This document shows, one piece after another, positions 1-61,504 of a stretch of DNA of 61,504 nt. The translations under genes were made by a program, and so were the position numbers. Where the stretch lies: NCBI GenBank assembly GCA_947476045.1, contig CANJNZ010000021.1:1-61504 (forward strand). The letters are read 5' to 3'. Numbering within the stretch: the stretch's first letter is position 1; every line of letters starts with the position of its first letter. The stretch is from Chthoniobacteraceae bacterium (GTDB taxonomy: Bacteria; Verrucomicrobiota; Verrucomicrobiia; Chthoniobacterales; Chthoniobacteraceae). Under the pieces are notes generated by a model. That model was not told where the DNA came from and did no database searches. It worked only from the letters and a program-made list of their open reading frames with translations.

Positions 1-354
1 CTGTGCCAATCCGTCAATCACACTCCGTGCCTCCTCTGCTTCCCACTGCATTTCTTCCGTCGCAGCCCAATCTGCCGACACTTGGTCAAGGTCGTAATCA
101 AAATCGGTGAGGCGACCTAGCAACTGGTCACCTACTCGCGTAAGCCCGCTCGACTCTCCACCAGTCGGTGGAAACAAATCCAGCAAATCGTCCTGCCACT
201 GCTTACCATCGAGTAATGCCATCAGCGTCGAAAGCTCTACACAGGTGATGCCCTTGGCCTCCAGAAGGTCGGATGACGGAATACCACTCTGACTGCGCGA
301 ATACTCCGAAGCCTCAGATTCGGTGGCGATGATGAAATCTGCGATGACGCCCAT
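1..354 (-). CDS. Hypothetical acidic protein, C-terminus beyond window edge
   Basis: The reverse strand reads without a stop from an ATG at 354 to the window edge (118 codons). The product starts MGVIADFIIATESEASEY and is rich in Asp and Glu, with several Trp residues and no signal peptide or membrane segment. I do not recognise a family. A TATAAT hexamer and an AGGTG Shine-Dalgarno-like stretch sit just upstream, which supports this start. It is divergent from the ExbD gene at 657. The protein is incomplete, so its full length is unknown. Confidence 0.6.
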   Translation of the reverse strand, partial: MGVIADFIIATESEASEYSRSQSGIPSSDLLEAKGITCVELSTLMALLDGKQWQDDLLDLFPPTGGESSGLTRVGDQLLGRLTDFDYDLDQVSADWAATEEMQWEAEEARSVIDGLAQ

Positions 355-372
355 AGTGACACCTAACTTGTT

Positions 373-378
373 ATTATA
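373..378 (-). promoter_or_regulatory. Possible -10 box (TATAAT) for the left-edge gene
   Basis: On the reverse strand a perfect TATAAT lies 18 bases before the ATG at 354, followed by AGGTG about 6 bases before that ATG. No convincing -35 hexamer is visible at the usual spacing. The call rests on the -10 match and position only. Confidence 0.35.
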
Positions 379-559
379 CGACTGAGAGATTTTTTGAGGC
401 GCATATTGCGGGTGGGTTAGCGGCTCGGGGAATGGGGTGTCAATGACGGTTTCCGAAGCTCTCGCATAACTCAAGGACGCAGGGCGGCGGGCGGGAATTT
501 TTCACCACGAAGACGCAAAGGCACGAATGGAAAAGTATCAGACTGACGACCTGATGGAT

Positions 560-612
560 GGGGATGAAAATCTTGTTCCTTCCGCCGGGTAACGGGCGCT
601 TCATTTGCGCGG
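560..612 (+). repeat. 53-bp dispersed repeat, copy 1
   Basis: This segment matches 13359-13411 at 48 of 53 positions. The first 33 bases read as codons ending in TAA at 590-592; with the preceding ATG at 554 they give MDGDENLVPSAG. The four differences inside that frame all fall on third codon positions, and the fifth lies after the stop. It occupies the region just upstream of the orphan exbD gene. Confidence 0.75.
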
Positions 613-634
613 ATGGGAATGGGAATTATACTGC

Positions 635-650
635 GTGTAGAAACCTACAC
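635..650 (+). promoter_or_regulatory. Small hairpin in the exbD leader
   Basis: GTGTAG and CTACAC form a perfect 6-bp stem with an AAAC loop, ending 6 bases before the ATG at 657 and starting shortly after a TATACT -10-like hexamer (627-632). It would lie at the 5' end of the mRNA and could affect translation. This is positional inference only. Confidence 0.35.
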
Positions 651-656
651 ACTCCC

Positions 657-1055
657 ATGGCTACTTCCCAAAACTCATCCGACGGCGACCACGGTTTTCA
701 AATCGCACCGATGGTGGATATCGTCTTCGTCCTGCTCCTCTTTTTCATGGCCCTCGCAGGTGTCCGGCAGCAGGAAGTTCAACTCAAAGCACAACTCCCC
801 TGCGGCCCCGGTGATGGCATCCCGCTCGTTCTCGACATCACCGCCGATGGACGCGTGAGCGTCAACGGGACGCAATACGCGACCAGAACTGACCGGGAAC
901 TCACCGAACTCGCTGCGTGGCTGCAAAATCTCGCGGCGGAAGAACCGACCGCACCCTTCGTGATTCGCCCCAACAACGAGACGCAACACGAGCGATTCAT
1001 CCAAGTGCTCAGTCTGCTCAAAAAGACAGGCTTCCACCGCATCACCTTTGCGTAG
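657..1055 (+). CDS. exbD: ExbD/TolR-family proton-channel protein (orphan)
   Basis: Predicted 132-residue inner-membrane protein of the ExbD/TolR family, which uses proton motive force with ExbB/TolQ to energise outer-membrane processes. A short cytoplasmic N-terminus leads into one membrane helix with the family motif FQIAPMVDIVFVLLLFFM, whose Asp is the conserved proton-pathway residue. A periplasmic domain follows, ending in the usual FIQVLSLLKKTGFHRITFA-type helix and strand. The ATG at 657 is chosen because the sequence upstream is repeat DNA. It resembles the ExbD at 18018-18431 more than the one at 18471. No ExbB lies beside it, so it may share the ExbB encoded at 18980. The next gene, pbpC, is convergent with a 6-base gap. 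Confidence 0.85.
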   Translation: MATSQNSSDGDHGFQIAPMVDIVFVLLLFFMALAGVRQQEVQLKAQLPCGPGDGIPLVLDITADGRVSVNGTQYATRTDRELTELAAWLQNLAAEEPTAPFVIRPNNETQHERFIQVLSLLKKTGFHRITFA

Positions 1056-1061
1056 GCGGCA

Positions 1062-3413
1062 TCACAGCGCCTTCACGCGAATCCAGGTCTCCAGCGTTTT
1101 TCCCGTCGCCACATCGAGCACCGTCAGCCGATGCTCGCCCTCCACGGCCTCCGCATAAAACTTTCCGCCCACTTCACGCACCGACAGCGTCGGCGACTTC
1201 CACACCAAATCCCCCGCCCCGCTCACGACCAGCGGCACGAGCGATGACGAGGGAACATCCGGATCGATCACAAACGTCGAGCCCGGCGTCGGCGAAACGA
1301 GATGCAGCCCGCCGCTCCCGGCCACCGCAACACGGGTGCCGATTTGGTTGTCCGCACTTGCCGCCCATTCCGCAAACTCCGCGCCCAGTTTCACCCGCCC
1401 CTGCGCATCGTAATCGCCCGCGCTCTCCATCGCTGGAAGTTGTGTTTCCAAAAACTTTTCGCGCACCGAATCCGCACGCGGCGCAGCGAGCAATTTCCCC
1501 GTGAGCGGATGCACTTCGCGCTCGACGACCCCGGCAGGCCGCTCGAACCACGTCGTCCCAAAACGCCTGTGCAAATCAATCATCACATCGTGTAAAATCG
1601 GCCCCGCCCCCGACACCCCGGACACTTCGCGCATCGGCGTGCCGTCGAAATTTCCCACCCACACACCCACCGTGAACTCCGGGGTGAAACCCATCGCCCA
1701 GTTGTCGCGAAAATCCGTGCTCGTCCCCGTCTTGCACGCCACGGGGAAATCGAAACGCAGCGCCGAATTCGCACCGAACGCTCCCGAGCGCGCCGCGTTG
1801 TCCGCTAGGATATCCGCTACGACCCAGCAAAGCTCTCGCGGCACCGCGGGCCCGCGCGCGTCATTGCTCGCGGCCTCCGCCGCGCCCCTTCGGGCTGCCT
1901 GCGGCAGGCTATCTCGCTCCGCTCGGTTCGACATTCGCAATTCATCGTCCGCGCGCAGACGCACCGGCAACCAGCGACCCATGCGCGCGAGCGTCGCATA
2001 AACATTCGTCAACTCCACCAGCCGCACCTCGGCGTTTCCGATGGTGAGACCAAGTCCGTAATCCTCCGCTGTGCGCGGCAGAGTCGTCACGCCCCACGCC
2101 TGCAAACGCCGCAGCAACGGGCCCGCGCCTCCCAGCGATTGCAGCACGCGCACCGCCGGGATGTTCAGCGAACACGCCAGCGCCTCGCGGTAGCGCACCG
2201 GCCCTTCGCAATGACGATGAAAATTCTCCGGGCGATACGGCCCCGTCGCCGTCGGAAATTCCGTCGGCACATCCGCAACAATCGTCGCCGCCGTGTCGCC
2301 GCGCTCCATCGCGAGCAGGTAGGTCACCGGCTTGATCGTCGAACCCGCCGAGCGAGGCTGAGTCGCGCCATTCACCTGCCCGCTCCCCGGCGCGAAATAA
2401 TCGCCCGACCCCACCAGCCCCAGCACCCCGCCCGTCCGGTTATCCAGCACCACCACGGCGGCATCGCGCACATTCTGCCCGCGCAATTTCGCCAGCCGCT
2501 CCGCGACGCTGCGCTCAATCACGCGATTCAAATCCAGATCGAGCGTCGTCTTCACCACACCCTCTTGTTTTCTGCCTGCGACTTCGTTCATCACCAGTTC
2601 CACGAAATGCGGTGCATTAAAAATCCGCCGCGCCGCTTGCAGGTGAATCGGCTCCGTCATCGCCCGCTCGAATTGCTCCGCCGACAGCCAGCCATTCTCC
2701 CGCATTCTTCGCAGCACCGTTTCCTGCCGACGCTTCGCACCCGCCATGTTCGTGTGCGGATTCAGCCGCGACGGATTCAGCGGCAATCCCATCAGCAGCG
2801 CCGCCTCCGCATCGCTCAAATCACTCAGCGGTTTTCCAAAGTAATAATTCGCCGCCACCACGACGCCGTAGTTCACGTTTCCAAAATCCAGCCGGTTTAA
2901 ATACGCGGCGAGAATTTCCTGCTTCGTCCAAAGCTGCTCCAGCCGCAGCGCCGTCGCCATCTCCACAAGCTTCGTCCCCCACGTGCGCTCGCGCGGCACC
3001 GAGAGCTTGATGAGTTGCTGCGTGATCGTCGAAGCGCCCGAAGTTTTCCTCCCCGCTCGCACGCTCGACCACGCCGCACGCCCAGCCGCCAGCCAGTCCA
3101 CACCCGAGTGCAAATAAAAGCGTTTATCCTCCGCCGCCATCGCCGCACGAATGACAATCTGCGGAATCTCCCCCGCCTCCCGTCGGAACCGCTCCTCCAC
3201 CCGCGCCTCACGCAACGTCTCCCCATTCCGATCCACAAACTCCAAACTCTCCGTCGCCCTCCGCAACAAAGCCTCCGGCACCGGCACAAACTTCAGCCCA
3301 ATCCACGCCGCAACAAAAAGCGCGACCCCGAAAACAACACCCCATTTGACCCACCGCCCCAGCCTTCGCCAAAGCCGAACCTTCATGGAGTCAGGTTTGG
3401 CAGGGCTGCTCAT
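1062..3413 (-). CDS. pbpC: Penicillin-binding protein 1C (transglycosylase/transpeptidase)
   Basis: Predicted 783-residue bifunctional peptidoglycan synthase. After a short basic N-terminus there is one membrane helix (about residues 22-42), then a glycosyltransferase-51 domain with EDKRFYLHSGVD near residue 95 and the STITQQLIKL motif. The penicillin-binding domain has SxxK as STIKP near 359, SLN in ACSLNIPA and KTGTS near 560. The end is a PBP1C-type C-terminal beta domain. The start at 3413 avoids overlap with vapC; 3386 is an alternative. About 26 residues near 492-518, rich in Ala and Arg, interrupt the normal loop between the RLRADDE and AVPRELCWVV segments and look like an inserted repeat. 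PBP1C usually sits beside an alpha-2-macroglobulin gene; here VapBC lies between them. Confidence 0.93.
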   Translation of the reverse strand: MSSPAKPDSMKVRLWRRLGRWVKWGVVFGVALFVAAWIGLKFVPVPEALLRRATESLEFVDRNGETLREARVEERFRREAGEIPQIVIRAAMAAEDKRFYLHSGVDWLAAGRAAWSSVRAGRKTSGASTITQQLIKLSVPRERTWGTKLVEMATALRLEQLWTKQEILAAYLNRLDFGNVNYGVVVAANYYFGKPLSDLSDAEAALLMGLPLNPSRLNPHTNMAGAKRRQETVLRRMRENGWLSAEQFERAMTEPIHLQAARRIFNAPHFVELVMNEVAGRKQEGVVKTTLDLDLNRVIERSVAERLAKLRGQNVRDAAVVVLDNRTGGVLGLVGSGDYFAPGSGQVNGATQPRSAGSTIKPVTYLLAMERGDTAATIVADVPTEFPTATGPYRPENFHRHCEGPVRYREALACSLNIPAVRVLQSLGGAGPLLRRLQAWGVTTLPRTAEDYGLGLTIGNAEVRLVELTNVYATLARMGRWLPVRLRADDELRMSNRAERDSLPQAARRGAAEAASNDARGPAVPRELCWVVADILADNAARSGAFGANSALRFDFPVACKTGTSTDFRDNWAMGFTPEFTVGVWVGNFDGTPMREVSGVSGAGPILHDVMIDLHRRFGTTWFERPAGVVEREVHPLTGKLLAAPRADSVREKFLETQLPAMESAGDYDAQGRVKLGAEFAEWAASADNQIGTRVAVAGSGGLHLVSPTPGSTFVIDPDVPSSSLVPLVVSGAGDLVWKSPTLSVREVGGKFYAEAVEGEHRLTVLDVATGKTLETWIRVKAL
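1858..1940 (-). repeat. Palindromic insert within pbpC
   Basis: This stretch translates in frame as SNRAERDSLPQAARRGAAE and a few more residues, unlike PBP1C sequence. At DNA level it contains the hairpin GCCTG-CGG-CAGGC (1897-1909) and GC-rich clusters typical of mobile palindromic repeats. The flanking protein segments join naturally if it is removed. Exact ends are estimated. Confidence 0.5.
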
Positions 3414-3429
3414 GCAAGTCTGCGCGGCG

Positions 3430-3831
3430 TCAATCCGCAAAAATCGCGGTGAACCCCGCCTGTTCAAAATGACGACCCCCAGTCAGTGCATCCGTGATCC
3501 CCTCATCCGCCATTACCACCAATGAGATGCAATCCGTCAGCGACCACTCCTTGTCCGGGCGCTCGTTGTAGAGTTCCATTCCCCTTGCGAAGTGCGCGGG
3601 TGAAACTTCGATCACCCGGGTCGCAGAATCTTCACGCAATAAATCAAAACCCGCTTTGATTTGCCTGCGAATGTGTGATCCCGCAAATGCATCCGCAACT
3701 TCGGTGAGGACCCATTGAGTTGTCACGATTTCACCATCAAACTTCTGCGCCCATTCCATCACACCTTTGTGATGTTCATCCAGCCGGTTCATGAACGCCA
3801 CATAGAAAAACGCATCAGCGAAAACCTTCAT
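3430..3831 (-). CDS. vapC: VapC-type PIN-domain toxin
   Basis: Predicted 133-residue PIN-domain ribonuclease toxin. The N-terminal strand carries Asp6 (KVFADAFFYVAF), a mid-protein acidic pair follows (VLTEVADAF), and SLTDCISLVVM holds the third PIN acid. The final PIN motif, usually of the form ALTxDxHFEQAGF, reads ALTGGRHFEQAGF, so the expected terminal Asp is Gly. Activity may therefore be altered. Its ATG overlaps the antitoxin stop by 4 bases (ATGA), the usual coupled arrangement. It lies between the alpha-2-macroglobulin gene and pbpC on the same strand. Confidence 0.85.
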   Translation of the reverse strand: MKVFADAFFYVAFMNRLDEHHKGVMEWAQKFDGEIVTTQWVLTEVADAFAGSHIRRQIKAGFDLLREDSATRVIEVSPAHFARGMELYNERPDKEWSLTDCISLVVMADEGITDALTGGRHFEQAGFTAIFAD

Positions 3832-4043
3832 GGCTTCCGCGCATGACCGTGAATGTAGTGATCAAGATTCCGTGCGAGATCGGTCGGCACGTCATTCGCA
3901 ATCCCTGCCAGCTTCGCATAACGATCCGCGATACTCCTGCGGACCGGAAGCTCGGGTTCGATATGAACTTTCGTTCCATCCGGCAAATGCACCCCATCGG
4001 GCAGTTTGATGATGTCGTTCTCTACAATGGCAGTGATGCTCAT
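3828..4043 (-). CDS. VapB-like antitoxin (AF2212/DUF104-like)
   Basis: Predicted 71-residue antitoxin. The N-terminal half, MSITAIVENDIIKLPDGVHL followed by PDGTKVHIE, matches the beta-rich DNA-binding fold of DUF104/AbrB-like antitoxins. The C-terminal half is a charged tail expected to wrap the toxin. An upstream in-frame start at 4097 is possible, but the Met at 4043 gives the family's usual N-terminus. Toxin-antitoxin operons of this kind normally repress their own promoter, which would lie in 4044-4118; no operator is evident by eye. Confidence 0.8.
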   Translation of the reverse strand: MSITAIVENDIIKLPDGVHLPDGTKVHIEPELPVRRSIADRYAKLAGIANDVPTDLARNLDHYIHGHARKP

Positions 4044-4118
4044 GAGCGGAAAGTGCCCGACTTTCTGCGGTGAGTCAACGTGCGGCGCAGTCACCATCGG
4101 TCCTGTGCTATTTTCGCC

Positions 4119-7100
4119 TCACAGTCCTTTGCCTTTCACATTCTCGGAGGCGCCGAGGCCGAAGCGTTGAGGGCGATACATTTCCTCGATTTTTGCGGGT
4201 GGCGCGGTGGCGGAGCCTGCGGAGCGGACGCGGGCGAGGTAGCGGATTTCGTGTTTTCCCGGCCACAGCGAGTCGCAAAAGAATAGCGCACGATCTTCGC
4301 GCAGTTCCTCGTAGTCGGATGTCCATGTTCGCGCCAGTTCGGCGCCTGCCATCGCCTGCGTTTTGAATTCGGGATTCACCGCCTCGAAAACAGCAGGCAG
4401 CGGGTCGTCCACCACCACGTAGCCAGCCCGGCCCGGCGCAGTGAAATTGAGCGTGATCAACACACGGTCGCCCACGTGCGGGTCGCCGATGTCGGAGAGT
4501 GTGCCGTCGTCATTAATGCGCTGGTAGCGCCGCGTGATTGCGTAGCCGCGATCCTTCCGCTCGGTCACGAGTGTCTTTGGCCGTGCCTCGATGGTTACGT
4601 TGGTGAAAACGCGACCTTTTGCCGGATTGCTGAGTTTCAACGACGGGGCGGAACCGAATGGAAACTCCTTCTCGAAATAGTCGCCCTTCGCCGCGAGCTT
4701 GAATGCCGTCTGCTCCTCGCCGACGACGAGCGCTCCCTTCACTTCTTTGCGATCCGATTCCGTGCGACGGATGTATTCCGCGAGCCCGAGCACGGCCCAC
4801 ACGTTGCCCTGCGTCGTCATCCAGTGTCCGTTTATGCGTTCATCGAAAAGCGCATCGGCAATCGCCTTCGTGCCGTCCGAGTTCGGTGCGAGCCGCGACC
4901 ATGCGAGCAACCGGATACCCTGCGCGCGAGCGATACAGCCGAACCAGAAATCTTCAGCAACCGGCTTGTCCTGCATTTTCAAAAGCGTGTCCGCCATCTT
5001 CGCCGAGCCCTTGCTTTCCAGCACCGCGAGCACCAGCAGCGCACGGCTTTCCTGCGAGAGCTTGTCGCGCTTTTTGAAGAGCAATTCGTGATATGCCGCC
5101 TCCGGTTTGCCCGCCGCCGCGAGCGCGTAGCAGGCGAGAGCGCGCGGGGAGAGTTCCCATTCGTTGTCCGTGTCCGCAGCACCGCGCAGTTGCTTGCTGA
5201 GAAAGCCGAGCAGCCGTGTGTAGTCATCATCGGGCAACGCAAAGCCCGCGCGTTTTGCCAGCGTGAGGCCGAGTGCGGCGTAGGAACTTCCCCAGAAATT
5301 GGACGTGTTCGCGCCGGGCCAGTAGCCGAGACCGCCGTCACCCGTCTGCATTTTGAAAAGATGCGTGATGCTTTTCTCGACCGCTTTCGTGAAATCCTCG
5401 TCCTTGCGATTCAACTCCGGCAGCATCGTGCGAAAATCGCGCAGCGCCAGCCAGGGCAGCATCGCCGAGGTCGTCTGCTCCACGCAGCCGTAGGGATAGT
5501 GCAGCAGTTCGCTCACGCCCTCGCGCAGTTCAAACACACGCGAGTTTGAAACGCTCACCCGCACCAGACCTTTGCCACCGAGCAGCGCGGGATCGAGTCC
5601 GGCGAGCAAATCGGCATCCGCATCCGCACGCGACTGGCGCACTTCGCGCAGCACCGGAGCTGGAAAGTGCACGAGAAACTTCGTCTCCACCGTATCGCTC
5701 AATTTTCCAAACTCAGCACTCCACAACCACACCGCCTCGCCCGTCTCGCGAAACTCCACCGGAAAATCCACGGCGACGGATTCATTCGCAGCGATGGATA
5801 CGCGCTTCTCCGTTTCAGTGGCGCTCGCGGTTGCGTTGAGTTTCAGACGCACCACGACCTCGCCTGCGTTGGCGGTCGTGTTGTGCAACACGGCGCGGGC
5901 GAGCATTTGATCGCCGACATTCGCAAAGCGCGGCGGCGAGGGCTCCAGCATGAGCGGCTTGTTGATTTCAAACGCCGATTCGCCGTGACCAAACTGATCC
6001 CTCTTACTCTGCGCGACCGCCATCACGCGGTAGCGGGTCAGTCCGTCTGGCGCTTTGAAATTCGCCATCACATTCCCCGCTTCATCCGTCCGCAACGACG
6101 CACTCCAGTGGGCTGTGCCGAGGAAATTTCGCCGCACCGCCGCATCGCCGCCCTTTCCAAAACCACCCACGAGATAGCCCTTGTTTTCAAAAGCGCGCCC
6201 GTCCGGATCTTCGCCGAGCAGATGATCGAGCGTGACACCCGTCGTTACATCCAGACGCATCAGCTTGCTGAAATACGCGAGCGGGTCGGGCGTTTCAAAA
6301 CCTGTGAGACTGAGCACGCCTTCATCCGCCGCCCACAGCGTCACTTCCGCGCCGACAACCGGTTTGCCAGCGATGTCGCGCACTTCGCACAGCACGTTCA
6401 CGTCATCGCCGGGGCGCACCTGCGGCTGCGCTGGCTTTACGTTCACGTAGAGCTTCGCGTCGGGCCGGGCGACGCGCAATTCGGCGTAACCCACGCGATA
6501 CTCGGGCATCTTGAATTTCTTCGTCGAATCCTGCGCGCCGCGCAGCACCAGCACCGACACAAACACATTCGGCGCGTCTGCTTCTTCCAGCGGCACACGC
6601 ACCACCGGCGCATTACCTTCCAGATTTACAAAGAAGTGCCGCCTCACATTTTCACGCTCGACCGTGACCAGCGCGCGTCCCGCGATGGGCGTCTTCACCA
6701 GCAGCGTCGCCTGCTCGCCTGCACGATACTCCGGCTTGTCGGCGGCGAGTTCGATTTGAAAACGATTCCGATAATTCCACGCGAGCTGATCCTTGCCATA
6801 GACATGGACCGTCGTCGTCGTGATCACATCGCGACCCGCAGCATCCCGCGCCACGGCAGAAACGAGATACAGGCCGGGCTTCCCGACTTTCAGGCTCTCA
6901 TCCTTTTTCTCAGGGTCGGCGAGTTCCCACTTACTGCCCTTCTTCTCGATTTTTGCCGTCGTCAGCGGCGCCTGCCCGACGAATTGCATCTGCGGCTCGC
7001 TGCGGAAATTTTCCGTATCATCCGCTTCCTCCACGCGGTTGGTCTGCCATTCGATGCGCGTGAGCTTCACATCCGCCTGCACCGGCTCCAGCATGGGCGA

Positions 7101-9827
7101 GCCATCGTTGCGAACGGCGATGAGTTGAATCGGTAGCGCCTCTCCCTCGCGCACCACATCGGGCATCCGGCGCAGACCGAGGTAAAATTCCGAACTGTGC
7201 GCGGTAAATTCCGTGCGCTCCGCAACCGTCTGCTGATCGAGATCGGTGATCTCCGAGGTAAAGCGCACCTGCCGTGGCTGCGGCAGTTTCGCGTTGCCCG
7301 GCACGTTGAACGACACTTTCGACACGCCACCCGCTCCGATGTCCACTTTCCCCTGCGCGGAGAAAGTCGTCGCGCCACTCAGTTTCTGTTCGAGCCGGTA
7401 ATCGTAGAGCGCATTGGCAAACACGAACTCCTCGAATCCCTCGGGCGTAAATTTTTCGTCGCTGGCACGCACGCTCCACGCGAGTTGCGCCTTCGAGAGA
7501 GCCTTGCCCATGTAGTATTTCGCCGCGATGGACATCTCCAAGGGCGTGGACAATGCGGGCGATTTCGGCGCGGCCACTTTTACCTCAAACGCATTCGGCT
7601 CATATTCCTCCACACTCCAGCCGTGGCTGATCGGGCTCCAGTCCTCGTTGCCATCGCCTTTGCCAAAAACCAGCAACGCGCGGTAGTAGCCAGTGACATC
7701 GGGCGGCATGATGTAGGTGGCATCGAAGGAGCCGAATTCACTCAGCGTCACCGTCTGTTCGCCGAGGACTCGTCCACGCGGTCCTTTCACGCGGAGCTTC
7801 ACCTTCATCCCCGCTGGCAAATGCGGTTTTCCGCTCGCGTAGCTGCGCACGATGCCCTTCACGCGCACCGTTTCGCCGGGGCGATAAATAGGGCGGTCGC
7901 TAAACATAATGCCGCGCAAATCCTGCGCCTGCTCGTAACCGTCGCCCTCCATGATGTCCTCCTCGTCGCCCCACACATTGATGCGGAAGCGCCCGAATTG
8001 CATCTCGCGCCGTTCGCCATCGAAGCGAATGACGTGACGATCCTCCCCGCTCGTCACGATGAGCCAGCGCGGCGATTTGTCTGTCAGCTTGGCCATGCGC
8101 GCCGTGCCATCGGCGGCCGTCTTCGTCTCGGCGAGAATCGCGCCCTTTTCGTCCACGAGTCTCAGCGAAGCGCCAGCAGACGGCTCGGCGGATGCGAGCG
8201 AGAAGACGTGGAAAAAGTCCGCATCCGCTTCCTTCCACACCAGCCCGAGATCCGTCACCTGCACGAGCGCCTGAGTGCCGACGAGCTTCACATTCGGAGC
8301 CGCTGCGTTGATTTGCTCGGCGGTGAGCAGAACCAGTCCCGTCTTCCCTGCGCCGAGGATTTCGTCCCAGTTCAGCGCGAGCAGTTTTTTCTCATCCGTC
8401 TGCGCATCCACCGTGAAGTCCTTCGTCCACGCAACCGCGCCGGGCACGGATTTGTCGTCCAGCTTTTGCAACCATTCACCGTCCTCCTCGCCGCCCTCTT
8501 TGTAATACTTCGCCCACGCATCCAGCGCCATCGTCGCGCTGTCGGGCGGCACCACTTTCGCAGTCACGCGCAGACGCTTCACATTCACCCCCATGAGATG
8601 AAAATTCCTCGTGCCAGTGCGCTGCTGATGCTCCGAGAAACCTTGGAAGTAGAGGCGCGCAGGGACCGGCGCAAAACTCACCGCCTTCGTGAACGGCTGG
8701 ACGAGCGTGAAAGGTTCCGCCGCCGGAATCTCGCCCGCAAATGTGAACGTGTAATCTTTCGCCAACTCGAAATCCCCCGTGATGATGAGCGTGTCCCGTT
8801 CATCCATCACCGTGCCCGGCAACTCCACGTGCAGATTTGCCACAGCCGGCTCCACCTTCACCCATTTTGCGGGCTCCTTTTTCACCGCCTTTGCGAGCGG
8901 CTTGCTGAATTTCACCACCATTCGCTTACCTGAGTTCACGAGGTTTTCCACCGCGACGCTTTCCACGATGAATGGCTTCACTTCGCCCACATCCAGCGTG
9001 AATACCTCGGCCAGCTTTTCGCCACTCGATGAAGCGAGCCCCTTCTCCACAACGAGCTTCCATCCTTTGCCGGGATGCAGAGATTTTGCGGGGGTGATGA
9101 CGATTTGATTGAGAAGGATCGGGCCGTCTTTGTGCGGAGCAGGCTCGCCATCCTCCTCTTCCTCATCGGCGGGTTTTTTCTTCGTCGCACCAGCCGTGCG
9201 ATGCTCGTGAAACTGCTGTGCCCACGTGAGCGAGCTTTTGTCGTCAGAGCGGTAGCTCGAAACCTCGTAGTCGGGATGCTTCCGCACATCCACATACTCC
9301 ACCACCGCATCCACACGCTGCTTCGCCTCATTGATAAATGTGAACGACTTCGCATTGGGCTCCAGGTTCGAGTTGAAAAGCAAAACCAGCCTCGGTTGCG
9401 TGGGCACATTCTCCGGCGAAAAATACTCCGGCGCAGCCCAGCCCTTCACGCGAAAGGCGGGCGAACTCACCGTCTCCTTGAGCGAACCGGAAAACGATTT
9501 GCCGTCCGCCTTTTTCAAATCACCACGCAACGTGAGCTGATAACTGGTCGCGAGCGGCGGCGGCTCCGTCGGCTGAAAGACACCGCTCTTCGGCGAAAGC
9601 CACATCCACTTCCCGGCCAGCGCCGGCTTGATGACAAGCGGCGAATCCACCGCTTTCCCCACCACATCCTCGGCAACCATCGGCATCGCAAAGCGCAGCT
9701 CCAGCAAGGAACTCGCCTTGAGCTGGCGCTGCTCACCAAGTGTTTCGAGACTCAGCGACACCGGCGCTTCCTTGGGAGCGGCAAAAAGCGGCACGGCAAT
9801 CAGGGAAAGAAGGGCGATAATTTTCAT
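4119..9827 (-). CDS. Bacterial alpha-2-macroglobulin family protein
   Basis: Predicted 1902-residue secreted protease-trap protein. The signal peptide MKIIALLSLIAVPLFAAP has no lipobox Cys, so unlike E. coli YfhM it is probably not a lipoprotein. Macroglobulin domains include the MG2 motif FSDRPIYRPGETVRVKGIV near residue 640. The thioester site is intact as YPYGCVEQTTSAMLPW near residue 1445, followed by the alpha-helical thioester domain and receptor-binding-like domain. The family entraps proteases in the periplasm and is usually paired with PBP1C, suggesting joint defence and repair of the wall. The start at 9827 is chosen for the signal peptide; the track extends 21 codons further without function. 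The nearest gene upstream is divergent. Confidence 0.93.
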   Translation of the reverse strand: MKIIALLSLIAVPLFAAPKEAPVSLSLETLGEQRQLKASSLLELRFAMPMVAEDVVGKAVDSPLVIKPALAGKWMWLSPKSGVFQPTEPPPLATSYQLTLRGDLKKADGKSFSGSLKETVSSPAFRVKGWAAPEYFSPENVPTQPRLVLLFNSNLEPNAKSFTFINEAKQRVDAVVEYVDVRKHPDYEVSSYRSDDKSSLTWAQQFHEHRTAGATKKKPADEEEEDGEPAPHKDGPILLNQIVITPAKSLHPGKGWKLVVEKGLASSSGEKLAEVFTLDVGEVKPFIVESVAVENLVNSGKRMVVKFSKPLAKAVKKEPAKWVKVEPAVANLHVELPGTVMDERDTLIITGDFELAKDYTFTFAGEIPAAEPFTLVQPFTKAVSFAPVPARLYFQGFSEHQQRTGTRNFHLMGVNVKRLRVTAKVVPPDSATMALDAWAKYYKEGGEEDGEWLQKLDDKSVPGAVAWTKDFTVDAQTDEKKLLALNWDEILGAGKTGLVLLTAEQINAAAPNVKLVGTQALVQVTDLGLVWKEADADFFHVFSLASAEPSAGASLRLVDEKGAILAETKTAADGTARMAKLTDKSPRWLIVTSGEDRHVIRFDGERREMQFGRFRINVWGDEEDIMEGDGYEQAQDLRGIMFSDRPIYRPGETVRVKGIVRSYASGKPHLPAGMKVKLRVKGPRGRVLGEQTVTLSEFGSFDATYIMPPDVTGYYRALLVFGKGDGNEDWSPISHGWSVEEYEPNAFEVKVAAPKSPALSTPLEMSIAAKYYMGKALSKAQLAWSVRASDEKFTPEGFEEFVFANALYDYRLEQKLSGATTFSAQGKVDIGAGGVSKVSFNVPGNAKLPQPRQVRFTSEITDLDQQTVAERTEFTAHSSEFYLGLRRMPDVVREGEALPIQLIAVRNDGSPMLEPVQADVKLTRIEWQTNRVEEADDTENFRSEPQMQFVGQAPLTTAKIEKKGSKWELADPEKKDESLKVGKPGLYLVSAVARDAAGRDVITTTTVHVYGKDQLAWNYRNRFQIELAADKPEYRAGEQATLLVKTPIAGRALVTVERENVRRHFFVNLEGNAPVVRVPLEEADAPNVFVSVLVLRGAQDSTKKFKMPEYRVGYAELRVARPDAKLYVNVKPAQPQVRPGDDVNVLCEVRDIAGKPVVGAEVTLWAADEGVLSLTGFETPDPLAYFSKLMRLDVTTGVTLDHLLGEDPDGRAFENKGYLVGGFGKGGDAAVRRNFLGTAHWSASLRTDEAGNVMANFKAPDGLTRYRVMAVAQSKRDQFGHGESAFEINKPLMLEPSPPRFANVGDQMLARAVLHNTTANAGEVVVRLKLNATASATETEKRVSIAANESVAVDFPVEFRETGEAVWLWSAEFGKLSDTVETKFLVHFPAPVLREVRQSRADADADLLAGLDPALLGGKGLVRVSVSNSRVFELREGVSELLHYPYGCVEQTTSAMLPWLALRDFRTMLPELNRKDEDFTKAVEKSITHLFKMQTGDGGLGYWPGANTSNFWGSSYAALGLTLAKRAGFALPDDDYTRLLGFLSKQLRGAADTDNEWELSPRALACYALAAAGKPEAAYHELLFKKRDKLSQESRALLVLAVLESKGSAKMADTLLKMQDKPVAEDFWFGCIARAQGIRLLAWSRLAPNSDGTKAIADALFDERINGHWMTTQGNVWAVLGLAEYIRRTESDRKEVKGALVVGEEQTAFKLAAKGDYFEKEFPFGSAPSLKLSNPAKGRVFTNVTIEARPKTLVTERKDRGYAITRRYQRINDDGTLSDIGDPHVGDRVLITLNFTAPGRAGYVVVDDPLPAVFEAVNPEFKTQAMAGAELARTWTSDYEELREDRALFFCDSLWPGKHEIRYLARVRSAGSATAPPAKIEEMYRPQRFGLGASENVKGKGL

Positions 9828-10116
9828 GGCAAAGACAGATACGTTGGACTGCGTGCGATCTTTCAACAACGCATCCGGCAAAGCGAGCATCGTTCACGAC
9901 AATGAAAGGGCCTGTGCGCCTTACTTCCCAACTCGCACTGCTCACGTTCCCATGTCCAAGCAAGACTTCGCCATCGCCTTCTGCACACCGCTGTTGCAGC
10001 CACACTTCAATCTGTATGGCAAAAAACAAAGCAATGCCCCTGAACGTCTTCATCGGTTGCCCCGTAAAACTCCTCATCTGTCCTGACGTGCCGCAGCGCG
10101 CAGCCATCATCACGCT
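9828..10116. other. Intergenic region between the A2M and TIR-NACHT-LRR genes
   Basis: About 290 bases between divergent genes. It must contain both promoters, but I could not identify convincing -35/-10 pairs. Short frames on both strands lack family resemblance. No clear Shine-Dalgarno sequence precedes the ATG at 10117. Confidence 0.4.
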
Positions 10117-13100
10117 ATGAAAAAGAATGCATCTCCCGACAAGCGCACCGTCCGCTACTTCGTCTCCTACGCCCACGCTGACGGAAAACTCCCGTCGAGC
10201 CTCCTCACCGAGCTGAAGAAGCAGCTCGACTGCTGCTCCGGCTACGACTTTCTGCGCTGGCAGGACACGCAGATTCTCGTGGGAGAAAAGTGGCACGCCG
10301 AAATCCAAGCCGGCTTGGAATCTTGCGATTTCGGTCTCCTGCTCGTCAGCCCGTCCTTCCTGGGCAGTAAGTATATCGGGAACCACGAACTCCCTCGGTT
10401 CGTTTCGGGCAAGAAACTCTGCATGCCCGTAGCGCTATGCCCAATCGACTTTGACAGCCAAGATCTTAAGGGACTCGGAACCGACCAGATATTCCGCTTC
10501 TCCCCGCCGCGCGCCGTTCAGCCGAAAGCCTTCGGAGATTGCACGGCCGCAAATCACAAGCGGGACTTTGCGCACGAGCTTTTCAAAAAGATCGTCGCCC
10601 GCCTCGACAAAGTGTTCGCGGAAGAAACGAAGAAACCCACCTCTACCGCTACTGCAAAAAAGAAGAAAGCTCCCAAGGCCAGCACTCCCGCGCTCGACTC
10701 CGGCACTGCGCTCCACCGCTACTTCGTCGGCTTGCTCGACCAGTTCGCCATCTACGAAAATCTCGGCCTTCCTGTCCCCGAGCGCGACGGCAAAGAGGGC
10801 GAGAAGGACGTGCAGCTCCCCATCCGCAAGCTCTTCGTCGCCCCCGCCTGCACGGAGGCGCATTTCCGCCCCGAGGCATTCGACGCCGCATTGCGCGAAG
10901 GGAAGAATCCCGCCGCGCCGCTCCTCCCGCACCTCGCCCCAGCGAAGTCCCGCACCGTCCTCCTCGCCGATCCCGGCATGGGGAAGAGCACGCTCATCCA
11001 GTGGCTCATCTCCACCCTCGCGGATGAAGCCGTGCCGCCCGGCGCGGAAGCACTGCGCGGAGCCATCCCGCTGCCCTTCATCCTCCGCGACCTCGTCACG
11101 CATCTGCCGCAGGACGTGAAGCACTGGAACTGGAACGCGCTCGTTGACGCCTTCCGCCAGTGGCGGCATCGTGGCAAGGGCGCTCCCCTCGCCGCGCCGC
11201 TCACAGCGGACGAGGCGCTCTTCCGCTCCATCCTCGCCTCACCCGACGCCTTCTTCCTCATTGATGGCCTCGATGAAATCGGCGACCCGCAACGCCGTCT
11301 CGCCATCCGCGACGCGATTTGGGAGGGGTTTGAAAAGTATCCCAATGCGCGGTGGCTCATCACTTCGCGGATTGTGGGGTATGAGCAGGCGGAGGTGCAT
11401 TTTAAACACCGAATGTTGGCCCAATTGCTACCGTTTCACCAATTTGAGGTTGAGGAATCCGCGGAGCATCGGGCTGATCTATCTTTGAAACTGAAACCCG
11501 GCCAAACCTTGAGATACTGGGGAGGTGACTACATCCGGCACGCCCATCTCCTCCACCTCGCCCCCTTCGACGACACCCAGCAGCTCGCCTTCGCCCGGAA
11601 CTGGTATGTCCCCCGCCTCGGCGACTCTGCGGGCACGCAGCGCGCGGACGACTTCATCGCCGCCGTCCATCGGAATGACCACACCCGCGTCATCAGCCGC
11701 GTGCCAAATCTCCTCTACCTCCTCGCTCTGCTCTTCCGGCACAGCGCCCATCTGCCGAATGGTCGCGCGCTCGTCTATGCCGCAATCTCCTCCGCCTACC
11801 TCGCAGATATCGACCTCGACAGGCGCTTGCACGATTCCCTTCTCGTCCCATGGAAGTTCGAGGAAAAGGAAGAACTCCTCGCCCTCGTCGCGATGCGGAT
11901 GCAAGAACTCCGTGCCTCGGCTCCAACAGATATTGCAGACGATGTCGGCGAAATCCTCGTTACCCGCGCGCAGCTCGAGGAATGGCTCAGCCCGCGCTTC
12001 GGCGCTGGCGACGCCGAAGCGTGCGCCGAGTTGCACCGCTTCCTCGACCACATTGCCAACCGCTCCGGCCTCCTGCTCCCGCGCGGCGAAGGCGTCTTCG
12101 GCTTTGCCCACCTCTCCTTTCAGGAATACTACGCCGCCTGCGCGCTGGAGAAGGAGTTCCAGCGCATCCTCACCGAGAAATCGCAGCCCGCAGGGGACGA
12201 CATCTTCGGCACCCCTGCGTCCGCTGCGAAGAAGAACGAGGAGAAGCTATTCGCCGAGATGGCCGCGCAGTCCGCTTGGCATGAGCCGCTTCTCTTCCTC
12301 GTGGAAAAGCTCCGCCACAGCGCGCCATACACGCGCACAATCCTCGTCTGGACATTCCCCCAACTCGCCACCGAGCCGCCGAGCGCGGACGAAGACAGCA
12401 AACATGCTGAAGTCACAAAGTGGATGCCCTTCACCGCCGCGCAGCTCCTCGCCGGCATCTCGCTGGATCAGGAAGTCACACTCGATGATGCGCAACGCGC
12501 GAAGATCTGGCGGAGTCTATGGCAGGCCGATATCGCCGCCAATTCTGCTGGTTGGAGGATCGGCCATTCACTCATTGTCGCTGGGAGCCCCTACCAGCTC
12601 CCAGCGTTGCAGACCGCCGTCTCACTCCGACCGAAGCGGCTCGCACTTACCGGCTGCACGGCGGTGAGCGACCTGAAGCCACTGACAGGCTTGGCTTCAT
12701 TAAACGAACTTGTCCTCAATCGCTGCACTGCCGTGGCCGACTTGGAGCCACTGGCGGGCCTAGATTCCTTGCACACACTCGTCCTCGCTGGCTGCACTGC
12801 GGTGAGCGACCTGAAGCCACTCGCGGGTCTGGCCTCCTTGAACGAACTCGTCCTCGCTGGCTGCACTGCGGTGAGCGACCTGAAGCCGCTCGCGGGTCTG
12901 GCCTCCTTGAACAAACTCATCCTCAATCGCTGCACTGCCGTGACCGACTTGGAGCCACTGGCGGGCCTAGATTCCTTGCACACACTCGTCCTCGCTGGCT
13001 GCACTGCGGTGAGCGACCTGAAGCCGCTCGCGGGTCTGGCCTCCTTGAACACACTCAACCTCGACGGCTGCACTGCGGTGAGCGACCTGACTCCTCTCGA

Positions 13101-13230
13101 AAATTTGCACGCCCTTCGTGAACTCCATCTCGATCCCTATACCGGCATCAACGAGATGAAAGTGAGGGCGCTGATGGCGAAGCTTCCGAAGCTCAAAATT
13201 ATCGGCCCGTTTGGCGGGGGTAAGAAGTAG
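10117..13230 (+). CDS. TIR-NACHT-leucine-rich-repeat protein (bacterial NLR-like defence candidate)
   Basis: Predicted 1037-residue cytosolic protein. An N-terminal TIR domain begins RYFVSYAHADGKL (residues 13-25) and contains LLLVSPSFLGSKYIGNHEL, where Glu91 sits at the position of the catalytic NADase glutamate. A Lys-rich linker (about 170-190) follows. The NACHT ATPase has Walker A DPGMGKST (285-292), Walker B FFLIDGLDEI (379-388) and the TSR motif at 416-418. A helical region contains GFAHLSFQEYYAACALE, the typical end of NACHT modules. The C-terminus has seven 23-residue leucine-rich repeats (844-1004). Bacterial NACHT proteins are known phage sensors and TIR domains deplete NAD, so abortive phage defence is the likely role, by inference. 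There is no partner gene; a ParDE-like pair lies downstream. Confidence 0.9.
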   Translation: MKKNASPDKRTVRYFVSYAHADGKLPSSLLTELKKQLDCCSGYDFLRWQDTQILVGEKWHAEIQAGLESCDFGLLLVSPSFLGSKYIGNHELPRFVSGKKLCMPVALCPIDFDSQDLKGLGTDQIFRFSPPRAVQPKAFGDCTAANHKRDFAHELFKKIVARLDKVFAEETKKPTSTATAKKKKAPKASTPALDSGTALHRYFVGLLDQFAIYENLGLPVPERDGKEGEKDVQLPIRKLFVAPACTEAHFRPEAFDAALREGKNPAAPLLPHLAPAKSRTVLLADPGMGKSTLIQWLISTLADEAVPPGAEALRGAIPLPFILRDLVTHLPQDVKHWNWNALVDAFRQWRHRGKGAPLAAPLTADEALFRSILASPDAFFLIDGLDEIGDPQRRLAIRDAIWEGFEKYPNARWLITSRIVGYEQAEVHFKHRMLAQLLPFHQFEVEESAEHRADLSLKLKPGQTLRYWGGDYIRHAHLLHLAPFDDTQQLAFARNWYVPRLGDSAGTQRADDFIAAVHRNDHTRVISRVPNLLYLLALLFRHSAHLPNGRALVYAAISSAYLADIDLDRRLHDSLLVPWKFEEKEELLALVAMRMQELRASAPTDIADDVGEILVTRAQLEEWLSPRFGAGDAEACAELHRFLDHIANRSGLLLPRGEGVFGFAHLSFQEYYAACALEKEFQRILTEKSQPAGDDIFGTPASAAKKNEEKLFAEMAAQSAWHEPLLFLVEKLRHSAPYTRTILVWTFPQLATEPPSADEDSKHAEVTKWMPFTAAQLLAGISLDQEVTLDDAQRAKIWRSLWQADIAANSAGWRIGHSLIVAGSPYQLPALQTAVSLRPKRLALTGCTAVSDLKPLTGLASLNELVLNRCTAVADLEPLAGLDSLHTLVLAGCTAVSDLKPLAGLASLNELVLAGCTAVSDLKPLAGLASLNKLILNRCTAVTDLEPLAGLDSLHTLVLAGCTAVSDLKPLAGLASLNTLNLDGCTAVSDLTPLENLHALRELHLDPYTGINEMKVRALMAKLPKLKIIGPFGGGKK
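12646..13128 (+). repeat. Seven tandem 69-bp units encoding leucine-rich repeats
   Basis: Units start at 12646, 12715, 12784, 12853, 12922, 12991 and 13060. Each encodes a version of LAGCTAVSDLKPLAGLASLN plus three residues. Units 3 and 4 differ at about 3 of 69 bases. Units 2-3 and 5-6 are nearly identical across some 130 bases at a spacing of 207 bp, showing a higher-order duplication of three units. Confidence 0.92.
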
Positions 13231-13358
13231 CGACGCGGACGTGGCGCGCTGTAAAAGAGACTGCCGAAACTCAATACCCTCCGGGAGTGAAAAGGCGTCA
13301 TCGTCGCATTGAATGAGCGCGGTTGATTGCTTCATCCATGATGGCGCTGGCTGCGGCT

Positions 13359-13411
13359 GGGGATGAAAAACTTGTTCCCTCGGCGGGGTAACGGGCGGTT
13401 CATTTGCGCGG
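13359..13411 (+). repeat. 53-bp dispersed repeat, copy 2
   Basis: This segment matches 560-612 at 48 of 53 positions. In the same frame, the ATG at 13341 gives MALAAAGDEKLVPSAG ending at TAA 13389-13391. The 20 bases after the stop are also conserved apart from one change. Confidence 0.75.
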
Positions 13412-13528
13412 GGGTTTGAGGTGTGGAGAATGGGGGCATGAATACGCAGCCATGTTCATCGCGGCCCCGCTGGGGCAGGCTTCGACGCTGAAGCAGTGGG
13501 CGATTTGCCGGGGGCGGTGGTTTTGCCG

Positions 13529-13548
13529 ACGAAAGCTCGGGCTTTCGT
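13529..13548. repeat. Perfect hairpin, 8-bp stem
   Basis: ACGAAAGC and GCTTTCGT flank a TCGG loop. It is too far from the NLR stop (about 300 bases) and lacks a T-run, so it is better seen as part of a repeat element than as a terminator. Confidence 0.55.
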
Positions 13549-13575
13549 TGCCCAATCGGTGGAACCGGTTGCGAA

Positions 13576-13638
13576 ATCCGATGACGCGGTCTGGCAACCC
13601 AGTGACACGGATCACCAACCCAGTGACGCGGATCAAAG
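13576..13638. repeat. 21-bp tandem repeat, two strong copies and one diverged
   Basis: 13597-13617 and 13618-13638 share the core ACCCAGTGACRCGGATCA; 13576-13596 is a weaker copy. On the reverse strand they read as the heptads IRVTGLV, IRVTGLP and DRVIGFR. No protein family is recognised. Confidence 0.6.
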
Positions 13639-13676
13639 ATCAGCCCTCACTCGCGGCTCCAAGAGCGTCGGGCTCA

Positions 13677-14006
13677 TCACTCCGGCGATTCCAGCATTCG
13701 GCGAGGCAGATCTCGCGCGCCGTGCATGACGCGCTCAATGGACAGTTCGCGTGGTGTGGTTCGATAGAAAATCAGATGGACGCTGAAGCTGCCGCCAATC
13801 GAGAGCGAGCGGATGCTCCTCAACTCTGGCGCGCGGAACCGCCTAAGACGACCAAGTTGTGGCTGCTTAGCGAGCCGCGCCACCGTGCTATCAAACGCCT
13901 TCAGGAAACGTTCCGCCACTTCACCGCCAGCATTATCGAGATACCATCGGTATTGGTGCGTGAGATCTATCTCAGCGCGTCCGGCGATGCTCACGCGCAC
14001 GCTCAT
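13677..14006 (-). CDS. ParE/RelE-family toxin
   Basis: Predicted 109-residue toxin of the ParE/RelE superfamily. It opens with MSVRVSIAGRAEIDLTHQYR and continues with a helix and WYLDNAGGEVAERFLKAF, the typical paired-helix start, followed by a beta-sheet core with FSVHLIFYRTTPRELSIERV and a basic end. The ATG follows the antitoxin stop directly, with no spacer, so the two are translationally linked. ParE toxins poison gyrase and RelE toxins cleave mRNA; the sequence alone fits ParE slightly better. It lies 446 bases from the NLR-like gene, on the opposite strand. Confidence 0.8.
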   Translation of the reverse strand: MSVRVSIAGRAEIDLTHQYRWYLDNAGGEVAERFLKAFDSTVARLAKQPQLGRLRRFRAPELRSIRSLSIGGSFSVHLIFYRTTPRELSIERVMHGARDLPRRMLESPE

Positions 14007-14240
14007 TTACAGCTTCTTCGCAGCCTTGCGCACCCGGTCGAGTGTGGACGGGCCGTAGGTGCGATGAGGGCTTTGCACTCCGTCGAGTATCGCTGTTTCG
14101 AGAAACGGTGATTCGTAGCCACCACGCTCATCAAGAGCGCGCAACGCGTCGCGCACCACATCGCTCTCATCCACGTAACGACCGCTGCGCACCTTTTCCT
14201 TTACGAGAGTTTCGAGTTCTTTGGTGAGCGTCACTTTCAT
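14007..14240 (-). CDS. ParD-like antitoxin (ribbon-helix-helix)
   Basis: Predicted 77-residue antitoxin. The N-terminus KVTLTKELETLVKEKVRSG is a ribbon-helix-helix DNA-binding module, followed by RYVDESDVVRDALRALDER, the hallmark of ParD/CopG antitoxins, and a basic C-terminal tail. The Met at 14240 gives the family start; an upstream start at 14324 would add unrelated residues. It is first in the operon and probably represses the promoter in 14241-14356, a region shared with the divergent DUF1549 gene. Confidence 0.83.
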   Translation of the reverse strand: MKVTLTKELETLVKEKVRSGRYVDESDVVRDALRALDERGGYESPFLETAILDGVQSPHRTYGPSTLDRVRKAAKKL

Positions 14241-14356
14241 GGCGGGCAACCTTGCACAAAGGCCCTGCGGAGGCAATCCCTCACTCGCGCTTCTGTGAAC
14301 GACGGCGAGACTTTTCAAAGACATCGCCCTCGGTCGCGGTTACATGATGGAAGCCC

Positions 14357-17300
14357 ATGAAAGCATTTCTCGCCATTGCCATCGCAGTAGTTCCCGCATT
14401 CGCCGCCGATGCGCCGGATTTCACACGCGAAGTGCGCCCGATTTTGTCGAACTACTGCTACAAATGCCACGGGCCGGATGACAAGGCGCGCAAGGCGAAG
14501 TTGCGGTTCGATTTGAGGGAATCGGCGACGGGCAAGGCAAAGTCCGACAGCATCGCCATCGTGCCCGGAAAACCGGACGAGAGCGAACTGGTGACGCGCA
14601 TTTTCAGCAAGGACGAGGAGGAGGTGATGCCGCCGCCCTCGATGAAAAAAGTGCTGACGCCGGAGCAGAAGGATGTGCTGAAGCGATGGATTGCGGCGGG
14701 CGCGGAATACAAACAGCACTGGTCTTTCGTCGCGCCGAAGAAGGCGGAGCTGCCGCCGCACGCGGAGAAGCTTCGCAATCCGATTGATGCGTTCATCGCG
14801 CAGAAACTCGCGGCGAATCAGTTGAAGATGTCGCCCGAGGCCGATGCGGCCACGCTCTGCCGTCGTGTCCATTTGGATCTCATCGGTCTGCCGCCGACTC
14901 CTGCGGAGGTGGACGAGTTCATCCAATCCGCAATCCGCAATCCGCAATCCGCAATAGAAACCCTCGCCGACAGGCTGCTGGCCTCGCCGCAATACGGCGA
15001 GCGCTGGGCGCGCCGGTGGCTCGACCTGGCGCGTTACGCAGACACGAACGGCTACGAAAAGGACCGCGAGCGCAGCATCTGGCCGTGGCGCGACTGGGTC
15101 ATCAATGCGCTGAACGCGGACATGCCGTTTGATCAATTCACCATCGAACAAATCGCGGGCGACCTGCTGCCGGGGGCGACGCGTGAGCAGAAGGTGGCGA
15201 CCGGTTTTCACCGCAACACGATGCTGAACGAAGAAGGGGGAATTGACCCGCTGGAGTTTCGCTTCAACGCCATGACCGACCGCATGACGACGACGGGCGC
15301 GACGTGGCTCGGCCTCACGCTCGGCTGCGCGCAGTGCCACACGCACAAATACGATCCGATCCCGCATCGTGAGTATTTTCAGATGATGGCGTGCATGGAT
15401 AATGCGGATGAACTCGATCTGGATCTCCCCTCCCCCGAGGCGGTGGAAGCGGCGAGGCAAAATGCCGAAAACGCGGCTAAGAAGCTCGCGGAGCTGCCTG
15501 AGAAATATCCGCTCGATACGGAAAAGTGGACAGCGTTGCGTCCGCTCAGCGTGCAGACGGCGAGCGGCGCGCAGGCGAAATTGCTCAATGACAATTCGGC
15601 GCTCTTTCCGCCCAACGGTCCGGAGAAGGAAACGACCACCATAGTCATCGAAAGCGAGAGCGCGGAGATCAGCGAATTGAAACTCGAAGCCCTCGCCGAT
15701 GCGTCCTTTCCAAACAAAGCGCCGGGCCGTGCGAAGAGCGGAAACTTTGTGCTGACCGAGATCAGCGTGCTGGCGGCAGCGAAGTCGGCACCGGACAAAA
15801 CGCAGCCGGTAAAAATCGTGCGCGCAGAGTCGAGCGCGAATCAACCGGGCTTTCCGGTGGGCGATGCGATTGATGGAAAACCCGAAACCGGCTGGGGCGT
15901 GGATCTCAACGACAAGAAGATGAACGTGAACCGCGCGGCGACGTTCACTTTCGAAAAGCCGATCCAATTTCCCGGCGGCACGCGTCTCGTGGTGAAACTG
16001 GAGCAGCAGTGGGGGCAGGAGCACACGCTCGGTCGCATGCGTCTCAGCGTGGGTGCGCCGCCGGCAGATTCGCAACAAATCGCCGCGCGCAGAAAGCAGG
16101 CGCTGGAAAAAGATTTCGCCGCGTGGCTGGCGGATAAACGCAAGAGCGCGGTTCACTGGCAACCGCTCACGCCGGTGGAGGCAAAGTCGAACTCGCCGCT
16201 GCTCACCGTTCGGAAGGACGCGTCCATTCTCGCGAGCGGTGATTTTACCAAGAGCGACACGTATGAACTGAAATTCCGCGATTTGCCTGCAGGTGTGACA
16301 GCGGTGCGACTGGAGGCGCTGCCCGACGATTCGCTGCCCGCACACGGCCCCGGCATGGCGTATTACGAAGGGCCAAAGGGCGACTTTTTCCTCGGCGAAT
16401 TCCAACTCAGCGCGGACGGACAGCCGGTGAGATTTCCCATCGCCGTCGAGGATCATTCCAGCCTCGCGATCAGTAGCAACAGAGGCTCCGCGAAGTCCGC
16501 GATGGACGGCGATACGCAGACCGGATGGAGCACCGCAAACCGCCCCGGCGAGCGACACATGGCGATTTTCCGCCTCGCGGAACCAGCGCCCGCTGCAAAG
16601 GAATGGACGCTGAAAATGATCATGGGGCGGCACTATGCGTGCAGTCTTGGGTGCTTCCGCATTTCCGTCACCACAGGCAATGCCGAGGCTCCCGCCCTCG
16701 ACATGGCTCAGGAAACCGAGGCGCTGCTGAGCGTGCCGGATGATAAACTGACCGCCTCGCAGAGGGGAAAACTTCGGGAGGCATTTTTGCTCTCGCTGCC
16801 CGAGTTTGCGAACGATGCGAAGACGATCCGCTCTTTGCTCAAGCCCGCGCAAGCGAAGACGACGCTCGTTTTCCAAGAGCGTCCCGCATCGAATCCACGC
16901 CCCACTTTTCTGCGCAACCGCGGCGAATACCTCCAGCCGCTCGAACGCGTCGAACCCGGCGTGCTCAGTGTGCTGAACCCGCTGCCAAAGGACACGCCGC
17001 CGAACCGTCTCTCCTACGCAAAATGGCTCGTCGCGCGCGAAAATCCACTGACTGCCCGCGTCGTAGTGAACCGCGCATGGGCGGCTTTTTTCGGACGCGG
17101 CCTAGTGAAGACCACCGAGGATTTCGGACTGCAAGGCGACACGCCATCGCATCCCGAACTGCTCGACTGGCTCGCGGTGGAGTTCATGGACAGCGGCTGG
17201 TCGCAGAAAAAACTGCACCGCTTGATCGTGACGAGCGCGACCTACCGGCAGTCATCCCGCACAACGCCGGAAGCACTCGCGCGCGATCCGGAAAACCGCC

Positions 17301-17917
17301 TGCTCGCCCACTTCCCGCGCGTGCGGCTCGATGCCGAGATCATCCGCGACTCCACCCTGCGCGCGAGCGATCTGCTCGTGTTGAAAATCGGCGGCCCCAG
17401 CGTGCGCCCTCCGCAGCCCGCGAGCGTCACGGAGACGGCCTACGGCGGCGGCGGCTGGAACGCCAGCAACGGCGAGGATCGCTACCGCCGCAGCCTCTAC
17501 ACATTTTCCAAGCGCACCGCGCCGTTCGGCCTCTACAACACCTTCGACGCTCCCACCGGCGAATCCTGCATCGCACGCCGCGATGTCTCGAACACCTCAC
17601 TGCAAGCCCTCTCACTGCTGAACGACGTGATTTTCCTCGAAGCCTCGCGGGCGCTCGGAAAAATCCTCACCACACGCGAAGGCAGCGTGGATGAGCGCGT
17701 GAACGAAGCGTATCTGCGCGTCCTCGGACGCAAACCGGCGGACGAGGAGCGCACGGCCCTCGCAAAATTTTACGAAGTCCAGCAAGCGCGCTTCGCCGCA
17801 AAGGAACTCGATGCCGCAAAAGCAACCGGCGAAAAAGACGCAACCCCCGAACGCGCCGCCTGGACCGTCCTCGCCCGCGCCCTCTTCAACCTTGATGAAG
17901 CGGTGACGAAGGGGTAA
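14357..17917 (+). CDS. Planctomycete-type cytochrome c / DUF1549 / DUF1553 protein
   Basis: Predicted 1186-residue exported protein. A signal peptide ([17 protein letters not shown]) precedes a planctomycete cytochrome domain with heme motif CYKCH (34-38). DUF1549 follows with a second motif [12 protein letters not shown] (Cys324). A central region of beta-sandwich or discoidin-like repeats ([24 protein letters not shown]) separates it from a C-terminal DUF1553 beginning [20 protein letters not shown]. The function of these families is unproven; they are abundant in Planctomycetes and Verrucomicrobia and thought to act on polysaccharides or in periplasmic redox. A GGAAG ribosome-binding-like sequence lies just upstream. 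A 7-base repeat tract sits inside DUF1549. It stands alone, apart from the cytochrome locus at 30-46 kb. Confidence 0.9.
14924..14955 (+). repeat. Heptanucleotide tract (CAATCCG)4 in coding sequence
   Basis: Four perfect CAATCCG units plus CAAT run through the DUF1549 gene and encode [10 protein letters not shown]. Because the unit is not a multiple of three, gain or loss of one copy would shift the reading frame. Confidence 0.85.
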
Positions 17918-18017
17918 GGCTAATTTTTAATACCCTGCGAGGACCGGGCTCACGCAACGTCACATCTGTCCGCTTATATAGCCTGCGATAGAACTGCAGA
18001 AGAGCAGTCCCGTGTTT

Positions 18018-18431
18018 CTAGCCGAAGCTAAGGTTCTTCACACGCGCTTTGCGGCAGGAATTGAGGACGTCGATAACCCGCTCGTGTGTTGCCTCCATCG
18101 AGGGGCGGATGATGACGGGATCCTCAGGATCCGACTCCATGGAGCGGGTCAGGTCTGCCGTAAGTTGTGAAAGTTCGTGGTCGCTTTTGCCGCCACCTTT
18201 GGGGTCGTTGTTCACAGACACGTTCCCCGCTGAATCAATGTCGATGACGATAGGCACCTTGGGTGCATTGGATGACTCGGCTCCCGAGGGCAGTGCTACC
18301 TTCAAAAATCCTTCGGTGATGTTTTGCCCCGCGCATGCCATGAAAAACAGCAATAGCACGAATACAACATCCACCATGGGTGCAATCTGGAATCCGAAAT
18401 CTCCGTCTGCTTCTCCTACGCTGCCGCCCAT
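18018..18431 (-). CDS. exbD: ExbD/TolR-family protein
   Basis: Predicted 137-residue inner-membrane protein with a single membrane helix in FQIAPMVDVVFVLLLFFMA, containing the conserved Asp, and a periplasmic domain ending in ATHERVIDVLNSCRKARVK. It is the last gene of a TPR-ExbB-ExbD-ExbD operon, 39 bases after the other exbD. It resembles the orphan ExbD at 657 closely, especially in the membrane motif and in VIRPxxExxHER. Two ExbD partners per ExbB may form a heteromeric channel rotor, as proposed for some Tol/Ton systems; that is inference. Confidence 0.9.
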   Translation of the reverse strand: MGGSVGEADGDFGFQIAPMVDVVFVLLLFFMACAGQNITEGFLKVALPSGAESSNAPKVPIVIDIDSAGNVSVNNDPKGGGKSDHELSQLTADLTRSMESDPEDPVIIRPSMEATHERVIDVLNSCRKARVKNLSFG

Positions 18432-18470
18432 ATTAGTGAGTTCCTTTCTGGTTCATGGTTGGAATTTTGG

Positions 18471-18968
18471 TTATGGTTTTTGCATCTCCTTGTCCACCGC
18501 GCTGAAAATCACATGCGGGACTTTGGCCTGGCCGATGGCGACCATGATGGTGCGGACATACTGATACTTCGCACGTTTATCGGCCCGGATGATAACTTTA
18601 AAGCGATCAGGAGCTAAACCAGCTGCTTCGGAATTGGCCCGCTTTTTGGCAATGTATTCAGTGAGCCCGGCGATGTCAGTCGGGCCTCCCGAGTCCACCT
18701 CGATTCTTCCAGTGTTATCGAGGTTCCAGATCACGTTTACATAGACTTCGGTCTTGCCGCCTACCTCCTTGTCGGGCTGGGCGTCTTTTGCGACGGGTAG
18801 GACGACATCCTTATTGACCTGCAAGACCTGATCGGTCGCGATCGTCATGAAAAAGACGAGGAGCACGAGGAGAATATCGATCATCGGAGCGATCTGAAAC
18901 TCCGGATCTTCCTCGGGCAGGACGCGCGTGGCGGCCTTTGCCTTCTGTGCTTTGGTTTGGTGAGCCAT
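18471..18968 (-). CDS. exbD: ExbD/TolR-family protein
   Basis: Predicted 165-residue inner-membrane protein. A charged cytoplasmic N-terminus (MAHQTKAQKAKAATR) leads into the helix FQIAPMIDILLVLLVFFM with the conserved Asp. The periplasmic domain is longer than that of its neighbour and ends VRTIMVAIGQAKVPHVIFSAV. It starts 11 bases after exbB, so the two are surely co-transcribed. Together they would couple proton flow to an outer-membrane or surface process. No TonB or TolA candidate is encoded in the window. Confidence 0.9.
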   Translation of the reverse strand: MAHQTKAQKAKAATRVLPEEDPEFQIAPMIDILLVLLVFFMTIATDQVLQVNKDVVLPVAKDAQPDKEVGGKTEVYVNVIWNLDNTGRIEVDSGGPTDIAGLTEYIAKKRANSEAAGLAPDRFKVIIRADKRAKYQYVRTIMVAIGQAKVPHVIFSAVDKEMQKP

Positions 18969-18979
18969 GAAAGGGCGCG

Positions 18980-19900
18980 TTACCAGCTAAGAACCGAGCC
19001 GCAGTGCGGGCATGGTGTTTGGCCGACGGAAATGGAACCTGAGCAGACCGGGCAGGCTGCTGCTGCGGGTGCGGCGGCGGCGCGTGCAGCGCCTGGCATC
19101 ATCGGGCGGGCGGCGGCGGCGGGTGCGGCAGGGCCTCCGACGCCGAAGCTTTCACCGATTTGCATCCCGGCGAGTTCTTCGTAGGGGATGTCGATGACAA
19201 GCGTATTCACGATGTCGTCGGCGTGGACGATGGAAGCCTGCGAAACGTTGCGGAAGATGTAGTAGGAAACGAAAGCCGGGATGGCGATGAAGAGACCTGC
19301 CGCGGTGGCGAGAAGCACCTCGGAGATTTTCGTGGAGAGGCCGCGAGGGTCGCTCATGCCGGAGCTACCGAGGACGGCGAAGGCTCCCATCATTCCGATA
19401 ACAGTGCCGAGCAGACCAATCATTGGCGAGACAACGCCGATAACGGAGAGATAGCTGTTGCGCGTGCGGAGCAGCGTGGCTTCGCGCATTCCGTGCTCGG
19501 CGAGCGAGCTTTCGACCGCTTCCTTGCCGCGGCCAATGCGGTTGAGGCCGCTCTTGAGAACGTTGGCGAAGTAGTTCCGGTTCGCGTTGCAGGTTTCCCA
19601 TGCTTCCTGATAATTACCCGAGCCGATGAGCTGGCGGAGGCTGTCCACGAGTGGCGGCGGTGCGAGCTTCTCTTTCTTGAGGCTGAGCGCGAGCTGGATG
19701 ATCAGCGTTACCATGATGGTCGAAGTGGCCAGAATACAAAGCCAGATGAAAATGATGAGCGGTCCGCCATGGATGATAGCGCTGAACACGCTTTCCTGCT
19801 TGGCTGCGTGCTCTTGGGCAAACGCGCCGGACGTGGCGAGCAGAGTGAGAATAACCGGCAAAAATGCTGGCAGGTAACGACGGAGGTGGTTCTTGATCAT
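18980..19900 (-). CDS. exbB: ExbB/TolQ/MotA-family protein with C-terminal zinc ribbon
   Basis: Predicted 306-residue membrane protein. It has a cleavable signal-like N-terminus (LPAFLPVILTLLATSGAFAQ), a first helix IIFIWLCILATSTIMVTLI, and the MotA/TolQ/ExbB core with helices around SVIGVVSPMIGLLGTVIGMM and LLATAAGLFIAIPAFVSYY. An Ala/Pro-rich linker follows and then CPVC...CPHC with Cys at 283, 286, 297 and 300, a zinc-ribbon pattern. That tail is not part of ordinary ExbB and would be cytoplasmic, so it may recruit or regulate. The operon also contains the upstream TPR protein and two ExbD proteins. Confidence 0.9.
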   Translation of the reverse strand: MIKNHLRRYLPAFLPVILTLLATSGAFAQEHAAKQESVFSAIIHGGPLIIFIWLCILATSTIMVTLIIQLALSLKKEKLAPPPLVDSLRQLIGSGNYQEAWETCNANRNYFANVLKSGLNRIGRGKEAVESSLAEHGMREATLLRTRNSYLSVIGVVSPMIGLLGTVIGMMGAFAVLGSSGMSDPRGLSTKISEVLLATAAGLFIAIPAFVSYYIFRNVSQASIVHADDIVNTLVIDIPYEELAGMQIGESFGVGGPAAPAAAARPMMPGAARAAAAPAAAACPVCSGSISVGQTPCPHCGSVLSW

Positions 19901-19938
19901 TGTTGTTGTGTGAGTGTTTTGGTCAAAAATTCAGGTGT

Positions 19939-20751
19939 TCAGGGAGTCGTAACGCCTTTCTGGCGGAGTTCGTCAATACGCTTTTGCGCCTGAGCGACAA
20001 CTGTTCGGTCATGATAGAAGACGGCAACAGTGCGGGCATAGTTCTCCATCGCCTCGGCAAGATTGCCTTCGCTCTCGGCACATTGTCCGAGGACAAAATA
20101 GCCCTGCCCGAAATTCTGGCTCTCCGCGCGAGTGACAGTTTTACGGCTCAGCGCGCCAGCGACAACGCTCTGTGCGAGACCCTTCGCCTCGGCAAATCTT
20201 TTCTTGGCTGCAGCAAGACGCGCCTTCGCAGCATTCGCTCCACTCGGGCCGATTCCGCGGTAAGCAATTTCATAAGCGGAAATCGCCGCCTCGGCTTCCG
20301 ACACTTTATCGAGATTGAGATAAAGACCGCCGAGCATGGCGGTCGAATCTTGCGCCCATGCTGTGGGCAGTCCCTTGAATTTTTCCGCGATTCCTTTGAA
20401 TAACGTGGACGCCTTTGCGAAGTCACCCGACTCGACGAGCTGCTGCGCCTGCGCAAACTCGGGCGGCGCCGCTTTGCGCACCTCCTGGATTCCCGCCACT
20501 TCATAACCAGCCTCGCCGGCTCCCTCTTTTACCATCACGCGCGATCCCTGCATCCCGGTGATGAGCACGCCCTGCATGACGCGCGGCGGCACATTGGGAG
20601 CAGTAGACTTCATGACCACGTAGTCGGAGCCTGTCGGGGCAGCGGCGGCGCTGGGGGCCTGGGCAAAAGCAAGCGGGCTCAATGTGAGCGTTAGCACACA
20701 GAGTGTGGCAGAAAGAAGTTGCCGGGTAGGGCGCGTGGCACGTAGTTTCAT
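19939..20751 (-). CDS. Exported tetratricopeptide-repeat protein
   Basis: Predicted 270-residue periplasmic protein. A signal peptide (LLSATLCVLTLTLSPLAFAQ) is followed by a beta-rich stretch and TPR helices, for example FAQAQQLVESGDFAKASTLF, AEAAISAYEIAYRGI and YFVLGQCAESEGNLAEAMEN. The start at 20751 is chosen for the signal peptide; longer frames run into the divergent gene. It precedes exbB by 38 bases on the same strand and probably forms the first gene of that operon, acting as a periplasmic scaffold like YbgF/CpoB in Tol systems. That role is inferred from position and fold only. Confidence 0.8.
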   Translation of the reverse strand: MKLRATRPTRQLLSATLCVLTLTLSPLAFAQAPSAAAAPTGSDYVVMKSTAPNVPPRVMQGVLITGMQGSRVMVKEGAGEAGYEVAGIQEVRKAAPPEFAQAQQLVESGDFAKASTLFKGIAEKFKGLPTAWAQDSTAMLGGLYLNLDKVSEAEAAISAYEIAYRGIGPSGANAAKARLAAAKKRFAEAKGLAQSVVAGALSRKTVTRAESQNFGQGYFVLGQCAESEGNLAEAMENYARTVAVFYHDRTVVAQAQKRIDELRQKGVTTP

Positions 20752-20829
20752 GGGCTTTATCGAGCGGGTCAAACCTATGCGACCTGCACAAAAGAACGCA
20801 ACTAAGAATCCAAAACTCACGAAAAAATC

Positions 20830-22410
20830 ATGGTAAACACCCTTCGTCGCTGGAGCAAACCCATCATGCTCGTCATCACAGTCCTCGTCATTGTGAGCTT
20901 CACTGTATGGGGACCAAATATGCGTGAGCAAGGTCACGGCAATTCCACAGCAGCAATCCTCTACGAGAAGCCCGTCAGCATCGAAACATGGCAGCGGCAG
21001 GCTCGCAGATTGCAAATCTTTGCTGAATTGGGCAGCGATTTATTTTCCGTGCTCGATCCGATGTCTCGCACCGGAGAACCCACGCCCGTAGGCGTTGGAA
21101 ATCTGTTTGTTTTCGAGCATGAAGCGAACGCTCTGGGTATCACAGTGACTGCGGAGGAAATCGAACATCAACTGCTGAAAAATACCGTCGCATTTCAGGA
21201 TCAGGACGGGAACTTCAATCCTCAGATGTTCGACTTTTTTGTGCAGCGCTCGCTGAATCCCCGTGGTTACAGCAAGGAGCAGATCGAGCCGTTCATCGCA
21301 GACGAAGTGCGGCTGAGGAAAATGCGCGACATCATCGGCTCAACGGTCGCTGCGACGCCGGAGCAGGTGAATGACTACATCCAGCAACAGCACACGAGCA
21401 CCGAGGCGTCCTATCTTGCATTCAAGCACGCTGATTTCCGCAAGGAGCAAAAGGCGACCGATGAGGAATTGAAAAAGAGCTACGAGGAAAAGAAGGAGTT
21501 TTTGAAAACCCCCGAACTGCGCAAAGTGCGCTTCGCTGCATTCCTCCTGCCTACCCCGCCGGACGGCAAGCCACTTGAGGCCAAAGTGCGCACCGAGCAA
21601 CTCCAGCCACTCGTGGACAAGGCTTATGAACTGCGTCAGGCACTCGCAGAGCCAAATGTGAAATTTGATGAAGTCGCCACCAAACTCGGCGCGACGCTCG
21701 GCGAAACAAAGGAGTTCTTCAGCGCGGAAAATCCGCCGGCGGAAATCGAAGGTTCGCCCGAGGTTGCGGCAGCCACTTTTAAACTGACCAAGGAAGCCCC
21801 CTACAGCAACCACCTCCCGCTCCAAAAAGGCGCCTATGTGCTCGTGCTGGCGGACACCAAGGCTCCGGAACCGAAAACTTTTGAGGCATCAAAAGCTCAA
21901 CTCGAAAACGACTTGCTCGACGTGAAAGCCGACGAAGCCACCCGCAAAAAAGCCACCGAAATTCAGACCAAAATCGCGGAGGCACAGAATGCGGGCAAAT
22001 CATTCTACGAAGCAGCCGAGGCGCTCGGGCTCAAGGCACAGCCGCTCCCGCTCTTCAGCACTAAAGTGCGTCCGTTTGGTAAAAAAGAATACGCCGACGA
22101 AATCATGCAAGCAGCCAATAAGCTCGCTCCCGGTAAAGTCAGCGAAATGGTCAACGCCGGCAAAGACGCGCTCATCGTGAATGTGGACCGCCGCTTCGCA
22201 ATGGATGCCGAAACGCTCGGCACCGACAAAACAAAAGTCGCCGCGGAAATCGAGGAAGACACCGACGACAGCGCAAAACTTCCGCCGCAATTCCGTGCCC
22301 AATTCCGCAATCAAGCCCGCCGCATGGGACTCAAGTCACGCACCTTCCGCATCTGGCTTTTTGATCGCAGCATCGCAGCCGGTGTAGGAGCACTGGAAAA
22401 CCGGCGCTGA
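20830..22410 (+). CDS. PpiD/SurA-like membrane-anchored chaperone
   Basis: Predicted 526-residue protein anchored by one N-terminal helix (RWSKPIMLVITVLVIVSFTV), then the SurA-type N-domain with VFEHEANALGITVTAEEIEH and long charged helices, and a C-terminal part rich in Lys and Glu. PpiD/SurA proteins assist folding of outer-membrane proteins at the periplasmic face. A clear parvulin active site is not evident by eye, so it may be a chaperone without isomerase activity. Its stop overlaps the next gene's start (TGATG), which indicates coupled translation. It is divergent from the TPR-exbB operon across about 80 bases. Confidence 0.8.
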   Translation: MVNTLRRWSKPIMLVITVLVIVSFTVWGPNMREQGHGNSTAAILYEKPVSIETWQRQARRLQIFAELGSDLFSVLDPMSRTGEPTPVGVGNLFVFEHEANALGITVTAEEIEHQLLKNTVAFQDQDGNFNPQMFDFFVQRSLNPRGYSKEQIEPFIADEVRLRKMRDIIGSTVAATPEQVNDYIQQQHTSTEASYLAFKHADFRKEQKATDEELKKSYEEKKEFLKTPELRKVRFAAFLLPTPPDGKPLEAKVRTEQLQPLVDKAYELRQALAEPNVKFDEVATKLGATLGETKEFFSAENPPAEIEGSPEVAAATFKLTKEAPYSNHLPLQKGAYVLVLADTKAPEPKTFEASKAQLENDLLDVKADEATRKKATEIQTKIAEAQNAGKSFYEAAEALGLKAQPLPLFSTKVRPFGKKEYADEIMQAANKLAPGKVSEMVNAGKDALIVNVDRRFAMDAETLGTDKTKVAAEIEEDTDDSAKLPPQFRAQFRNQARRMGLKSRTFRIWLFDRSIAAGVGALENRR

Positions 22411-22742
22411 TGTCACCCGAGGTCGAGTCGCTCTTTGACGACGCCAACGGCGACCTCGCACTGGGCGATCTCGAACCCGCAGTGGAAAAATACCGTCGCT
22501 GCACGGAACTCGCGCCCGACTTCGCCGACGGCTGGCACGCACTCGCCATGGCGCTCGTGAAAGTTGGCCGCCCCATCGAGGCCATCACCGCCGCGCTGCG
22601 CAACACCGAACTGCGCCCCAACGATCAACTCGCGTGGAGCAGCCTCAGCATCTGCTACGTGAAAAACCACCAAATCAAAGAAGCCGAAGCCGCAGGAGCC
22701 AAGGCGCGCATTTTGAGTTGGGGCGGTAAAATTCAGAAATAA
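22410..22742 (+). CDS. Small tetratricopeptide-repeat protein
   Basis: Predicted 110-residue cytosolic TPR protein with about two and a half repeats, for example NGDLALGDLEPAVEKYRRC, FADGWHALAMALVKVGRP and DQLAWSSLSICYVKNHQIKE. There is no signal peptide. It is translationally coupled to the PpiD-like gene through a one-base overlap. The specific partner is not known. The following ABC permease gene is convergent, 12 bases away. Confidence 0.85.
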   Translation: MSPEVESLFDDANGDLALGDLEPAVEKYRRCTELAPDFADGWHALAMALVKVGRPIEAITAALRNTELRPNDQLAWSSLSICYVKNHQIKEAEAAGAKARILSWGGKIQK

Positions 22743-22754
22743 GCGCGACGAAAA

Positions 22755-25700
22755 TCACTCGTTCCGCAACGCCGCGAGTTGCGAACCTCTCAAAGCAAGC
22801 CGCGTGGCAAGCCAGGCCCAGAATGCTCCTAGCACTGCCATGCCTGCGAGCAGCGTGAGGATTCCGCGCCATGGAAAATGTGCGGCTTGCGCAGAGAGGC
22901 GCGGCCACACGGCGGTGAGGGCGCTCACGGCTCCGATGCCGAGTGCGCCGATGATGAGCCAGCGGTGCTCGGCGAAGACGAGGCGGCGCAATGTTTGTGG
23001 CGTGAAGCCGACGGCTTCGAGCAGGCCGAATTCGCGGCGGCGCTCGAAGACATTCCGTGCGACGACGATGCCGAGACCTGCGCTGCCGAGGAGCATTCCG
23101 AGTCCGCCGAGCACTTGGAAAATCGAGAGGTAGGTGTTCTCGACTTCGTTGAATTCGGCGAGGCGTTTCACGGCGGGGACGAGTTCGAGTCCGCGATCGC
23201 CGAGCTGACGCGTAAGGTGCTCGCGCACGGCGTCCATTTTTTCGCGCGGGCAGTCCACAAGGAAGAAACGGTAGCCGGCGGTGTTCGGGAATTTCGCGGT
23301 GAAGTCGCGCTCGGGGATGACGACGAGTCCCTGCAGGACACTGCCGCTCACGGTCGCCGCGAATTGCACGCGCGCTTTTTCACCACGCTCGGAGTCGTAT
23401 TCGAGCACGTCGCCAAGTTTTTTCTGCATTGCCCATTGCAGCGTGTTTGCGTCCACGATGCCGGGGACTGCGCCGTCGGCTTTCATGCCAGACCAGTCCA
23501 GGCCAAACTGCTTTTCGCGCAGCTCTGAAAAATCCACGCCGAGCAGGCGCGGCTGCACGGCGCGGTTGAGGTTCAGGCAGCTTGCGTCGTCGCCGTCGCG
23601 GACGCGCATCTGCACGACGCGGACGCCAGACATGAGTTTGTCGTCGAGCGCGTAGGCGTCGCGGCCTTTGGTGGAGTTGAGGTCCTCGTAGATCGGCGCG
23701 CTGCTCTCGCCGATGAACGCGAATCCGCCGGTGCCGGAGTCGCGCCGCGTGGAGTCTTCGGGCGCGCCTTTGCGGAAGGAGTCCACGGCGATGACCATGA
23801 AGACGCCGCTCGCGAGCACGGCGATCGTCGCGAGGCTGCGTCCGCGTCGGCGGGAGATGTTGCGCGCGCCGAGTTGCGCGATGGATTCCGCGCCGGTGCC
23901 ATCGGCCACCTGGCGCAGCCGCGCGAGTGCGAAGAGGCATCCCGCGATGAGAAGCAGTGCGCCTGCGCCGAAGAATGCGCCGGAGTTTCCTTTCGCGAAA
24001 ATGGCGAGTGCGAGTGCGGCGATGACTGATGCACCACCAAACCACGACACGAGCGACGGCGCGGCGCGGCGGAACACAGACATCTTGTCTGTGCGGCCAG
24101 CGGGCTTCCAGCCTGCTGTGTCTTGGCGCAGATCAGCGACAGCAGGCGGGACGCCCGCCGGCCGCACAGGCTGGAAGCCTGTGTTCCCGCTCAGCAGCGC
24201 GGCGGCTTCCATTCTAAAAAGCCTCCGGCTCGCCAGCCACATCGCGATGAGTGCGACAAAGATGCCGCTCACAACGCCGATGGCCATCGTGACGGCGGAC
24301 GGCGCAAAGACGAAATGCGTGCCGCCCGTCGCACCGCCCCACACTCCGGCGAGCGCGTGCAGCACGCCCTTTGTGTAGAGCGCGGCGAGCAGTGCGCCGG
24401 CGAGCGAGCCGATGAGCGCGAGCACGAAGCCTTCGCGCAGGAACAGGCGGCGCACCTTTTTCACCGGCCAGCCGACGGCGAGCAACAGCCCGGCTTCGGC
24501 GGCGCGCTGCTCGATGGTGAATGTGAACAGCAGCCCCGTGAGCACCGCCGCCGCGGCGATGAGGAAGAAGCTGAAATAGACAAACAGTTCGCCGAAGTCC
24601 ACGGGCGCATTCGTTGCTGCGAGCGCCTGCTCGCGGAGGTTCACGGTGCGGAAGCCGAGCGCGGCGGGGTCTATGAATGCGGCGATGCGCTCGACCTGCT
24701 CGCGCTTCGTGCCGGCGGGATAGCGGATGCTCGTGAGGTTGCCCCAGCGGTTGCCCCATAGCTCCTGGCCGGTCTTCAGCGTCACGAATGCCTTCGGCGT
24801 GCCGCGGAATTTCGTCCAGTAGTCCTGGTCCTTGTCGCGCATCCGCGTGGCGTCGAAGTCGAATCCCGGCTTCCAGTCGCGGCAGTTCGCCTTGTCGGCG
24901 AGGCCGGGAAAATCGGGCATCCACGAGCCGTTGAGCTGCGGCTCGGTCATCTCGAGGATCGGCGCGGCGACGGTGAAAGTGCGCGCCTTCTCGACGAGCT
25001 GACGCCGCTCGCCCATCACGAAATACTTCACCGTCACCTTCGCGCCCGGCGCGACGCCGAGGTCGTCCGCGAGCCAGCGCGTGATCTGGATTTCGCCGTC
25101 CGCCAGCTTCGGATTCACAAAGCCCGACGCAGCCGCATCAATCGCCGTGACCATCGAGTAAGGCGTGGCGTTCGCCTTCGCATCCGAGCCGTCACCCGCG
25201 CGGATGTCGTTGACGAAGTAGGTGAGTGAGTCGAGGCCGCGAGGTGGTTTCGGACCGGGAACAAGAAATCTAAACTCCTCAACTCCACCTCTCACGAACT
25301 GTGCATCCTCTGGTGGAAGAGGGATGCTCAAGGAAATCACCCGCTCATCGGATCCCTCACTCTTCCTAGCTGCTGAAACGATTTCAGGATCGAGAAACAC
25401 CCGCGGACTTCGAAGTTCTGGGCCGCCGTTGTTCGGGAGTTCGCGAACGACTATTTCGTTGCCGAACTGTTGCGTTTTCTCGAGTTCGTCCGAGACAAAG
25501 TCGGCCTGTTCAAAAACTTTCCTGATCGGCTGCAAAATTCCGAACGTAAATCGGCTTATGATCTGACTTCGCCGAACTCTCGCTTTCTCTTGATCGCTAA
25601 CAAGCGAAACGAATTTGTCGGGTGGTTTAAGGAAAACGTTCACCTTCTCCCCCACCCCCAATTTCTCCTGCAAAGCAGCGAGCGGCACGAACGCCGTGTG

Positions 25701-26324
25701 CGGCGGCACCTGTCCGCTCGCGAGCGCGAAGCGACCGAAGTCCGCATCGCCCACGACGCGCGCGATGCGCACGCGAAGCGAGACGCTGCCCTCCTCTTCG
25801 CCGGAGAGCGGCGCGTCCTTGGAAAATGCGCTCGGCTTTTCTAGGCGCAGCAGGACTTCGTCGCCGGGCTTCACGCCGAGCTGCGCGGCGAGACGTTCGT
25901 TCAGCGCGATTTCGTTTGCGTTGAGCGGGACTGCATTCGCCGATGGCGACAATTTCCAAAACGCATCGTCCACGCCGACGATCTGGACTTTGTTCGCGCG
26001 CGCTTTTCCATCGGAGCGCGCGGCGGTGCCGGAGAGCATCAGCACGCCAGCGGCATCCGCGCCGGGAAAAAATGCGCGCGCCACGACGGCCGACCGCTTT
26101 TCCACCTCGCGCGACCACGGGACGAAGCGTTCGCCGCAGAGCAGTGCCTCGCCGATTTTCCCCACGCGTGCCTCTGCCTGCGCGCGGAGCGTGGCCTTCA
26201 CCGAATCGCCGACCATGAGCGCGCCGGTGAGCACGAGCGCGGCGAGCGCGGAGCCGAGGATGACGCCGAGGTGCGTGCGCCAGTAGTGGCGGATGCTTTG
26301 TGCGACCAGTCGGCGGACGTTCAT
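22755..26324 (-). CDS. FtsX-family ABC transporter permease (MacB/LolE-like)
   Basis: Predicted 1189-residue permease, longer than the usual 800-860 residues. It has an N-terminal helix (THLGVILGSALAALVLTGAL), a large periplasmic domain, and FtsX segments with FVYFSFFLIAAAAVLTGLLF and later LGGLGMLLGSAGLGIVVARN and LIIGALGIGAVSALTAVW. It pairs with the ATPase whose stop overlaps its start (ATGA). Exporters of this type move lipoproteins or amphiphiles out of the inner membrane. Two oddities add length: an in-frame palindromic element (24071-24187, 39 codons) and a segment (about 25255-25640) whose base composition and codon use differ from the rest of the gene. Confidence 0.9.
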   Translation of the reverse strand: MNVRRLVAQSIRHYWRTHLGVILGSALAALVLTGALMVGDSVKATLRAQAEARVGKIGEALLCGERFVPWSREVEKRSAVVARAFFPGADAAGVLMLSGTAARSDGKARANKVQIVGVDDAFWKLSPSANAVPLNANEIALNERLAAQLGVKPGDEVLLRLEKPSAFSKDAPLSGEEEGSVSLRVRIARVVGDADFGRFALASGQVPPHTAFVPLAALQEKLGVGEKVNVFLKPPDKFVSLVSDQEKARVRRSQIISRFTFGILQPIRKVFEQADFVSDELEKTQQFGNEIVVRELPNNGGPELRSPRVFLDPEIVSAARKSEGSDERVISLSIPLPPEDAQFVRGGVEEFRFLVPGPKPPRGLDSLTYFVNDIRAGDGSDAKANATPYSMVTAIDAAASGFVNPKLADGEIQITRWLADDLGVAPGAKVTVKYFVMGERRQLVEKARTFTVAAPILEMTEPQLNGSWMPDFPGLADKANCRDWKPGFDFDATRMRDKDQDYWTKFRGTPKAFVTLKTGQELWGNRWGNLTSIRYPAGTKREQVERIAAFIDPAALGFRTVNLREQALAATNAPVDFGELFVYFSFFLIAAAAVLTGLLFTFTIEQRAAEAGLLLAVGWPVKKVRRLFLREGFVLALIGSLAGALLAALYTKGVLHALAGVWGGATGGTHFVFAPSAVTMAIGVVSGIFVALIAMWLASRRLFRMEAAALLSGNTGFQPVRPAGVPPAVADLRQDTAGWKPAGRTDKMSVFRRAAPSLVSWFGGASVIAALALAIFAKGNSGAFFGAGALLLIAGCLFALARLRQVADGTGAESIAQLGARNISRRRGRSLATIAVLASGVFMVIAVDSFRKGAPEDSTRRDSGTGGFAFIGESSAPIYEDLNSTKGRDAYALDDKLMSGVRVVQMRVRDGDDASCLNLNRAVQPRLLGVDFSELREKQFGLDWSGMKADGAVPGIVDANTLQWAMQKKLGDVLEYDSERGEKARVQFAATVSGSVLQGLVVIPERDFTAKFPNTAGYRFFLVDCPREKMDAVREHLTRQLGDRGLELVPAVKRLAEFNEVENTYLSIFQVLGGLGMLLGSAGLGIVVARNVFERRREFGLLEAVGFTPQTLRRLVFAEHRWLIIGALGIGAVSALTAVWPRLSAQAAHFPWRGILTLLAGMAVLGAFWAWLATRLALRGSQLAALRNE
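24071..24187 (-). repeat. 117-bp palindromic repeat element, in frame within the permease gene
   Basis: The ends GGAACACAG (24071-24079) and CTGTGTTCC (24179-24187) are inverted. Inside are CACAGACA/TGTCTGTG (8-bp stem, 3-base loop), GGCTTCCAGCCTG/CAGGCTGGAAGCC (13-bp perfect), GCGGCC/GGCCGC and GCCTGCTGT/ACAGCAGGC. It is exactly 39 codons and is translated as part of the permease, containing GFQPVRPAGVPPA and AGWKPAGRTDKM. Such translated repeats are common in Verrucomicrobia and Planctomycetes genomes. Confidence 0.88.
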
Positions 26325-27001
26325 TTGGTCTGCTCCCGCAATTTTCCATCGGCCAGCTCCAGCACGCGTCCCATTTTCTGCGCGAGGTCGGGCGCGTGGG
26401 TGACGAGGACGATGGCGACTTTTTCCCGCGCGTTGATTTCGGCCAGCAACTCGGCGAGCTGCGCGGCGTTCGTGCGGTCGAGCGCGCCAGTGGGTTCGTC
26501 GGCGAGGAGCAGGCGCGGGCTTTGGATCAAAGCGCGGGCGATGGCTGCGCGCTGGCGTTCACCGCCGGAAAGCTGGCCGGGGCGGTGATTGAGGCGATGG
26601 CTGAGGCCGACGGCGGCGAGCAGGCTGGCGGCGCGGTCGCGAAGTGCGGCGCGGTCGGCCTTGGGATTCGCGAGCGTGGGGACGAGGACATTTTCCAGCA
26701 CGGTGCATTGCGGGAGCAGGTGGTGGAGCTGGAAGACGAAGCCGACGGTCGTGTTGCGAAACGCGGCAAGGGCGTTGGCATCGAGCTGCGCGAGGTTGTG
26801 GCCGGCGACGATGACTTCGCCCGAATCGGGCCGATCCAGCGCGCCGAGGAGATTGAGCAGCGTGCTTTTTCCGCAACCGCTCGGGCCGGTGATGGCGACA
26901 GTCTCGCCATCGGCGAGAGCAAATTCAGCCCCGGCGAGCACGGGCACGCGGGCATCGCCTGCGGCGTAGGTTTTGGTGACGTTGCGAAGTTCGGCGAGCA
27001 T
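26321..27001 (-). CDS. ABC transporter ATP-binding protein (LolD/MacB-like)
   Basis: Predicted 226-residue ATPase. Walker A is GPSGCGKST (39-47), Q-loop FVFQLHHLLPQ, signature LSGGERQR and Walker B LLLADEPTGALD, followed by the H-loop region VTHAPDLA. The first Met of MLAELRNVTKTY gives the family N-terminus; a start 7 codons upstream at 27022 is possible. It overlaps the permease start by 4 bases, so they form one exporter operon. The family drives lipoprotein or macrolide/lipid export and not import. Confidence 0.93.
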   Translation of the reverse strand: MLAELRNVTKTYAAGDARVPVLAGAEFALADGETVAITGPSGCGKSTLLNLLGALDRPDSGEVIVAGHNLAQLDANALAAFRNTTVGFVFQLHHLLPQCTVLENVLVPTLANPKADRAALRDRAASLLAAVGLSHRLNHRPGQLSGGERQRAAIARALIQSPRLLLADEPTGALDRTNAAQLAELLAEINAREKVAIVLVTHAPDLAQKMGRVLELADGKLREQTK

Positions 27002-27112
27002 GGCGGTGAAAGTAATCAGCATTCCCCGATGCGTGACCAGCCGCGAGTGAGATGATGATGGGCGTGGCAGTTCCTGTTCGCCAAAGTGCGCCGCGCCGCT
27101 AACGTCGCCGTT

Positions 27113-27322
27113 ATGAGCTTCTGGACTCCCAACATCGATCTCCGCGGTCGCATCATTCGCGGCTGCATGACGCTCGTCCTTTTCGGCGCAGCATTGTTTG
27201 CGGAACACGAAGGCATCTTGTGGCTCGCGGTGATGCTTGCGATTGCCGGGCTCGTGGGTCTGGTCGAAACCGTGCGCGGCTGGTGCTTGCTGCTCGCGTG
27301 CAAAATCAAGACGCGTTTTTAG
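27113..27322 (+). CDS. Small two-helix membrane protein, DUF2892-like
   Basis: Predicted 69-residue protein. A short N-terminus containing DLRGRIIRGCMTL leads into two hydrophobic helices (VLFGAALFAE and WLAVMLAIAGLVGLVETV) and a basic end with Cys (CKIKTRF). This pattern matches DUF2892 proteins, whose function is unknown. The Met at 27113 is preferred over a GTG at 27086 that would add unrelated residues. It is divergent from the ABC ATPase gene. Confidence 0.6.
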   Translation: MSFWTPNIDLRGRIIRGCMTLVLFGAALFAEHEGILWLAVMLAIAGLVGLVETVRGWCLLLACKIKTRF

Positions 27323-27339
27323 AGGCACGCAGAAAAACT

Positions 27340-27424
27340 AACCGCGAAGCGGCAAAGCAGCGAAGGGATCGGAATGACTCTTCTTTCTGTGATTACATCT
27401 TCGCTTCTTCGCCGCTTCGCGGTT
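27340..27424. repeat. Large inverted repeat in intergenic DNA
   Basis: Arms 27340-27365 and 27399-27424 are inverted copies matching at 24 of 26 positions, each containing AACCGCGAAGCGG or its complement. They are separated by 33 bases and could form a long hairpin between the DUF2892 gene and purC. It may act as a terminator of the upstream transcript, but it resembles dispersed repeats. Confidence 0.8.
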
Positions 27425-27484
27425 CCCAATTTCATCAGCGACTGACTCGACAACACGCCCCGCATCCGCCATCCCGCACAGCGC

Positions 27485-28363
27485 ATGGACATCCTCACAC
27501 TTGATCTTCCCGGCATCCGCAAAGTCGCCAGCGGCAAAGTGCGCGAGATTTTCGATCTCGGCGAACACCTGCTCTTCGTCGCGACGGATCGAATCTCGGC
27601 ATTCGACTGCATCCTGCCTAACGCCATCCCGCGTAAAGGCGAGGTGCTCACGCAGCTCTCGGATTTCTGGTTTGGCAAAATGAAGTTCGTCGAGAATCAC
27701 CTCGTCGCCGTGGACTTCGCCGCTTTTCCCGAGGTGCTGAAGCCCTTCGAGGAGCAGCTCCGCGGACGCTCCATGATCGTGCGCAAAGCGAAGCCTCTGC
27801 CTGTCGAATGCGTCGTGCGTGGCTATCTCATCGGCTCCGGCTGGAAGGACTACCAGCGCACCGGCGCCGTGTGCGGCATCGCGCTGCCCGCCGGTTTGCA
27901 GCAGGCGGAAAAATTGCCGCAGACGATTTTCACACCCTCGACGAAAGCTGCGAGCGGGCACGATGAAAACATCGCGTGGGATGAATGTGTGCGGATGTGC
28001 GGCGAGAGTGTCGCAACGCAAGCGCGCGATCTCGCGATTCGCATTTACGAGGAAGGCCGCGCACACGCTGCCGGGCGCGGGATTATTTTGGCGGATACCA
28101 AATTCGAGTTCGGCATTCTTGATGGTCGCGTGATCCTGATTGATGAAGTGATGACGCCCGACAGCTCGCGTTACTGGCCCGCCGCCGATTATCGCGTGGG
28201 CATTTCGCCACCGAGTTTCGACAAACAATTCGTCCGCGACTACCTCGAAACGCTCGACTGGGACAAGACGCCACCCGCGCCGCAGCTCCCTGCCGATGTC
28301 GTCGCCAAGACTGCTGCAAAATACCTCGACGCATACGAACGTCTCACTGGCTTGAAGTTGTAG
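27485..28363 (+). CDS. purC: Phosphoribosylaminoimidazole-succinocarboxamide synthase
   Basis: Predicted 292-residue enzyme of de novo purine synthesis. It joins CAIR and aspartate with ATP to form SAICAR. The opening [26 protein letters not shown] is the family start signature, and [38 protein letters not shown] and [10 protein letters not shown] follow. The length fits the longer, roughly 300-residue version. It is 16 bases upstream of a PQQ-propeller gene with which it may be co-transcribed, though the two functions are unrelated. Confidence 0.97.
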
Positions 28364-28379
28364 GCCATCCTCACGCGCC

Positions 28380-29750
28380 ATGCGCTTACTCCTTTTCCTC
28401 GCCGCAGCAGTAACCTCCTTCGCCGCAGACTGGCCGGAATTTCTCGGCCCGAATCGCGATAACACTTCGCCGGAAACTGGACTGCTCACGGCGTTGCCGG
28501 AAGGCGGGCCGCCCATCGTGTGGCAGATGGATGTCGGCCCCGGCTACAGCGCGCCGAGCGTGCGCGACGGGATGCTCGTGCTTCATCACCGCGTCGGTGG
28601 CGCGGAAGTCGTGCAGGCGCTCGACGCCACGACAGGCAAGGCGCTTTGGAAATACGGCTACGCATCGTCATTCCAAGACCCGTTCGGCTTTAACAACGGC
28701 CCGCGCTGCTCGCCACTGCTCACCGCCGATCGCTGCTACACTTTCGGCGCGGAAGGCGTGCTGATTTGCCTCGACCGCAAGACCGGCGCCCTCGTGTGGC
28801 GGCGCGACACGCAGAAGGATTTCGACGTTCCCGAGGCATTCTTCGGCGTGGGCAGTTCGCCAGTATTGGAGGATGGGAAATTGATCGTGCAAGTCGGCGG
28901 ACAGCCCGATTCGAGTGTCGTCGCCTTCGACGCAGCGACTGGAAAAACGCTCTGGCAAAATGGCGGAGCAAAAACTTGGGACGGCGCACTGATGAAGTTC
29001 TGGCCCGGCGAACCCTTCGTGAAATGGGACCCGGCGCATCCTGCATTTCAAAAAATGGCGAGCTACTGCACACCCGTCCTCGCCACCATCCACGGACGCC
29101 GCCACGTCCTCACCGTCACGCGACAGGGCCTCATCTCCCTCGACCCCGCAACCGGCGAGCACCAGTTCTCATTCTGGTTCCGCTGCCCCCGCGAAGAATC
29201 CGTGAACGCGATGTCTCCCGTCGTGCAGGGCGACCTCATCCTTCTTTCCTCCGCATATTTCAAAAGTGGCGCTGTCCTCCTCCGAGTCCGTCCCGATGGC
29301 AAAGGCGTGGATGAAGTCTGGCGCTCCACCGCCCTCGAAGTTCATTGGTCACGTCCCAATCTTGTTGACGGAAATTTATACGCCTTCATCGGACGCAATG
29401 AACCCGACGGCATTTTCCGCTGCGTCGAAATGGAAACCGGAAAAATCAATTGGGCGCGCCCCGAAGGCTGGCCCAACGGCGGTCACGCCAAACTCCGCGC
29501 CGGAGAAAAACCGCCGGATGTTTTCGGACGCGGCTCCACCATTTTTGCCGATGGAAAATTGATCGCGCTGGGCGAATGCGGACTGCTCGGCATCTTCCGC
29601 CCAAGCGCGCGGAAGCTCACCGAAATTTCCCGCTGGCAAGTCCCCGGCCTCACCTACCCCTGCTGGGCCGGCCCCGTCCTCGCCAATGGAAAACTCTACC
29701 TTCGCTCCGAGGAGAAGTTGATCTGTTTGGACCTCGCGGCGAAGAAGTAG
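28380..29750 (+). CDS. PQQ-binding-like beta-propeller protein, exported
   Basis: Predicted 456-residue periplasmic protein. The signal peptide MRLLLFLAAAVTSFAA is followed by the planctomycete-style opening DWPEFLGPNRDNTSPETGLL and repeated blades with the AxDxxTGKxLW pattern, for example ALDATTGKALWKYGY, CLDRKTGALVWRRDTQ and AFDAATGKTLWQNGGA. The fold is an eight-bladed PQQ-type propeller, as in BamB and alcohol dehydrogenases, but catalytic residues were not identified, so it may be only a scaffold. It is convergent with the amidase gene, 7 bases apart. Confidence 0.88.
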   Translation: MRLLLFLAAAVTSFAADWPEFLGPNRDNTSPETGLLTALPEGGPPIVWQMDVGPGYSAPSVRDGMLVLHHRVGGAEVVQALDATTGKALWKYGYASSFQDPFGFNNGPRCSPLLTADRCYTFGAEGVLICLDRKTGALVWRRDTQKDFDVPEAFFGVGSSPVLEDGKLIVQVGGQPDSSVVAFDAATGKTLWQNGGAKTWDGALMKFWPGEPFVKWDPAHPAFQKMASYCTPVLATIHGRRHVLTVTRQGLISLDPATGEHQFSFWFRCPREESVNAMSPVVQGDLILLSSAYFKSGAVLLRVRPDGKGVDEVWRSTALEVHWSRPNLVDGNLYAFIGRNEPDGIFRCVEMETGKINWARPEGWPNGGHAKLRAGEKPPDVFGRGSTIFADGKLIALGECGLLGIFRPSARKLTEISRWQVPGLTYPCWAGPVLANGKLYLRSEEKLICLDLAAKK

Positions 29751-29757
29751 CCGCCCG

Positions 29758-30396
29758 CTACGAACGGCGCACGAGGGCGAGGAATGCGTTCCATTTCGCG
29801 CCGGGCTTGCCGCCGTCGAGCAGGATGCGCGGACAGGGTTTGTGCCAGTTGTTGTAATGCACCATCGTCCAAAAATAGTGCGGCACCACGTGGTCGAGCG
29901 GGATGCCGTATTTGCTGCGCAACCACGCCACGAGTTTTGCGCAGCGCTCGATGGCGGCGCGCTGGCGTGCAGGCTCGCGGAATTCGCAAATCTCGATGCC
30001 GATGCTCGTCGAGTTGCCGGGGCCTTCGTGGTCGGCGTGCTCGCCTCGTTCGTCGAGCGGGAGATGCTGCACTGTCTCCACATCGTCCACTGTGAAGTGC
30101 CAGAAATTATACCCGCGCTTGTTCCATTTCGTCTTCGCTTTGATCTGCCCCGTGCGAAGCAGTCGCCCGTGCGTCGCCGCCGTGCCGCCAGGGCTCTCGG
30201 TGCTGTGGACGGTGATGTAAGTGGCGCGCAGCCTTTCATGGATTTGCCGTCCAAACTTGCCATCCGGAATAAGATCCCCACGCAACCCGAGCGCTCGCGG
30301 CATTCGCGCCGTTGCTGAATCCGTCTCCGCCAAAACAGGCGCAGCACAGCAGGCACATCCTAAAACGGAGAGTCGGAGAAAATCACGGCGGTTCAT
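29758..30396 (-). CDS. N-acetylmuramoyl-L-alanine amidase (PGRP-type), Tat-exported
   Basis: Predicted 212-residue amidase. The N-terminus MNRRDFLRLSVLGCACCAAP has a twin-arginine motif and a lipobox-like Cys. The amidase-2/PGRP domain has the expected ligands: His in ATYITVHSTESP, His in GYNFWHFTV, His in LDHVVPHYFW and Cys in HKPCPRIL, as in T7 lysozyme. It should cleave the link between MurNAc and the stem peptide. The Met at 30396 is chosen for the Tat motif. It is divergent from the cytochrome locus start at 30523. Confidence 0.88.
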   Translation of the reverse strand: MNRRDFLRLSVLGCACCAAPVLAETDSATARMPRALGLRGDLIPDGKFGRQIHERLRATYITVHSTESPGGTAATHGRLLRTGQIKAKTKWNKRGYNFWHFTVDDVETVQHLPLDERGEHADHEGPGNSTSIGIEICEFREPARQRAAIERCAKLVAWLRSKYGIPLDHVVPHYFWTMVHYNNWHKPCPRILLDGGKPGAKWNAFLALVRRS

Positions 30397-30522
30397 GTGC
30401 CGATGAATCACCGTCAGGGCGCGCGTGGCAATCTTCAACCCACGCAATGCGATGAGCGAAATAGAATTCTATTACTGGCAAAAGGCATAAGATTCCATCT
30501 ACTCAGGGATTCTCATTCACCC

Positions 30523-32061
30523 ATGCTCCCGCTTCGTTTTTTAATATTGCTCTGCACGCTCTCAATTGTGGCGGCGGTGGTCGCTGCTCCGCCAAAGAAA
30601 CAAGAGGAAGAAGACCCGAATGCGCCGGTGAGTTATTTCAAAAAGATACGGCCCATTTTCCAGGCTCAGTGTCAGGGGTGTCATCAACCGGCGCGGGCGA
30701 AAGGCGGATATGTAATGACGGATTTTGCGAAGCTGGTCGCGGGCGGTGATGATTGCGCGAAGGACGGCTTGCGCGCCATCGTTCCGAAGGACCCGGCGAA
30801 GTCCGTGCTCGTCGAGCAAATCACGCCGGTGAATGGCGAGGCCGACATGCCGAGGAAAAAACCACCGCTCACGGAGAAAGAGATCGCACTCGTCCGCCGC
30901 TGGGTCTCGGAGGGTGCAGTGGACGACACGCCGGTGAATGCGAAGCAGCGGATAGACGCGGAGCATCCGCCGGTCTATGTGCGCCCGCCGGTCATCACGT
31001 CGCTCGATTTTTCGCCGGATGGAACGCTGCTCGCAGTCGCGGGCTTTCACGAAGTGATGCTGTGGAAAAGCGACGGCTCGGAGATGATCGCGCGGCTCGT
31101 GGGATTGTCCGAGCGCATCCAGACGGTGCGCTTTTCGCCAGATGGAAAACGGCTCGCAGCCTGCGGCGGACGACCTGCGCAGATGGGTGAGGTGCAAATC
31201 TGGGACGTGGAAAAACACACTCTCCTGCTGAGCGCGCCTGTCGGTTTTGACACGGTGTATGGCGCGGCGTGGTCGCCCGATGGAAAACTCGTGTCCTTCG
31301 GCTGCTCGGACAACGCGCTGCGGGCGATTGACTCAACAACTGGAAAGCAAGTGCTCCAGCAGACTTCGCACGGCGACTGGGTGCTCGACACTGTTTTCAC
31401 CAGCAAAGGCGACCAGCTCGTGAGCGTCGGTCGTGACATGAGCGCGAAGCTCACCGAGGTGGCGACGCAGCGGTTCATAGACAACATCACCTCGATCACG
31501 CCGGGCGCACTGCGCGGCGGATTGCAAAGCGTTTCACGACACCCGGAGCGCGATGAGTTTCTCGTCGGCGGCGCGGATGGCGTGCCGCAGGCCTACCGCC
31601 TTGTCCGCAAAAACCAACGGCGCATCGGCGACAACGCGCTCTGCATCCGCAAATGGCCCGCAATGGAAGGCCGCATCTACGCCGTGGAATTCGCGCCCGA
31701 TGGGAAAAGTTTTGCCGCAGCCAGCTCCCTCGATGGAAAGGGCGTGGTCAGTTTCTTCAACTACGATTTCAACACGGAGCTGCCCGCCGAAATGGCGGCC
31801 ATCGAAAACAAGGACGACGGCTCGCGGAAAGACGCCGAGAGGGCCAAGCTCGCCGCGCATTACGTGAGCGAAGTGAAACTGCTCGGAAGCACGCAAATTG
31901 ACGCCGGCCAATACGCGCTCCGCTGGCTGCACGACGGCTCGGCAGTTGCAGTCGCGGGCGAAGATGGAAAAGTGCGCATCGTCAGCGCCACAGACCCGAA
32001 AGTCGTGAAGGAATTCATCCCCGTGCCGCTCAAAACCACTCCTCCAACCGCCGCCAAATAG
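30523..32061 (+). CDS. Cytochrome c / WD40-repeat fusion protein
   Basis: Predicted 512-residue exported protein. A signal peptide (PLRFLILLCTLSIVAAVVAA) precedes a planctomycete cytochrome domain with CQGCH (Cys50, Cys53, His54) and a distal region with DMPRKKPPLTEKEIALVRRW. The rest is a WD40-type propeller (SLDFSPDGTLLAVAGF, TVRFSPDGKRLAACGG, AWSPDGKLVSFGCSDNAL). The heme and propeller suggest an extracellular electron-transfer or binding role. It begins a tight five-gene run, with the next gene only 5 bases away. Confidence 0.9.
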   Translation: MLPLRFLILLCTLSIVAAVVAAPPKKQEEEDPNAPVSYFKKIRPIFQAQCQGCHQPARAKGGYVMTDFAKLVAGGDDCAKDGLRAIVPKDPAKSVLVEQITPVNGEADMPRKKPPLTEKEIALVRRWVSEGAVDDTPVNAKQRIDAEHPPVYVRPPVITSLDFSPDGTLLAVAGFHEVMLWKSDGSEMIARLVGLSERIQTVRFSPDGKRLAACGGRPAQMGEVQIWDVEKHTLLLSAPVGFDTVYGAAWSPDGKLVSFGCSDNALRAIDSTTGKQVLQQTSHGDWVLDTVFTSKGDQLVSVGRDMSAKLTEVATQRFIDNITSITPGALRGGLQSVSRHPERDEFLVGGADGVPQAYRLVRKNQRRIGDNALCIRKWPAMEGRIYAVEFAPDGKSFAAASSLDGKGVVSFFNYDFNTELPAEMAAIENKDDGSRKDAERAKLAAHYVSEVKLLGSTQIDAGQYALRWLHDGSAVAVAGEDGKVRIVSATDPKVVKEFIPVPLKTTPPTAAK

Positions 32062-32066
32062 ACTCC

Positions 32067-35000
32067 ATGAGACACAGCTTTTTACTCCTGATTCTTGCCG
32101 CATCCTCGCTGTTCGCCGCCGAATCACTGCCCGATGGCGCAAAGGTGGTGGGTCTCGACGTGCAGCCGCCGAAAGTAGCCATCGCTGGCAAATATGAGGC
32201 TGCGCAGTTGGTCATTTCAGCGAAACTCGCGGACGGCGCGACGGTGGATGTCACGCGCATTGCGAAGCTCACGCTCGATGGCGGCGCGGCTGAGGTGAAC
32301 GCGACTGGTAAAGTGACGCCGCTCAAAAATGGCGCGGGTTCATTGCGCATCGAAATTGCCGGACAGTCCGCGTCGGTGCCCGTGGAAGTGGCACAGATGC
32401 AGGATTCGCAGCCGGTGGATTTCATCCGCGATGTGAATCCGGTGATGACACGGCTCGGGTGCAATGCTGGCACCTGCCACGGCGCGAAGGATGGAAAGTT
32501 TGGCTTTAAGCTCTCGTTGCGCGGCTACGATCCCATCTACGACGTGCGCTCGCTGAAGGACGATCTCGCAGGACGGCGACTGAATGTGGCGTCGCCGGAT
32601 GATTCGCTGATGCTGCTCAAAGCCACGGCAGGCGTGCCTCATGAAGGCGGACAGCGCACGAAGCTCGGGGATAAGTATTACGACATCCTCCGCGCATGGA
32701 TCGCCGATGGCGCGAAACTCGATCTCGCTGCACCGCGCGTGACGAAGATCGAAGTTTTTCCGCATGACCCAGTCGTCCAGCAAATCGGAGCGCGCCAGCA
32801 AGTGCGCGTGGTGGCGACTTTCAACGATGGAAAAACACGGGATGTCACTGCGGAAGCATTCGTCGAGAGTGGCAATGGCGACGTGGCGAAGACCGATGGC
32901 GGCGGACTCGTAGAAACGCTCCGCCGTGGCGAGGCTCCCCTGCTCGCACGTTACGAAGGCAACTATGCCGCGACGACGCTCACCGTGATGGGCGACCGCA
33001 AAGGCTTCGTCTGGCAGCAGCCAGAGACGTGGGGGCGCATTGATGAACTCGTTGCTTCAAAATGGCAGCGCATGAAAATCGCGCCGTCCGATTTGTGCAG
33101 CGATGCGGATTTTCTACGCCGTGTCTCACTCGACCTCACGGGCCTTCCGCCGAGCGCGGAGGACGTGCGTGCTTTCCTCGCCGACTCACGCCCGGTGCGC
33201 GAGAAGCGCGATGCAGTGATCGAAAAGCTGCTCGCGTCGCCGGAGTTCATCGAACACTCCACAAACAAATGGGCGGACCTTTTGCAGGTGAATTCAAAAT
33301 TTCTTGGCAAGGATGGCGCACGTCTTTTCCGTGAGTGGATTCGCAAGGAAATCGAAACCAACACGCCCTACGATCAGTTCGTGCGAAAAATCCTCACCGC
33401 GACCGGATCCAACAAGGAAAACCCCGCAGCGAGCTACTGGAAAATCCTGCACGAGCCGGCGGAGGCGATGGAAAACACCACGCACCTTTTCCTCGCCACG
33501 CGCTTCAACTGCAACAAGTGCCACGACCATCCGTTCGAGCGTTGGACGCAGGATCAGTATTACCACACCGCCGCGTTTTTCTCGCAGGTCGCCCTGGTGG
33601 CCGACCCGGCTGGCGGCGGTGGGAAAATCGCGGGCACGGAGGTGGAGAAGTCGCGCCCGCTTTACGAAATCGTCAGCGATAAAACCGAAGGTGAAGTCAC
33701 GCATCTTCGGACGAACAAAGTCGCCGCACCCGAGTTCCCGTTTCCCGCCAAGGCAGAAACGAACGGCACGCGACGTGAACAACTCGCTGCGTGGATGACT
33801 TCGGCGGACAATCGCTTTTTCGCCACCAGCTACGTGAACCGCCTCTGGGGCTACCTCACCGGCGCAGGCATCATCGAGCCGCTCGACGACATCCGCGCAG
33901 GCAACCCGCCGACGAATCCCGAACTGCTCGACCATCTCACGAAGGAATTCATCACCCACGGCTTCGATGTGCGCCATGTGATGCGAATCATTTGCCAGTC
34001 GCGCACCTACCAGCTCGCCATCGCCACGAACCAATGGAACGCGGACGACAAAACGAATTACTCGCACGCCCTCGCGCGTCGTCTGCCCGCCGAGGTGCTC
34101 TACGATGCGGTGTTGAAAGTGGTCGGCTCCGGCCCGCGTCTGCCGGGTGGTTTGCGCGCAGGGCAGCTTCCCGATTCGGCAACAGATTTGCCGAGCGGCT
34201 TCCTCGCCAATCTCGGTCGGCCCGCGCGGGAAAGCTCATGCGAATGCGAGCGCAGCAGCGACCTGCGGCTCGGCAGCATCATGGCGCTGCTCGGCGGCCC
34301 CGCAGTTTCCGAAGCAATCGGCGACTCTGCCAACGAACTCGCCAAGCTCACTGCCGCGCAGAGCGATGATCGCAAACTCGTGGACGAACTTTTTGTGCGC
34401 GTGCTCAGCCGCCCGGCCAACGAACCGGAAATCAGCAAGGTGATGGAAAGCTGGAGCGTGATGGATCGCGACCACGCCGCGATTTTGAAACAACTCGAAG
34501 AATTGGAAAAAGAGCAGGCTCCCATCATCGCGAAATTGCAGGCGGAACGCGCGGTGGAGATCGAAAAAGCCAAGGCGGAACTCGCGCGCTACGAAGCCGA
34601 GAGCGCGGCAAAACTCGCCGAGGCGGAGAAGCAGCGCGTCGCAGCAGTCGCAGCCTCCGAGGCTGCTGTGAAGGATTACGAGGCGAAGAACCTCGCAGCC
34701 GCGCAGTCAGTTTTTGAAAACACCGCGCCGGTCGCACGCACACTCACCGGCTGGTTCCCGCTCGACGCTGTCCCGATGCAGGCGAGCGGAGGAGTCACGC
34801 TCAATAAACTGGCCGACGGCTCGATTCTCGCCACAGGCGAGCGTCCTCCAAAAACTGATTACGTCGCGGTCGCAGATACAAAAATCGCGGGCATCACCGG
34901 AATCGGCATCGAGGTTCTGCCTTCTGCTGCAGAAACAAACTTCGGCCCCGGACGGACGGGCGCAGATGGGAATTTCGTCCTCGGTGAACTGACGATGAAA

Positions 35001-35657
35001 GTCGGTGAATTCGGCGCGGAAGCCGTGCCCAACGTCGTGAAATTCACGAGCGCTGTTGCCGACTTCAACCAGAAGGCTTTTGAGATCCAAAAGGCAATTG
35101 ATGGGAAAAAGGGTGACGAAAACAACGGCTGGGGAGTTCACGGCGGATTCGGCGTGCCGCATTTTGGCGCGCTCACACTCGAAAAACCAATCGGCGACGC
35201 GGAGAAAGGAGTGCGCCTGCGCTTCGAGTTGAATCAGCCGCGCAACGGCGGATTCTCCATCGCACGCTTCCGCCTTTGGGTGACCACCGCCACCGCGCCC
35301 GTGCAGTTCGGTTATCCTCAAGCGGTCATTGATGCGCTCAAGAAAATCCCCGCCGCACGCAGCGACGAAGACAAAGCGGCGCTCGCCGCATACTGGAAGG
35401 AATACGATCCGGAACTCAGCAAACACCGACTCACGCTCGCAAAAAATCAACTCCCGCTGCCGCCCGATCCCGGTATCGCCCAGCGACGCGCGGCCATCCC
35501 CAGTGCCGACGTGCAGATTCCCGCCGGCCCGAAACTAGTGCGCCTCCGTCAAGACGTGGAGCAATCGAAAGCCCAGCTCGCCAACCGCCGCCTCACCAGC
35601 GTGCAAGATCTCGCTTGGGCGTTGATTAACACACCTGCTTTCTTGTTTAACCACTAA
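32067..35657 (+). CDS. Big-2-like / cytochrome / DUF1549 / DUF1553 protein with coiled coil
   Basis: Predicted 1196-residue exported protein. A signal peptide is followed by a bacterial Ig-like region ([17 protein letters not shown]). A cytochrome-like motif CNAGTCH (132-138) has four residues between the cysteines, where canonical CxxCH has two; this form is usual in this subfamily. A second Ig-like unit ([20 protein letters not shown]) precedes DUF1549 with [17 protein letters not shown], then DUF1553 with [19 protein letters not shown] Lys/Glu/Ala-rich coiled coil lies near DNA 34480-34700. The enzymatic role is unproven. It is the second gene of the run. Confidence 0.9.
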
Positions 35658-35668
35658 ACACACACACC

Positions 35669-37156
35669 ATGCTACGCATCTCAGGACAACCCGGTCGCGA
35701 TCTTTGCGACGCTCACCTCCGTGTTTCGCGCCGCGACGTTCTCCGCATCGGCGGCTCGGCCATGATGGGCCTCACGCTCGGTTCATTGCTCAAACTGCGC
35801 GCCTCGGCTGCGGAGCCAGCGGCTGCGGCTGCGGCTGCGGTGAAGGGCGGGCCGGGCTGGGGAAAGGCGAAGAGCGTGGTGATGGTCTATTTGCAAGGCG
35901 GGCCCTCGCACCTCGATTTGTGGGACCCGAAGGAAAATCTTCCGGAGAAAATCCGCGGGCCTTTCAAAAACATCCCGACAAAAATCCCAGGCGTCAATTT
36001 CACCGAAATCCTCCCGCGTCTCGCGCAGCTCAACGACAAGCTCACGATGGTGCGCTCGATGAGCTACACGCCGAACGGGCTCTTCAATCACACGGCGGCG
36101 ATTTACCAAATCATGACCGGCTACACGACGGACAAAGTCTCGCCGTCCGGCCAGCTCGAACCGCCGAATGCGAAGGACTTCCCAAACTTTGGCTCGAACA
36201 TCATCCGGCTGAAACCGCCAACGGAGCCGATGCTGCCGTTTGTGATGCTGCCGCGTCCTTTGCAGGAAAGTAACGTCGTCGGTAAAGGCGGCACCGCCGG
36301 TTTCCTCGGCAAGGGTTACGATCCCTACACGCTTTATCCCGACGGCGACGACATGGACATGACGAAGATGAACCGCATCCGCGTGGATGATCTTAATCTC
36401 CGGCCCGACGTGTTTGCGATGCGGCTCAAACGGCGCGCTTCGCTGCGGCAGTCCATCGAGCAGACGATGCCGGACATTGACAAGGCGGTGGCGAATTACC
36501 ACCTCGACGAATACTACGGGCGCGCACTCGATCTCATCACCAGCGGCAAAGCGCGCGATGCGTTCTCGATTGATCAGGAAACAGAAAAAATGCGCTCGAG
36601 CTACGGCATGAACACCTTTGGCCAAAGCCTCCTGCTCGCGCGACGTCTCGTCGAAGCCGGAACACGCGTTGTCGAGGTCATCTGGCCCAAGTTCGCGAAT
36701 TCGGACAATCACTCTTGGGACACGCACCAGGGTCTCACGCACCGCATCAAAAATCAGGCGGGTCCGATGCTCGACAATGGCTTCAGCGCATTCATCGAGG
36801 ACATGGACCAGCGCGGTTTGCTCGATGAAACACTCGTCGTGGCGCTCGGCGAATTCGGGCGCACACCCGAGCGCGGCCTGAGCACCAGCGGCAACGTGAA
36901 CAGCTCCGATGGTCGCGACCACTGGCCCTATTGCTACACAGCATGCGTCGCCGGTGCGGGCATCAAGCGCGGCTACATCCACGGCGAAAGTGACGCCACC
37001 GGCTCCAGCCCCAAATCCGACCCGGTGCATCCCACCGAGCTGCTCGCGCTCATCTACCACGCGTGCGGCATTGATCCCGAAACCATCGTTTACAACCACC
37101 TCAACCAACCGCGCGAGCTGGTGAAAGCGAAACCCGTCACCGCCCTCTTTGCGTAG
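35669..37156 (+). CDS. DUF1501 protein, Tat-exported (alkaline-phosphatase-like fold)
   Basis: Predicted 495-residue protein of the DUF1501 family, related to sulfatases and alkaline phosphatases. The twin-arginine signal is [20 protein letters not shown]. Family motifs include [19 protein letters not shown], a [11 protein letters not shown] segment and [13 protein letters not shown] followed by [13 protein letters not shown]1501 genes almost always sit beside DUF1549/DUF1553 genes, as here. Substrate and reaction are not established. The next gene appears to begin inside its last codons. Confidence 0.92.
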
Positions 37157-39791
37157 TCACTGCAATAGTTTCCGCTCCTTGCTCGCGGGCCGCTTCGTCC
37201 AGACAGTGGTGCTCGCAATTTTTGCCTTCGCACTGAAAGTCGTCGCTGCGGAAACTTTTGATACCACGCGACTGGAGCGTGAGGTTTTGGCGACGGGGTT
37301 AAATGATGCGGTGCAGATGGATGCTCTGCCGGATGGGGATGTGCTCATCGCCGAGCAGCGCGGGACGTTGCAGCGGTGGAGCGCGGCGACGCGGAATTTG
37401 GTGAGGGTGGGGCGTGTGCCGGTGGCGTCGGGGCCCGAACTTGGTCTCATCGGCGTGGCGGCGGCGGGAGATTTTGCGAAGAGCGGTAATGTGTTTTTGT
37501 TTTACTGCCCGGCGGCGAAACACGATGTGCAGCGGCTGGCGAGATTCACGTTTGGCGCGGATGGAAAACTCGACCTAGCCTCGGAAAAAGTCCTACTGGA
37601 ATACCCCATCGAATACAGTGGCGCGATTCACATGGGCGGTGGGTTGTTTTTCGACAAGGTGTCGGGGAATTTGATCCTCGGCACTGGCGACAACTCGCCG
37701 CCAATTCCCGATCCGCCCATTGATATTTCCGAGAAGGGGCTGCTGCGCGATTCGCTGCGTTCGAGTGCGAACACGCAGGATTTGCGTGGAAAGATTCTGT
37801 GTATTCATCCGCGCGACGACGGCGGCTACGACATCCCGTCCGGCAATCTTTTCTCCGATCCGAAACAGGGCAGGCCGGAAATTTTTGCGATGGGCGTGCG
37901 GAATGGGTTTCACTCTTCGGTGGATCCGAAGACAGGCTGGATTGCGTGGGGCGACGTGGGGCCTAACACGGATCAAAAATCGGGGTCGGTGGGATTTGAC
38001 GAATTCAACCTCGCAACGAAGGCGGGGAACTTCGGCCACCCCATGTTCACGGGGCCCAACGAGGCGTATCGCGCCGTGAGTGCCGATGGAAAAATGGGCG
38101 AGCCTTTCGATGCCGCACACCCGATCAACAACTCGCCGCGCAATACCGGACTGAAGGAACTGCCGCCCGCGCAGCCCCCGCTGCTGTGGTATCCCACGAC
38201 AGCGTCGAAGGAATTTCCCGAGCTTGGCAGTGGTGCCCGCTCCGCGATGGCCGGGCCGTTTTATCATTTCGATGCAGCGCTGAAGTCCGACCTCAAACTG
38301 CCGGAACATTTCGACGGCGCACTGTTCATTTACGAATGGACGCGTAACTGGATCAAAGTCGTGAGGCTCACAGCGGAGGGAAAACTCGCGGGCATTGAGT
38401 CCTTCGCGCCGCAGTTTGCGCTACGAAAGCCGATGGACATCAAGTTCGCGCCGGACCACTCGCTGCTGTTGCTGGAGTATGGCGACAAATGGCACGGCAA
38501 TTCGGACGGGCAATTGTCGCGCATCGTCTATCGCCGTGGAAATCGTGCACCGGTTGCTGCGCTGAGTGCCTCGCCGCTCGCTGGCAAACAACCACTCGAA
38601 GTGCGCTTCGACGCGTCGGGCTCCCACGATACCGATGGGGATGCACTCAAGTTTGCGTGGGATTTCGGCGCTGGCAAAACGTCCTCTGAAGTTACGCCGC
38701 GTTTCACTTTCACCGAGCCGGGGCAGCACACCGTTTCGCTGAAGGTGACGGATGCCGCAGGCGCGGTGAGCGAAACGCGCACGGTCATCACCGTGGGAAA
38801 TGCGATGCCGGCGGTGGAGATTCTCGCGCCGCCGAATGGCGTGTTTTTCGATGCGAAGGATGTGATTGATTTCAAAGTGCGCGTCAGCGACGCCGAGGAC
38901 GACACAAGCGATGAAGGCAAAATCGATCCGAAGCGCGTCGTCGTGCAGGGCGCGTATCGTTCGGCGCGCAGCGGCGATGCCGTCCATCCAGGCCTCGCGC
39001 TGATGCAGCGCACGACATGCTTCGCGTGCCACACCATCCGCGAAAAATCTGCGGGGCCCGCATATCTGGATGTCGCCAAAAAATACGCCGGCGATGCAAC
39101 CGCCCCCGCGAAGCTCGCTGCAAAAATCATCTCCGGCGGCGTGGGCGTGTGGGGACAGCAAATTCCCATGCCGCCCCACCCCCAGCACACGCTCGCCGAG
39201 ACACAGCTCATGGTGGACTGGATTCTCGACCTCGCGCACTCGCCCGAGGCGAAAGCGGTGACGGGTTTGAGCGGATCGCTCAGGACGACCGTCGGCGGGG
39301 AGCGTCAGGACGGCGGAGTATTCGTCATCACGGCATCCTACAACGACAATGGCGCTGCCGGAGTGCCTCCGCTGCGTGGAGTGGCCGAGCACGTCCTGCA
39401 CGCGCGCAAACGCAAAGCCGCCATGAACGACGCATCGCAGGGCGTGGAAATCGTGGACTTCATGGAGGGCAACCACGGCCTCGTCGCGCGCCTGACGAAC
39501 GACGGCTGGTTGAAATTCTCCGCCGTCAACCTCGCCGGCATCGAAAGCCTCACTCTCCACCTCACGCCGCTCGCCGCAGTTTCGCTCGAAGTGCGCGCCG
39601 GTTCGCCGCAGGGCACGCTCGTCGCGAAAACCGAACTGCTCGAAACGGCAAACGATTTTCGTGAAGTCACCATCCCCATCAATAACCCCGGAGGCGTGAA
39701 CGATCTATTCTTCATCGCTCACGCCAAAGCCCCGCAAAAGGGCGGCGCTATCGATCTGAACTGGGTGAATTTCAACAATCGGAAAAAGTAA
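37149..39791 (+). CDS. Sugar dehydrogenase-like propeller / PKD / cytochrome c / CBM6-like protein
   Basis: Predicted 880-residue exported multidomain protein. After an N-terminal signal ([16 protein letters not shown]) come a glucose/sorbosone-dehydrogenase propeller ([35 protein letters not shown]), a PKD domain ([39 protein letters not shown]), a cytochrome c domain with CFACH near residue 624 and [20 protein letters not shown], and a carbohydrate-binding beta-sandwich end. The start is a TTG at 37149 overlapping the DUF1501 stop; no ATG is suitably placed, so confidence in the exact start is modest. Oxidation of a sugar with electrons passed to heme is the likely theme. Confidence 0.85.
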
Positions 39792-39833
39792 ATCAGCCTG
39801 TCTCCCCACGACGAAAACCACCACAACCACACC

Positions 39834-40754
39834 ATGAACAAATACGCCATCTTCGCAGCACTCGCCTGCACCCTAGCCATCGCGCCTGCGCAGGAACCTC
39901 CCGCCTCCCCCGCCCCGCCGCCCGCGCCGATTGTGGATATCACCAAGCCGTGGCCCAGTCCCGCCAACGTGCAGGGAATCAAAATGCCCGCGCCACGCCC
40001 GAAAAAAGAAGTTGAGACCGTGCTCGCCGCCGTGAAACCGATGACCGACGAGGAAAAGAAACGCCCGATCCACATCGTCCTCTGCGCGGCGGAAAAAGAT
40101 GCGGGGCACAACGGCGTCGGCTTTCACGACTACCCCGTGTGGCGCGCACGCTGGACAAAAATCCTAGCCGAAGTCCCCGGCGTCACCACCGAGCCCGCCG
40201 ATAAATGGCCGACCGCGGAGCAGTTCAAAAAAGCGGACGTCATCGCATTTTTTCACAACAACCCCGTGTGGGACGCCACAAAAGCCCCCGACGTGGACGC
40301 ATTTCTCGCGCGCGGCGGCGGACTCGTCTTTCTGCATTTCTCCATGAATGGAAACACCGAGCCAAAGGCGCTCGCCGACCGCATCGGCCGCGCATGGACG
40401 GGCAACAAATGGCTGCGCGGTGACGTAAATTTGAAATACAGCCCGCACGAAATCACGAAGGGTTTCCCCGAGTCCGACATCCGCCCCGAAGAACCTTACT
40501 GGAAACTTTTCGGCGAAGGCGAAGGCACCACAACCATCGCCGCCATGGACGCCGACGGCGCCGCGCAACCACAAGTCTGGACCGTCGAACGCGGCGACGG
40601 ACGCATCTTCGTCTGCATCCCCTGCCACTTCACATGGACGCACGACGATCCCCTCTTCCGCGTCCTCGCCTACCGCGGCATCTGCTGGACCGCGAAACGC
40701 CCCCTCAACCGCCTCGACCCCGCCATCTACACCGGCGCGAGAGTGGAGGAATAA
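39834..40754 (+). CDS. ThuA-domain protein, exported
   Basis: Predicted 306-residue protein with signal peptide KYAIFAALACTLAIAPAQ and a Pro-rich segment. The ThuA fold (glutamine-amidotransferase-like) follows with HIVLCAAEKDAGHNGVGFHD, ADVIAFFHNNPVW and ARGGGLVFLHFSMNG, then GRIFVCIPCHFTWTHDDPLF near the end. ThuA-like proteins often accompany sugar-dehydrogenase/cytochrome fusions in Planctomycetes and Verrucomicrobia and have been linked to sugar modification. It closes the five-gene run, 42 bases after the preceding gene. Confidence 0.88.
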   Translation: MNKYAIFAALACTLAIAPAQEPPASPAPPPAPIVDITKPWPSPANVQGIKMPAPRPKKEVETVLAAVKPMTDEEKKRPIHIVLCAAEKDAGHNGVGFHDYPVWRARWTKILAEVPGVTTEPADKWPTAEQFKKADVIAFFHNNPVWDATKAPDVDAFLARGGGLVFLHFSMNGNTEPKALADRIGRAWTGNKWLRGDVNLKYSPHEITKGFPESDIRPEEPYWKLFGEGEGTTTIAAMDADGAAQPQVWTVERGDGRIFVCIPCHFTWTHDDPLFRVLAYRGICWTAKRPLNRLDPAIYTGARVEE

Positions 40755-40763
40755 ATCGGAAAA

Positions 40764-40806
40764 CGCAGATTGATTCTACGATGCGCTTTCGAAACGCTAA
40801 TCTGCG
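40764..40806. repeat. Inverted repeat after the ThuA gene
   Basis: CGCAGATT (40764-40771) and AATCTGCG (40799-40806) are perfect 8-bp inverted arms around a 27-base loop in the gap after ThuA. The surrounding sequence contains further CGCTAATC repeats. It may be a terminator or part of a dispersed repeat. Confidence 0.5.
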
Positions 40807-40904
40807 CTGATTTTCGCTAATCGTTGAGGCGCTTATTTCCATGAAATCAGCGATTCCTTAAGAAGGGATTGCCCCCCAATTTAATGCGGTATAAAGACGG
40901 AACC

Positions 40905-41279
40905 ATGAACAACAAGCTGGCCACGTTCCTCCTTCCAATCGCCATCATCTCCCTTTTCACAGCACATACCGCCCCGGCCGGATGCCCCAACGGAAACTGC
41001 CCACGCTCCGGCGGAATCACCATCGGCGGCGGCCCGATGGTGACTTACTTGAAGGGCAAGGACATAGACGGCAGCGCGCGCCCGGCCATCTCCAGTGTTT
41101 CCGGCAATTCGATCACCGTGGGATCAAAGACCTACCAAACCGACGGAAGCACGCTCATTTTTGTGAATGGCCAACAAGTCCAAATCGGCAAGCTCCAAAA
41201 GGGCATGCGCGCTTCGGTGAAAACGAGTTCACTGAAACCGACAGTGGCGCGTTCCATCACGGCCATTACGCCCAGTTAG
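40905..41279 (+). CDS. Small secreted protein of unknown function
   Basis: Predicted 124-residue protein. The signal peptide (NKLATFLLPIAIISLFTAHT, APAG) gives a mature protein of about 100 residues containing CPNGNCPRSG, two cysteines that could form a disulfide, and beta-rich ISSVSGNSITVGSKTYQTDG. I recognise no family. It lies 150 bases after the ThuA gene and may be part of the same extracellular locus. Confidence 0.7.
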   Translation: MNNKLATFLLPIAIISLFTAHTAPAGCPNGNCPRSGGITIGGGPMVTYLKGKDIDGSARPAISSVSGNSITVGSKTYQTDGSTLIFVNGQQVQIGKLQKGMRASVKTSSLKPTVARSITAITPS

Positions 41280-41542
41280 GGAACCGCTAACCCCTATAAA
41301 AGGTGTCAAGGTGGAGCGTGAAAAAAGTTAAAATTAGATAGTTGTTTTGAGTGTTACATTTGGTGGCGAGGTGGGGCTTGGGGGCTTTTGCGAACGTTTC
41401 CGCTTCCGAGGCGAGCGGGCGCGCTCGATTTTGCGCGATGATGGCCTGTCTGCATAAGACGGGGGTTCGATCTCTTGAACATCTCGACAATTTTCTTCTC
41501 TCGTGGAGTCTCGCGACTAGGTTCTGCATCAAAGATTATCTC
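41280..41542. other. Intergenic region before the SGNH hydrolase gene
   Basis: About 260 bases. An in-frame upstream extension of the next gene exists (from 41351) but is basic and lacks a signal peptide, so I treat it as untranslated. The stretch near 41320-41350 is AT-rich (AAAAAAGTTAAAATTAGATAG) and is the best place for a promoter, though no hexamer pair is clear. Confidence 0.4.
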
Positions 41543-42367
41543 ATGAAATTTCCACTCCTCGTCATCACCATCGTTCTCGGTTTTTTTGGCTCTATCTTGG
41601 CTGAAGAGCCGAAGCCTGCCGCGCCGAACCCCGCTCCACAGGCAGCGCCGCAGATGTTTTTCTTTTTGGGCGACAGCATCACGAAGGCGGGTGGATACGT
41701 CCGGATCATCAAGGATTCGCTAATTAAACAGAACCCCACGAATCCGCCGCAGATCCACAATTTCGGGCACATGAGCGAGACGCTCTCGAACTTGAGCGAA
41801 GCCTATCATCCCGGTCGTCGGCCGTGTGCGCACAACTGGGTCGGCCAGGTGCTTGCGGAAAAACCCACGTGGGTCATCGCGTGCTATGGCATCAATGATG
41901 GCATCTACCATCCTTTCAACGAAAAGCGTTTTGCTGCCTATCAAGAGGGCGTCCAGTCGTTGATCAAAAAAGTGAACGCCGTGGGAGCGCGCTTGATTCT
42001 GTTCACGCCGCCGCCGTTTGCATCGGCGGGTCCGGCATTGCCAGAGGGTCTGGATGATGCGGGCAAGGAGGCATTTTATGCGAAGGCAAATGCGGAGGCG
42101 GACATCGAGGCGGAGAAGGATCCAAAGAAATTCGGCTACCGCACTGCTTATCCGTATTACGATCAGGTGCTCGCGCGGTATTCCAAATGGCTGCTCACGC
42201 TGGATGGCAAGGACGGGGTGAGCGTGGTGGATATCCGGACGCCGATGCTCGCCAGAATCAAAGAGACTCATGGCGGTGATGCAATCCATCCCAACGGCAC
42301 CGGCCACGCAATCATGGCCGAAACATTTCTCAAACAATGGCCGGCGATCCAAGCCAGGGCCAAATGA
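41543..42367 (+). CDS. SGNH/GDSL-family hydrolase, exported
   Basis: Predicted 274-residue hydrolase. A signal peptide (KFPLLVITIVLGFFGSILAE) precedes the catalytic domain with block I FFFLGDSITKAGG (Ser45), block III CYGINDGIYHP with GxND, and block V DAIHPNGTGHAIMAE providing Asp and His. Such enzymes remove acetyl or other acyl groups from polysaccharides. The Met at 41543 is chosen for the signal peptide. It precedes a glycoside-hydrolase-like gene by 57 bases, a common deacetylase-plus-hydrolase pairing. Confidence 0.9.
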   Translation: MKFPLLVITIVLGFFGSILAEEPKPAAPNPAPQAAPQMFFFLGDSITKAGGYVRIIKDSLIKQNPTNPPQIHNFGHMSETLSNLSEAYHPGRRPCAHNWVGQVLAEKPTWVIACYGINDGIYHPFNEKRFAAYQEGVQSLIKKVNAVGARLILFTPPPFASAGPALPEGLDDAGKEAFYAKANAEADIEAEKDPKKFGYRTAYPYYDQVLARYSKWLLTLDGKDGVSVVDIRTPMLARIKETHGGDAIHPNGTGHAIMAETFLKQWPAIQARAK

Positions 42368-42424
42368 CGATCACCGCGTCTGCGCTATCGGCGTAGTCGC
42401 AGGGGATCTTGAAATTTTTGCATC

Positions 42425-44740
42425 ATGGGTGCTTTGCGGTGGATTTGGAAAATTGGAGTTGCTCTCTTTTGTGGATTCACCGCTTGCGGTGCGGGAGTGC
42501 TCCGGCTCGAAAATGCACACGTAGCGGTCGAGATTGATCGCGAGAGCGGCGGCGTTCGCACGATTCGCGACAAGGGGCAGGCAGTGACTTATCAAATGCT
42601 GGGGGTCGGCTTCGTGGTCGCTACTGACGCGGGTGCTGTGCGCTCGGAGAAGGCGCTGGCGGTGAAGGAAGGCGGTGACGAGGTGCAATTGAAATTCGCG
42701 GGAGACGGTTTGGAAGTCGCTTTGCACTACCGGCTCAGACCCGATGATCGCTTCATCGAAAAGTGGCTCGTGATCCAATCCACCGATGGTAAGCCGTATT
42801 TTTTGAAAGAGGTCGTGCTGGAAGATGTGACGGCGACATCACCGTTCTCAGCCATTCATTTTCACGACGACCAGACGATCTGGCACTGCCCGATCAATTT
42901 CTTCCTGCGCGGTGAAAATGGCGGCTGCTTCGCCGGGCTGGAATACCCGTGGTGGGAGCATGAATTGCGCAGCAAGGACGGTTTCCGAATCGGCTACAAA
43001 CCGAACTACCCGGCAGTCGCGGGCGAGGTGAACACGAGCGAAAAATATTTCCTCGGCGTGTATCGCAAGGAAGGCATCTCGCGCTATTCGCACGGGCCGT
43101 ATCCCGGTCGTCGCACAACGACGCTCATGGATTTCAAAAAGGACACCGGGCTTTTTCAGCATTTCAAAAACAAAAAAATTCCCGACGAAGCTGTGGAGCC
43201 GGAGGTGCTCGATTGGGGCGAGGTCTGGGCGATGCAGGATTTCATGCGCACGGTGCTGCCCGATCAGCCGCTGCCGGAGGACGGATACTGGGTCTGGCAA
43301 AATGGCTGGTGGGCGAGTCTTTTCGAGCCGAAGCCAGAAATCATAGACCGGCTCAAAGCTACGGGCGTCCACGACATCATGACCGCGCACACGTGGTATG
43401 GGCGCGGCAATCATCCGACGGCGGAACCGTATCTATCGCAAATGCGCGCCGAACCGCTGGGCTTCCCTGCGGACAAAGGAATCGCAGGGCTGCCCGGCGA
43501 GGCCGGCCCGGCATTCGGGCTTCATTCGCCGCACAATGTTTTCCTCGATCAATTCAAACCCGGCGAATTCACCGATGACTTCCGCGCGCCGCCGGTCATG
43601 GAGGAATTCATTGAGCACGCGCGAAAAAATGGCGTCCACGTGAGCAGCTTCAGCCTGCCGGGGATCTGGCTCGATCAAAAACCTGAGTGGGCCTCGTTGG
43701 ATGAAGCTGGCAAACCGAACGTGTATATTTTTGGCCGAAAAATCTCCTGCGCCGCGTGCGACGACTACATGAAGTATCTACTCGCGACGCACGAAGCCGT
43801 CTTCACCAAATACCAGCCGCGCTGGTGGGGCTGGGATGGACGCTGGATGAATTATTGGGAGGTGCCGCTTTACCGCCCCGGCCCGAAGGGTGTGGGAGTT
43901 GATCCTTGCTTTGCAAAAAATCACGGCCATCTGCCGGGCGACGGCTATTACCGCGAGTGGAAGAATATCCAAAACTTCCTCGCCGAAATCCGGCGGCGAC
44001 ATCCGCAGATGTGCCTCGAGCAATACTGCGGCCTTGCGCGTGGTGGGCCGTGGGCGCTGCCATACTTGAACTCCGACGCCGGTTATTACGAGAGCAACGG
44101 CGCGGACATGAATCGCCTGCAAACGTGGCACAACCAGAACGACCGCTTCCGCCCTGTTTACAAAAACTACGCCGCACTCTTCGGCGACAACTCGCGAACC
44201 TTCCAATTCAACGTCCTCACCACCATCAGCACCACAGCCTATTGCCAGATCGGCCCCGGCTACAAAGCCCTCGCCCTCGCGGAAAATCAGGACTTTCTAA
44301 AAAAATGGCGCGCATGGGCGACAACGAACTTCGCCTACTTGAAAGTGAAGCGCGACCTCTTCGAGTGCCCCGGCTACTCGCCCGTTGATGGCAGCGCACA
44401 CATCCTCGGCGATCGCGGCCTTCTGTTCCTCTTCCCCGGCGGCTTCGACAAAAAGGTCGCGCCCGAAAAAATCATCCGCGCATCCATCCCGCTCAACCGC
44501 TGGATCGGCCTAAAAGAAGACCGCGCCGCCATCTACCAAATCACCGAAGTCCACCCGAACGCTGGAACTGACCGTGGCACATTCCGCTACGGCGAAGACT
44601 TCCTCTACGACATGCCCAAAGACTCCGCCGCCATCCTCTCCATCGCACCCATCACCACAGATCAAAAGCCACAACCCGCCCCGCTTAAAGCCGACAGCGA
44701 GGTGATCATCGTGAAGGCTTTTACTCCGACAGAAAACTAA
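42425..44740 (+). CDS. Exported glycoside hydrolase-like protein (clan GH-D/GH36-like, tentative)
   Basis: Predicted 771-residue protein. The N-terminus IGVALFCGFTACGAG is signal-like with a weak lipobox Cys. An N-terminal beta-sandwich (VAVEIDRESGGVRTIRDKGQ) precedes a probable TIM barrel with GYWVWQNGWWASLFEPKPE, PRWWGWDGRWMNYWEVP and MCLEQYCGLARGGPW, and a C-terminal beta domain. The order of aromatic and acidic segments resembles alpha-galactosidase-like enzymes, but I cannot assign a family or nucleophile with confidence. It belongs to the locus with the SGNH hydrolase. Its last 4 bases overlap the convergent YkgJ gene. Confidence 0.6.
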   Translation: MGALRWIWKIGVALFCGFTACGAGVLRLENAHVAVEIDRESGGVRTIRDKGQAVTYQMLGVGFVVATDAGAVRSEKALAVKEGGDEVQLKFAGDGLEVALHYRLRPDDRFIEKWLVIQSTDGKPYFLKEVVLEDVTATSPFSAIHFHDDQTIWHCPINFFLRGENGGCFAGLEYPWWEHELRSKDGFRIGYKPNYPAVAGEVNTSEKYFLGVYRKEGISRYSHGPYPGRRTTTLMDFKKDTGLFQHFKNKKIPDEAVEPEVLDWGEVWAMQDFMRTVLPDQPLPEDGYWVWQNGWWASLFEPKPEIIDRLKATGVHDIMTAHTWYGRGNHPTAEPYLSQMRAEPLGFPADKGIAGLPGEAGPAFGLHSPHNVFLDQFKPGEFTDDFRAPPVMEEFIEHARKNGVHVSSFSLPGIWLDQKPEWASLDEAGKPNVYIFGRKISCAACDDYMKYLLATHEAVFTKYQPRWWGWDGRWMNYWEVPLYRPGPKGVGVDPCFAKNHGHLPGDGYYREWKNIQNFLAEIRRRHPQMCLEQYCGLARGGPWALPYLNSDAGYYESNGADMNRLQTWHNQNDRFRPVYKNYAALFGDNSRTFQFNVLTTISTTAYCQIGPGYKALALAENQDFLKKWRAWATTNFAYLKVKRDLFECPGYSPVDGSAHILGDRGLLFLFPGGFDKKVAPEKIIRASIPLNRWIGLKEDRAAIYQITEVHPNAGTDRGTFRYGEDFLYDMPKDSAAILSIAPITTDQKPQPAPLKADSEVIIVKAFTPTEN

Positions 44741-45078
44741 ACAGCCCTTACTAACGTCGGCACGGCTTCGCATTTTTCCCGCCAGCCGGGGAAGTTCCAG
44801 TCGTTAGGGAAGGCGCGGCATTGGCGGGGTTTAACGGTTTGGAGTTTGCAGTCGCTGCCTTCGAGCCATTCGCACGAGGCGTCTTCTTTTTCCAAAAGGG
44901 AAAGTCCTCGGCGGTCGGGGCGGATACGGGTGTGACGCTGGATGAATTCGTCCTCGCCCATGCCGACGTGAGCGGCGATGGAGGCGATTTCGTCGGGCTC
45001 CACTTTTACGACACCGGGCCAGCGGCAGCAGTTCGTGCAGCGCTGGCAGACGTAGTGGATGGAGAGCGTTTCGGGCAC
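44737..45078 (-). CDS. YkgJ-family cysteine-cluster protein
   Basis: Predicted 113-residue protein with CQRCTNCCRWPG near the start and further cysteines at ASCEWLEGSDCKL, KPRQCRAFP and EKCEAVP, the pattern of the YkgJ/UPF0153 metal-binding family (probably an iron-sulfur or zinc site). The GTG at 45078 gives the usual start (PETLSIHYVCQRC). In-frame ATGs at 45171 and 45189 would add an unrelated Cys-containing segment and crowd the divergent gene. Its function is unknown. Confidence 0.75.
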   Translation of the reverse strand: MPETLSIHYVCQRCTNCCRWPGVVKVEPDEIASIAAHVGMGEDEFIQRHTRIRPDRRGLSLLEKEDASCEWLEGSDCKLQTVKPRQCRAFPNDWNFPGWREKCEAVPTLVRAV

Positions 45079-45192
45079 GCGAAGTGGATTCCCGCTAAGA
45101 GGGCGGGCGTCAACGCGATTGTCGCAGTGCTTGACGGGCGCAGCACTCAACTGGAAAACGCACGTCCTCATTCCGCTGAACCAAATCATTCC

Positions 45193-46635
45193 ATGAACAA
45201 GACCGCCATTCTCGCCGCGTCCATCCTTATTCCCATCAGCGCCAGCGCTGCCGTGGATTTTGTGAAGGATGTGCAGCCAATTCTCGAATACAACTGTGTG
45301 CGCTGCCATAACCCAGAGGCCACGGCTGTGAAGAAAGGCGACACGAGCGTGGAACTGGATACGAAGGCGAAGGCGGTTCGCGGAAAGACGGTGGTCCCCG
45401 GCGATGCGGAGAAGAGCAAACTTTACAAGACGACGCTCCTTCCAGACGACGACGAGAAGCTGATGCCGCCGTTGGATGAGATCAAAAAGGGTTCGAGCAC
45501 GCGTCTTACAAAAGCGGAAACAGAAATCCTTAAAGCATGGATCACTGAAGGCGCAAAGTGGCCGGATGGCGTGACGCTTTTAGCCCGAAAAAGGGAAGTG
45601 AAACGTTACCCCGGCGATACACCGGAGCTGGCTGCGGAAATTCATGCACAAATCCTGAAAACGAGCAAAGAGAAGGCCGAGGCGGACATGAAGCCCTACA
45701 CTGCGACTATCACGGGCACGGATGTGACGTTCGACATGTTGCCGATTCCCGGCGGAAAATTTAAGATGGGATCGCCAGATAGCGAGAAGGGTCGCAAGGA
45801 CGACGAGGGGCCGCAGAAGGAAGTGAGTGTGGAACCATTCTGGATGGAGAAATGCGAGGTGACCTGGGACGAATACCGGCTGTTCATGTATCACAAAGAC
45901 GAGAAGGACAACCGCGCGAAGAAGACTTTCACGCCCGAGCAGGAGGCTCTGAATAAAGCCGCCGACTCGGTGACGCATCCGACGCAGCCGTATGTGGACA
46001 TGAGCTTCGGCATGGGCACCGATGGCTATCCGGCGATCTCGATGACGCAGCACGCGGCAAATAAATACTGCCAGTGGCTCAGCGCGAAGACGGGACATTT
46101 TTACCGCCTGCCAACCGAGGCGGAGTGGGAATATGCCGCACGCGCGGGAACGACGACGGCGTATTTCTGGGGCGATGAGGCATCAAAGATCAGCGAGTAT
46201 TGCTGGTGGGGAAAGAACAGCGATTTCCAGTATAAGAAAGTCGGCAAGAAGAAGGCGAATCCGTGGGGCCTCCACGACATCCTCGGCAATGTGTGCGAGT
46301 GGACGCTCGATCAATACGACGCTGGCTATTATGCAAAAATGCCTGCTGCGAATCCGTGGAATAAAGCGACGCTCCCCTACCCTCACACTGCACGCGGTGG
46401 CTCGTGGGACGATGAGGATGCGGCGGGTATGCGCATCGCCGTGCGCCGTGCGAGCGCGAAGGAATGGAAGCGCCAGGATCCGCAGCTCCCGAAGAGCTAT
46501 TTCTGGCACACGGATGCACAGTTCCTCGGCTTCCGCGTGGTTCGTCCGCTGAAGACGCCGACGCCGGAGGAGATGAACAAGTATTGGAACAATGGCGTCG
46601 AGAAAGACGACCCGCGTCTGATCAAAGCGGAGTAG
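45193..46635 (+). CDS. Cytochrome c / formylglycine-generating-enzyme-like fusion
   Basis: Predicted 480-residue exported protein. A signal peptide (KTAILAASILIPISASA) precedes a planctomycete cytochrome domain with CVRCH (Cys35, Cys38, His39). The C-terminal FGE-sulfatase (SUMF1-like) domain has MLPIPGGKFKMGSPDSEKG, FYRLPTEAEWEYAARAG, GNVCEWTLDQYD and HTARGGSWDDED and ends GFRVVR. Most bacterial proteins with this fold are not true sulfatase activators and the catalytic cysteines were not confirmed. It is the last cytochrome gene of the locus and convergent with the gene at 46645. Confidence 0.9.
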   Translation: MNKTAILAASILIPISASAAVDFVKDVQPILEYNCVRCHNPEATAVKKGDTSVELDTKAKAVRGKTVVPGDAEKSKLYKTTLLPDDDEKLMPPLDEIKKGSSTRLTKAETEILKAWITEGAKWPDGVTLLARKREVKRYPGDTPELAAEIHAQILKTSKEKAEADMKPYTATITGTDVTFDMLPIPGGKFKMGSPDSEKGRKDDEGPQKEVSVEPFWMEKCEVTWDEYRLFMYHKDEKDNRAKKTFTPEQEALNKAADSVTHPTQPYVDMSFGMGTDGYPAISMTQHAANKYCQWLSAKTGHFYRLPTEAEWEYAARAGTTTAYFWGDEASKISEYCWWGKNSDFQYKKVGKKKANPWGLHDILGNVCEWTLDQYDAGYYAKMPAANPWNKATLPYPHTARGGSWDDEDAAGMRIAVRRASAKEWKRQDPQLPKSYFWHTDAQFLGFRVVRPLKTPTPEEMNKYWNNGVEKDDPRLIKAE

Positions 46636-46644
46636 CCAAAAGGG

Positions 46645-49600
46645 CTACACGACTTTCACGTGGAAATCGCCGAGCGACTGATCGGCGGGGCCGGTCTTGA
46701 GATAGATGAAGCCTGGGATGACGACTTTCGTGGGCATGGTATCGGTGAGAAAGCCGAATGATGTTCCGCCATTGTCGCTCACCAAGCTCGCGACGCTAAT
46801 GGTGCCGATTGTCTTGGCAGCGATGAATGTGTTGCTGAAACCAACTTGTGCCGAGCGGACCGCAAAGGTGCCAATTTTACTGCCATCAAAAAACACGCCG
46901 CCATCGAGCGGATTCATCGCGTCGGCTGGCGTGTAGCCGACGAAGATACTGCTGTCGGAAATGGTGCGAGCGCTGAAGCCGCCGATATAATCGCTGATGA
47001 TTTTCGCGCCGTGAACGCCACCCGCGATGTAGGCGCTGGTGAGCGCGTTATTAAATGAGGCGTCGCCGCCGCTGAGCATGAGGCTGGCTTCGAAATCACC
47101 CGCGATGCCGATGCGCGCATCACCCGTGATTCTGAGTGAAGCGATGGCTGCCGCGTGCAACGTGGCAGCCCCCACTTTTGCCGCTTTAAAAAGTGTGATG
47201 CTGCTGCCGATATTGATGTCCGCGCCGGATTTCACCTCGTGGAAAGTGAGCGCAGCGCTGTCCGTTGCCGCGCCCTCTGCGAAGATGCTTGCGGTGCCGA
47301 GCAGATCGCGCGCGGTGAAGGAAATAATCCTGTCCTCGGCCGTGAAGTCGCCCCCCACATCGCCGGCAACCGTGACTTTGTCAAAACGCTGCGCGCTGAA
47401 TACAGCGTCGCCGATACGCGTGGCCTTCAACGTGGTAATGGCGCTGGCGACAGCGAAAGTGGCACCGTCATTCACCACGCGCATCGCGAGTGAAGTCGGC
47501 GCAAAATACGCACCCCCGGCGGTGACGTGCGCGGTGCCGAGCACATCGCCCGAACTGAATGCCGTGAGTAATCCAGCGATGTTGAGTTGCGCGGCGAATT
47601 CTCCGGAGACAAGCAGACTGTCGAGCGAAGGTGTGGCGAGCGTGGAGTTCCCAAAGCGCGCTGCTTTGAACAACGAAAGCCCGGTGCCGATGGAAATGTC
47701 GGAACCGTCGCCGATGTTGTGGACGCGCACTGTCGTTTTCACGCCTTCGCCAGTGCCACTGAGCAAATCCGCACCATCCATAAGATCTCTAACGGTCACC
47801 GAGCCGAGAATCCCGCTGAAGACCACGCCGCCGCCGATGATATTCGCAGCCGGCGCAACGAGCGATTTCAGTCCCGCGCCGAGCGCGCCGGTAATCGCAC
47901 CGAGGTCCACCCGGCCATCGCCATGCGCACCACGCAGAACCGTGACGGAAAGAGTGCTCGTCTCGCTATTCGTGTCATCGAGCGAGATGCGTGTGAGTCC
48001 GCCACGTCCGTTGTGGTCCGGATCGTCGAGCACGAAACCAATGAGGCCGGGGCCGGTGAGACGCACGGTGTATTTGTCGCCGTCCGAGTCCGTGAATGTT
48101 TTTACTTTGCCGGGTATCAGCGAAACGTCGCCGAGGTCATTAGCAATCAGCGGCATCAATCCATAGCTGGTGAAATGGCCGGAAACGTCACGCGCGAGCG
48201 GGATGCTGCGCAGATTCCCGCTGGCATCGAAAAGCGGCGCCTCCGAATTGGACGCGCTGAGTTGCCCGGCGCTGATTGGGCCGCTGAAAACATCAACTGC
48301 TCCACCAAGTTTGGACGCAGCGCTGAGCGAGAATACTGCGCTTGAGGAAAGTATGGGCAGGGGGATGTTTTGCGTGCCGTCGAGTTTGTCGAAATGGAAA
48401 AGCAGCGGCACGCTTCCGAGTTCGCTGCTGCCGATGGAAAGCGTGACGTCGTAGAGCGTGTGCGGCACTTTCGGTGCGAAGTAGCCGGTGCTGGCGACAA
48501 GTGTTTGGGAGAGGCCGGTGCCGCTGCTTTTTCCGAGGATGGAACTGAGATAGGCGCTGTCGTTTTGCACAGTCGCCCCGTCGGACCATTGCTCATCGAG
48601 GGCGATGAGGGTGTTACCAAAGACTGCGCCGGAATCGCGTGGCGCGGTGTGCTTCATGATGTCGCCCGTGGCGGCATCGCCCAGATGGCGGAGGCCGAGA
48701 TTGTGGCCGAGTTCATGCGCGAGTGTGATGGCGAGCTGATCCAGCCTTTCCTCGGGGGTGATGTTAGAAAAGAAATTGTCGAACTCGCCGGAGAAAATCA
48801 CCGCGAGATCGTTGCGGTCGAGATTTCCAACGTCCGGCGATCCTGCGAGTCCGAGCAACGAATCCGCACCCAGGCCGAACAAATCACGGAGCGGGATGCT
48901 CGTGCCTGAAAATCCCTTTTTGAGCAGCGGATTCGCGCCTGAAATATCGAGCAATATGCCGTTATCGCCGCCGACATAGAGCGTGGTGAAGTCGCCGCCT
49001 GCGGGCTGAGAGGTCGTGAATTGCACATCGTAAAGCGAATACTTCGACTGCAATTTAGCGACGAGTGCTGCGACAAGATTTTCGACAGTGTCCGACGACC
49101 CAATGTCAGCAGCGGTGAATGCAGGCAGCGTTCCGGTGATGCCGGGGCCGAAGTGATTCACTAACGTGGCTCCGTCGAAATCGAGATAGACGATCTGTGG
49201 TGTTTCGAAGCGCACGTTGTCCACGAGCACTGCGGAATCGAGCACGCCGTCGCCCACATCGCTGATGCGCATCTCGATGTTGAGCGACGTGACACCGTCC
49301 GGCACGACATAGGTCAGCGTGAGCTTGTTCGTGCGGCCGTCAAAGAACGTCCCGGGCGCTGGCTCGCCGGTAAAGTAGGCGTTGTCCACCGTGATGAGGT
49401 TTCCGTTTTCGTCCTTCGCGTAGTTCGTGCCGTTGATGTTGATGACGAACGTGTCGTTGAAACCAGCATTGAGGAACTCGGGGTATTCCTCCGTGAGAAA
49501 CATGAAATCAATCTTGAGCCTCTGCTCGCCGCCAACGGGCACTGGCAGGGTGAAAGAAACCGCCGCCGTGTCGTCAGCCTCGCCCGGAGCGCCGAGGTCT

Positions 49601-49884
49601 GTGCCTTGATTGCTGGAGGTGTTGCCGATGCTCGTCACATGCGACGCGATACCGGTGCTGAGGATGAGGAAATCGCCGTCGCCGCCGCTGGGAAAGCCGA
49701 GCAGTTGGCCCGTAGCGCCAAGAGTCAGTGTGGCAAATTCCGCAGAGTCACCATCGAGCGAAATAGGCGTGCCATCCGGCAAATCGAGCGCCCGTATGAC
49801 CGAAAGCGGCGTCGCCGAAAGCACAAAACGTGGTTCCAGAACCTCGATGGAGGCGGGTCGTTTTTGCGAGGACTGATAGGTCAT
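46645..49884 (-). CDS. LEPR-XLL surface protein with metzincin-like protease motif
   Basis: Predicted 1079-residue protein. The N-terminus has IEVLEPRFVLSA, the LEPR-XLL motif found on large surface proteins of Planctomycetes and Verrucomicrobia. A choice-of-anchor-like beta domain follows (FDFMFLTEEYPEFLNAG-type, FNDTFVININGTNYA). A zinc protease motif HELGHNLGLRH (HExxHxxGxxH) lies near residue 390, as in metzincins. The C-terminal half consists of degenerate beta repeats such as SLFKAARFGNSTLATPSLDS and ITLFKAAKVGAATLHAAAIA, probably a beta-helix. The Met at 49884 is chosen because it starts the motif-bearing N-terminus. Role: surface or secreted protease, inferred. Confidence 0.85.
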   Translation of the reverse strand: MTYQSSQKRPASIEVLEPRFVLSATPLSVIRALDLPDGTPISLDGDSAEFATLTLGATGQLLGFPSGGDGDFLILSTGIASHVTSIGNTSSNQGTDLGAPGEADDTAAVSFTLPVPVGGEQRLKIDFMFLTEEYPEFLNAGFNDTFVININGTNYAKDENGNLITVDNAYFTGEPAPGTFFDGRTNKLTLTYVVPDGVTSLNIEMRISDVGDGVLDSAVLVDNVRFETPQIVYLDFDGATLVNHFGPGITGTLPAFTAADIGSSDTVENLVAALVAKLQSKYSLYDVQFTTSQPAGGDFTTLYVGGDNGILLDISGANPLLKKGFSGTSIPLRDLFGLGADSLLGLAGSPDVGNLDRNDLAVIFSGEFDNFFSNITPEERLDQLAITLAHELGHNLGLRHLGDAATGDIMKHTAPRDSGAVFGNTLIALDEQWSDGATVQNDSAYLSSILGKSSGTGLSQTLVASTGYFAPKVPHTLYDVTLSIGSSELGSVPLLFHFDKLDGTQNIPLPILSSSAVFSLSAASKLGGAVDVFSGPISAGQLSASNSEAPLFDASGNLRSIPLARDVSGHFTSYGLMPLIANDLGDVSLIPGKVKTFTDSDGDKYTVRLTGPGLIGFVLDDPDHNGRGGLTRISLDDTNSETSTLSVTVLRGAHGDGRVDLGAITGALGAGLKSLVAPAANIIGGGVVFSGILGSVTVRDLMDGADLLSGTGEGVKTTVRVHNIGDGSDISIGTGLSLFKAARFGNSTLATPSLDSLLVSGEFAAQLNIAGLLTAFSSGDVLGTAHVTAGGAYFAPTSLAMRVVNDGATFAVASAITTLKATRIGDAVFSAQRFDKVTVAGDVGGDFTAEDRIISFTARDLLGTASIFAEGAATDSAALTFHEVKSGADINIGSSITLFKAAKVGAATLHAAAIASLRITGDARIGIAGDFEASLMLSGGDASFNNALTSAYIAGGVHGAKIISDYIGGFSARTISDSSIFVGYTPADAMNPLDGGVFFDGSKIGTFAVRSAQVGFSNTFIAAKTIGTISVASLVSDNGGTSFGFLTDTMPTKVVIPGFIYLKTGPADQSLGDFHVKVV

Positions 49885-50018
49885 ATTCTGGGCCGAACTC
49901 TCGCCCGGCAAAAAGCACGGTAGGCAGAGTCCCGCGTCTGTAAACGGGAAGTTCGACAAAGGAATTAGGCCCGGCGTTAGAAAATAAATCCACGCCTTCC
50001 TCGCTGACCGAAAAACAC

Positions 50019-50834
50019 CTACTGGCTAGCCATGCGACGGCCGACTTCCTCGAATTCCTCAAACGATGAGACGGGCGGGAGCGGGATGATCCGAGCAGGC
50101 GTGTGCTGATTGGTGAGGAGTTCGATTTGACCGTTTGAGTGCTCGACCAGCGCCGAGCAGCTCTCGACCCAGTCGCCGCAGTTGTAATAAGTGGTCGAAT
50201 CAATATCGCGGATCACGGGAACGTGGATGTGCCCGCAAACAACCCCTTGGACTTTCGCATCATCTGCAAAACGCACGATGCCCTCCTCGAATTTGCCGAC
50301 GTAATTGACTGCGCTTTTGACTTTCCGTTTCGCGTAAGCGCTGAGCGACCAGTAACCGAGGCCAAGGCGGCGACGGATGAAATTGATGGGCGCATTCAGC
50401 TTCAGCAAAAGCTGATAGCCGACATCCCCGATATGGGCGAGCCACTGCGCGCCTTGGACGACGGTATCGAGTTCATGGCCGTGGATGACGAGCAAGCGGC
50501 GACCGTCGGCGGTGGTGTGAATGGCGCGGGGCTGGATGGTGATGTTGCCGAAATCGTGGTGATACGAGGAGACGAACTCGTCGTGATTCCCCGGGATGTA
50601 AATAAGACGCGTGCCTTTGCGGGCGATGCGGAGGAGCTTTTGGATGACGTCGTTATGCGCCTGAGGCCAGTAAAGACCACGGCGGAGGCTCCAGACATCA
50701 ATGAGGTCGCCGACGATGTAGAGGGTTTCAAATTCCCGCTCTCGCAGGAAATCGAGCAGCGCTTCAGCCTGCGCGCCTCGTGTGCCGAGATGAACGTCAG
50801 AAATCCAGCCAGTGCGAAAATGCGTTTGGTGCAT
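50019..50834 (-). CDS. UDP-2,3-diacylglucosamine diphosphatase-like metallophosphoesterase
   Basis: Predicted 271-residue enzyme of the LpxH-like calcineurin fold. Metal-ligand motifs are WISDVHLGTRG, YIVGDLIDVWS, YIPGNHDEF, VIHGHELDT and VVCGHIHVPVI. LpxH removes UMP from UDP-diacylglucosamine in lipid A synthesis. This sequence is a close paralog of that family, so lipid A is likely but a related lipid-precursor substrate is possible. It is monocistronic as far as visible. Confidence 0.82.
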   Translation of the reverse strand: MHQTHFRTGWISDVHLGTRGAQAEALLDFLREREFETLYIVGDLIDVWSLRRGLYWPQAHNDVIQKLLRIARKGTRLIYIPGNHDEFVSSYHHDFGNITIQPRAIHTTADGRRLLVIHGHELDTVVQGAQWLAHIGDVGYQLLLKLNAPINFIRRRLGLGYWSLSAYAKRKVKSAVNYVGKFEEGIVRFADDAKVQGVVCGHIHVPVIRDIDSTTYYNCGDWVESCSALVEHSNGQIELLTNQHTPARIIPLPPVSSFEEFEEVGRRMASQ

Positions 50835-51003
50835 GTGCGCTAAAAGGGAGGAAGTGCGGCGCGAATCAACGGTGAAGTAATTGTGAATAACTTATTTTAC
50901 GTCATGGAAACATCCTCGGTTCAAAACCGTAACAATTGCTGCATTGATGAGCCTTTCGCACTGAAATGCGTTAAACATACCCCTCTCTAAAACCCAGCCT
51001 CAT

Positions 51004-51138
51004 TCACCCCTGAATCGCCGGCAACCGCGTGAGCAGAGCGTTTATTTCCTCCGCCGGATAGCGTTGCTGGGCGGGAACACGAATCATGGTAAGGCCGATT
51101 TTTTCGCAAACACGCTGGATGGCGATGACGTTCTCATT
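51004..51138 (-). pseudogene. C-terminal gene remnant (44 codons)
   Basis: The reverse strand reads 44 codons to a TGA at 51004-51006 and is blocked upstream by TAG at 51139-51141. The peptide, with IQRVCEKIGLTMIRVPAQQR and EEINALLTRLPAIQG, has the look of a genuine protein C-terminus and no plausible start. I cannot name the parent family. It overlaps the 5' end of the longer plus-strand frame at 51064. Confidence 0.45.
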
Positions 51139-51168
51139 CTAGGTAGTTCAGCTTCGGCATGGGTTATT

Positions 51169-51588
51169 GTGCGCTCGACTATTCTTCTTGCACCTGAGTT
51201 TAGCGATGAGTTGAAAAAGTGGGCTGAAACAGTGCCAGAGGTGTTTTCGCCTGACGAGGTAGGAAAGATGAGTGTCGTGCGGATGGAGTTGATGAGGGAA
51301 TGGTGGAGGGAGAATCGAGCCGCATTCCGAACTGGAGAATATTCCAAGGTCAAACCCGGCCCAATATTGCCAGAATGGAAGGCGGACGCCCCTGCGGAAA
51401 AAACCAATTTTCCTGATCCATTACTGTTGCTCGCAAAGCCAAACACACACGAAACGAAACAAGTGCCGCAAATCGTTGCTACACCCGCTGAAGACAAGCC
51501 GCGTGTCTGGCCATGGTTTGCAGGAATCGCCGCCCTGCTGGCATCTGTCGCATTGATTTTGAAACGCAAAACTAGCAAGCCACATTGA
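51169..51588 (+). CDS. Membrane-anchored hypothetical protein, start uncertain
   Basis: Predicted 139 residues from a GTG at 51169; an upstream TTG at 51064 would add 35 residues, the first of which come from the antisense of the remnant at 51004-51138 and look spurious. The protein has a charged helical part (SDELKKWAETVPEVFSPDEV), a Pro-rich linker and one C-terminal membrane helix (WPWFAGIAALLASVALIL) with basic tail KRKTSKPH. It may be a truncated gene. No family is recognised. Confidence 0.5.
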   Translation: MRSTILLAPEFSDELKKWAETVPEVFSPDEVGKMSVVRMELMREWWRENRAAFRTGEYSKVKPGPILPEWKADAPAEKTNFPDPLLLLAKPNTHETKQVPQIVATPAEDKPRVWPWFAGIAALLASVALILKRKTSKPH

Positions 51589-51651
51589 CCTCAAATCCGA
51601 AACTCAAAATCAGAAAACGAAAACCCAAACCACCCAAACAAAATCACACCC

Positions 51652-53106
51652 ATGAAAACAAGCATCCTCACCACCACCACCACCATCGCACTTCTGGCCC
51701 TCGCCGTCGCCCCGGTCTTCGCCGGGACACTTGCCGGTGATTCCAATGTCACTGGCAATCTTACCGTTGAAGGGAACAGCAACGACTCGGCAGTGCTCAC
51801 GCTGGGAGGCGTGAGTGGTGTGCCTACCTTTGCGCTGGGTATTTTTGATGACCAAGGGACGGCAACCCACACCACAGTGCTTGGCTCCGGGACTTACGGA
51901 GGCTACGCAGCATGGTTCCGGGACGATAACTATAACTGGGACAATATGCTCATGAGCCTGAATTGGGGCACCTACGGGAATGTTACATTAAATCTCCAAG
52001 GAGACTTCACGGCACAAGGCATCACAGCGGACAGCCTGACCTTGGAAGGGCAGCCAGTGCTTTCGCAAACAGCCCTCGATCAAAGATATGACAGCCGCTA
52101 CCTGCGGCCCAATTCCACGGTGCTGGTGTATGGCAGCGGGTCGTCGGCGAGCGGGAACAGTGCGGTGGCGCTCGGCCTGAATGCCCACTCGGAAGGAAGC
52201 GGGAGCACGGCCATCGGCTCCGGCTCACTTGCAACAGCAGAGGGAACAACGGCCATAGGTCTTCGCGCCATTGTGCGCAGCAAGGGCGGCGTGGCGCTCG
52301 GAGAAGACGCCTACGTGGGTTGGACAGCCGAAGGTGCGGTAGGGTTGGGTTTGAGGAGTGAGGCAAAAGGGGTGGGCTCCGTTGCCGCAGGAGCGGATAA
52401 CATTGCGACTGGATTCGCTTCCACCGCCATCGGCTGGGCGACACGGGCCAGCGGCATCACCTCGGTCGCCATCGGCAACCAGACCGTGGCCGACGGCGGC
52501 GCATCCACGGCGATGGGTGCGTTGACACTGGCGCATGGCTCATATTCCACCGCGATGGGCTACCAGACCAAGGCGATGAAATGGGGTGCAACTGCAGTGG
52601 GAACGGGAACTGAGGCGGGAGGAGATGGTTCGTTTGCCGCCGGTGGTTCCACACTGGCGAGCGGGAATTATTCGATGGCGATGGGTGTTCGCAGCAAGGC
52701 GACAGCCGTTGGTAGTCTCGCGGTGGGCTGGGAAACGGAGGCCAACAGCGCCAACGCGACGGCGATGGGCATCGGAACACGGGCAAATGGATTGAGTCAG
52801 TTTGTGGTCGGCAGCTACAATGTGCCGCTCACCGACGCCAACGGGGTGACCCGCAGTGACAGCGACGCGCTTCTCATCGTGGGCAACGGCTACGAAGTCA
52901 CCGCTGGCGATCCCTCCACGTCCATTCGCCGCAATGCCTTCGTCGTGCGGTGGAATGGGAATACGGAAACGAGTGGTTCGGTGACTGCGGCAGGCACGGT
53001 GCAAAGCACGGCGGTGACGGGCTACAACAAGTTCAAGGCACCCGTGCTCGTAGCTGCAAGTGGCGACATCAGCATGGGGGAATTCACCGCAGGCCCGCAG
53101 CCGTAG
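51652..53106 (+). CDS. Exported protein with YadA-head-like repeats, no membrane anchor
   Basis: Predicted 484-residue protein. The signal peptide contains five consecutive Thr codons (an ACC tract at 51670-51684). After a beta domain comes a run of about 14-15-residue repeats (residues 168-385), such as GSGSTAIGSGSLATAEGTTA, GYQTKAMKWGATAVG and TANATAMGIGTRANG-type units, matching the YadA/trimeric adhesin head (collagen-like left-handed beta-roll). Normal trimeric autotransporters end in a C-terminal beta-barrel; this one ends in a short beta domain (FVVRWNGNTETSGSVTAA), so it is likely a secreted or capsid-tail-fibre-like protein. Genes on both sides are unrelated. Confidence 0.83.
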   Translation: MKTSILTTTTTIALLALAVAPVFAGTLAGDSNVTGNLTVEGNSNDSAVLTLGGVSGVPTFALGIFDDQGTATHTTVLGSGTYGGYAAWFRDDNYNWDNMLMSLNWGTYGNVTLNLQGDFTAQGITADSLTLEGQPVLSQTALDQRYDSRYLRPNSTVLVYGSGSSASGNSAVALGLNAHSEGSGSTAIGSGSLATAEGTTAIGLRAIVRSKGGVALGEDAYVGWTAEGAVGLGLRSEAKGVGSVAAGADNIATGFASTAIGWATRASGITSVAIGNQTVADGGASTAMGALTLAHGSYSTAMGYQTKAMKWGATAVGTGTEAGGDGSFAAGGSTLASGNYSMAMGVRSKATAVGSLAVGWETEANSANATAMGIGTRANGLSQFVVGSYNVPLTDANGVTRSDSDALLIVGNGYEVTAGDPSTSIRRNAFVVRWNGNTETSGSVTAAGTVQSTAVTGYNKFKAPVLVAASGDISMGEFTAGPQP

Positions 53107-53213
53107 TGGGGTGGGTTTCGCGCCTAGATCATTCACATTAACGAAGCACATTTTTCCTAAAAACAACCGTGCCAGCAGCCATCAAAATCCACTGCACGAT
53201 GCAGACGCTCCCG

Positions 53214-53783
53214 TCATTCGTCGCTGTCGCTCACAAAAGTGAGTTCCTGCGAGGCGTGACCGTCGGCGTATAGGACGTTGATCTTGTGGGTGAGATTGGG
53301 GTGAAAGCCTTCTTTGTCCGCAAGGACCATGATGCGGCTCGGTGAGTCGAGCGTGTCCATTTTCATATAGTTCACGCTGAGGCCGGCGAGTCGCTGTCCG
53401 TTGAGTTTGGTATTCCAGAGGTAACTGGTGCCTGTGCTTGCAGCGAGGCCCTTGCTGTCGCTTGGACAGGCAAAAGCACGGGGGTCTGGCAAATAGGAGG
53501 CCAGCACGGTGTCCAGCGCTTCGCTTTTCTCCAACTTGTCGCGGCGTGCCATGACGAGCGTGGGAAATGCGGTATCGTGCTCTCCGAGATACTTTACGAG
53601 TCCGCCGCCGATCTGGCGGAGGTTTTGCATGCAGGCTGATGCTTGTGCAGTGCGCTGAAAGTGCCGCCAAACCGGGAAGCTGAGGGCCGCCAGAGCAGCT
53701 ACGATCGCCAATACAGCGGCGAGTTCGACAAGTGTGAAGGCGTGAAGCTGGCGACTGCCCGTCTTGTCACTCACCGACTCCAT
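53214..53783 (-). CDS. Prepilin-type (pseudopilin) protein with H-x-DG-like motif
   Basis: Predicted 189-residue type II/IV pseudopilin. The prepilin N-terminus is HAFTLVELAAVLAIVAAL; the residue before the processed Phe is Ala where Gly is usual. The body contains YLGEHDTAFPTLVMARRDKL, YLPDPRAFACPSDSKGL, and the end region FHPNLTHKINVLYADGHAS fits the Planctomycete/Verrucomicrobia H-x-DG pilin family. Its start overlaps the end of the upstream gene by 13 bases, so they are co-transcribed. Confidence 0.88.
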   Translation of the reverse strand: MESVSDKTGSRQLHAFTLVELAAVLAIVAALAALSFPVWRHFQRTAQASACMQNLRQIGGGLVKYLGEHDTAFPTLVMARRDKLEKSEALDTVLASYLPDPRAFACPSDSKGLAASTGTSYLWNTKLNGQRLAGLSVNYMKMDTLDSPSRIMVLADKEGFHPNLTHKINVLYADGHASQELTFVSDSDE

Positions 53784-54331
53784 TGGACGGATTTTTCCAA
53801 CTCCTCGATAAAGGGGAGGGCGTCCATCTTGGCCTCGATAGTGGCTTCTGTGAAATAGGCCCGCAGGCCTTCGTTCACGACTTTGCGTCTCTGCGCTGGC
53901 GTCAGTTCCGGCGGCATTTTTTCGCCACCTCGTTCGCGCAGATCCTTCACCGCCTTCTCCACCATTTCCCGGCGCTTGAGCGGGTGCATCATGTTGAAAT
54001 TTTCTATCATCCGCTTAAAGTCGGTCGGCAGGATGAGTTCGAGGTAATGCGACCTTTCTTCAGGAGTCATGGCCAGCCAGAACGGTTCCAACTGCTTCCC
54101 CTCGCGTAGCTCGCAGCGTTCGTTTTCTTCCAATCCGTTTACCTTTACGGCGATGGCCTCCACGATCTCTTTGCGCTTCTCCGGCGTGCTGTTTTCGAGG
54201 GAGTGCGTGAGGGAGAATGCGGCAATTTTCCTGGCCGTGGGTTTGTTTGCCTCGACCCAAAAAGTCACCCCGCCCAAGGTGAGCGAAAGGCCCGTGAGCA
54301 CGGATATAACGATGGGGTAGGTGGGACGCAT
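53771..54331 (-). CDS. Single-helix membrane protein of unknown function
   Basis: Predicted 186-residue protein. One N-terminal membrane helix (IVISVLTGLSLTLGGVTFWV) is followed by a charged, mostly helical domain with several ER/EE-rich segments (EKRKEIVEAIAVKVNGLEEN, HPLKRREMVEKAVKDLRERG). No family is recognised. It overlaps the pseudopilin gene and may assist that pilus-like system. Confidence 0.75.
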   Translation of the reverse strand: MRPTYPIVISVLTGLSLTLGGVTFWVEANKPTARKIAAFSLTHSLENSTPEKRKEIVEAIAVKVNGLEENERCELREGKQLEPFWLAMTPEERSHYLELILPTDFKRMIENFNMMHPLKRREMVEKAVKDLRERGGEKMPPELTPAQRRKVVNEGLRAYFTEATIEAKMDALPFIEELEKSVQWSR

Positions 54332-54400
54332 TGATTTTCTTCTAGCCTAGTTCGTGCCTGATGACAACCAGAGAAAATAACTGACTTTTGGGCTAACAAC

Positions 54401-55045
54401 CTACGGCGAAAGGCGCTCGATCCGCCATTTAGCGCCGTCCCTGCAATAGCGCAGGCGGTCGTGCAACCGACTGGCGCGCCCCTGCCAGAACTCGATGGTA
54501 GCAGGCACGACGACGTAGCCACCCCAGTGTTCCGGGGCTGGCGGGTTTTCCCCGAGGCGCGCGCGCATATCCTCAAATGCCCGTTCCAGCGGCTCGCGTC
54601 CGGCGATGATTTCGCTTTGTTTCGACGCCCATGCGCCGATCCGACTGCCAGCCGGACGCGTGGCGAAATATGCCTCCGTCTCGGCGCGCGGGATGCGCTC
54701 GACGTGGCCGGTCACATTCACCTGCCGCTCATGCGGCGCCCACCAAAACGTGAGCGCGCAACGCGGGTTGTTCGCGAGCTGGCGGGCTTTTGCCCCTTCG
54801 TAGTTGGTGAAAAAGATGAAGCCACGGGTATCGCACGCTTTTAGCAAAACCGTGCGAGACCATGGTTGGCCTTCGGCGTCCACTGTAGAGAGCGTCATCG
54901 CGTTTGGCTCCATGAGTTCGTGCTCCACGGCTTCTGCGAGCCATTTGCCAAATTGCGCGACTGGATCGGCATCAAGATCGCTTTCCAGCAAGCCGTGCTG
55001 GCGGTAATCGCGGCGGAGATTTGCGAGGTCGAGATTCGTAGGCAT
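54401..55045 (-). CDS. pdxH: Pyridoxamine 5'-phosphate oxidase
   Basis: Predicted 214-residue FMN enzyme that makes pyridoxal 5'-phosphate in the vitamin B6 pathway. Motifs include NAMTLSTVDAEGQPWSRTVL, GFIFFTNYEGAKARQL and the C-terminal PATIEFWQGRASRLHDRLRY signature. The length is standard. It follows tsaB by 56 bases on the same strand and could be the last gene of that operon, though the gap is larger than in the rest of the operon. Confidence 0.97.
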   Translation of the reverse strand: MPTNLDLANLRRDYRQHGLLESDLDADPVAQFGKWLAEAVEHELMEPNAMTLSTVDAEGQPWSRTVLLKACDTRGFIFFTNYEGAKARQLANNPRCALTFWWAPHERQVNVTGHVERIPRAETEAYFATRPAGSRIGAWASKQSEIIAGREPLERAFEDMRARLGENPPAPEHWGGYVVVPATIEFWQGRASRLHDRLRYCRDGAKWRIERLSP

Positions 55046-55101
55046 GGCTGAAGTTGTCCCGAAGCGCGCCGCGCGACAAGACGCGGCTTGCCCTCGATGA
55101 A

Positions 55102-55710
55102 CTATGTCTTGGCGCGCGGCAGAGTGATATGCGGCTCGCGAAGATAAAGTGGTTCCAAGTCGTCGCGAGCGATAATGCCGCGCCCGGCCGCTGCCAATCG
55201 AGCGAGTGTGAGCGAGATCGGGAGCGCGATTTTTGCCTGCGGAAATAGTGAGAGTGGCTCTGGCGAAAAGATCGGCTGCTCAGGAAACTCTGTGAGCCGG
55301 ACGCGCAATAAATCCTCCGAAAGCAGGAGCGGGCCTTCGACGCATACGCCGTTTTCCACACGGGTGAAATAGAATGTCTCCCGCCGCGCATCGCCGATCG
55401 CGATATAGCTCGGTGCGTCCGTTTCCAGCGCGGCGACGCTCGCAATGCCGACGAGACGCGCGCCGTTGCTCATGCTCATGCCGAGCGCGGCGGCAATGGC
55501 GATTCGCACACCCGCATAGCTGCCGGGGCCGAGTCCGACCGCGATCACGTCCACGCGCGGCGCGAGGGCGCGGGCTTTTTCCAAAATGGGAAACAGCGTG
55601 CTCGTATGGCTGCGTTCTGCGCTAAAAATCTCGTCGAGCAAGATGCGGTCATCGTCGAGGACGGTGACAGAACCGCGATTGGTGGAAGTATCGAGCGCGA
55701 GCGTGATCAT
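55102..55710 (-). CDS. tsaB: tRNA threonylcarbamoyladenosine synthesis protein TsaB
   Basis: Predicted 202-residue TsaB (YeaZ). The family start MITLALDTSTNRGSVTVLDD and GLGPGSYAGVRIAIAAALGM are clear. It works with TsaD and TsaE to make t6A at position 37 of tRNAs; no tsaD is in the window. The start at 55710 overlaps tsaE by 4 bases (ATGA). It closes the overlapping operon with sppA, CPBP, thiL and tsaE. Confidence 0.93.
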   Translation of the reverse strand: MITLALDTSTNRGSVTVLDDDRILLDEIFSAERSHTSTLFPILEKARALAPRVDVIAVGLGPGSYAGVRIAIAAALGMSMSNGARLVGIASVAALETDAPSYIAIGDARRETFYFTRVENGVCVEGPLLLSEDLLRVRLTEFPEQPIFSPEPLSLFPQAKIALPISLTLARLAAAGRGIIARDDLEPLYLREPHITLPRAKT

Positions 55711-56120
55711 GCCTCGGAAATATCCCGCGTGTCTCCGTCGCCCGCGCGAAATTGGAACCAGCGTGTCACTTTCGGCAGCAGAGCGGGAAATTTTCCGGCC
55801 CACTCGATTGCGACAACTCCTCCAGCGGCGAGGTAGTCGTCGAGGCCGATGCGCAGCGCGTCGTCGTCCTTTTCCAGACGGTAGAAATCAAAGTGGTAAA
55901 GCGGGAGACGTCCGCCTGTGTATTCGTGGACGAGGGTAAAGGTCGGGCTTGTCACATCACCCGTGTGTCCGAGTCCAGCGGCGATGCCTTTGATGAAATG
56001 TGTTTTTCCGGCACCGAGATCGCCGTCGAGCGCCAACACATCGCCAGCGCGCAACGAAGCGGCGAGCTTTTCGCCCATCGCGAAAGTCTCTGCTGCACTA
56101 TGCGAAGTGGTCGTGGCCAT
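55707..56120 (-). CDS. tsaE: tRNA threonylcarbamoyladenosine ATPase TsaE
   Basis: Predicted 137-residue TsaE (YjeE). Walker A is GDLGAGKT (33-40), followed by VTSPTFTLVHEYTGGRLPLYHFDFYRL and VVAIEWAGKF, all family signatures. Its start lies inside the thiL end (23-base overlap) and its stop overlaps tsaB, so all three are translationally coupled. Confidence 0.95.
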   Translation of the reverse strand: MATTTSHSAAETFAMGEKLAASLRAGDVLALDGDLGAGKTHFIKGIAAGLGHTGDVTSPTFTLVHEYTGGRLPLYHFDFYRLEKDDDALRIGLDDYLAAGGVVAIEWAGKFPALLPKVTRWFQFRAGDGDTRDISEA

Positions 56121-56988
56121 GTTTGGAATGAAGGATGACGGATGACGAATTTCGGATGAGTGCGCCGATACGGGAGAGCGGAAGTTTCGGGAACTTTTTC
56201 TTCCATGCGGTTTCGAGTTTAGCGCAGTCTCGAGGCGCGATGGCGAAGAGCAACTCGAAGTCTTCGCCGTCGGCGAGAGCTTGCTCCGTGGTGCAACCGC
56301 GTGTGAGTGGGATGCGCTTTTTATCGAGCGTGTAGGAACATTTACTGGCGCGGGCGAGACGGGGGAGGTCGGCGGCGAGGCCGTCGCTCACATCCATCAT
56401 CGCGCGCACTTTGAGGTGTTCAACGAGCCAGCGTGCTTCGGCGAGGCGGGGAATGAAATCAAGATGCTTGCCCGAGAGTGATCCGCCGAGACGACCGGTG
56501 ACATAAATCGCATCACCCACGCGCCCGCAGCTGCGCGTGACACATCGTGTCCTTTCGACACGTCCCGTGAGCGCGACGCTGATGAATGCCGGTCCCGGTG
56601 AGCGCGAGGTTTCGCCACCAACAATACTCACGCCAAAACGCCGCGCCGCTTTGCGCAGTCCGGCGTAAAGACCGCGCATCCATGCGAGTTTGGTTTTCGG
56701 GTGCACGGCGAGCGTGATGAGCGCGTGCTCGGGGCTGCCGCCCATCGCGGCGATGTCGCTGATGGCGCGGCAGAGCGCCTTCCAGCCGACGCGCTCGGGT
56801 TTTTCATCGCGGAAAAAATGCACGCCCTCGACGACGGCATCCGTTTTCAACAAACGCCACCAAGTGTCGCGCAGCCCGCCAATCACCGCGCAATCATCGC
56901 CGGCGCCGATGCGCACATTGCGCCCGCACGGAAGAGCACGGGTGAGCGCGGCAACCACGGCGTCCTCGCCCATTGCGGAAAGTTTCAT
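56098..56988 (-). CDS. thiL: Thiamine-monophosphate kinase
   Basis: Predicted 296-residue ThiL, converting thiamine phosphate to thiamine pyrophosphate. The AIR-synthase-related fold shows IGAGDDCAVIGG, LLKTDAVVEGVHFFR, GWKALCRAISDIAAMGG, VSIVGGETSRSPGP and MMDVSDGLAADLPRL. The start overlaps the CPBP gene by 4 bases. There is no thiamine riboswitch evidence because the gene is inside an operon. Confidence 0.95.
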   Translation of the reverse strand: MKLSAMGEDAVVAALTRALPCGRNVRIGAGDDCAVIGGLRDTWWRLLKTDAVVEGVHFFRDEKPERVGWKALCRAISDIAAMGGSPEHALITLAVHPKTKLAWMRGLYAGLRKAARRFGVSIVGGETSRSPGPAFISVALTGRVERTRCVTRSCGRVGDAIYVTGRLGGSLSGKHLDFIPRLAEARWLVEHLKVRAMMDVSDGLAADLPRLARASKCSYTLDKKRIPLTRGCTTEQALADGEDFELLFAIAPRDCAKLETAWKKKFPKLPLSRIGALIRNSSSVILHSKHGHDHFA

Positions 56989-57866
56989 AGGTCAATCCCG
57001 TAGCGTGAGGCGGCCCACATGAGCAGCAGATTCGAGCCGTTGAAAACCGCGTGCATAAAGATTGGAACGAGCAGCGAACCACTCCATTCGTAGGCGAGCG
57101 TGAGCGCGAATGCGAGCAGCACGAGACTCGGCAGCGTCAGCAGGTTTCCGTGCACTGCGCCGAAGAGAATGGACACGAAGAATGCCGATGGAAACGGGCC
57201 GATGAGTCGCTTGAGCACGGGATAGAAGTAGCCGCGAAAAAGAAATTCCTCGGCGAGCGGCGCCATCACGGTGGCTGAAAAAATAATGGCTCCGATGATT
57301 TTAAAACGTCCTTCGTCAACGGCAGTTTTATAAACCTTCACCAGTTCCTGCGGGTCGGCATACGCAGGGAAGAATTTCATCATCATCACGTTGACAATCA
57401 GCAGCACTGGAAAGAGCGCGAGTATCAAACCGGATGCGATGAACGGAATTTTTCCAGCCTGCACGCGCCCGAGGCCGAGTGCTTCTTTGAGTGAAACTCT
57501 ACGCGCTGCGAAGAGCGTGCAGATACCGGCGGCGGGGATGAAAAGAAACATGCTCCCCGAGATGATTCTTTCCACTGTCATTTCGCGTTTGGGCGACACA
57601 GCCTCCCCGGCACCGTTTGCGATGGAAATAAACGCCAGCAGCGCGAGCAGCGTGAGGCCGGCGATGAGCAAGATGGTGATGAGCAGATCGGGCAGTTGGA
57701 GGTGATCGGTGCGCACGCGTCCGCCATTTTCGCCGACACGGCGAAAAAGCCGTGCATACACCGTCATGCCCGCGACGAGAAAGAGGGCGCCGATGAGATT
57801 TATGAGAGCGAGCTGCTGCTCCGAAATAGGGAGCTGCTGGGCTTTTTGGAATGCGGCGAGGATCAC
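56985..57866 (-). CDS. CPBP-family intramembrane metalloprotease
   Basis: Predicted 293-residue polytopic protein of the CAAX-protease/bacteriocin-processing family. The motif MAPLAEEFLFRGYFYPVLKR has the EExxxR signature, and ILFGAVHGNLLTLPSLVLL and FMHAVFNGSN supply the downstream His/Asn motifs. About six to eight hydrophobic helices are visible. Substrate unknown. It overlaps sppA and thiL by 4 bases each, an unusual but clear operon partner. Confidence 0.88.
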   Translation of the reverse strand: MILAAFQKAQQLPISEQQLALINLIGALFLVAGMTVYARLFRRVGENGGRVRTDHLQLPDLLITILLIAGLTLLALLAFISIANGAGEAVSPKREMTVERIISGSMFLFIPAAGICTLFAARRVSLKEALGLGRVQAGKIPFIASGLILALFPVLLIVNVMMMKFFPAYADPQELVKVYKTAVDEGRFKIIGAIIFSATVMAPLAEEFLFRGYFYPVLKRLIGPFPSAFFVSILFGAVHGNLLTLPSLVLLAFALTLAYEWSGSLLVPIFMHAVFNGSNLLLMWAASRYGIDL

Positions 57867-58855
57867 GGAGCGAGCATGCTCGGAAGCAGATAGAGGCGTC
57901 CCGGTTGCAGGTGAATGCCGGATTCGGGGGTGAGATTGATTTCGATTTTCTTCGGTGCCTCGGACTTCCCGAGCATGCGCAAATAGTGAGCGAGACCGCC
58001 GCCGGTATCGTAGCCGACGACTGCCGCGCCGGGCGCTGCGGCGAGCTGCATGGCCTTTTGCACCGCTGCGTCGAAGTCTCCGATTTCATCCACGAGTTTT
58101 GCAGCGAGCGCATCTTTACCGGAGACGACGCGACCATCGGCGACGCCGTTGCGCAGTTCGTCCACGGGCAGTTTGCGCTCGGCGGCGACGATGCCGACGA
58201 ATTTATCGTAGGTCTGCATCACCATGCCCTGAATGTATTGTTTCTCCGGCTCCGTCGGCGGGCGCGAACCGCTCATCATGTCTTTAAAGCTGCCGCTTTT
58301 ATAAGTCATCACCTGCACTCCGACTTTGCCGATGAGATCCGAGTAATTCATGGACTGCATGATCACGCCGATGCTGCCGGTGAAGGTCGTCTCATGCGCA
58401 AAAATATGTGAGCCGCCGACCGCGACGTAGTAACCGCCGCTCGCTGCGAGTGAACCCATGCTCACGACTATGGGCTTGGTTTTTCGCGCTTCTTTCACCG
58501 CGTTGTAAATGATGTCGCTCGCCGTCACTTCGCCGCCGGGTGAATCAATTGCCAGCACAATGGCGCGCACGTCGCCGTCCGCGATGGCCTGTCGCAATTC
58601 GGTCTTGATGACGTCCACCGGCGAATTGGTGCCGCCCTCGCCGCCGGTGATGAGTCCATCAAGACGAATGACGGCTATTTTAGACTTCACGTCCTGAGCC
58701 GATTTTTTGATCAACACTTCGCGAAAAGTATTTTCGCCCATCACCACATTGACGGCTCCGCCGATGAGGAAAAGAGCGTTAAATAGAATGCTCAGGCAGA
58801 GCAGGAAGACGATGAAGACACCGAGGCAACCGAAGCGTTTGGGCGAAGTGGACAT
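57863..58855 (-). CDS. sppA: Signal peptide peptidase SppA (short type)
   Basis: Predicted 330-residue membrane-anchored serine protease. After one helix (GVFIVFLLCLSILFNALFLI) comes the SppA fold with VLAIDSPGGEV, MGSLAASGGYYVAVGG (Ser139 nucleophile) and YKSGSFKDMM (Lys186 general base), as in the short B. subtilis type. The Met at 58855 is chosen because the longer frame adds unrelated sequence. It heads the five-gene overlapping operon. Confidence 0.93.
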   Translation of the reverse strand: MSTSPKRFGCLGVFIVFLLCLSILFNALFLIGGAVNVVMGENTFREVLIKKSAQDVKSKIAVIRLDGLITGGEGGTNSPVDVIKTELRQAIADGDVRAIVLAIDSPGGEVTASDIIYNAVKEARKTKPIVVSMGSLAASGGYYVAVGGSHIFAHETTFTGSIGVIMQSMNYSDLIGKVGVQVMTYKSGSFKDMMSGSRPPTEPEKQYIQGMVMQTYDKFVGIVAAERKLPVDELRNGVADGRVVSGKDALAAKLVDEIGDFDAAVQKAMQLAAAPGAAVVGYDTGGGLAHYLRMLGKSEAPKKIEINLTPESGIHLQPGRLYLLPSMLAP

Positions 58856-58950
58856 AGTGTGCAGGTTGGAGAAAGACCACACACAATGGCAAGCGCGTCG
58901 TGTCCGCGCTCGACTTCCGCCATCGCTCCGGCGAAACGCCCCGTGCGCAA

Positions 58951-60168
58951 ATGAAGGCTCTCTTTTTAACCAACGAATATCCACCGACGATCTACGGAGG
59001 CGCGGGCGTCCATGTGGACTACCTCTCGCGCGAACTTGCGAAACTCATCGAAGTTGAAGTTCGCTGCTACGGTGCCGCGCCGCGCGAGCCGCGTCTCGAT
59101 TTACCTACGCTGAAAGCTACCGGTTACGGCTGCGACACGTCCGCTTACACCGCGCCGAAGCAACTCCACTCCGTCTTCGCCGCCGCACAGCGGTGTCTCG
59201 ACTGGAACACCACCGCCGTGGACGCCGACATCGTCCATCTCCACACTTGGTATACGCACCTCGGCGGCATTTTCGCGAAGCTCAACTACGGCATCCCGCT
59301 CGTGCTCACTGTGCATTCGCTGGAGCCGCTGCGCCCGTGGAAGCGCGAGCAACTCGGCGGCGGCTACGACTTTTCCTGCTGGGTTGAAAAGACTGCTATC
59401 GAAATGGCCGACGCCGTCATCGCCGTCAGCGCCGAGACAAAAGCGGACATTCACCGCCTTTTCCAAGTCCCCGACGAGCGCGTGCCGGTGATCCACAACG
59501 GCATTGATCTCGACGAATACCGCCGCGTCACCACCACTGCCGCACTGGAAAAATACGGCGTCAACCCGCGCCAGCCCTACGTGCTCTTCGTCGGGCGCAT
59601 CACGCGGCAGAAAGGAATCATCCACCTCGTCAACGCCATCGAACACATGGCGCCCGGCTACCAAATCGTCCTCTGCGCCGGAGCGCCTGACACGCCCGAG
59701 ATTGCAACCGAGATGCGCGCCGCCGTCACCGACGCGCAGGCAAAACGCCCCGGCATCGTCTGGATCGATCAAATGGCGAGCACGCCCGAAAAAATCGAAC
59801 TTTACTCCCATGCCGCCGTCTTTTGCTGCCCCTCGATCTACGAGCCCTTCGGCATCATCAACCTCGAAGCAATGGCCTGCGAAACTGCCGTCGTTGCCAG
59901 CGCAGTCGGAGGCATCAAGGAGGTCGTCGTCCACGGCGAAACCGGTTACCTCGTCCGCCTCGAACAAATGACCACCAGCCCTTTCGAAGCCGTGAACCCG
60001 AGGCAATTCGCCCGTGACCTCGCCGAGCGAATTAATTCCCTGATGGCAAACTCCACCCTCCGCGCCAGTATGGCTGCTGCAGGCCGCAAACGTGTTGAGC
60101 AACACTTCGGATGGGCTGCCATCGCCAAGCGCACCGCAGATCTATACCGGTCGCTCGTTCGTGTTTAG
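58951..60168 (+). CDS. glgA: Glycogen synthase (GT4/GlgA, actinobacterial-type)
   Basis: Predicted 405-residue glycosyltransferase. The start MKALFLTNEYPPTIYGGAGV and YVLFVGRITRQKGIIHLVNA fit the short, corynebacterial-type glycogen synthase family, as does SIYEPFGIINLEAMACETAV. It uses ADP- or UDP-glucose to extend alpha-1,4-glucan. It is divergent from the sppA operon and followed by obg, 44 bases away. Confidence 0.9.
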   Translation: MKALFLTNEYPPTIYGGAGVHVDYLSRELAKLIEVEVRCYGAAPREPRLDLPTLKATGYGCDTSAYTAPKQLHSVFAAAQRCLDWNTTAVDADIVHLHTWYTHLGGIFAKLNYGIPLVLTVHSLEPLRPWKREQLGGGYDFSCWVEKTAIEMADAVIAVSAETKADIHRLFQVPDERVPVIHNGIDLDEYRRVTTTAALEKYGVNPRQPYVLFVGRITRQKGIIHLVNAIEHMAPGYQIVLCAGAPDTPEIATEMRAAVTDAQAKRPGIVWIDQMASTPEKIELYSHAAVFCCPSIYEPFGIINLEAMACETAVVASAVGGIKEVVVHGETGYLVRLEQMTTSPFEAVNPRQFARDLAERINSLMANSTLRASMAAAGRKRVEQHFGWAAIAKRTADLYRSLVRV

Positions 60169-60212
60169 CCACAAGCCTCGACATGCCGCAGGTGAGCGGC
60201 GACACTTCCGCC

Positions 60213-61343
60213 ATGTTTGTTGATCACATCAAAGTCCATGCCCGTGCTGGTAAAGGCGGGCGCGGCTGCGTCGCGTTTCGCCGCGAGAAATTTGTTCCCG
60301 AAGGCGGCCCGAGCGGCGGCGACGGTGGACGCGGGGGCGATATCATTCTTCGACCGGACCCGAACGTGGATAATCTCGTGGATTTTTACTATCAATCGAA
60401 CCTGCGTGCGAAGAATGGTGAGCATGGGATGGGGAAGAGTTGTTATGGCAGGGCAGCCGAGGATCAAGTCTACCTCGTTCCCGTCGGAACGCTGATTTAC
60501 CGGATGCCTTTCGAAGTTCACGAAGCGGCGGAAGCTCCGCGCGGTGAGAATACTTTCATGGATCTCTCCACGCTCAGCGATGAGGAGGCAGAGGCGCTCG
60601 ATGGCAAGCCGGCACCTAAGCAAAAGGTGGATCTGACCCAACTCGAACTCGTGGCTGACCTCACCCAGCCGGGGCAGGATTATGTTCTTTGCAAGGGCGG
60701 CAAGGGAGGAAAGGGAAACATCCATTTTAAGAGCAGTCGCAATCGCGTGCCTACGCAGTTCACCGATGGCGAGGAGGGCGAGGAGGGCGAGTTTTACATC
60801 GAGCTGCGCAAAATCGCGGATGCCGGGCTCGTCGGTTACCCGAATGCGGGCAAGAGCACGCTGCTCGGTCGCATTTCCAACGCGCACCCGAAAGTTGCGC
60901 CGTATCCTTTCACGACGCTCACGCCGCACATCGGCGTCGTGCAGGTCGGCGAATATGATCGTATCACAGTCGCCGACATTCCCGGACTCATCGAGGGCGC
61001 GCACGAAAACGTTGGTCTCGGTCACGATTTTTTGCGCCACATTGTGCGATGCAAACTGCTCGTTTTCGTCCTCGATATGGCCGGTAGCGAAGGTCGCGAG
61101 CCCATCGAGGATTTGCAAAAACTTCGCAAGGAGCTCGATCTTTACGACCCAACGCTCAGCGAACGGAACTGGATCGTGGTTGCCAACAAAATGGACATGG
61201 AAGGCGCAAAGACCCATCTCAAGCACTTCAAGACGCGCTACAAAAAACTCGAAATCTTCCCGATTTCCGCCGACAGCGGCGAAGGCGTGGATGCGCTGAA
61301 AGCCCGGCTCGGCCAGCTAGTCCTCGGCACGGTGAATGTGTGA
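60213..61343 (+). CDS. obg: GTPase Obg/CgtA
   Basis: Predicted 376-residue ribosome-associated GTPase. The N-terminal Obg fold has GGRGCVAFRREKFVPEGGPS and a glycine-rich run. A roughly 50-residue acidic segment (STLSDEEAEALDGKPAPK) interrupts it, longer than usual. The G domain has GYPNAGKST, DIPGLIEG and VANKMDM. The C-terminal OCT domain of some Obg proteins is absent. The ATG at 60213 gives the family start; one at 60183 is also possible. Confidence 0.95.
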   Translation: MFVDHIKVHARAGKGGRGCVAFRREKFVPEGGPSGGDGGRGGDIILRPDPNVDNLVDFYYQSNLRAKNGEHGMGKSCYGRAAEDQVYLVPVGTLIYRMPFEVHEAAEAPRGENTFMDLSTLSDEEAEALDGKPAPKQKVDLTQLELVADLTQPGQDYVLCKGGKGGKGNIHFKSSRNRVPTQFTDGEEGEEGEFYIELRKIADAGLVGYPNAGKSTLLGRISNAHPKVAPYPFTTLTPHIGVVQVGEYDRITVADIPGLIEGAHENVGLGHDFLRHIVRCKLLVFVLDMAGSEGREPIEDLQKLRKELDLYDPTLSERNWIVVANKMDMEGAKTHLKHFKTRYKKLEIFPISADSGEGVDALKARLGQLVLGTVNV

Positions 61344-61478
61344 TTTAGAAAAGTGACCACGGGTGTCCGGTTGATGCGCGGTCGGTGTTTTGTTAGCAGC
61401 GAAGTTTGCGTGAGTTGCGCATGAAAATGGATGTCACGCATTTGAATTTCGGAGTGGCTCCGTGGACGATGCCGGCCC

Positions 61479-61504
61479 ATGAACTCCGGCCGCTACATTC
61501 TTTC
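61479..61504 (+). CDS. Start of a possible gene cut by the window end
   Basis: An ATG at 61479 reads MNSGRYILS into the edge. That opening is reminiscent of the N-terminus of IS4-family transposases, but eight residues cannot prove it. Another frame from the ATG at 61421 (MKMDVTHLNFGVAPWTM) also stays open to the edge. No terminal inverted repeat could be confirmed in 61344-61478. Confidence 0.25.

Follow-up and report, generated by a model that had tools for sequence, protein, structure and literature searches.

One gene of the window, by which we mean the whole stretch of 61,504 nucleotides analysed here, encodes a protein of 1037 amino acids in which an N-terminal TIR domain, a NACHT ATPase and C-terminal leucine-rich repeats (LRRs) are joined in a single stop-free open reading frame (10117..13230, + strand, ATG start), a layout like that of the NLR immune receptors of plants and animals. 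NLR-like defence is the best-supported function for this protein, on the grounds that the same plan is proven to be antiphage elsewhere (PMC9122126), that the gene is accessory, and that effector and sensor have turned over on a kept switch. We consider it probable that the protein is a self-contained receptor of the STAND/NLR type, which would bring about abortive infection through the NADase activity of its TIR domain. The closest comparison is provided by a Pedosphaera MAG contig (locus L034) that carries the same chassis. The NACHT block is kept between the two proteins while the N-termini are unlike and the LRRs do not match unit for unit, which argues for a conserved switch on which the effector has been exchanged and the sensor rebuilt.

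The window is one whole contig (G000:C21) of a source genome whose assembly is 96.8% complete, and that genome contains a single match above cut-off each for TIR_2 and NACHT. The tripartite plan of N-terminal effector, NACHT module and C-terminal sensor repeats within one frame had been proposed in a sequence-only reading, and Pfam bears it out, with all three regions over their curated cut-offs. TIR_2 is matched at residues 15-108 (E 4.1e-8, 34.2 bits against a cut-off of 28), NACHT at residues 281-449 (E 2.2e-9, 37.8 bits against 26.7), and LRR_4 in five stretches (E 2.2e-19). The TIR part extends from the start codon to the beginning of a Lys-rich linker (10117..10632, + strand, residues 1-172), and the linker itself (10630..10698, + strand, residues ~172-194) is the place where homology to L034 begins in alignment A1. 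The NACHT ATPase (10957..11463, + strand) has its Walker A motif at residues 284-292, reading ADPGMGKS with Lys290, and its Walker B motif at residues 379-387, reading FFLIDGLDE with D383, D386 and E387; both motifs are intact and Lys290 lies where the earlier reading had put it. A TSR at residues 416-418 and a further motif, FGFAHLSFQEYY, at residues 661-672 complete the set, and the NACHT motif residues are invariant in all five aligned rows (the window protein and four relatives). Between two conserved blocks of the NACHT region lies a variable insert (11395..11544, + strand, residues 427-476), which differs in length among the aligned relatives and can barely be aligned with L034. The repeats at the C-terminus form an internalin-type array of eight 23-residue units (12631..13182, + strand, residues 839-1022) with a DNA period of 69 bp, most of which was also found by the tandem-repeat finder (12652-13090).

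The candidate catalytic residue of the TIR domain is Glu91 (codon 10387-10389, + strand), which lies within YIGNHELPRF at the position named earlier. Among the loci gathered, the corresponding column holds Glu in 10/10 distinct TIR genes (11 significant rows), which also have the [FY]x4E spacing in common; this count leaves out six weak secondary-stretch rows, five of them gapped at the column and one with Glu. Alignment A3 has 11 columns that are invariant in 7/7 rows, Glu91 among them; in a viral alignment of 4 rows, by contrast, one row is gapped at this column. The earlier reading had taken Glu91 to be the NADase glutamate, and pairwise alignments with TIR proteins of known structure are split on this point. 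A weak HMMER alignment with AbTir (7uwg, E 0.31) sets the HEL of the query on YEL and Glu91 at chain position 78, which is E208 provided that chain position 137 is residue 267 (an offset obtained by arithmetic), and E208 is reported to be needed for the NADase activity of AbTir (PMC11374754). On the other hand, the alignment with BtTir (7uxr) scores better (E 4.3e-4), and a gap in it shifts Glu91 onto Met; in addition, the WxxxE motif described for AbTir (PMC11374754) is one residue shorter than the [FY]x4E spacing seen here. The family alignment decides in favour of Glu91 as the putative catalytic-position glutamate over these divided pairwise results.

In structure prediction, the TIR domain modelled alone, from an alignment of 4 sequences, reached a pLDDT of 60.7. 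VIA-align placed five TIR structures at the top for this model, namely BtTir (Z 10.5, rmsd 3.2 A, 132 aligned residues), TcpB (9.4), PdTIR (9.2), RPS4/RRS1 (9.1) and AbTir (9.1), and the first unrelated fold followed at Z 9.0; Foldseek gave 0 matches for the same model at E <= 0.001. Viral contigs were tried as a means of deepening the TIR alignment, and yielded three loci by profile and a TIR-like frame in 1/6 by DNA pattern. That frame was badly aligned and was dropped, so that the TIR model was built on four rows. The full-length AlphaFold model, built from 2 sequences, had a mean pLDDT of 40.1 and was poor except in the LRRs, and hence the NACHT fold is assigned from sequence profiles. The structural check on the proposed architecture thus ranked TIR structures first for the TIR model by a narrow margin over unrelated folds, spoke neither for nor against a NACHT fold, and was usable in the full-length model for the LRRs alone.

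The comparison with L034 is the basis for regarding the NACHT module as a chassis. The NACHT blocks of the two proteins are 87.5% identical over 232 aligned residues (window residues 190-426), and a further region is 78% identical over 357 aligned residues (window residues 477-838). At the DNA level, gap-free homology runs from position 10737 on. The N-terminal ~185 residues of L034 align with the TIR domain at scattered residues at most, and the change of effector falls at the Lys-rich linker, which would therefore be the exchange junction.

What the N-terminus of L034 encodes was approached from several directions. It matches the PADLOC candidate PDC-S60 (6.1e-9), and relatives of it occur in 13/147 genomes at E <= 0.01 and in 3/387 at E <= 0.001. 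Eight aligned N-termini of this type have a common SSPGD-like start and a Glu, present in 8/8 rows, within an SGTEEEF-like motif. The L034 N-terminus is also linked to locus L106 (E 2.8e-5), a protein that scores 24.4 bits against the DUF4062 family model PF13271, for which the cut-off is 24.7. With its PDC-S60 match, its link to L106 and this shared pattern with a kept Glu, the L034 effector looks like a DUF4062-like domain. Outright membership of DUF4062 was rejected, there being no PF13271 match in Pfam. A rough DUF4062 profile scored -1.1 bits on this region, under the best of 200 shuffles (6.0), and hhalign of the region against the DUF4062 profile gave E 0.09 and a probability of 0.6%; the profile was made from 22/30 loci (seven were dropped for early stops and one as too short), with regions cut at a fixed offset, so that some of its rows may be misplaced. 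A search of the PDB with the L034 N-terminus gave no match at E <= 10. According to a 2026 preprint (PMC13174449), DUF4062 is a TIR-like NADase that has a catalytic Glu and acts against phages.

The sensor end of the two proteins has a different history from the switch. Both arrays consist of eight 23-residue units; units were split in a fixed 23-residue register, a regular-expression split having missed most of those in the window protein. Units at matching positions of the window protein and L034 average 58% amino acid and 0.64 nucleotide identity, and all cross pairs average 0.63 nucleotide identity. Within the window array, units reach up to 0.99 nucleotide identity, and the tandem-repeat finder reports a 207-bp period with 90% matches. 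Since matched units are no closer than cross pairs and identity within the array is high, the arrays underwent homogenisation or duplication once the two lineages had split.

The chassis family is rare and scattered. A NACHT-region profile made from the window protein and L034 found matches in 4/387 genomes of the phylum at E <= 1e-15, the source genome included (3/386 others), and within the family in 1/40 at E <= 1e-10, this one being the source genome itself (0/39 others). A search with the whole protein matched 39/147 relatives, chiefly via LRR or TIR stretches; the sole long NACHT match was in G059 (residues 232-659, 35%), with shorter NACHT matches in G004 and G031. The G059 frame is truncated by the contig end, starts near the NACHT domain, and adjoins a KAP NTPase gene that matches PADLOC PDC-S20 (2e-29) and QatA. 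The N-termini of more distant relatives with this chassis differ again. Those of G328 and G331, with start codons picked by eye, begin with a hydrophobic stretch rich in Gly (19-21% Gly, 5-7 GxxxG), and that of G375 has no assigned family, in a protein with no Pfam LRR match and with LRR-like units recognised by eye.

A possible trace of the exchange is found just upstream of the TIR gene. A 34-codon open reading frame (10016..10120, + strand) ends in a TGA that overlaps the TIR start codon (ATGA), and the start of its translation, MAKNKAMPLNVFIGCP, can be aligned with MSKRTPNSLHVFIGCP of L034 so that the two ATGs are paired. This frame is a candidate scar of the start of a DUF4062-like effector. 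The likeness was spotted by eye before it was put to any test, and the tests are mixed. In protein pairwise comparison with L034 the frame scores 50, which is reached in 0/1000 shuffles (maximum 48), and at the DNA level 21/25 bases agree for a score of 30, which is reached in 1/1000. The site is also the best among 1066 tiles of the window, as both tiles with a score of 50 overlap it and the next scores 47. Against this, the frame was not among the matches listed for a 15-sequence family profile, and no stretch matching L034 was found upstream of its ATG. On balance we think it somewhat likely, by about two chances to one, that the frame is the scar of an old effector, and a real scar would mean that the lineage of the window once carried an L034-type effector that the TIR domain replaced. 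A fuller scenario, which we put forward tentatively and hold to be rather less likely to be right than wrong, is that in this lineage a DUF4062-like NADase was lost from a kept NACHT-LRR chassis when the TIR domain was written over it, that the scar frame now couples translation to the TIR domain through the ATGA overlap, and that the LRRs were rebuilt independently by duplication of units. If true, this would be a natural record of bacterial NLRs changing weapon and target separately.

The genomic surroundings agree with a gene that stands alone. Upstream lie genes for a transglycosylase-type penicillin-binding protein (1062-3467), a PIN protein (3430-3831) and a divergent alpha-2-macroglobulin (4119-9890). 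Downstream are convergent genes for a ParE toxin (13677-14006, - strand, Pfam 2.1e-12) and a ParD antitoxin (14007-14324, - strand, Pfam 3.4e-5), and a DUF1549/DUF1553 gene lies downstream on that side. None of the three small neighbours (ParE, ParD and PIN) matches PADLOC, and the ParE/ParD pair is not thought to be a partner of the TIR-NACHT-LRR gene. With the divergent alpha-2-macroglobulin gene on one side and the convergent pair on the other, the earlier statement that there are no partner genes is right as far as the immediate neighbours go, and the gene has no likely adjacent partner.

Comparison with a near relative indicates that the gene is accessory. By the DUF1549 protein (95% identity), G001 is one of the two nearest genomes; the other, G006, is as near by this measure, and its contig ends inside the DUF1549 gene. 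In G001, a match to the window from 14294 onward is followed 0.9 kb later by a match to window 532-1058. These flanks being 0.9 kb apart, the block 1059..14293 is missing from the corresponding place, and is accordingly accessory. Other small open reading frames, including a PIN-like frame, occupy the gap in G001, and the alpha-2-macroglobulin protein finds just 28-35% matches in G001. In four other genomes of the genus, matches to the window are confined to the DUF1549 gene. Foreign origin by base composition was considered and rejected, as GC content is 0.54-0.64 over positions 1-19000 and 0.60-0.63 in the gene, with no step. No mobile carrier was seen, since among phages, plasmids and viral contigs no record matched with 80% coverage (0/14 and 0/39 matching records), the matches being to LRR or NACHT stretches only, or none, and there was no pattern match.

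Several elements of this architecture have precedents. Defence by a single gene of the TIR-STAND-repeat type, with effectors that can be replaced, is already known (PMC9122126), as are bacterial NACHT-LRR proteins (PMC12169576). The TIR-STAND-TPR (TIR-NLR) protein of P4-like satellites, the nearest bacterial analogue with proven function, is described as proven antiphage, with siblings that have SIR2 or a nuclease in place of TIR (PMC9122126). It resembles the window protein in being a single protein with an N-terminal TIR domain, a central STAND NTPase, C-terminal repeats and a replaceable effector. However, the C-terminal repeats are TPRs there and LRRs here. The bNACHT proteins (PMC12169576, citing Kibby 2023) share the central NACHT, N-terminal effector and C-terminal sensor, and some bear LRRs and are termed bona fide bacterial NLRs; compared by description, the members described there differ in carrying a nuclease or no clear effector. 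The Swarozyc/DUF4062 NADases (PMC13174449) are resembled by the L034 effector with its kept Glu, and both effectors, TIR and L034, would then be NADases, whereas the proteins assayed in that preprint have a small auxiliary sensor domain and L034 has no Pfam DUF4062 match. Finally, the same order or family has LRR-Roc-COR-TIR proteins (L048, L049 and L050 by Pfam, L047 by eye), which also combine related TIR domains and LRRs in one protein, but with a C-terminal TIR, N-terminal LRRs and Roc-COR instead of NACHT. In the open-licence literature we found no report of a bacterial TIR-NACHT-LRR protein together with a same-chassis relative bearing another NADase-type effector, an absence that says little.

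The sequence itself shows the three domains with their motifs intact, differing effectors on one chassis, turnover of the LRRs and the accessory status of the gene. By analogy with TIR-NLR (PMC9122126), bNACHT (PMC12169576) and the TIR NADases, we infer a sequence of phage sensing, oligomerisation, NAD depletion and abortive infection. The LRR array would recognise a molecule that is derived from a phage or altered by one, the NACHT module would exchange ADP for ATP and then oligomerise, and the clustered TIR domains would cleave NAD+ using Glu91, so that the infected cell stops. Within this family, NACHT serves as the fixed chassis for an exchangeable N-terminal effector (TIR here, DUF4062-like in L034, and in G328 and G331 the hydrophobic segment rich in Gly), and the LRR array is rebuilt through tandem-unit duplication.

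A different chemistry for the TIR domain is conceivable: as with ThsB in Thoeris, the product of the domain would be a signal nucleotide (a cADPR isomer), and this would activate an effector encoded at another place in the genome. ThsB is indeed the top PADLOC match of the TIR domain (4.6e-7), which counts towards the main reading as well, and products of this kind are reported for the TIRs of plants and prokaryotes (PMC10022894). However, a search for SIR2_2, among the ThsA-like effectors, gave no match at E <= 0.001 in the source genome (0/1, 96.8% complete), which weakens this alternative, and there is no adjacent partner gene; we regard it as unlikely. Less probable again is a receptor for cell death or self/non-self discrimination, responding to stress, predation or kin rather than to phages. 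Other LRR proteins with similar units occur in the genus, and modules of this kind have been linked to multicellular bacteria (PMC8195603, PMC10907252), but accessory distribution and effector exchange match the antiphage STANDs described in PMC9122126. That the gene is decayed or silent, or a functionless chimera, is improbable, for although drift might account for the variable insert and the recent LRR duplications, and a sigma-70 scan of 9800-14400 gave 0 promoter-like sites (0.8 expected in shuffles; a weak test in this phylum), the 1037 codons are intact and the catalytic motifs retained, with the NACHT motif residues unchanged in every aligned row.

If the reading of the gene as an NLR-like defence receptor is true, single bacterial genes share the three-part layout of the TIR-type plant receptors (TIR, nucleotide switch and LRR), and their relatives tell the fixed part of such a receptor from the exchanged one. 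The window gene and L034 would then amount to a natural experiment, with one switch, two effectors of predicted like chemistry and two LRR arrays. The pair makes it possible to test whether effector and sensor behave as independent plug-in parts, and what the LRR array sees in a phage.

The NACHT-LRR chassis of the window protein, encoded by the receptor gene (10117-13230, + strand), is also found behind a different N-terminus. In the relatives of the G328/G331 type at loci L041 and L043, the chassis is the same but the TIR domain is replaced by a hydrophobic, Gly-rich N-terminus with GxxxG (in L041 roughly ORF residues 123-197), and these N-termini are candidate membrane-acting effectors. The G331 relative is divided over two contig ends (L042:7997-8671 and L043), and the gene may have been interrupted by an insertion element, because a frame at the L042 end resembles, by eye, an IS110-type transposase.

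TIR domains also occur in other architectures. The protein at L046:1736-5578 shares the three-part plan of the window protein but builds it from different domains, namely an N-terminal TIR, an nSTAND1 NTPase and WD40 repeats. Four further loci encode LRR-Roc-COR proteins with a C-terminal TIR, identified by Pfam (L048, L049, L050) or by eye (L047), so that their domain order is the opposite of that in the window protein. Two more distant chassis relatives lie beside other NTPase genes: the G059 NACHT frame (L045:2-2866) immediately adjoins a gene for a KAP NTPase, with matches to the PADLOC families PDC-S20 and QatA, and the G375 relative (L044:6964-11487) has a separate P-loop ATPase gene 24 bases upstream.

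A 57-bp direct repeat (89%) lies at 556-612 and 13355-13411 and nowhere else in genome G000. The second copy, directly 3' of the receptor gene, repeats the beginning of the ORF at 558-1055, and the pair is perhaps a trace of the arrival route of the block (1059-14293) that is missing from this place in the near relative G001. A separate perfect 7-bp repeat (CAATCCG, 4.6 copies) lies at 14924-14955 within the DUF1549 gene, where a one-copy change would cause a frameshift. In G001, a PIN-like frame preceded by a small frame (L065:5440-6423), by eye a putative toxin-antitoxin pair, stands where the block is absent, and this site may be a turnover spot.
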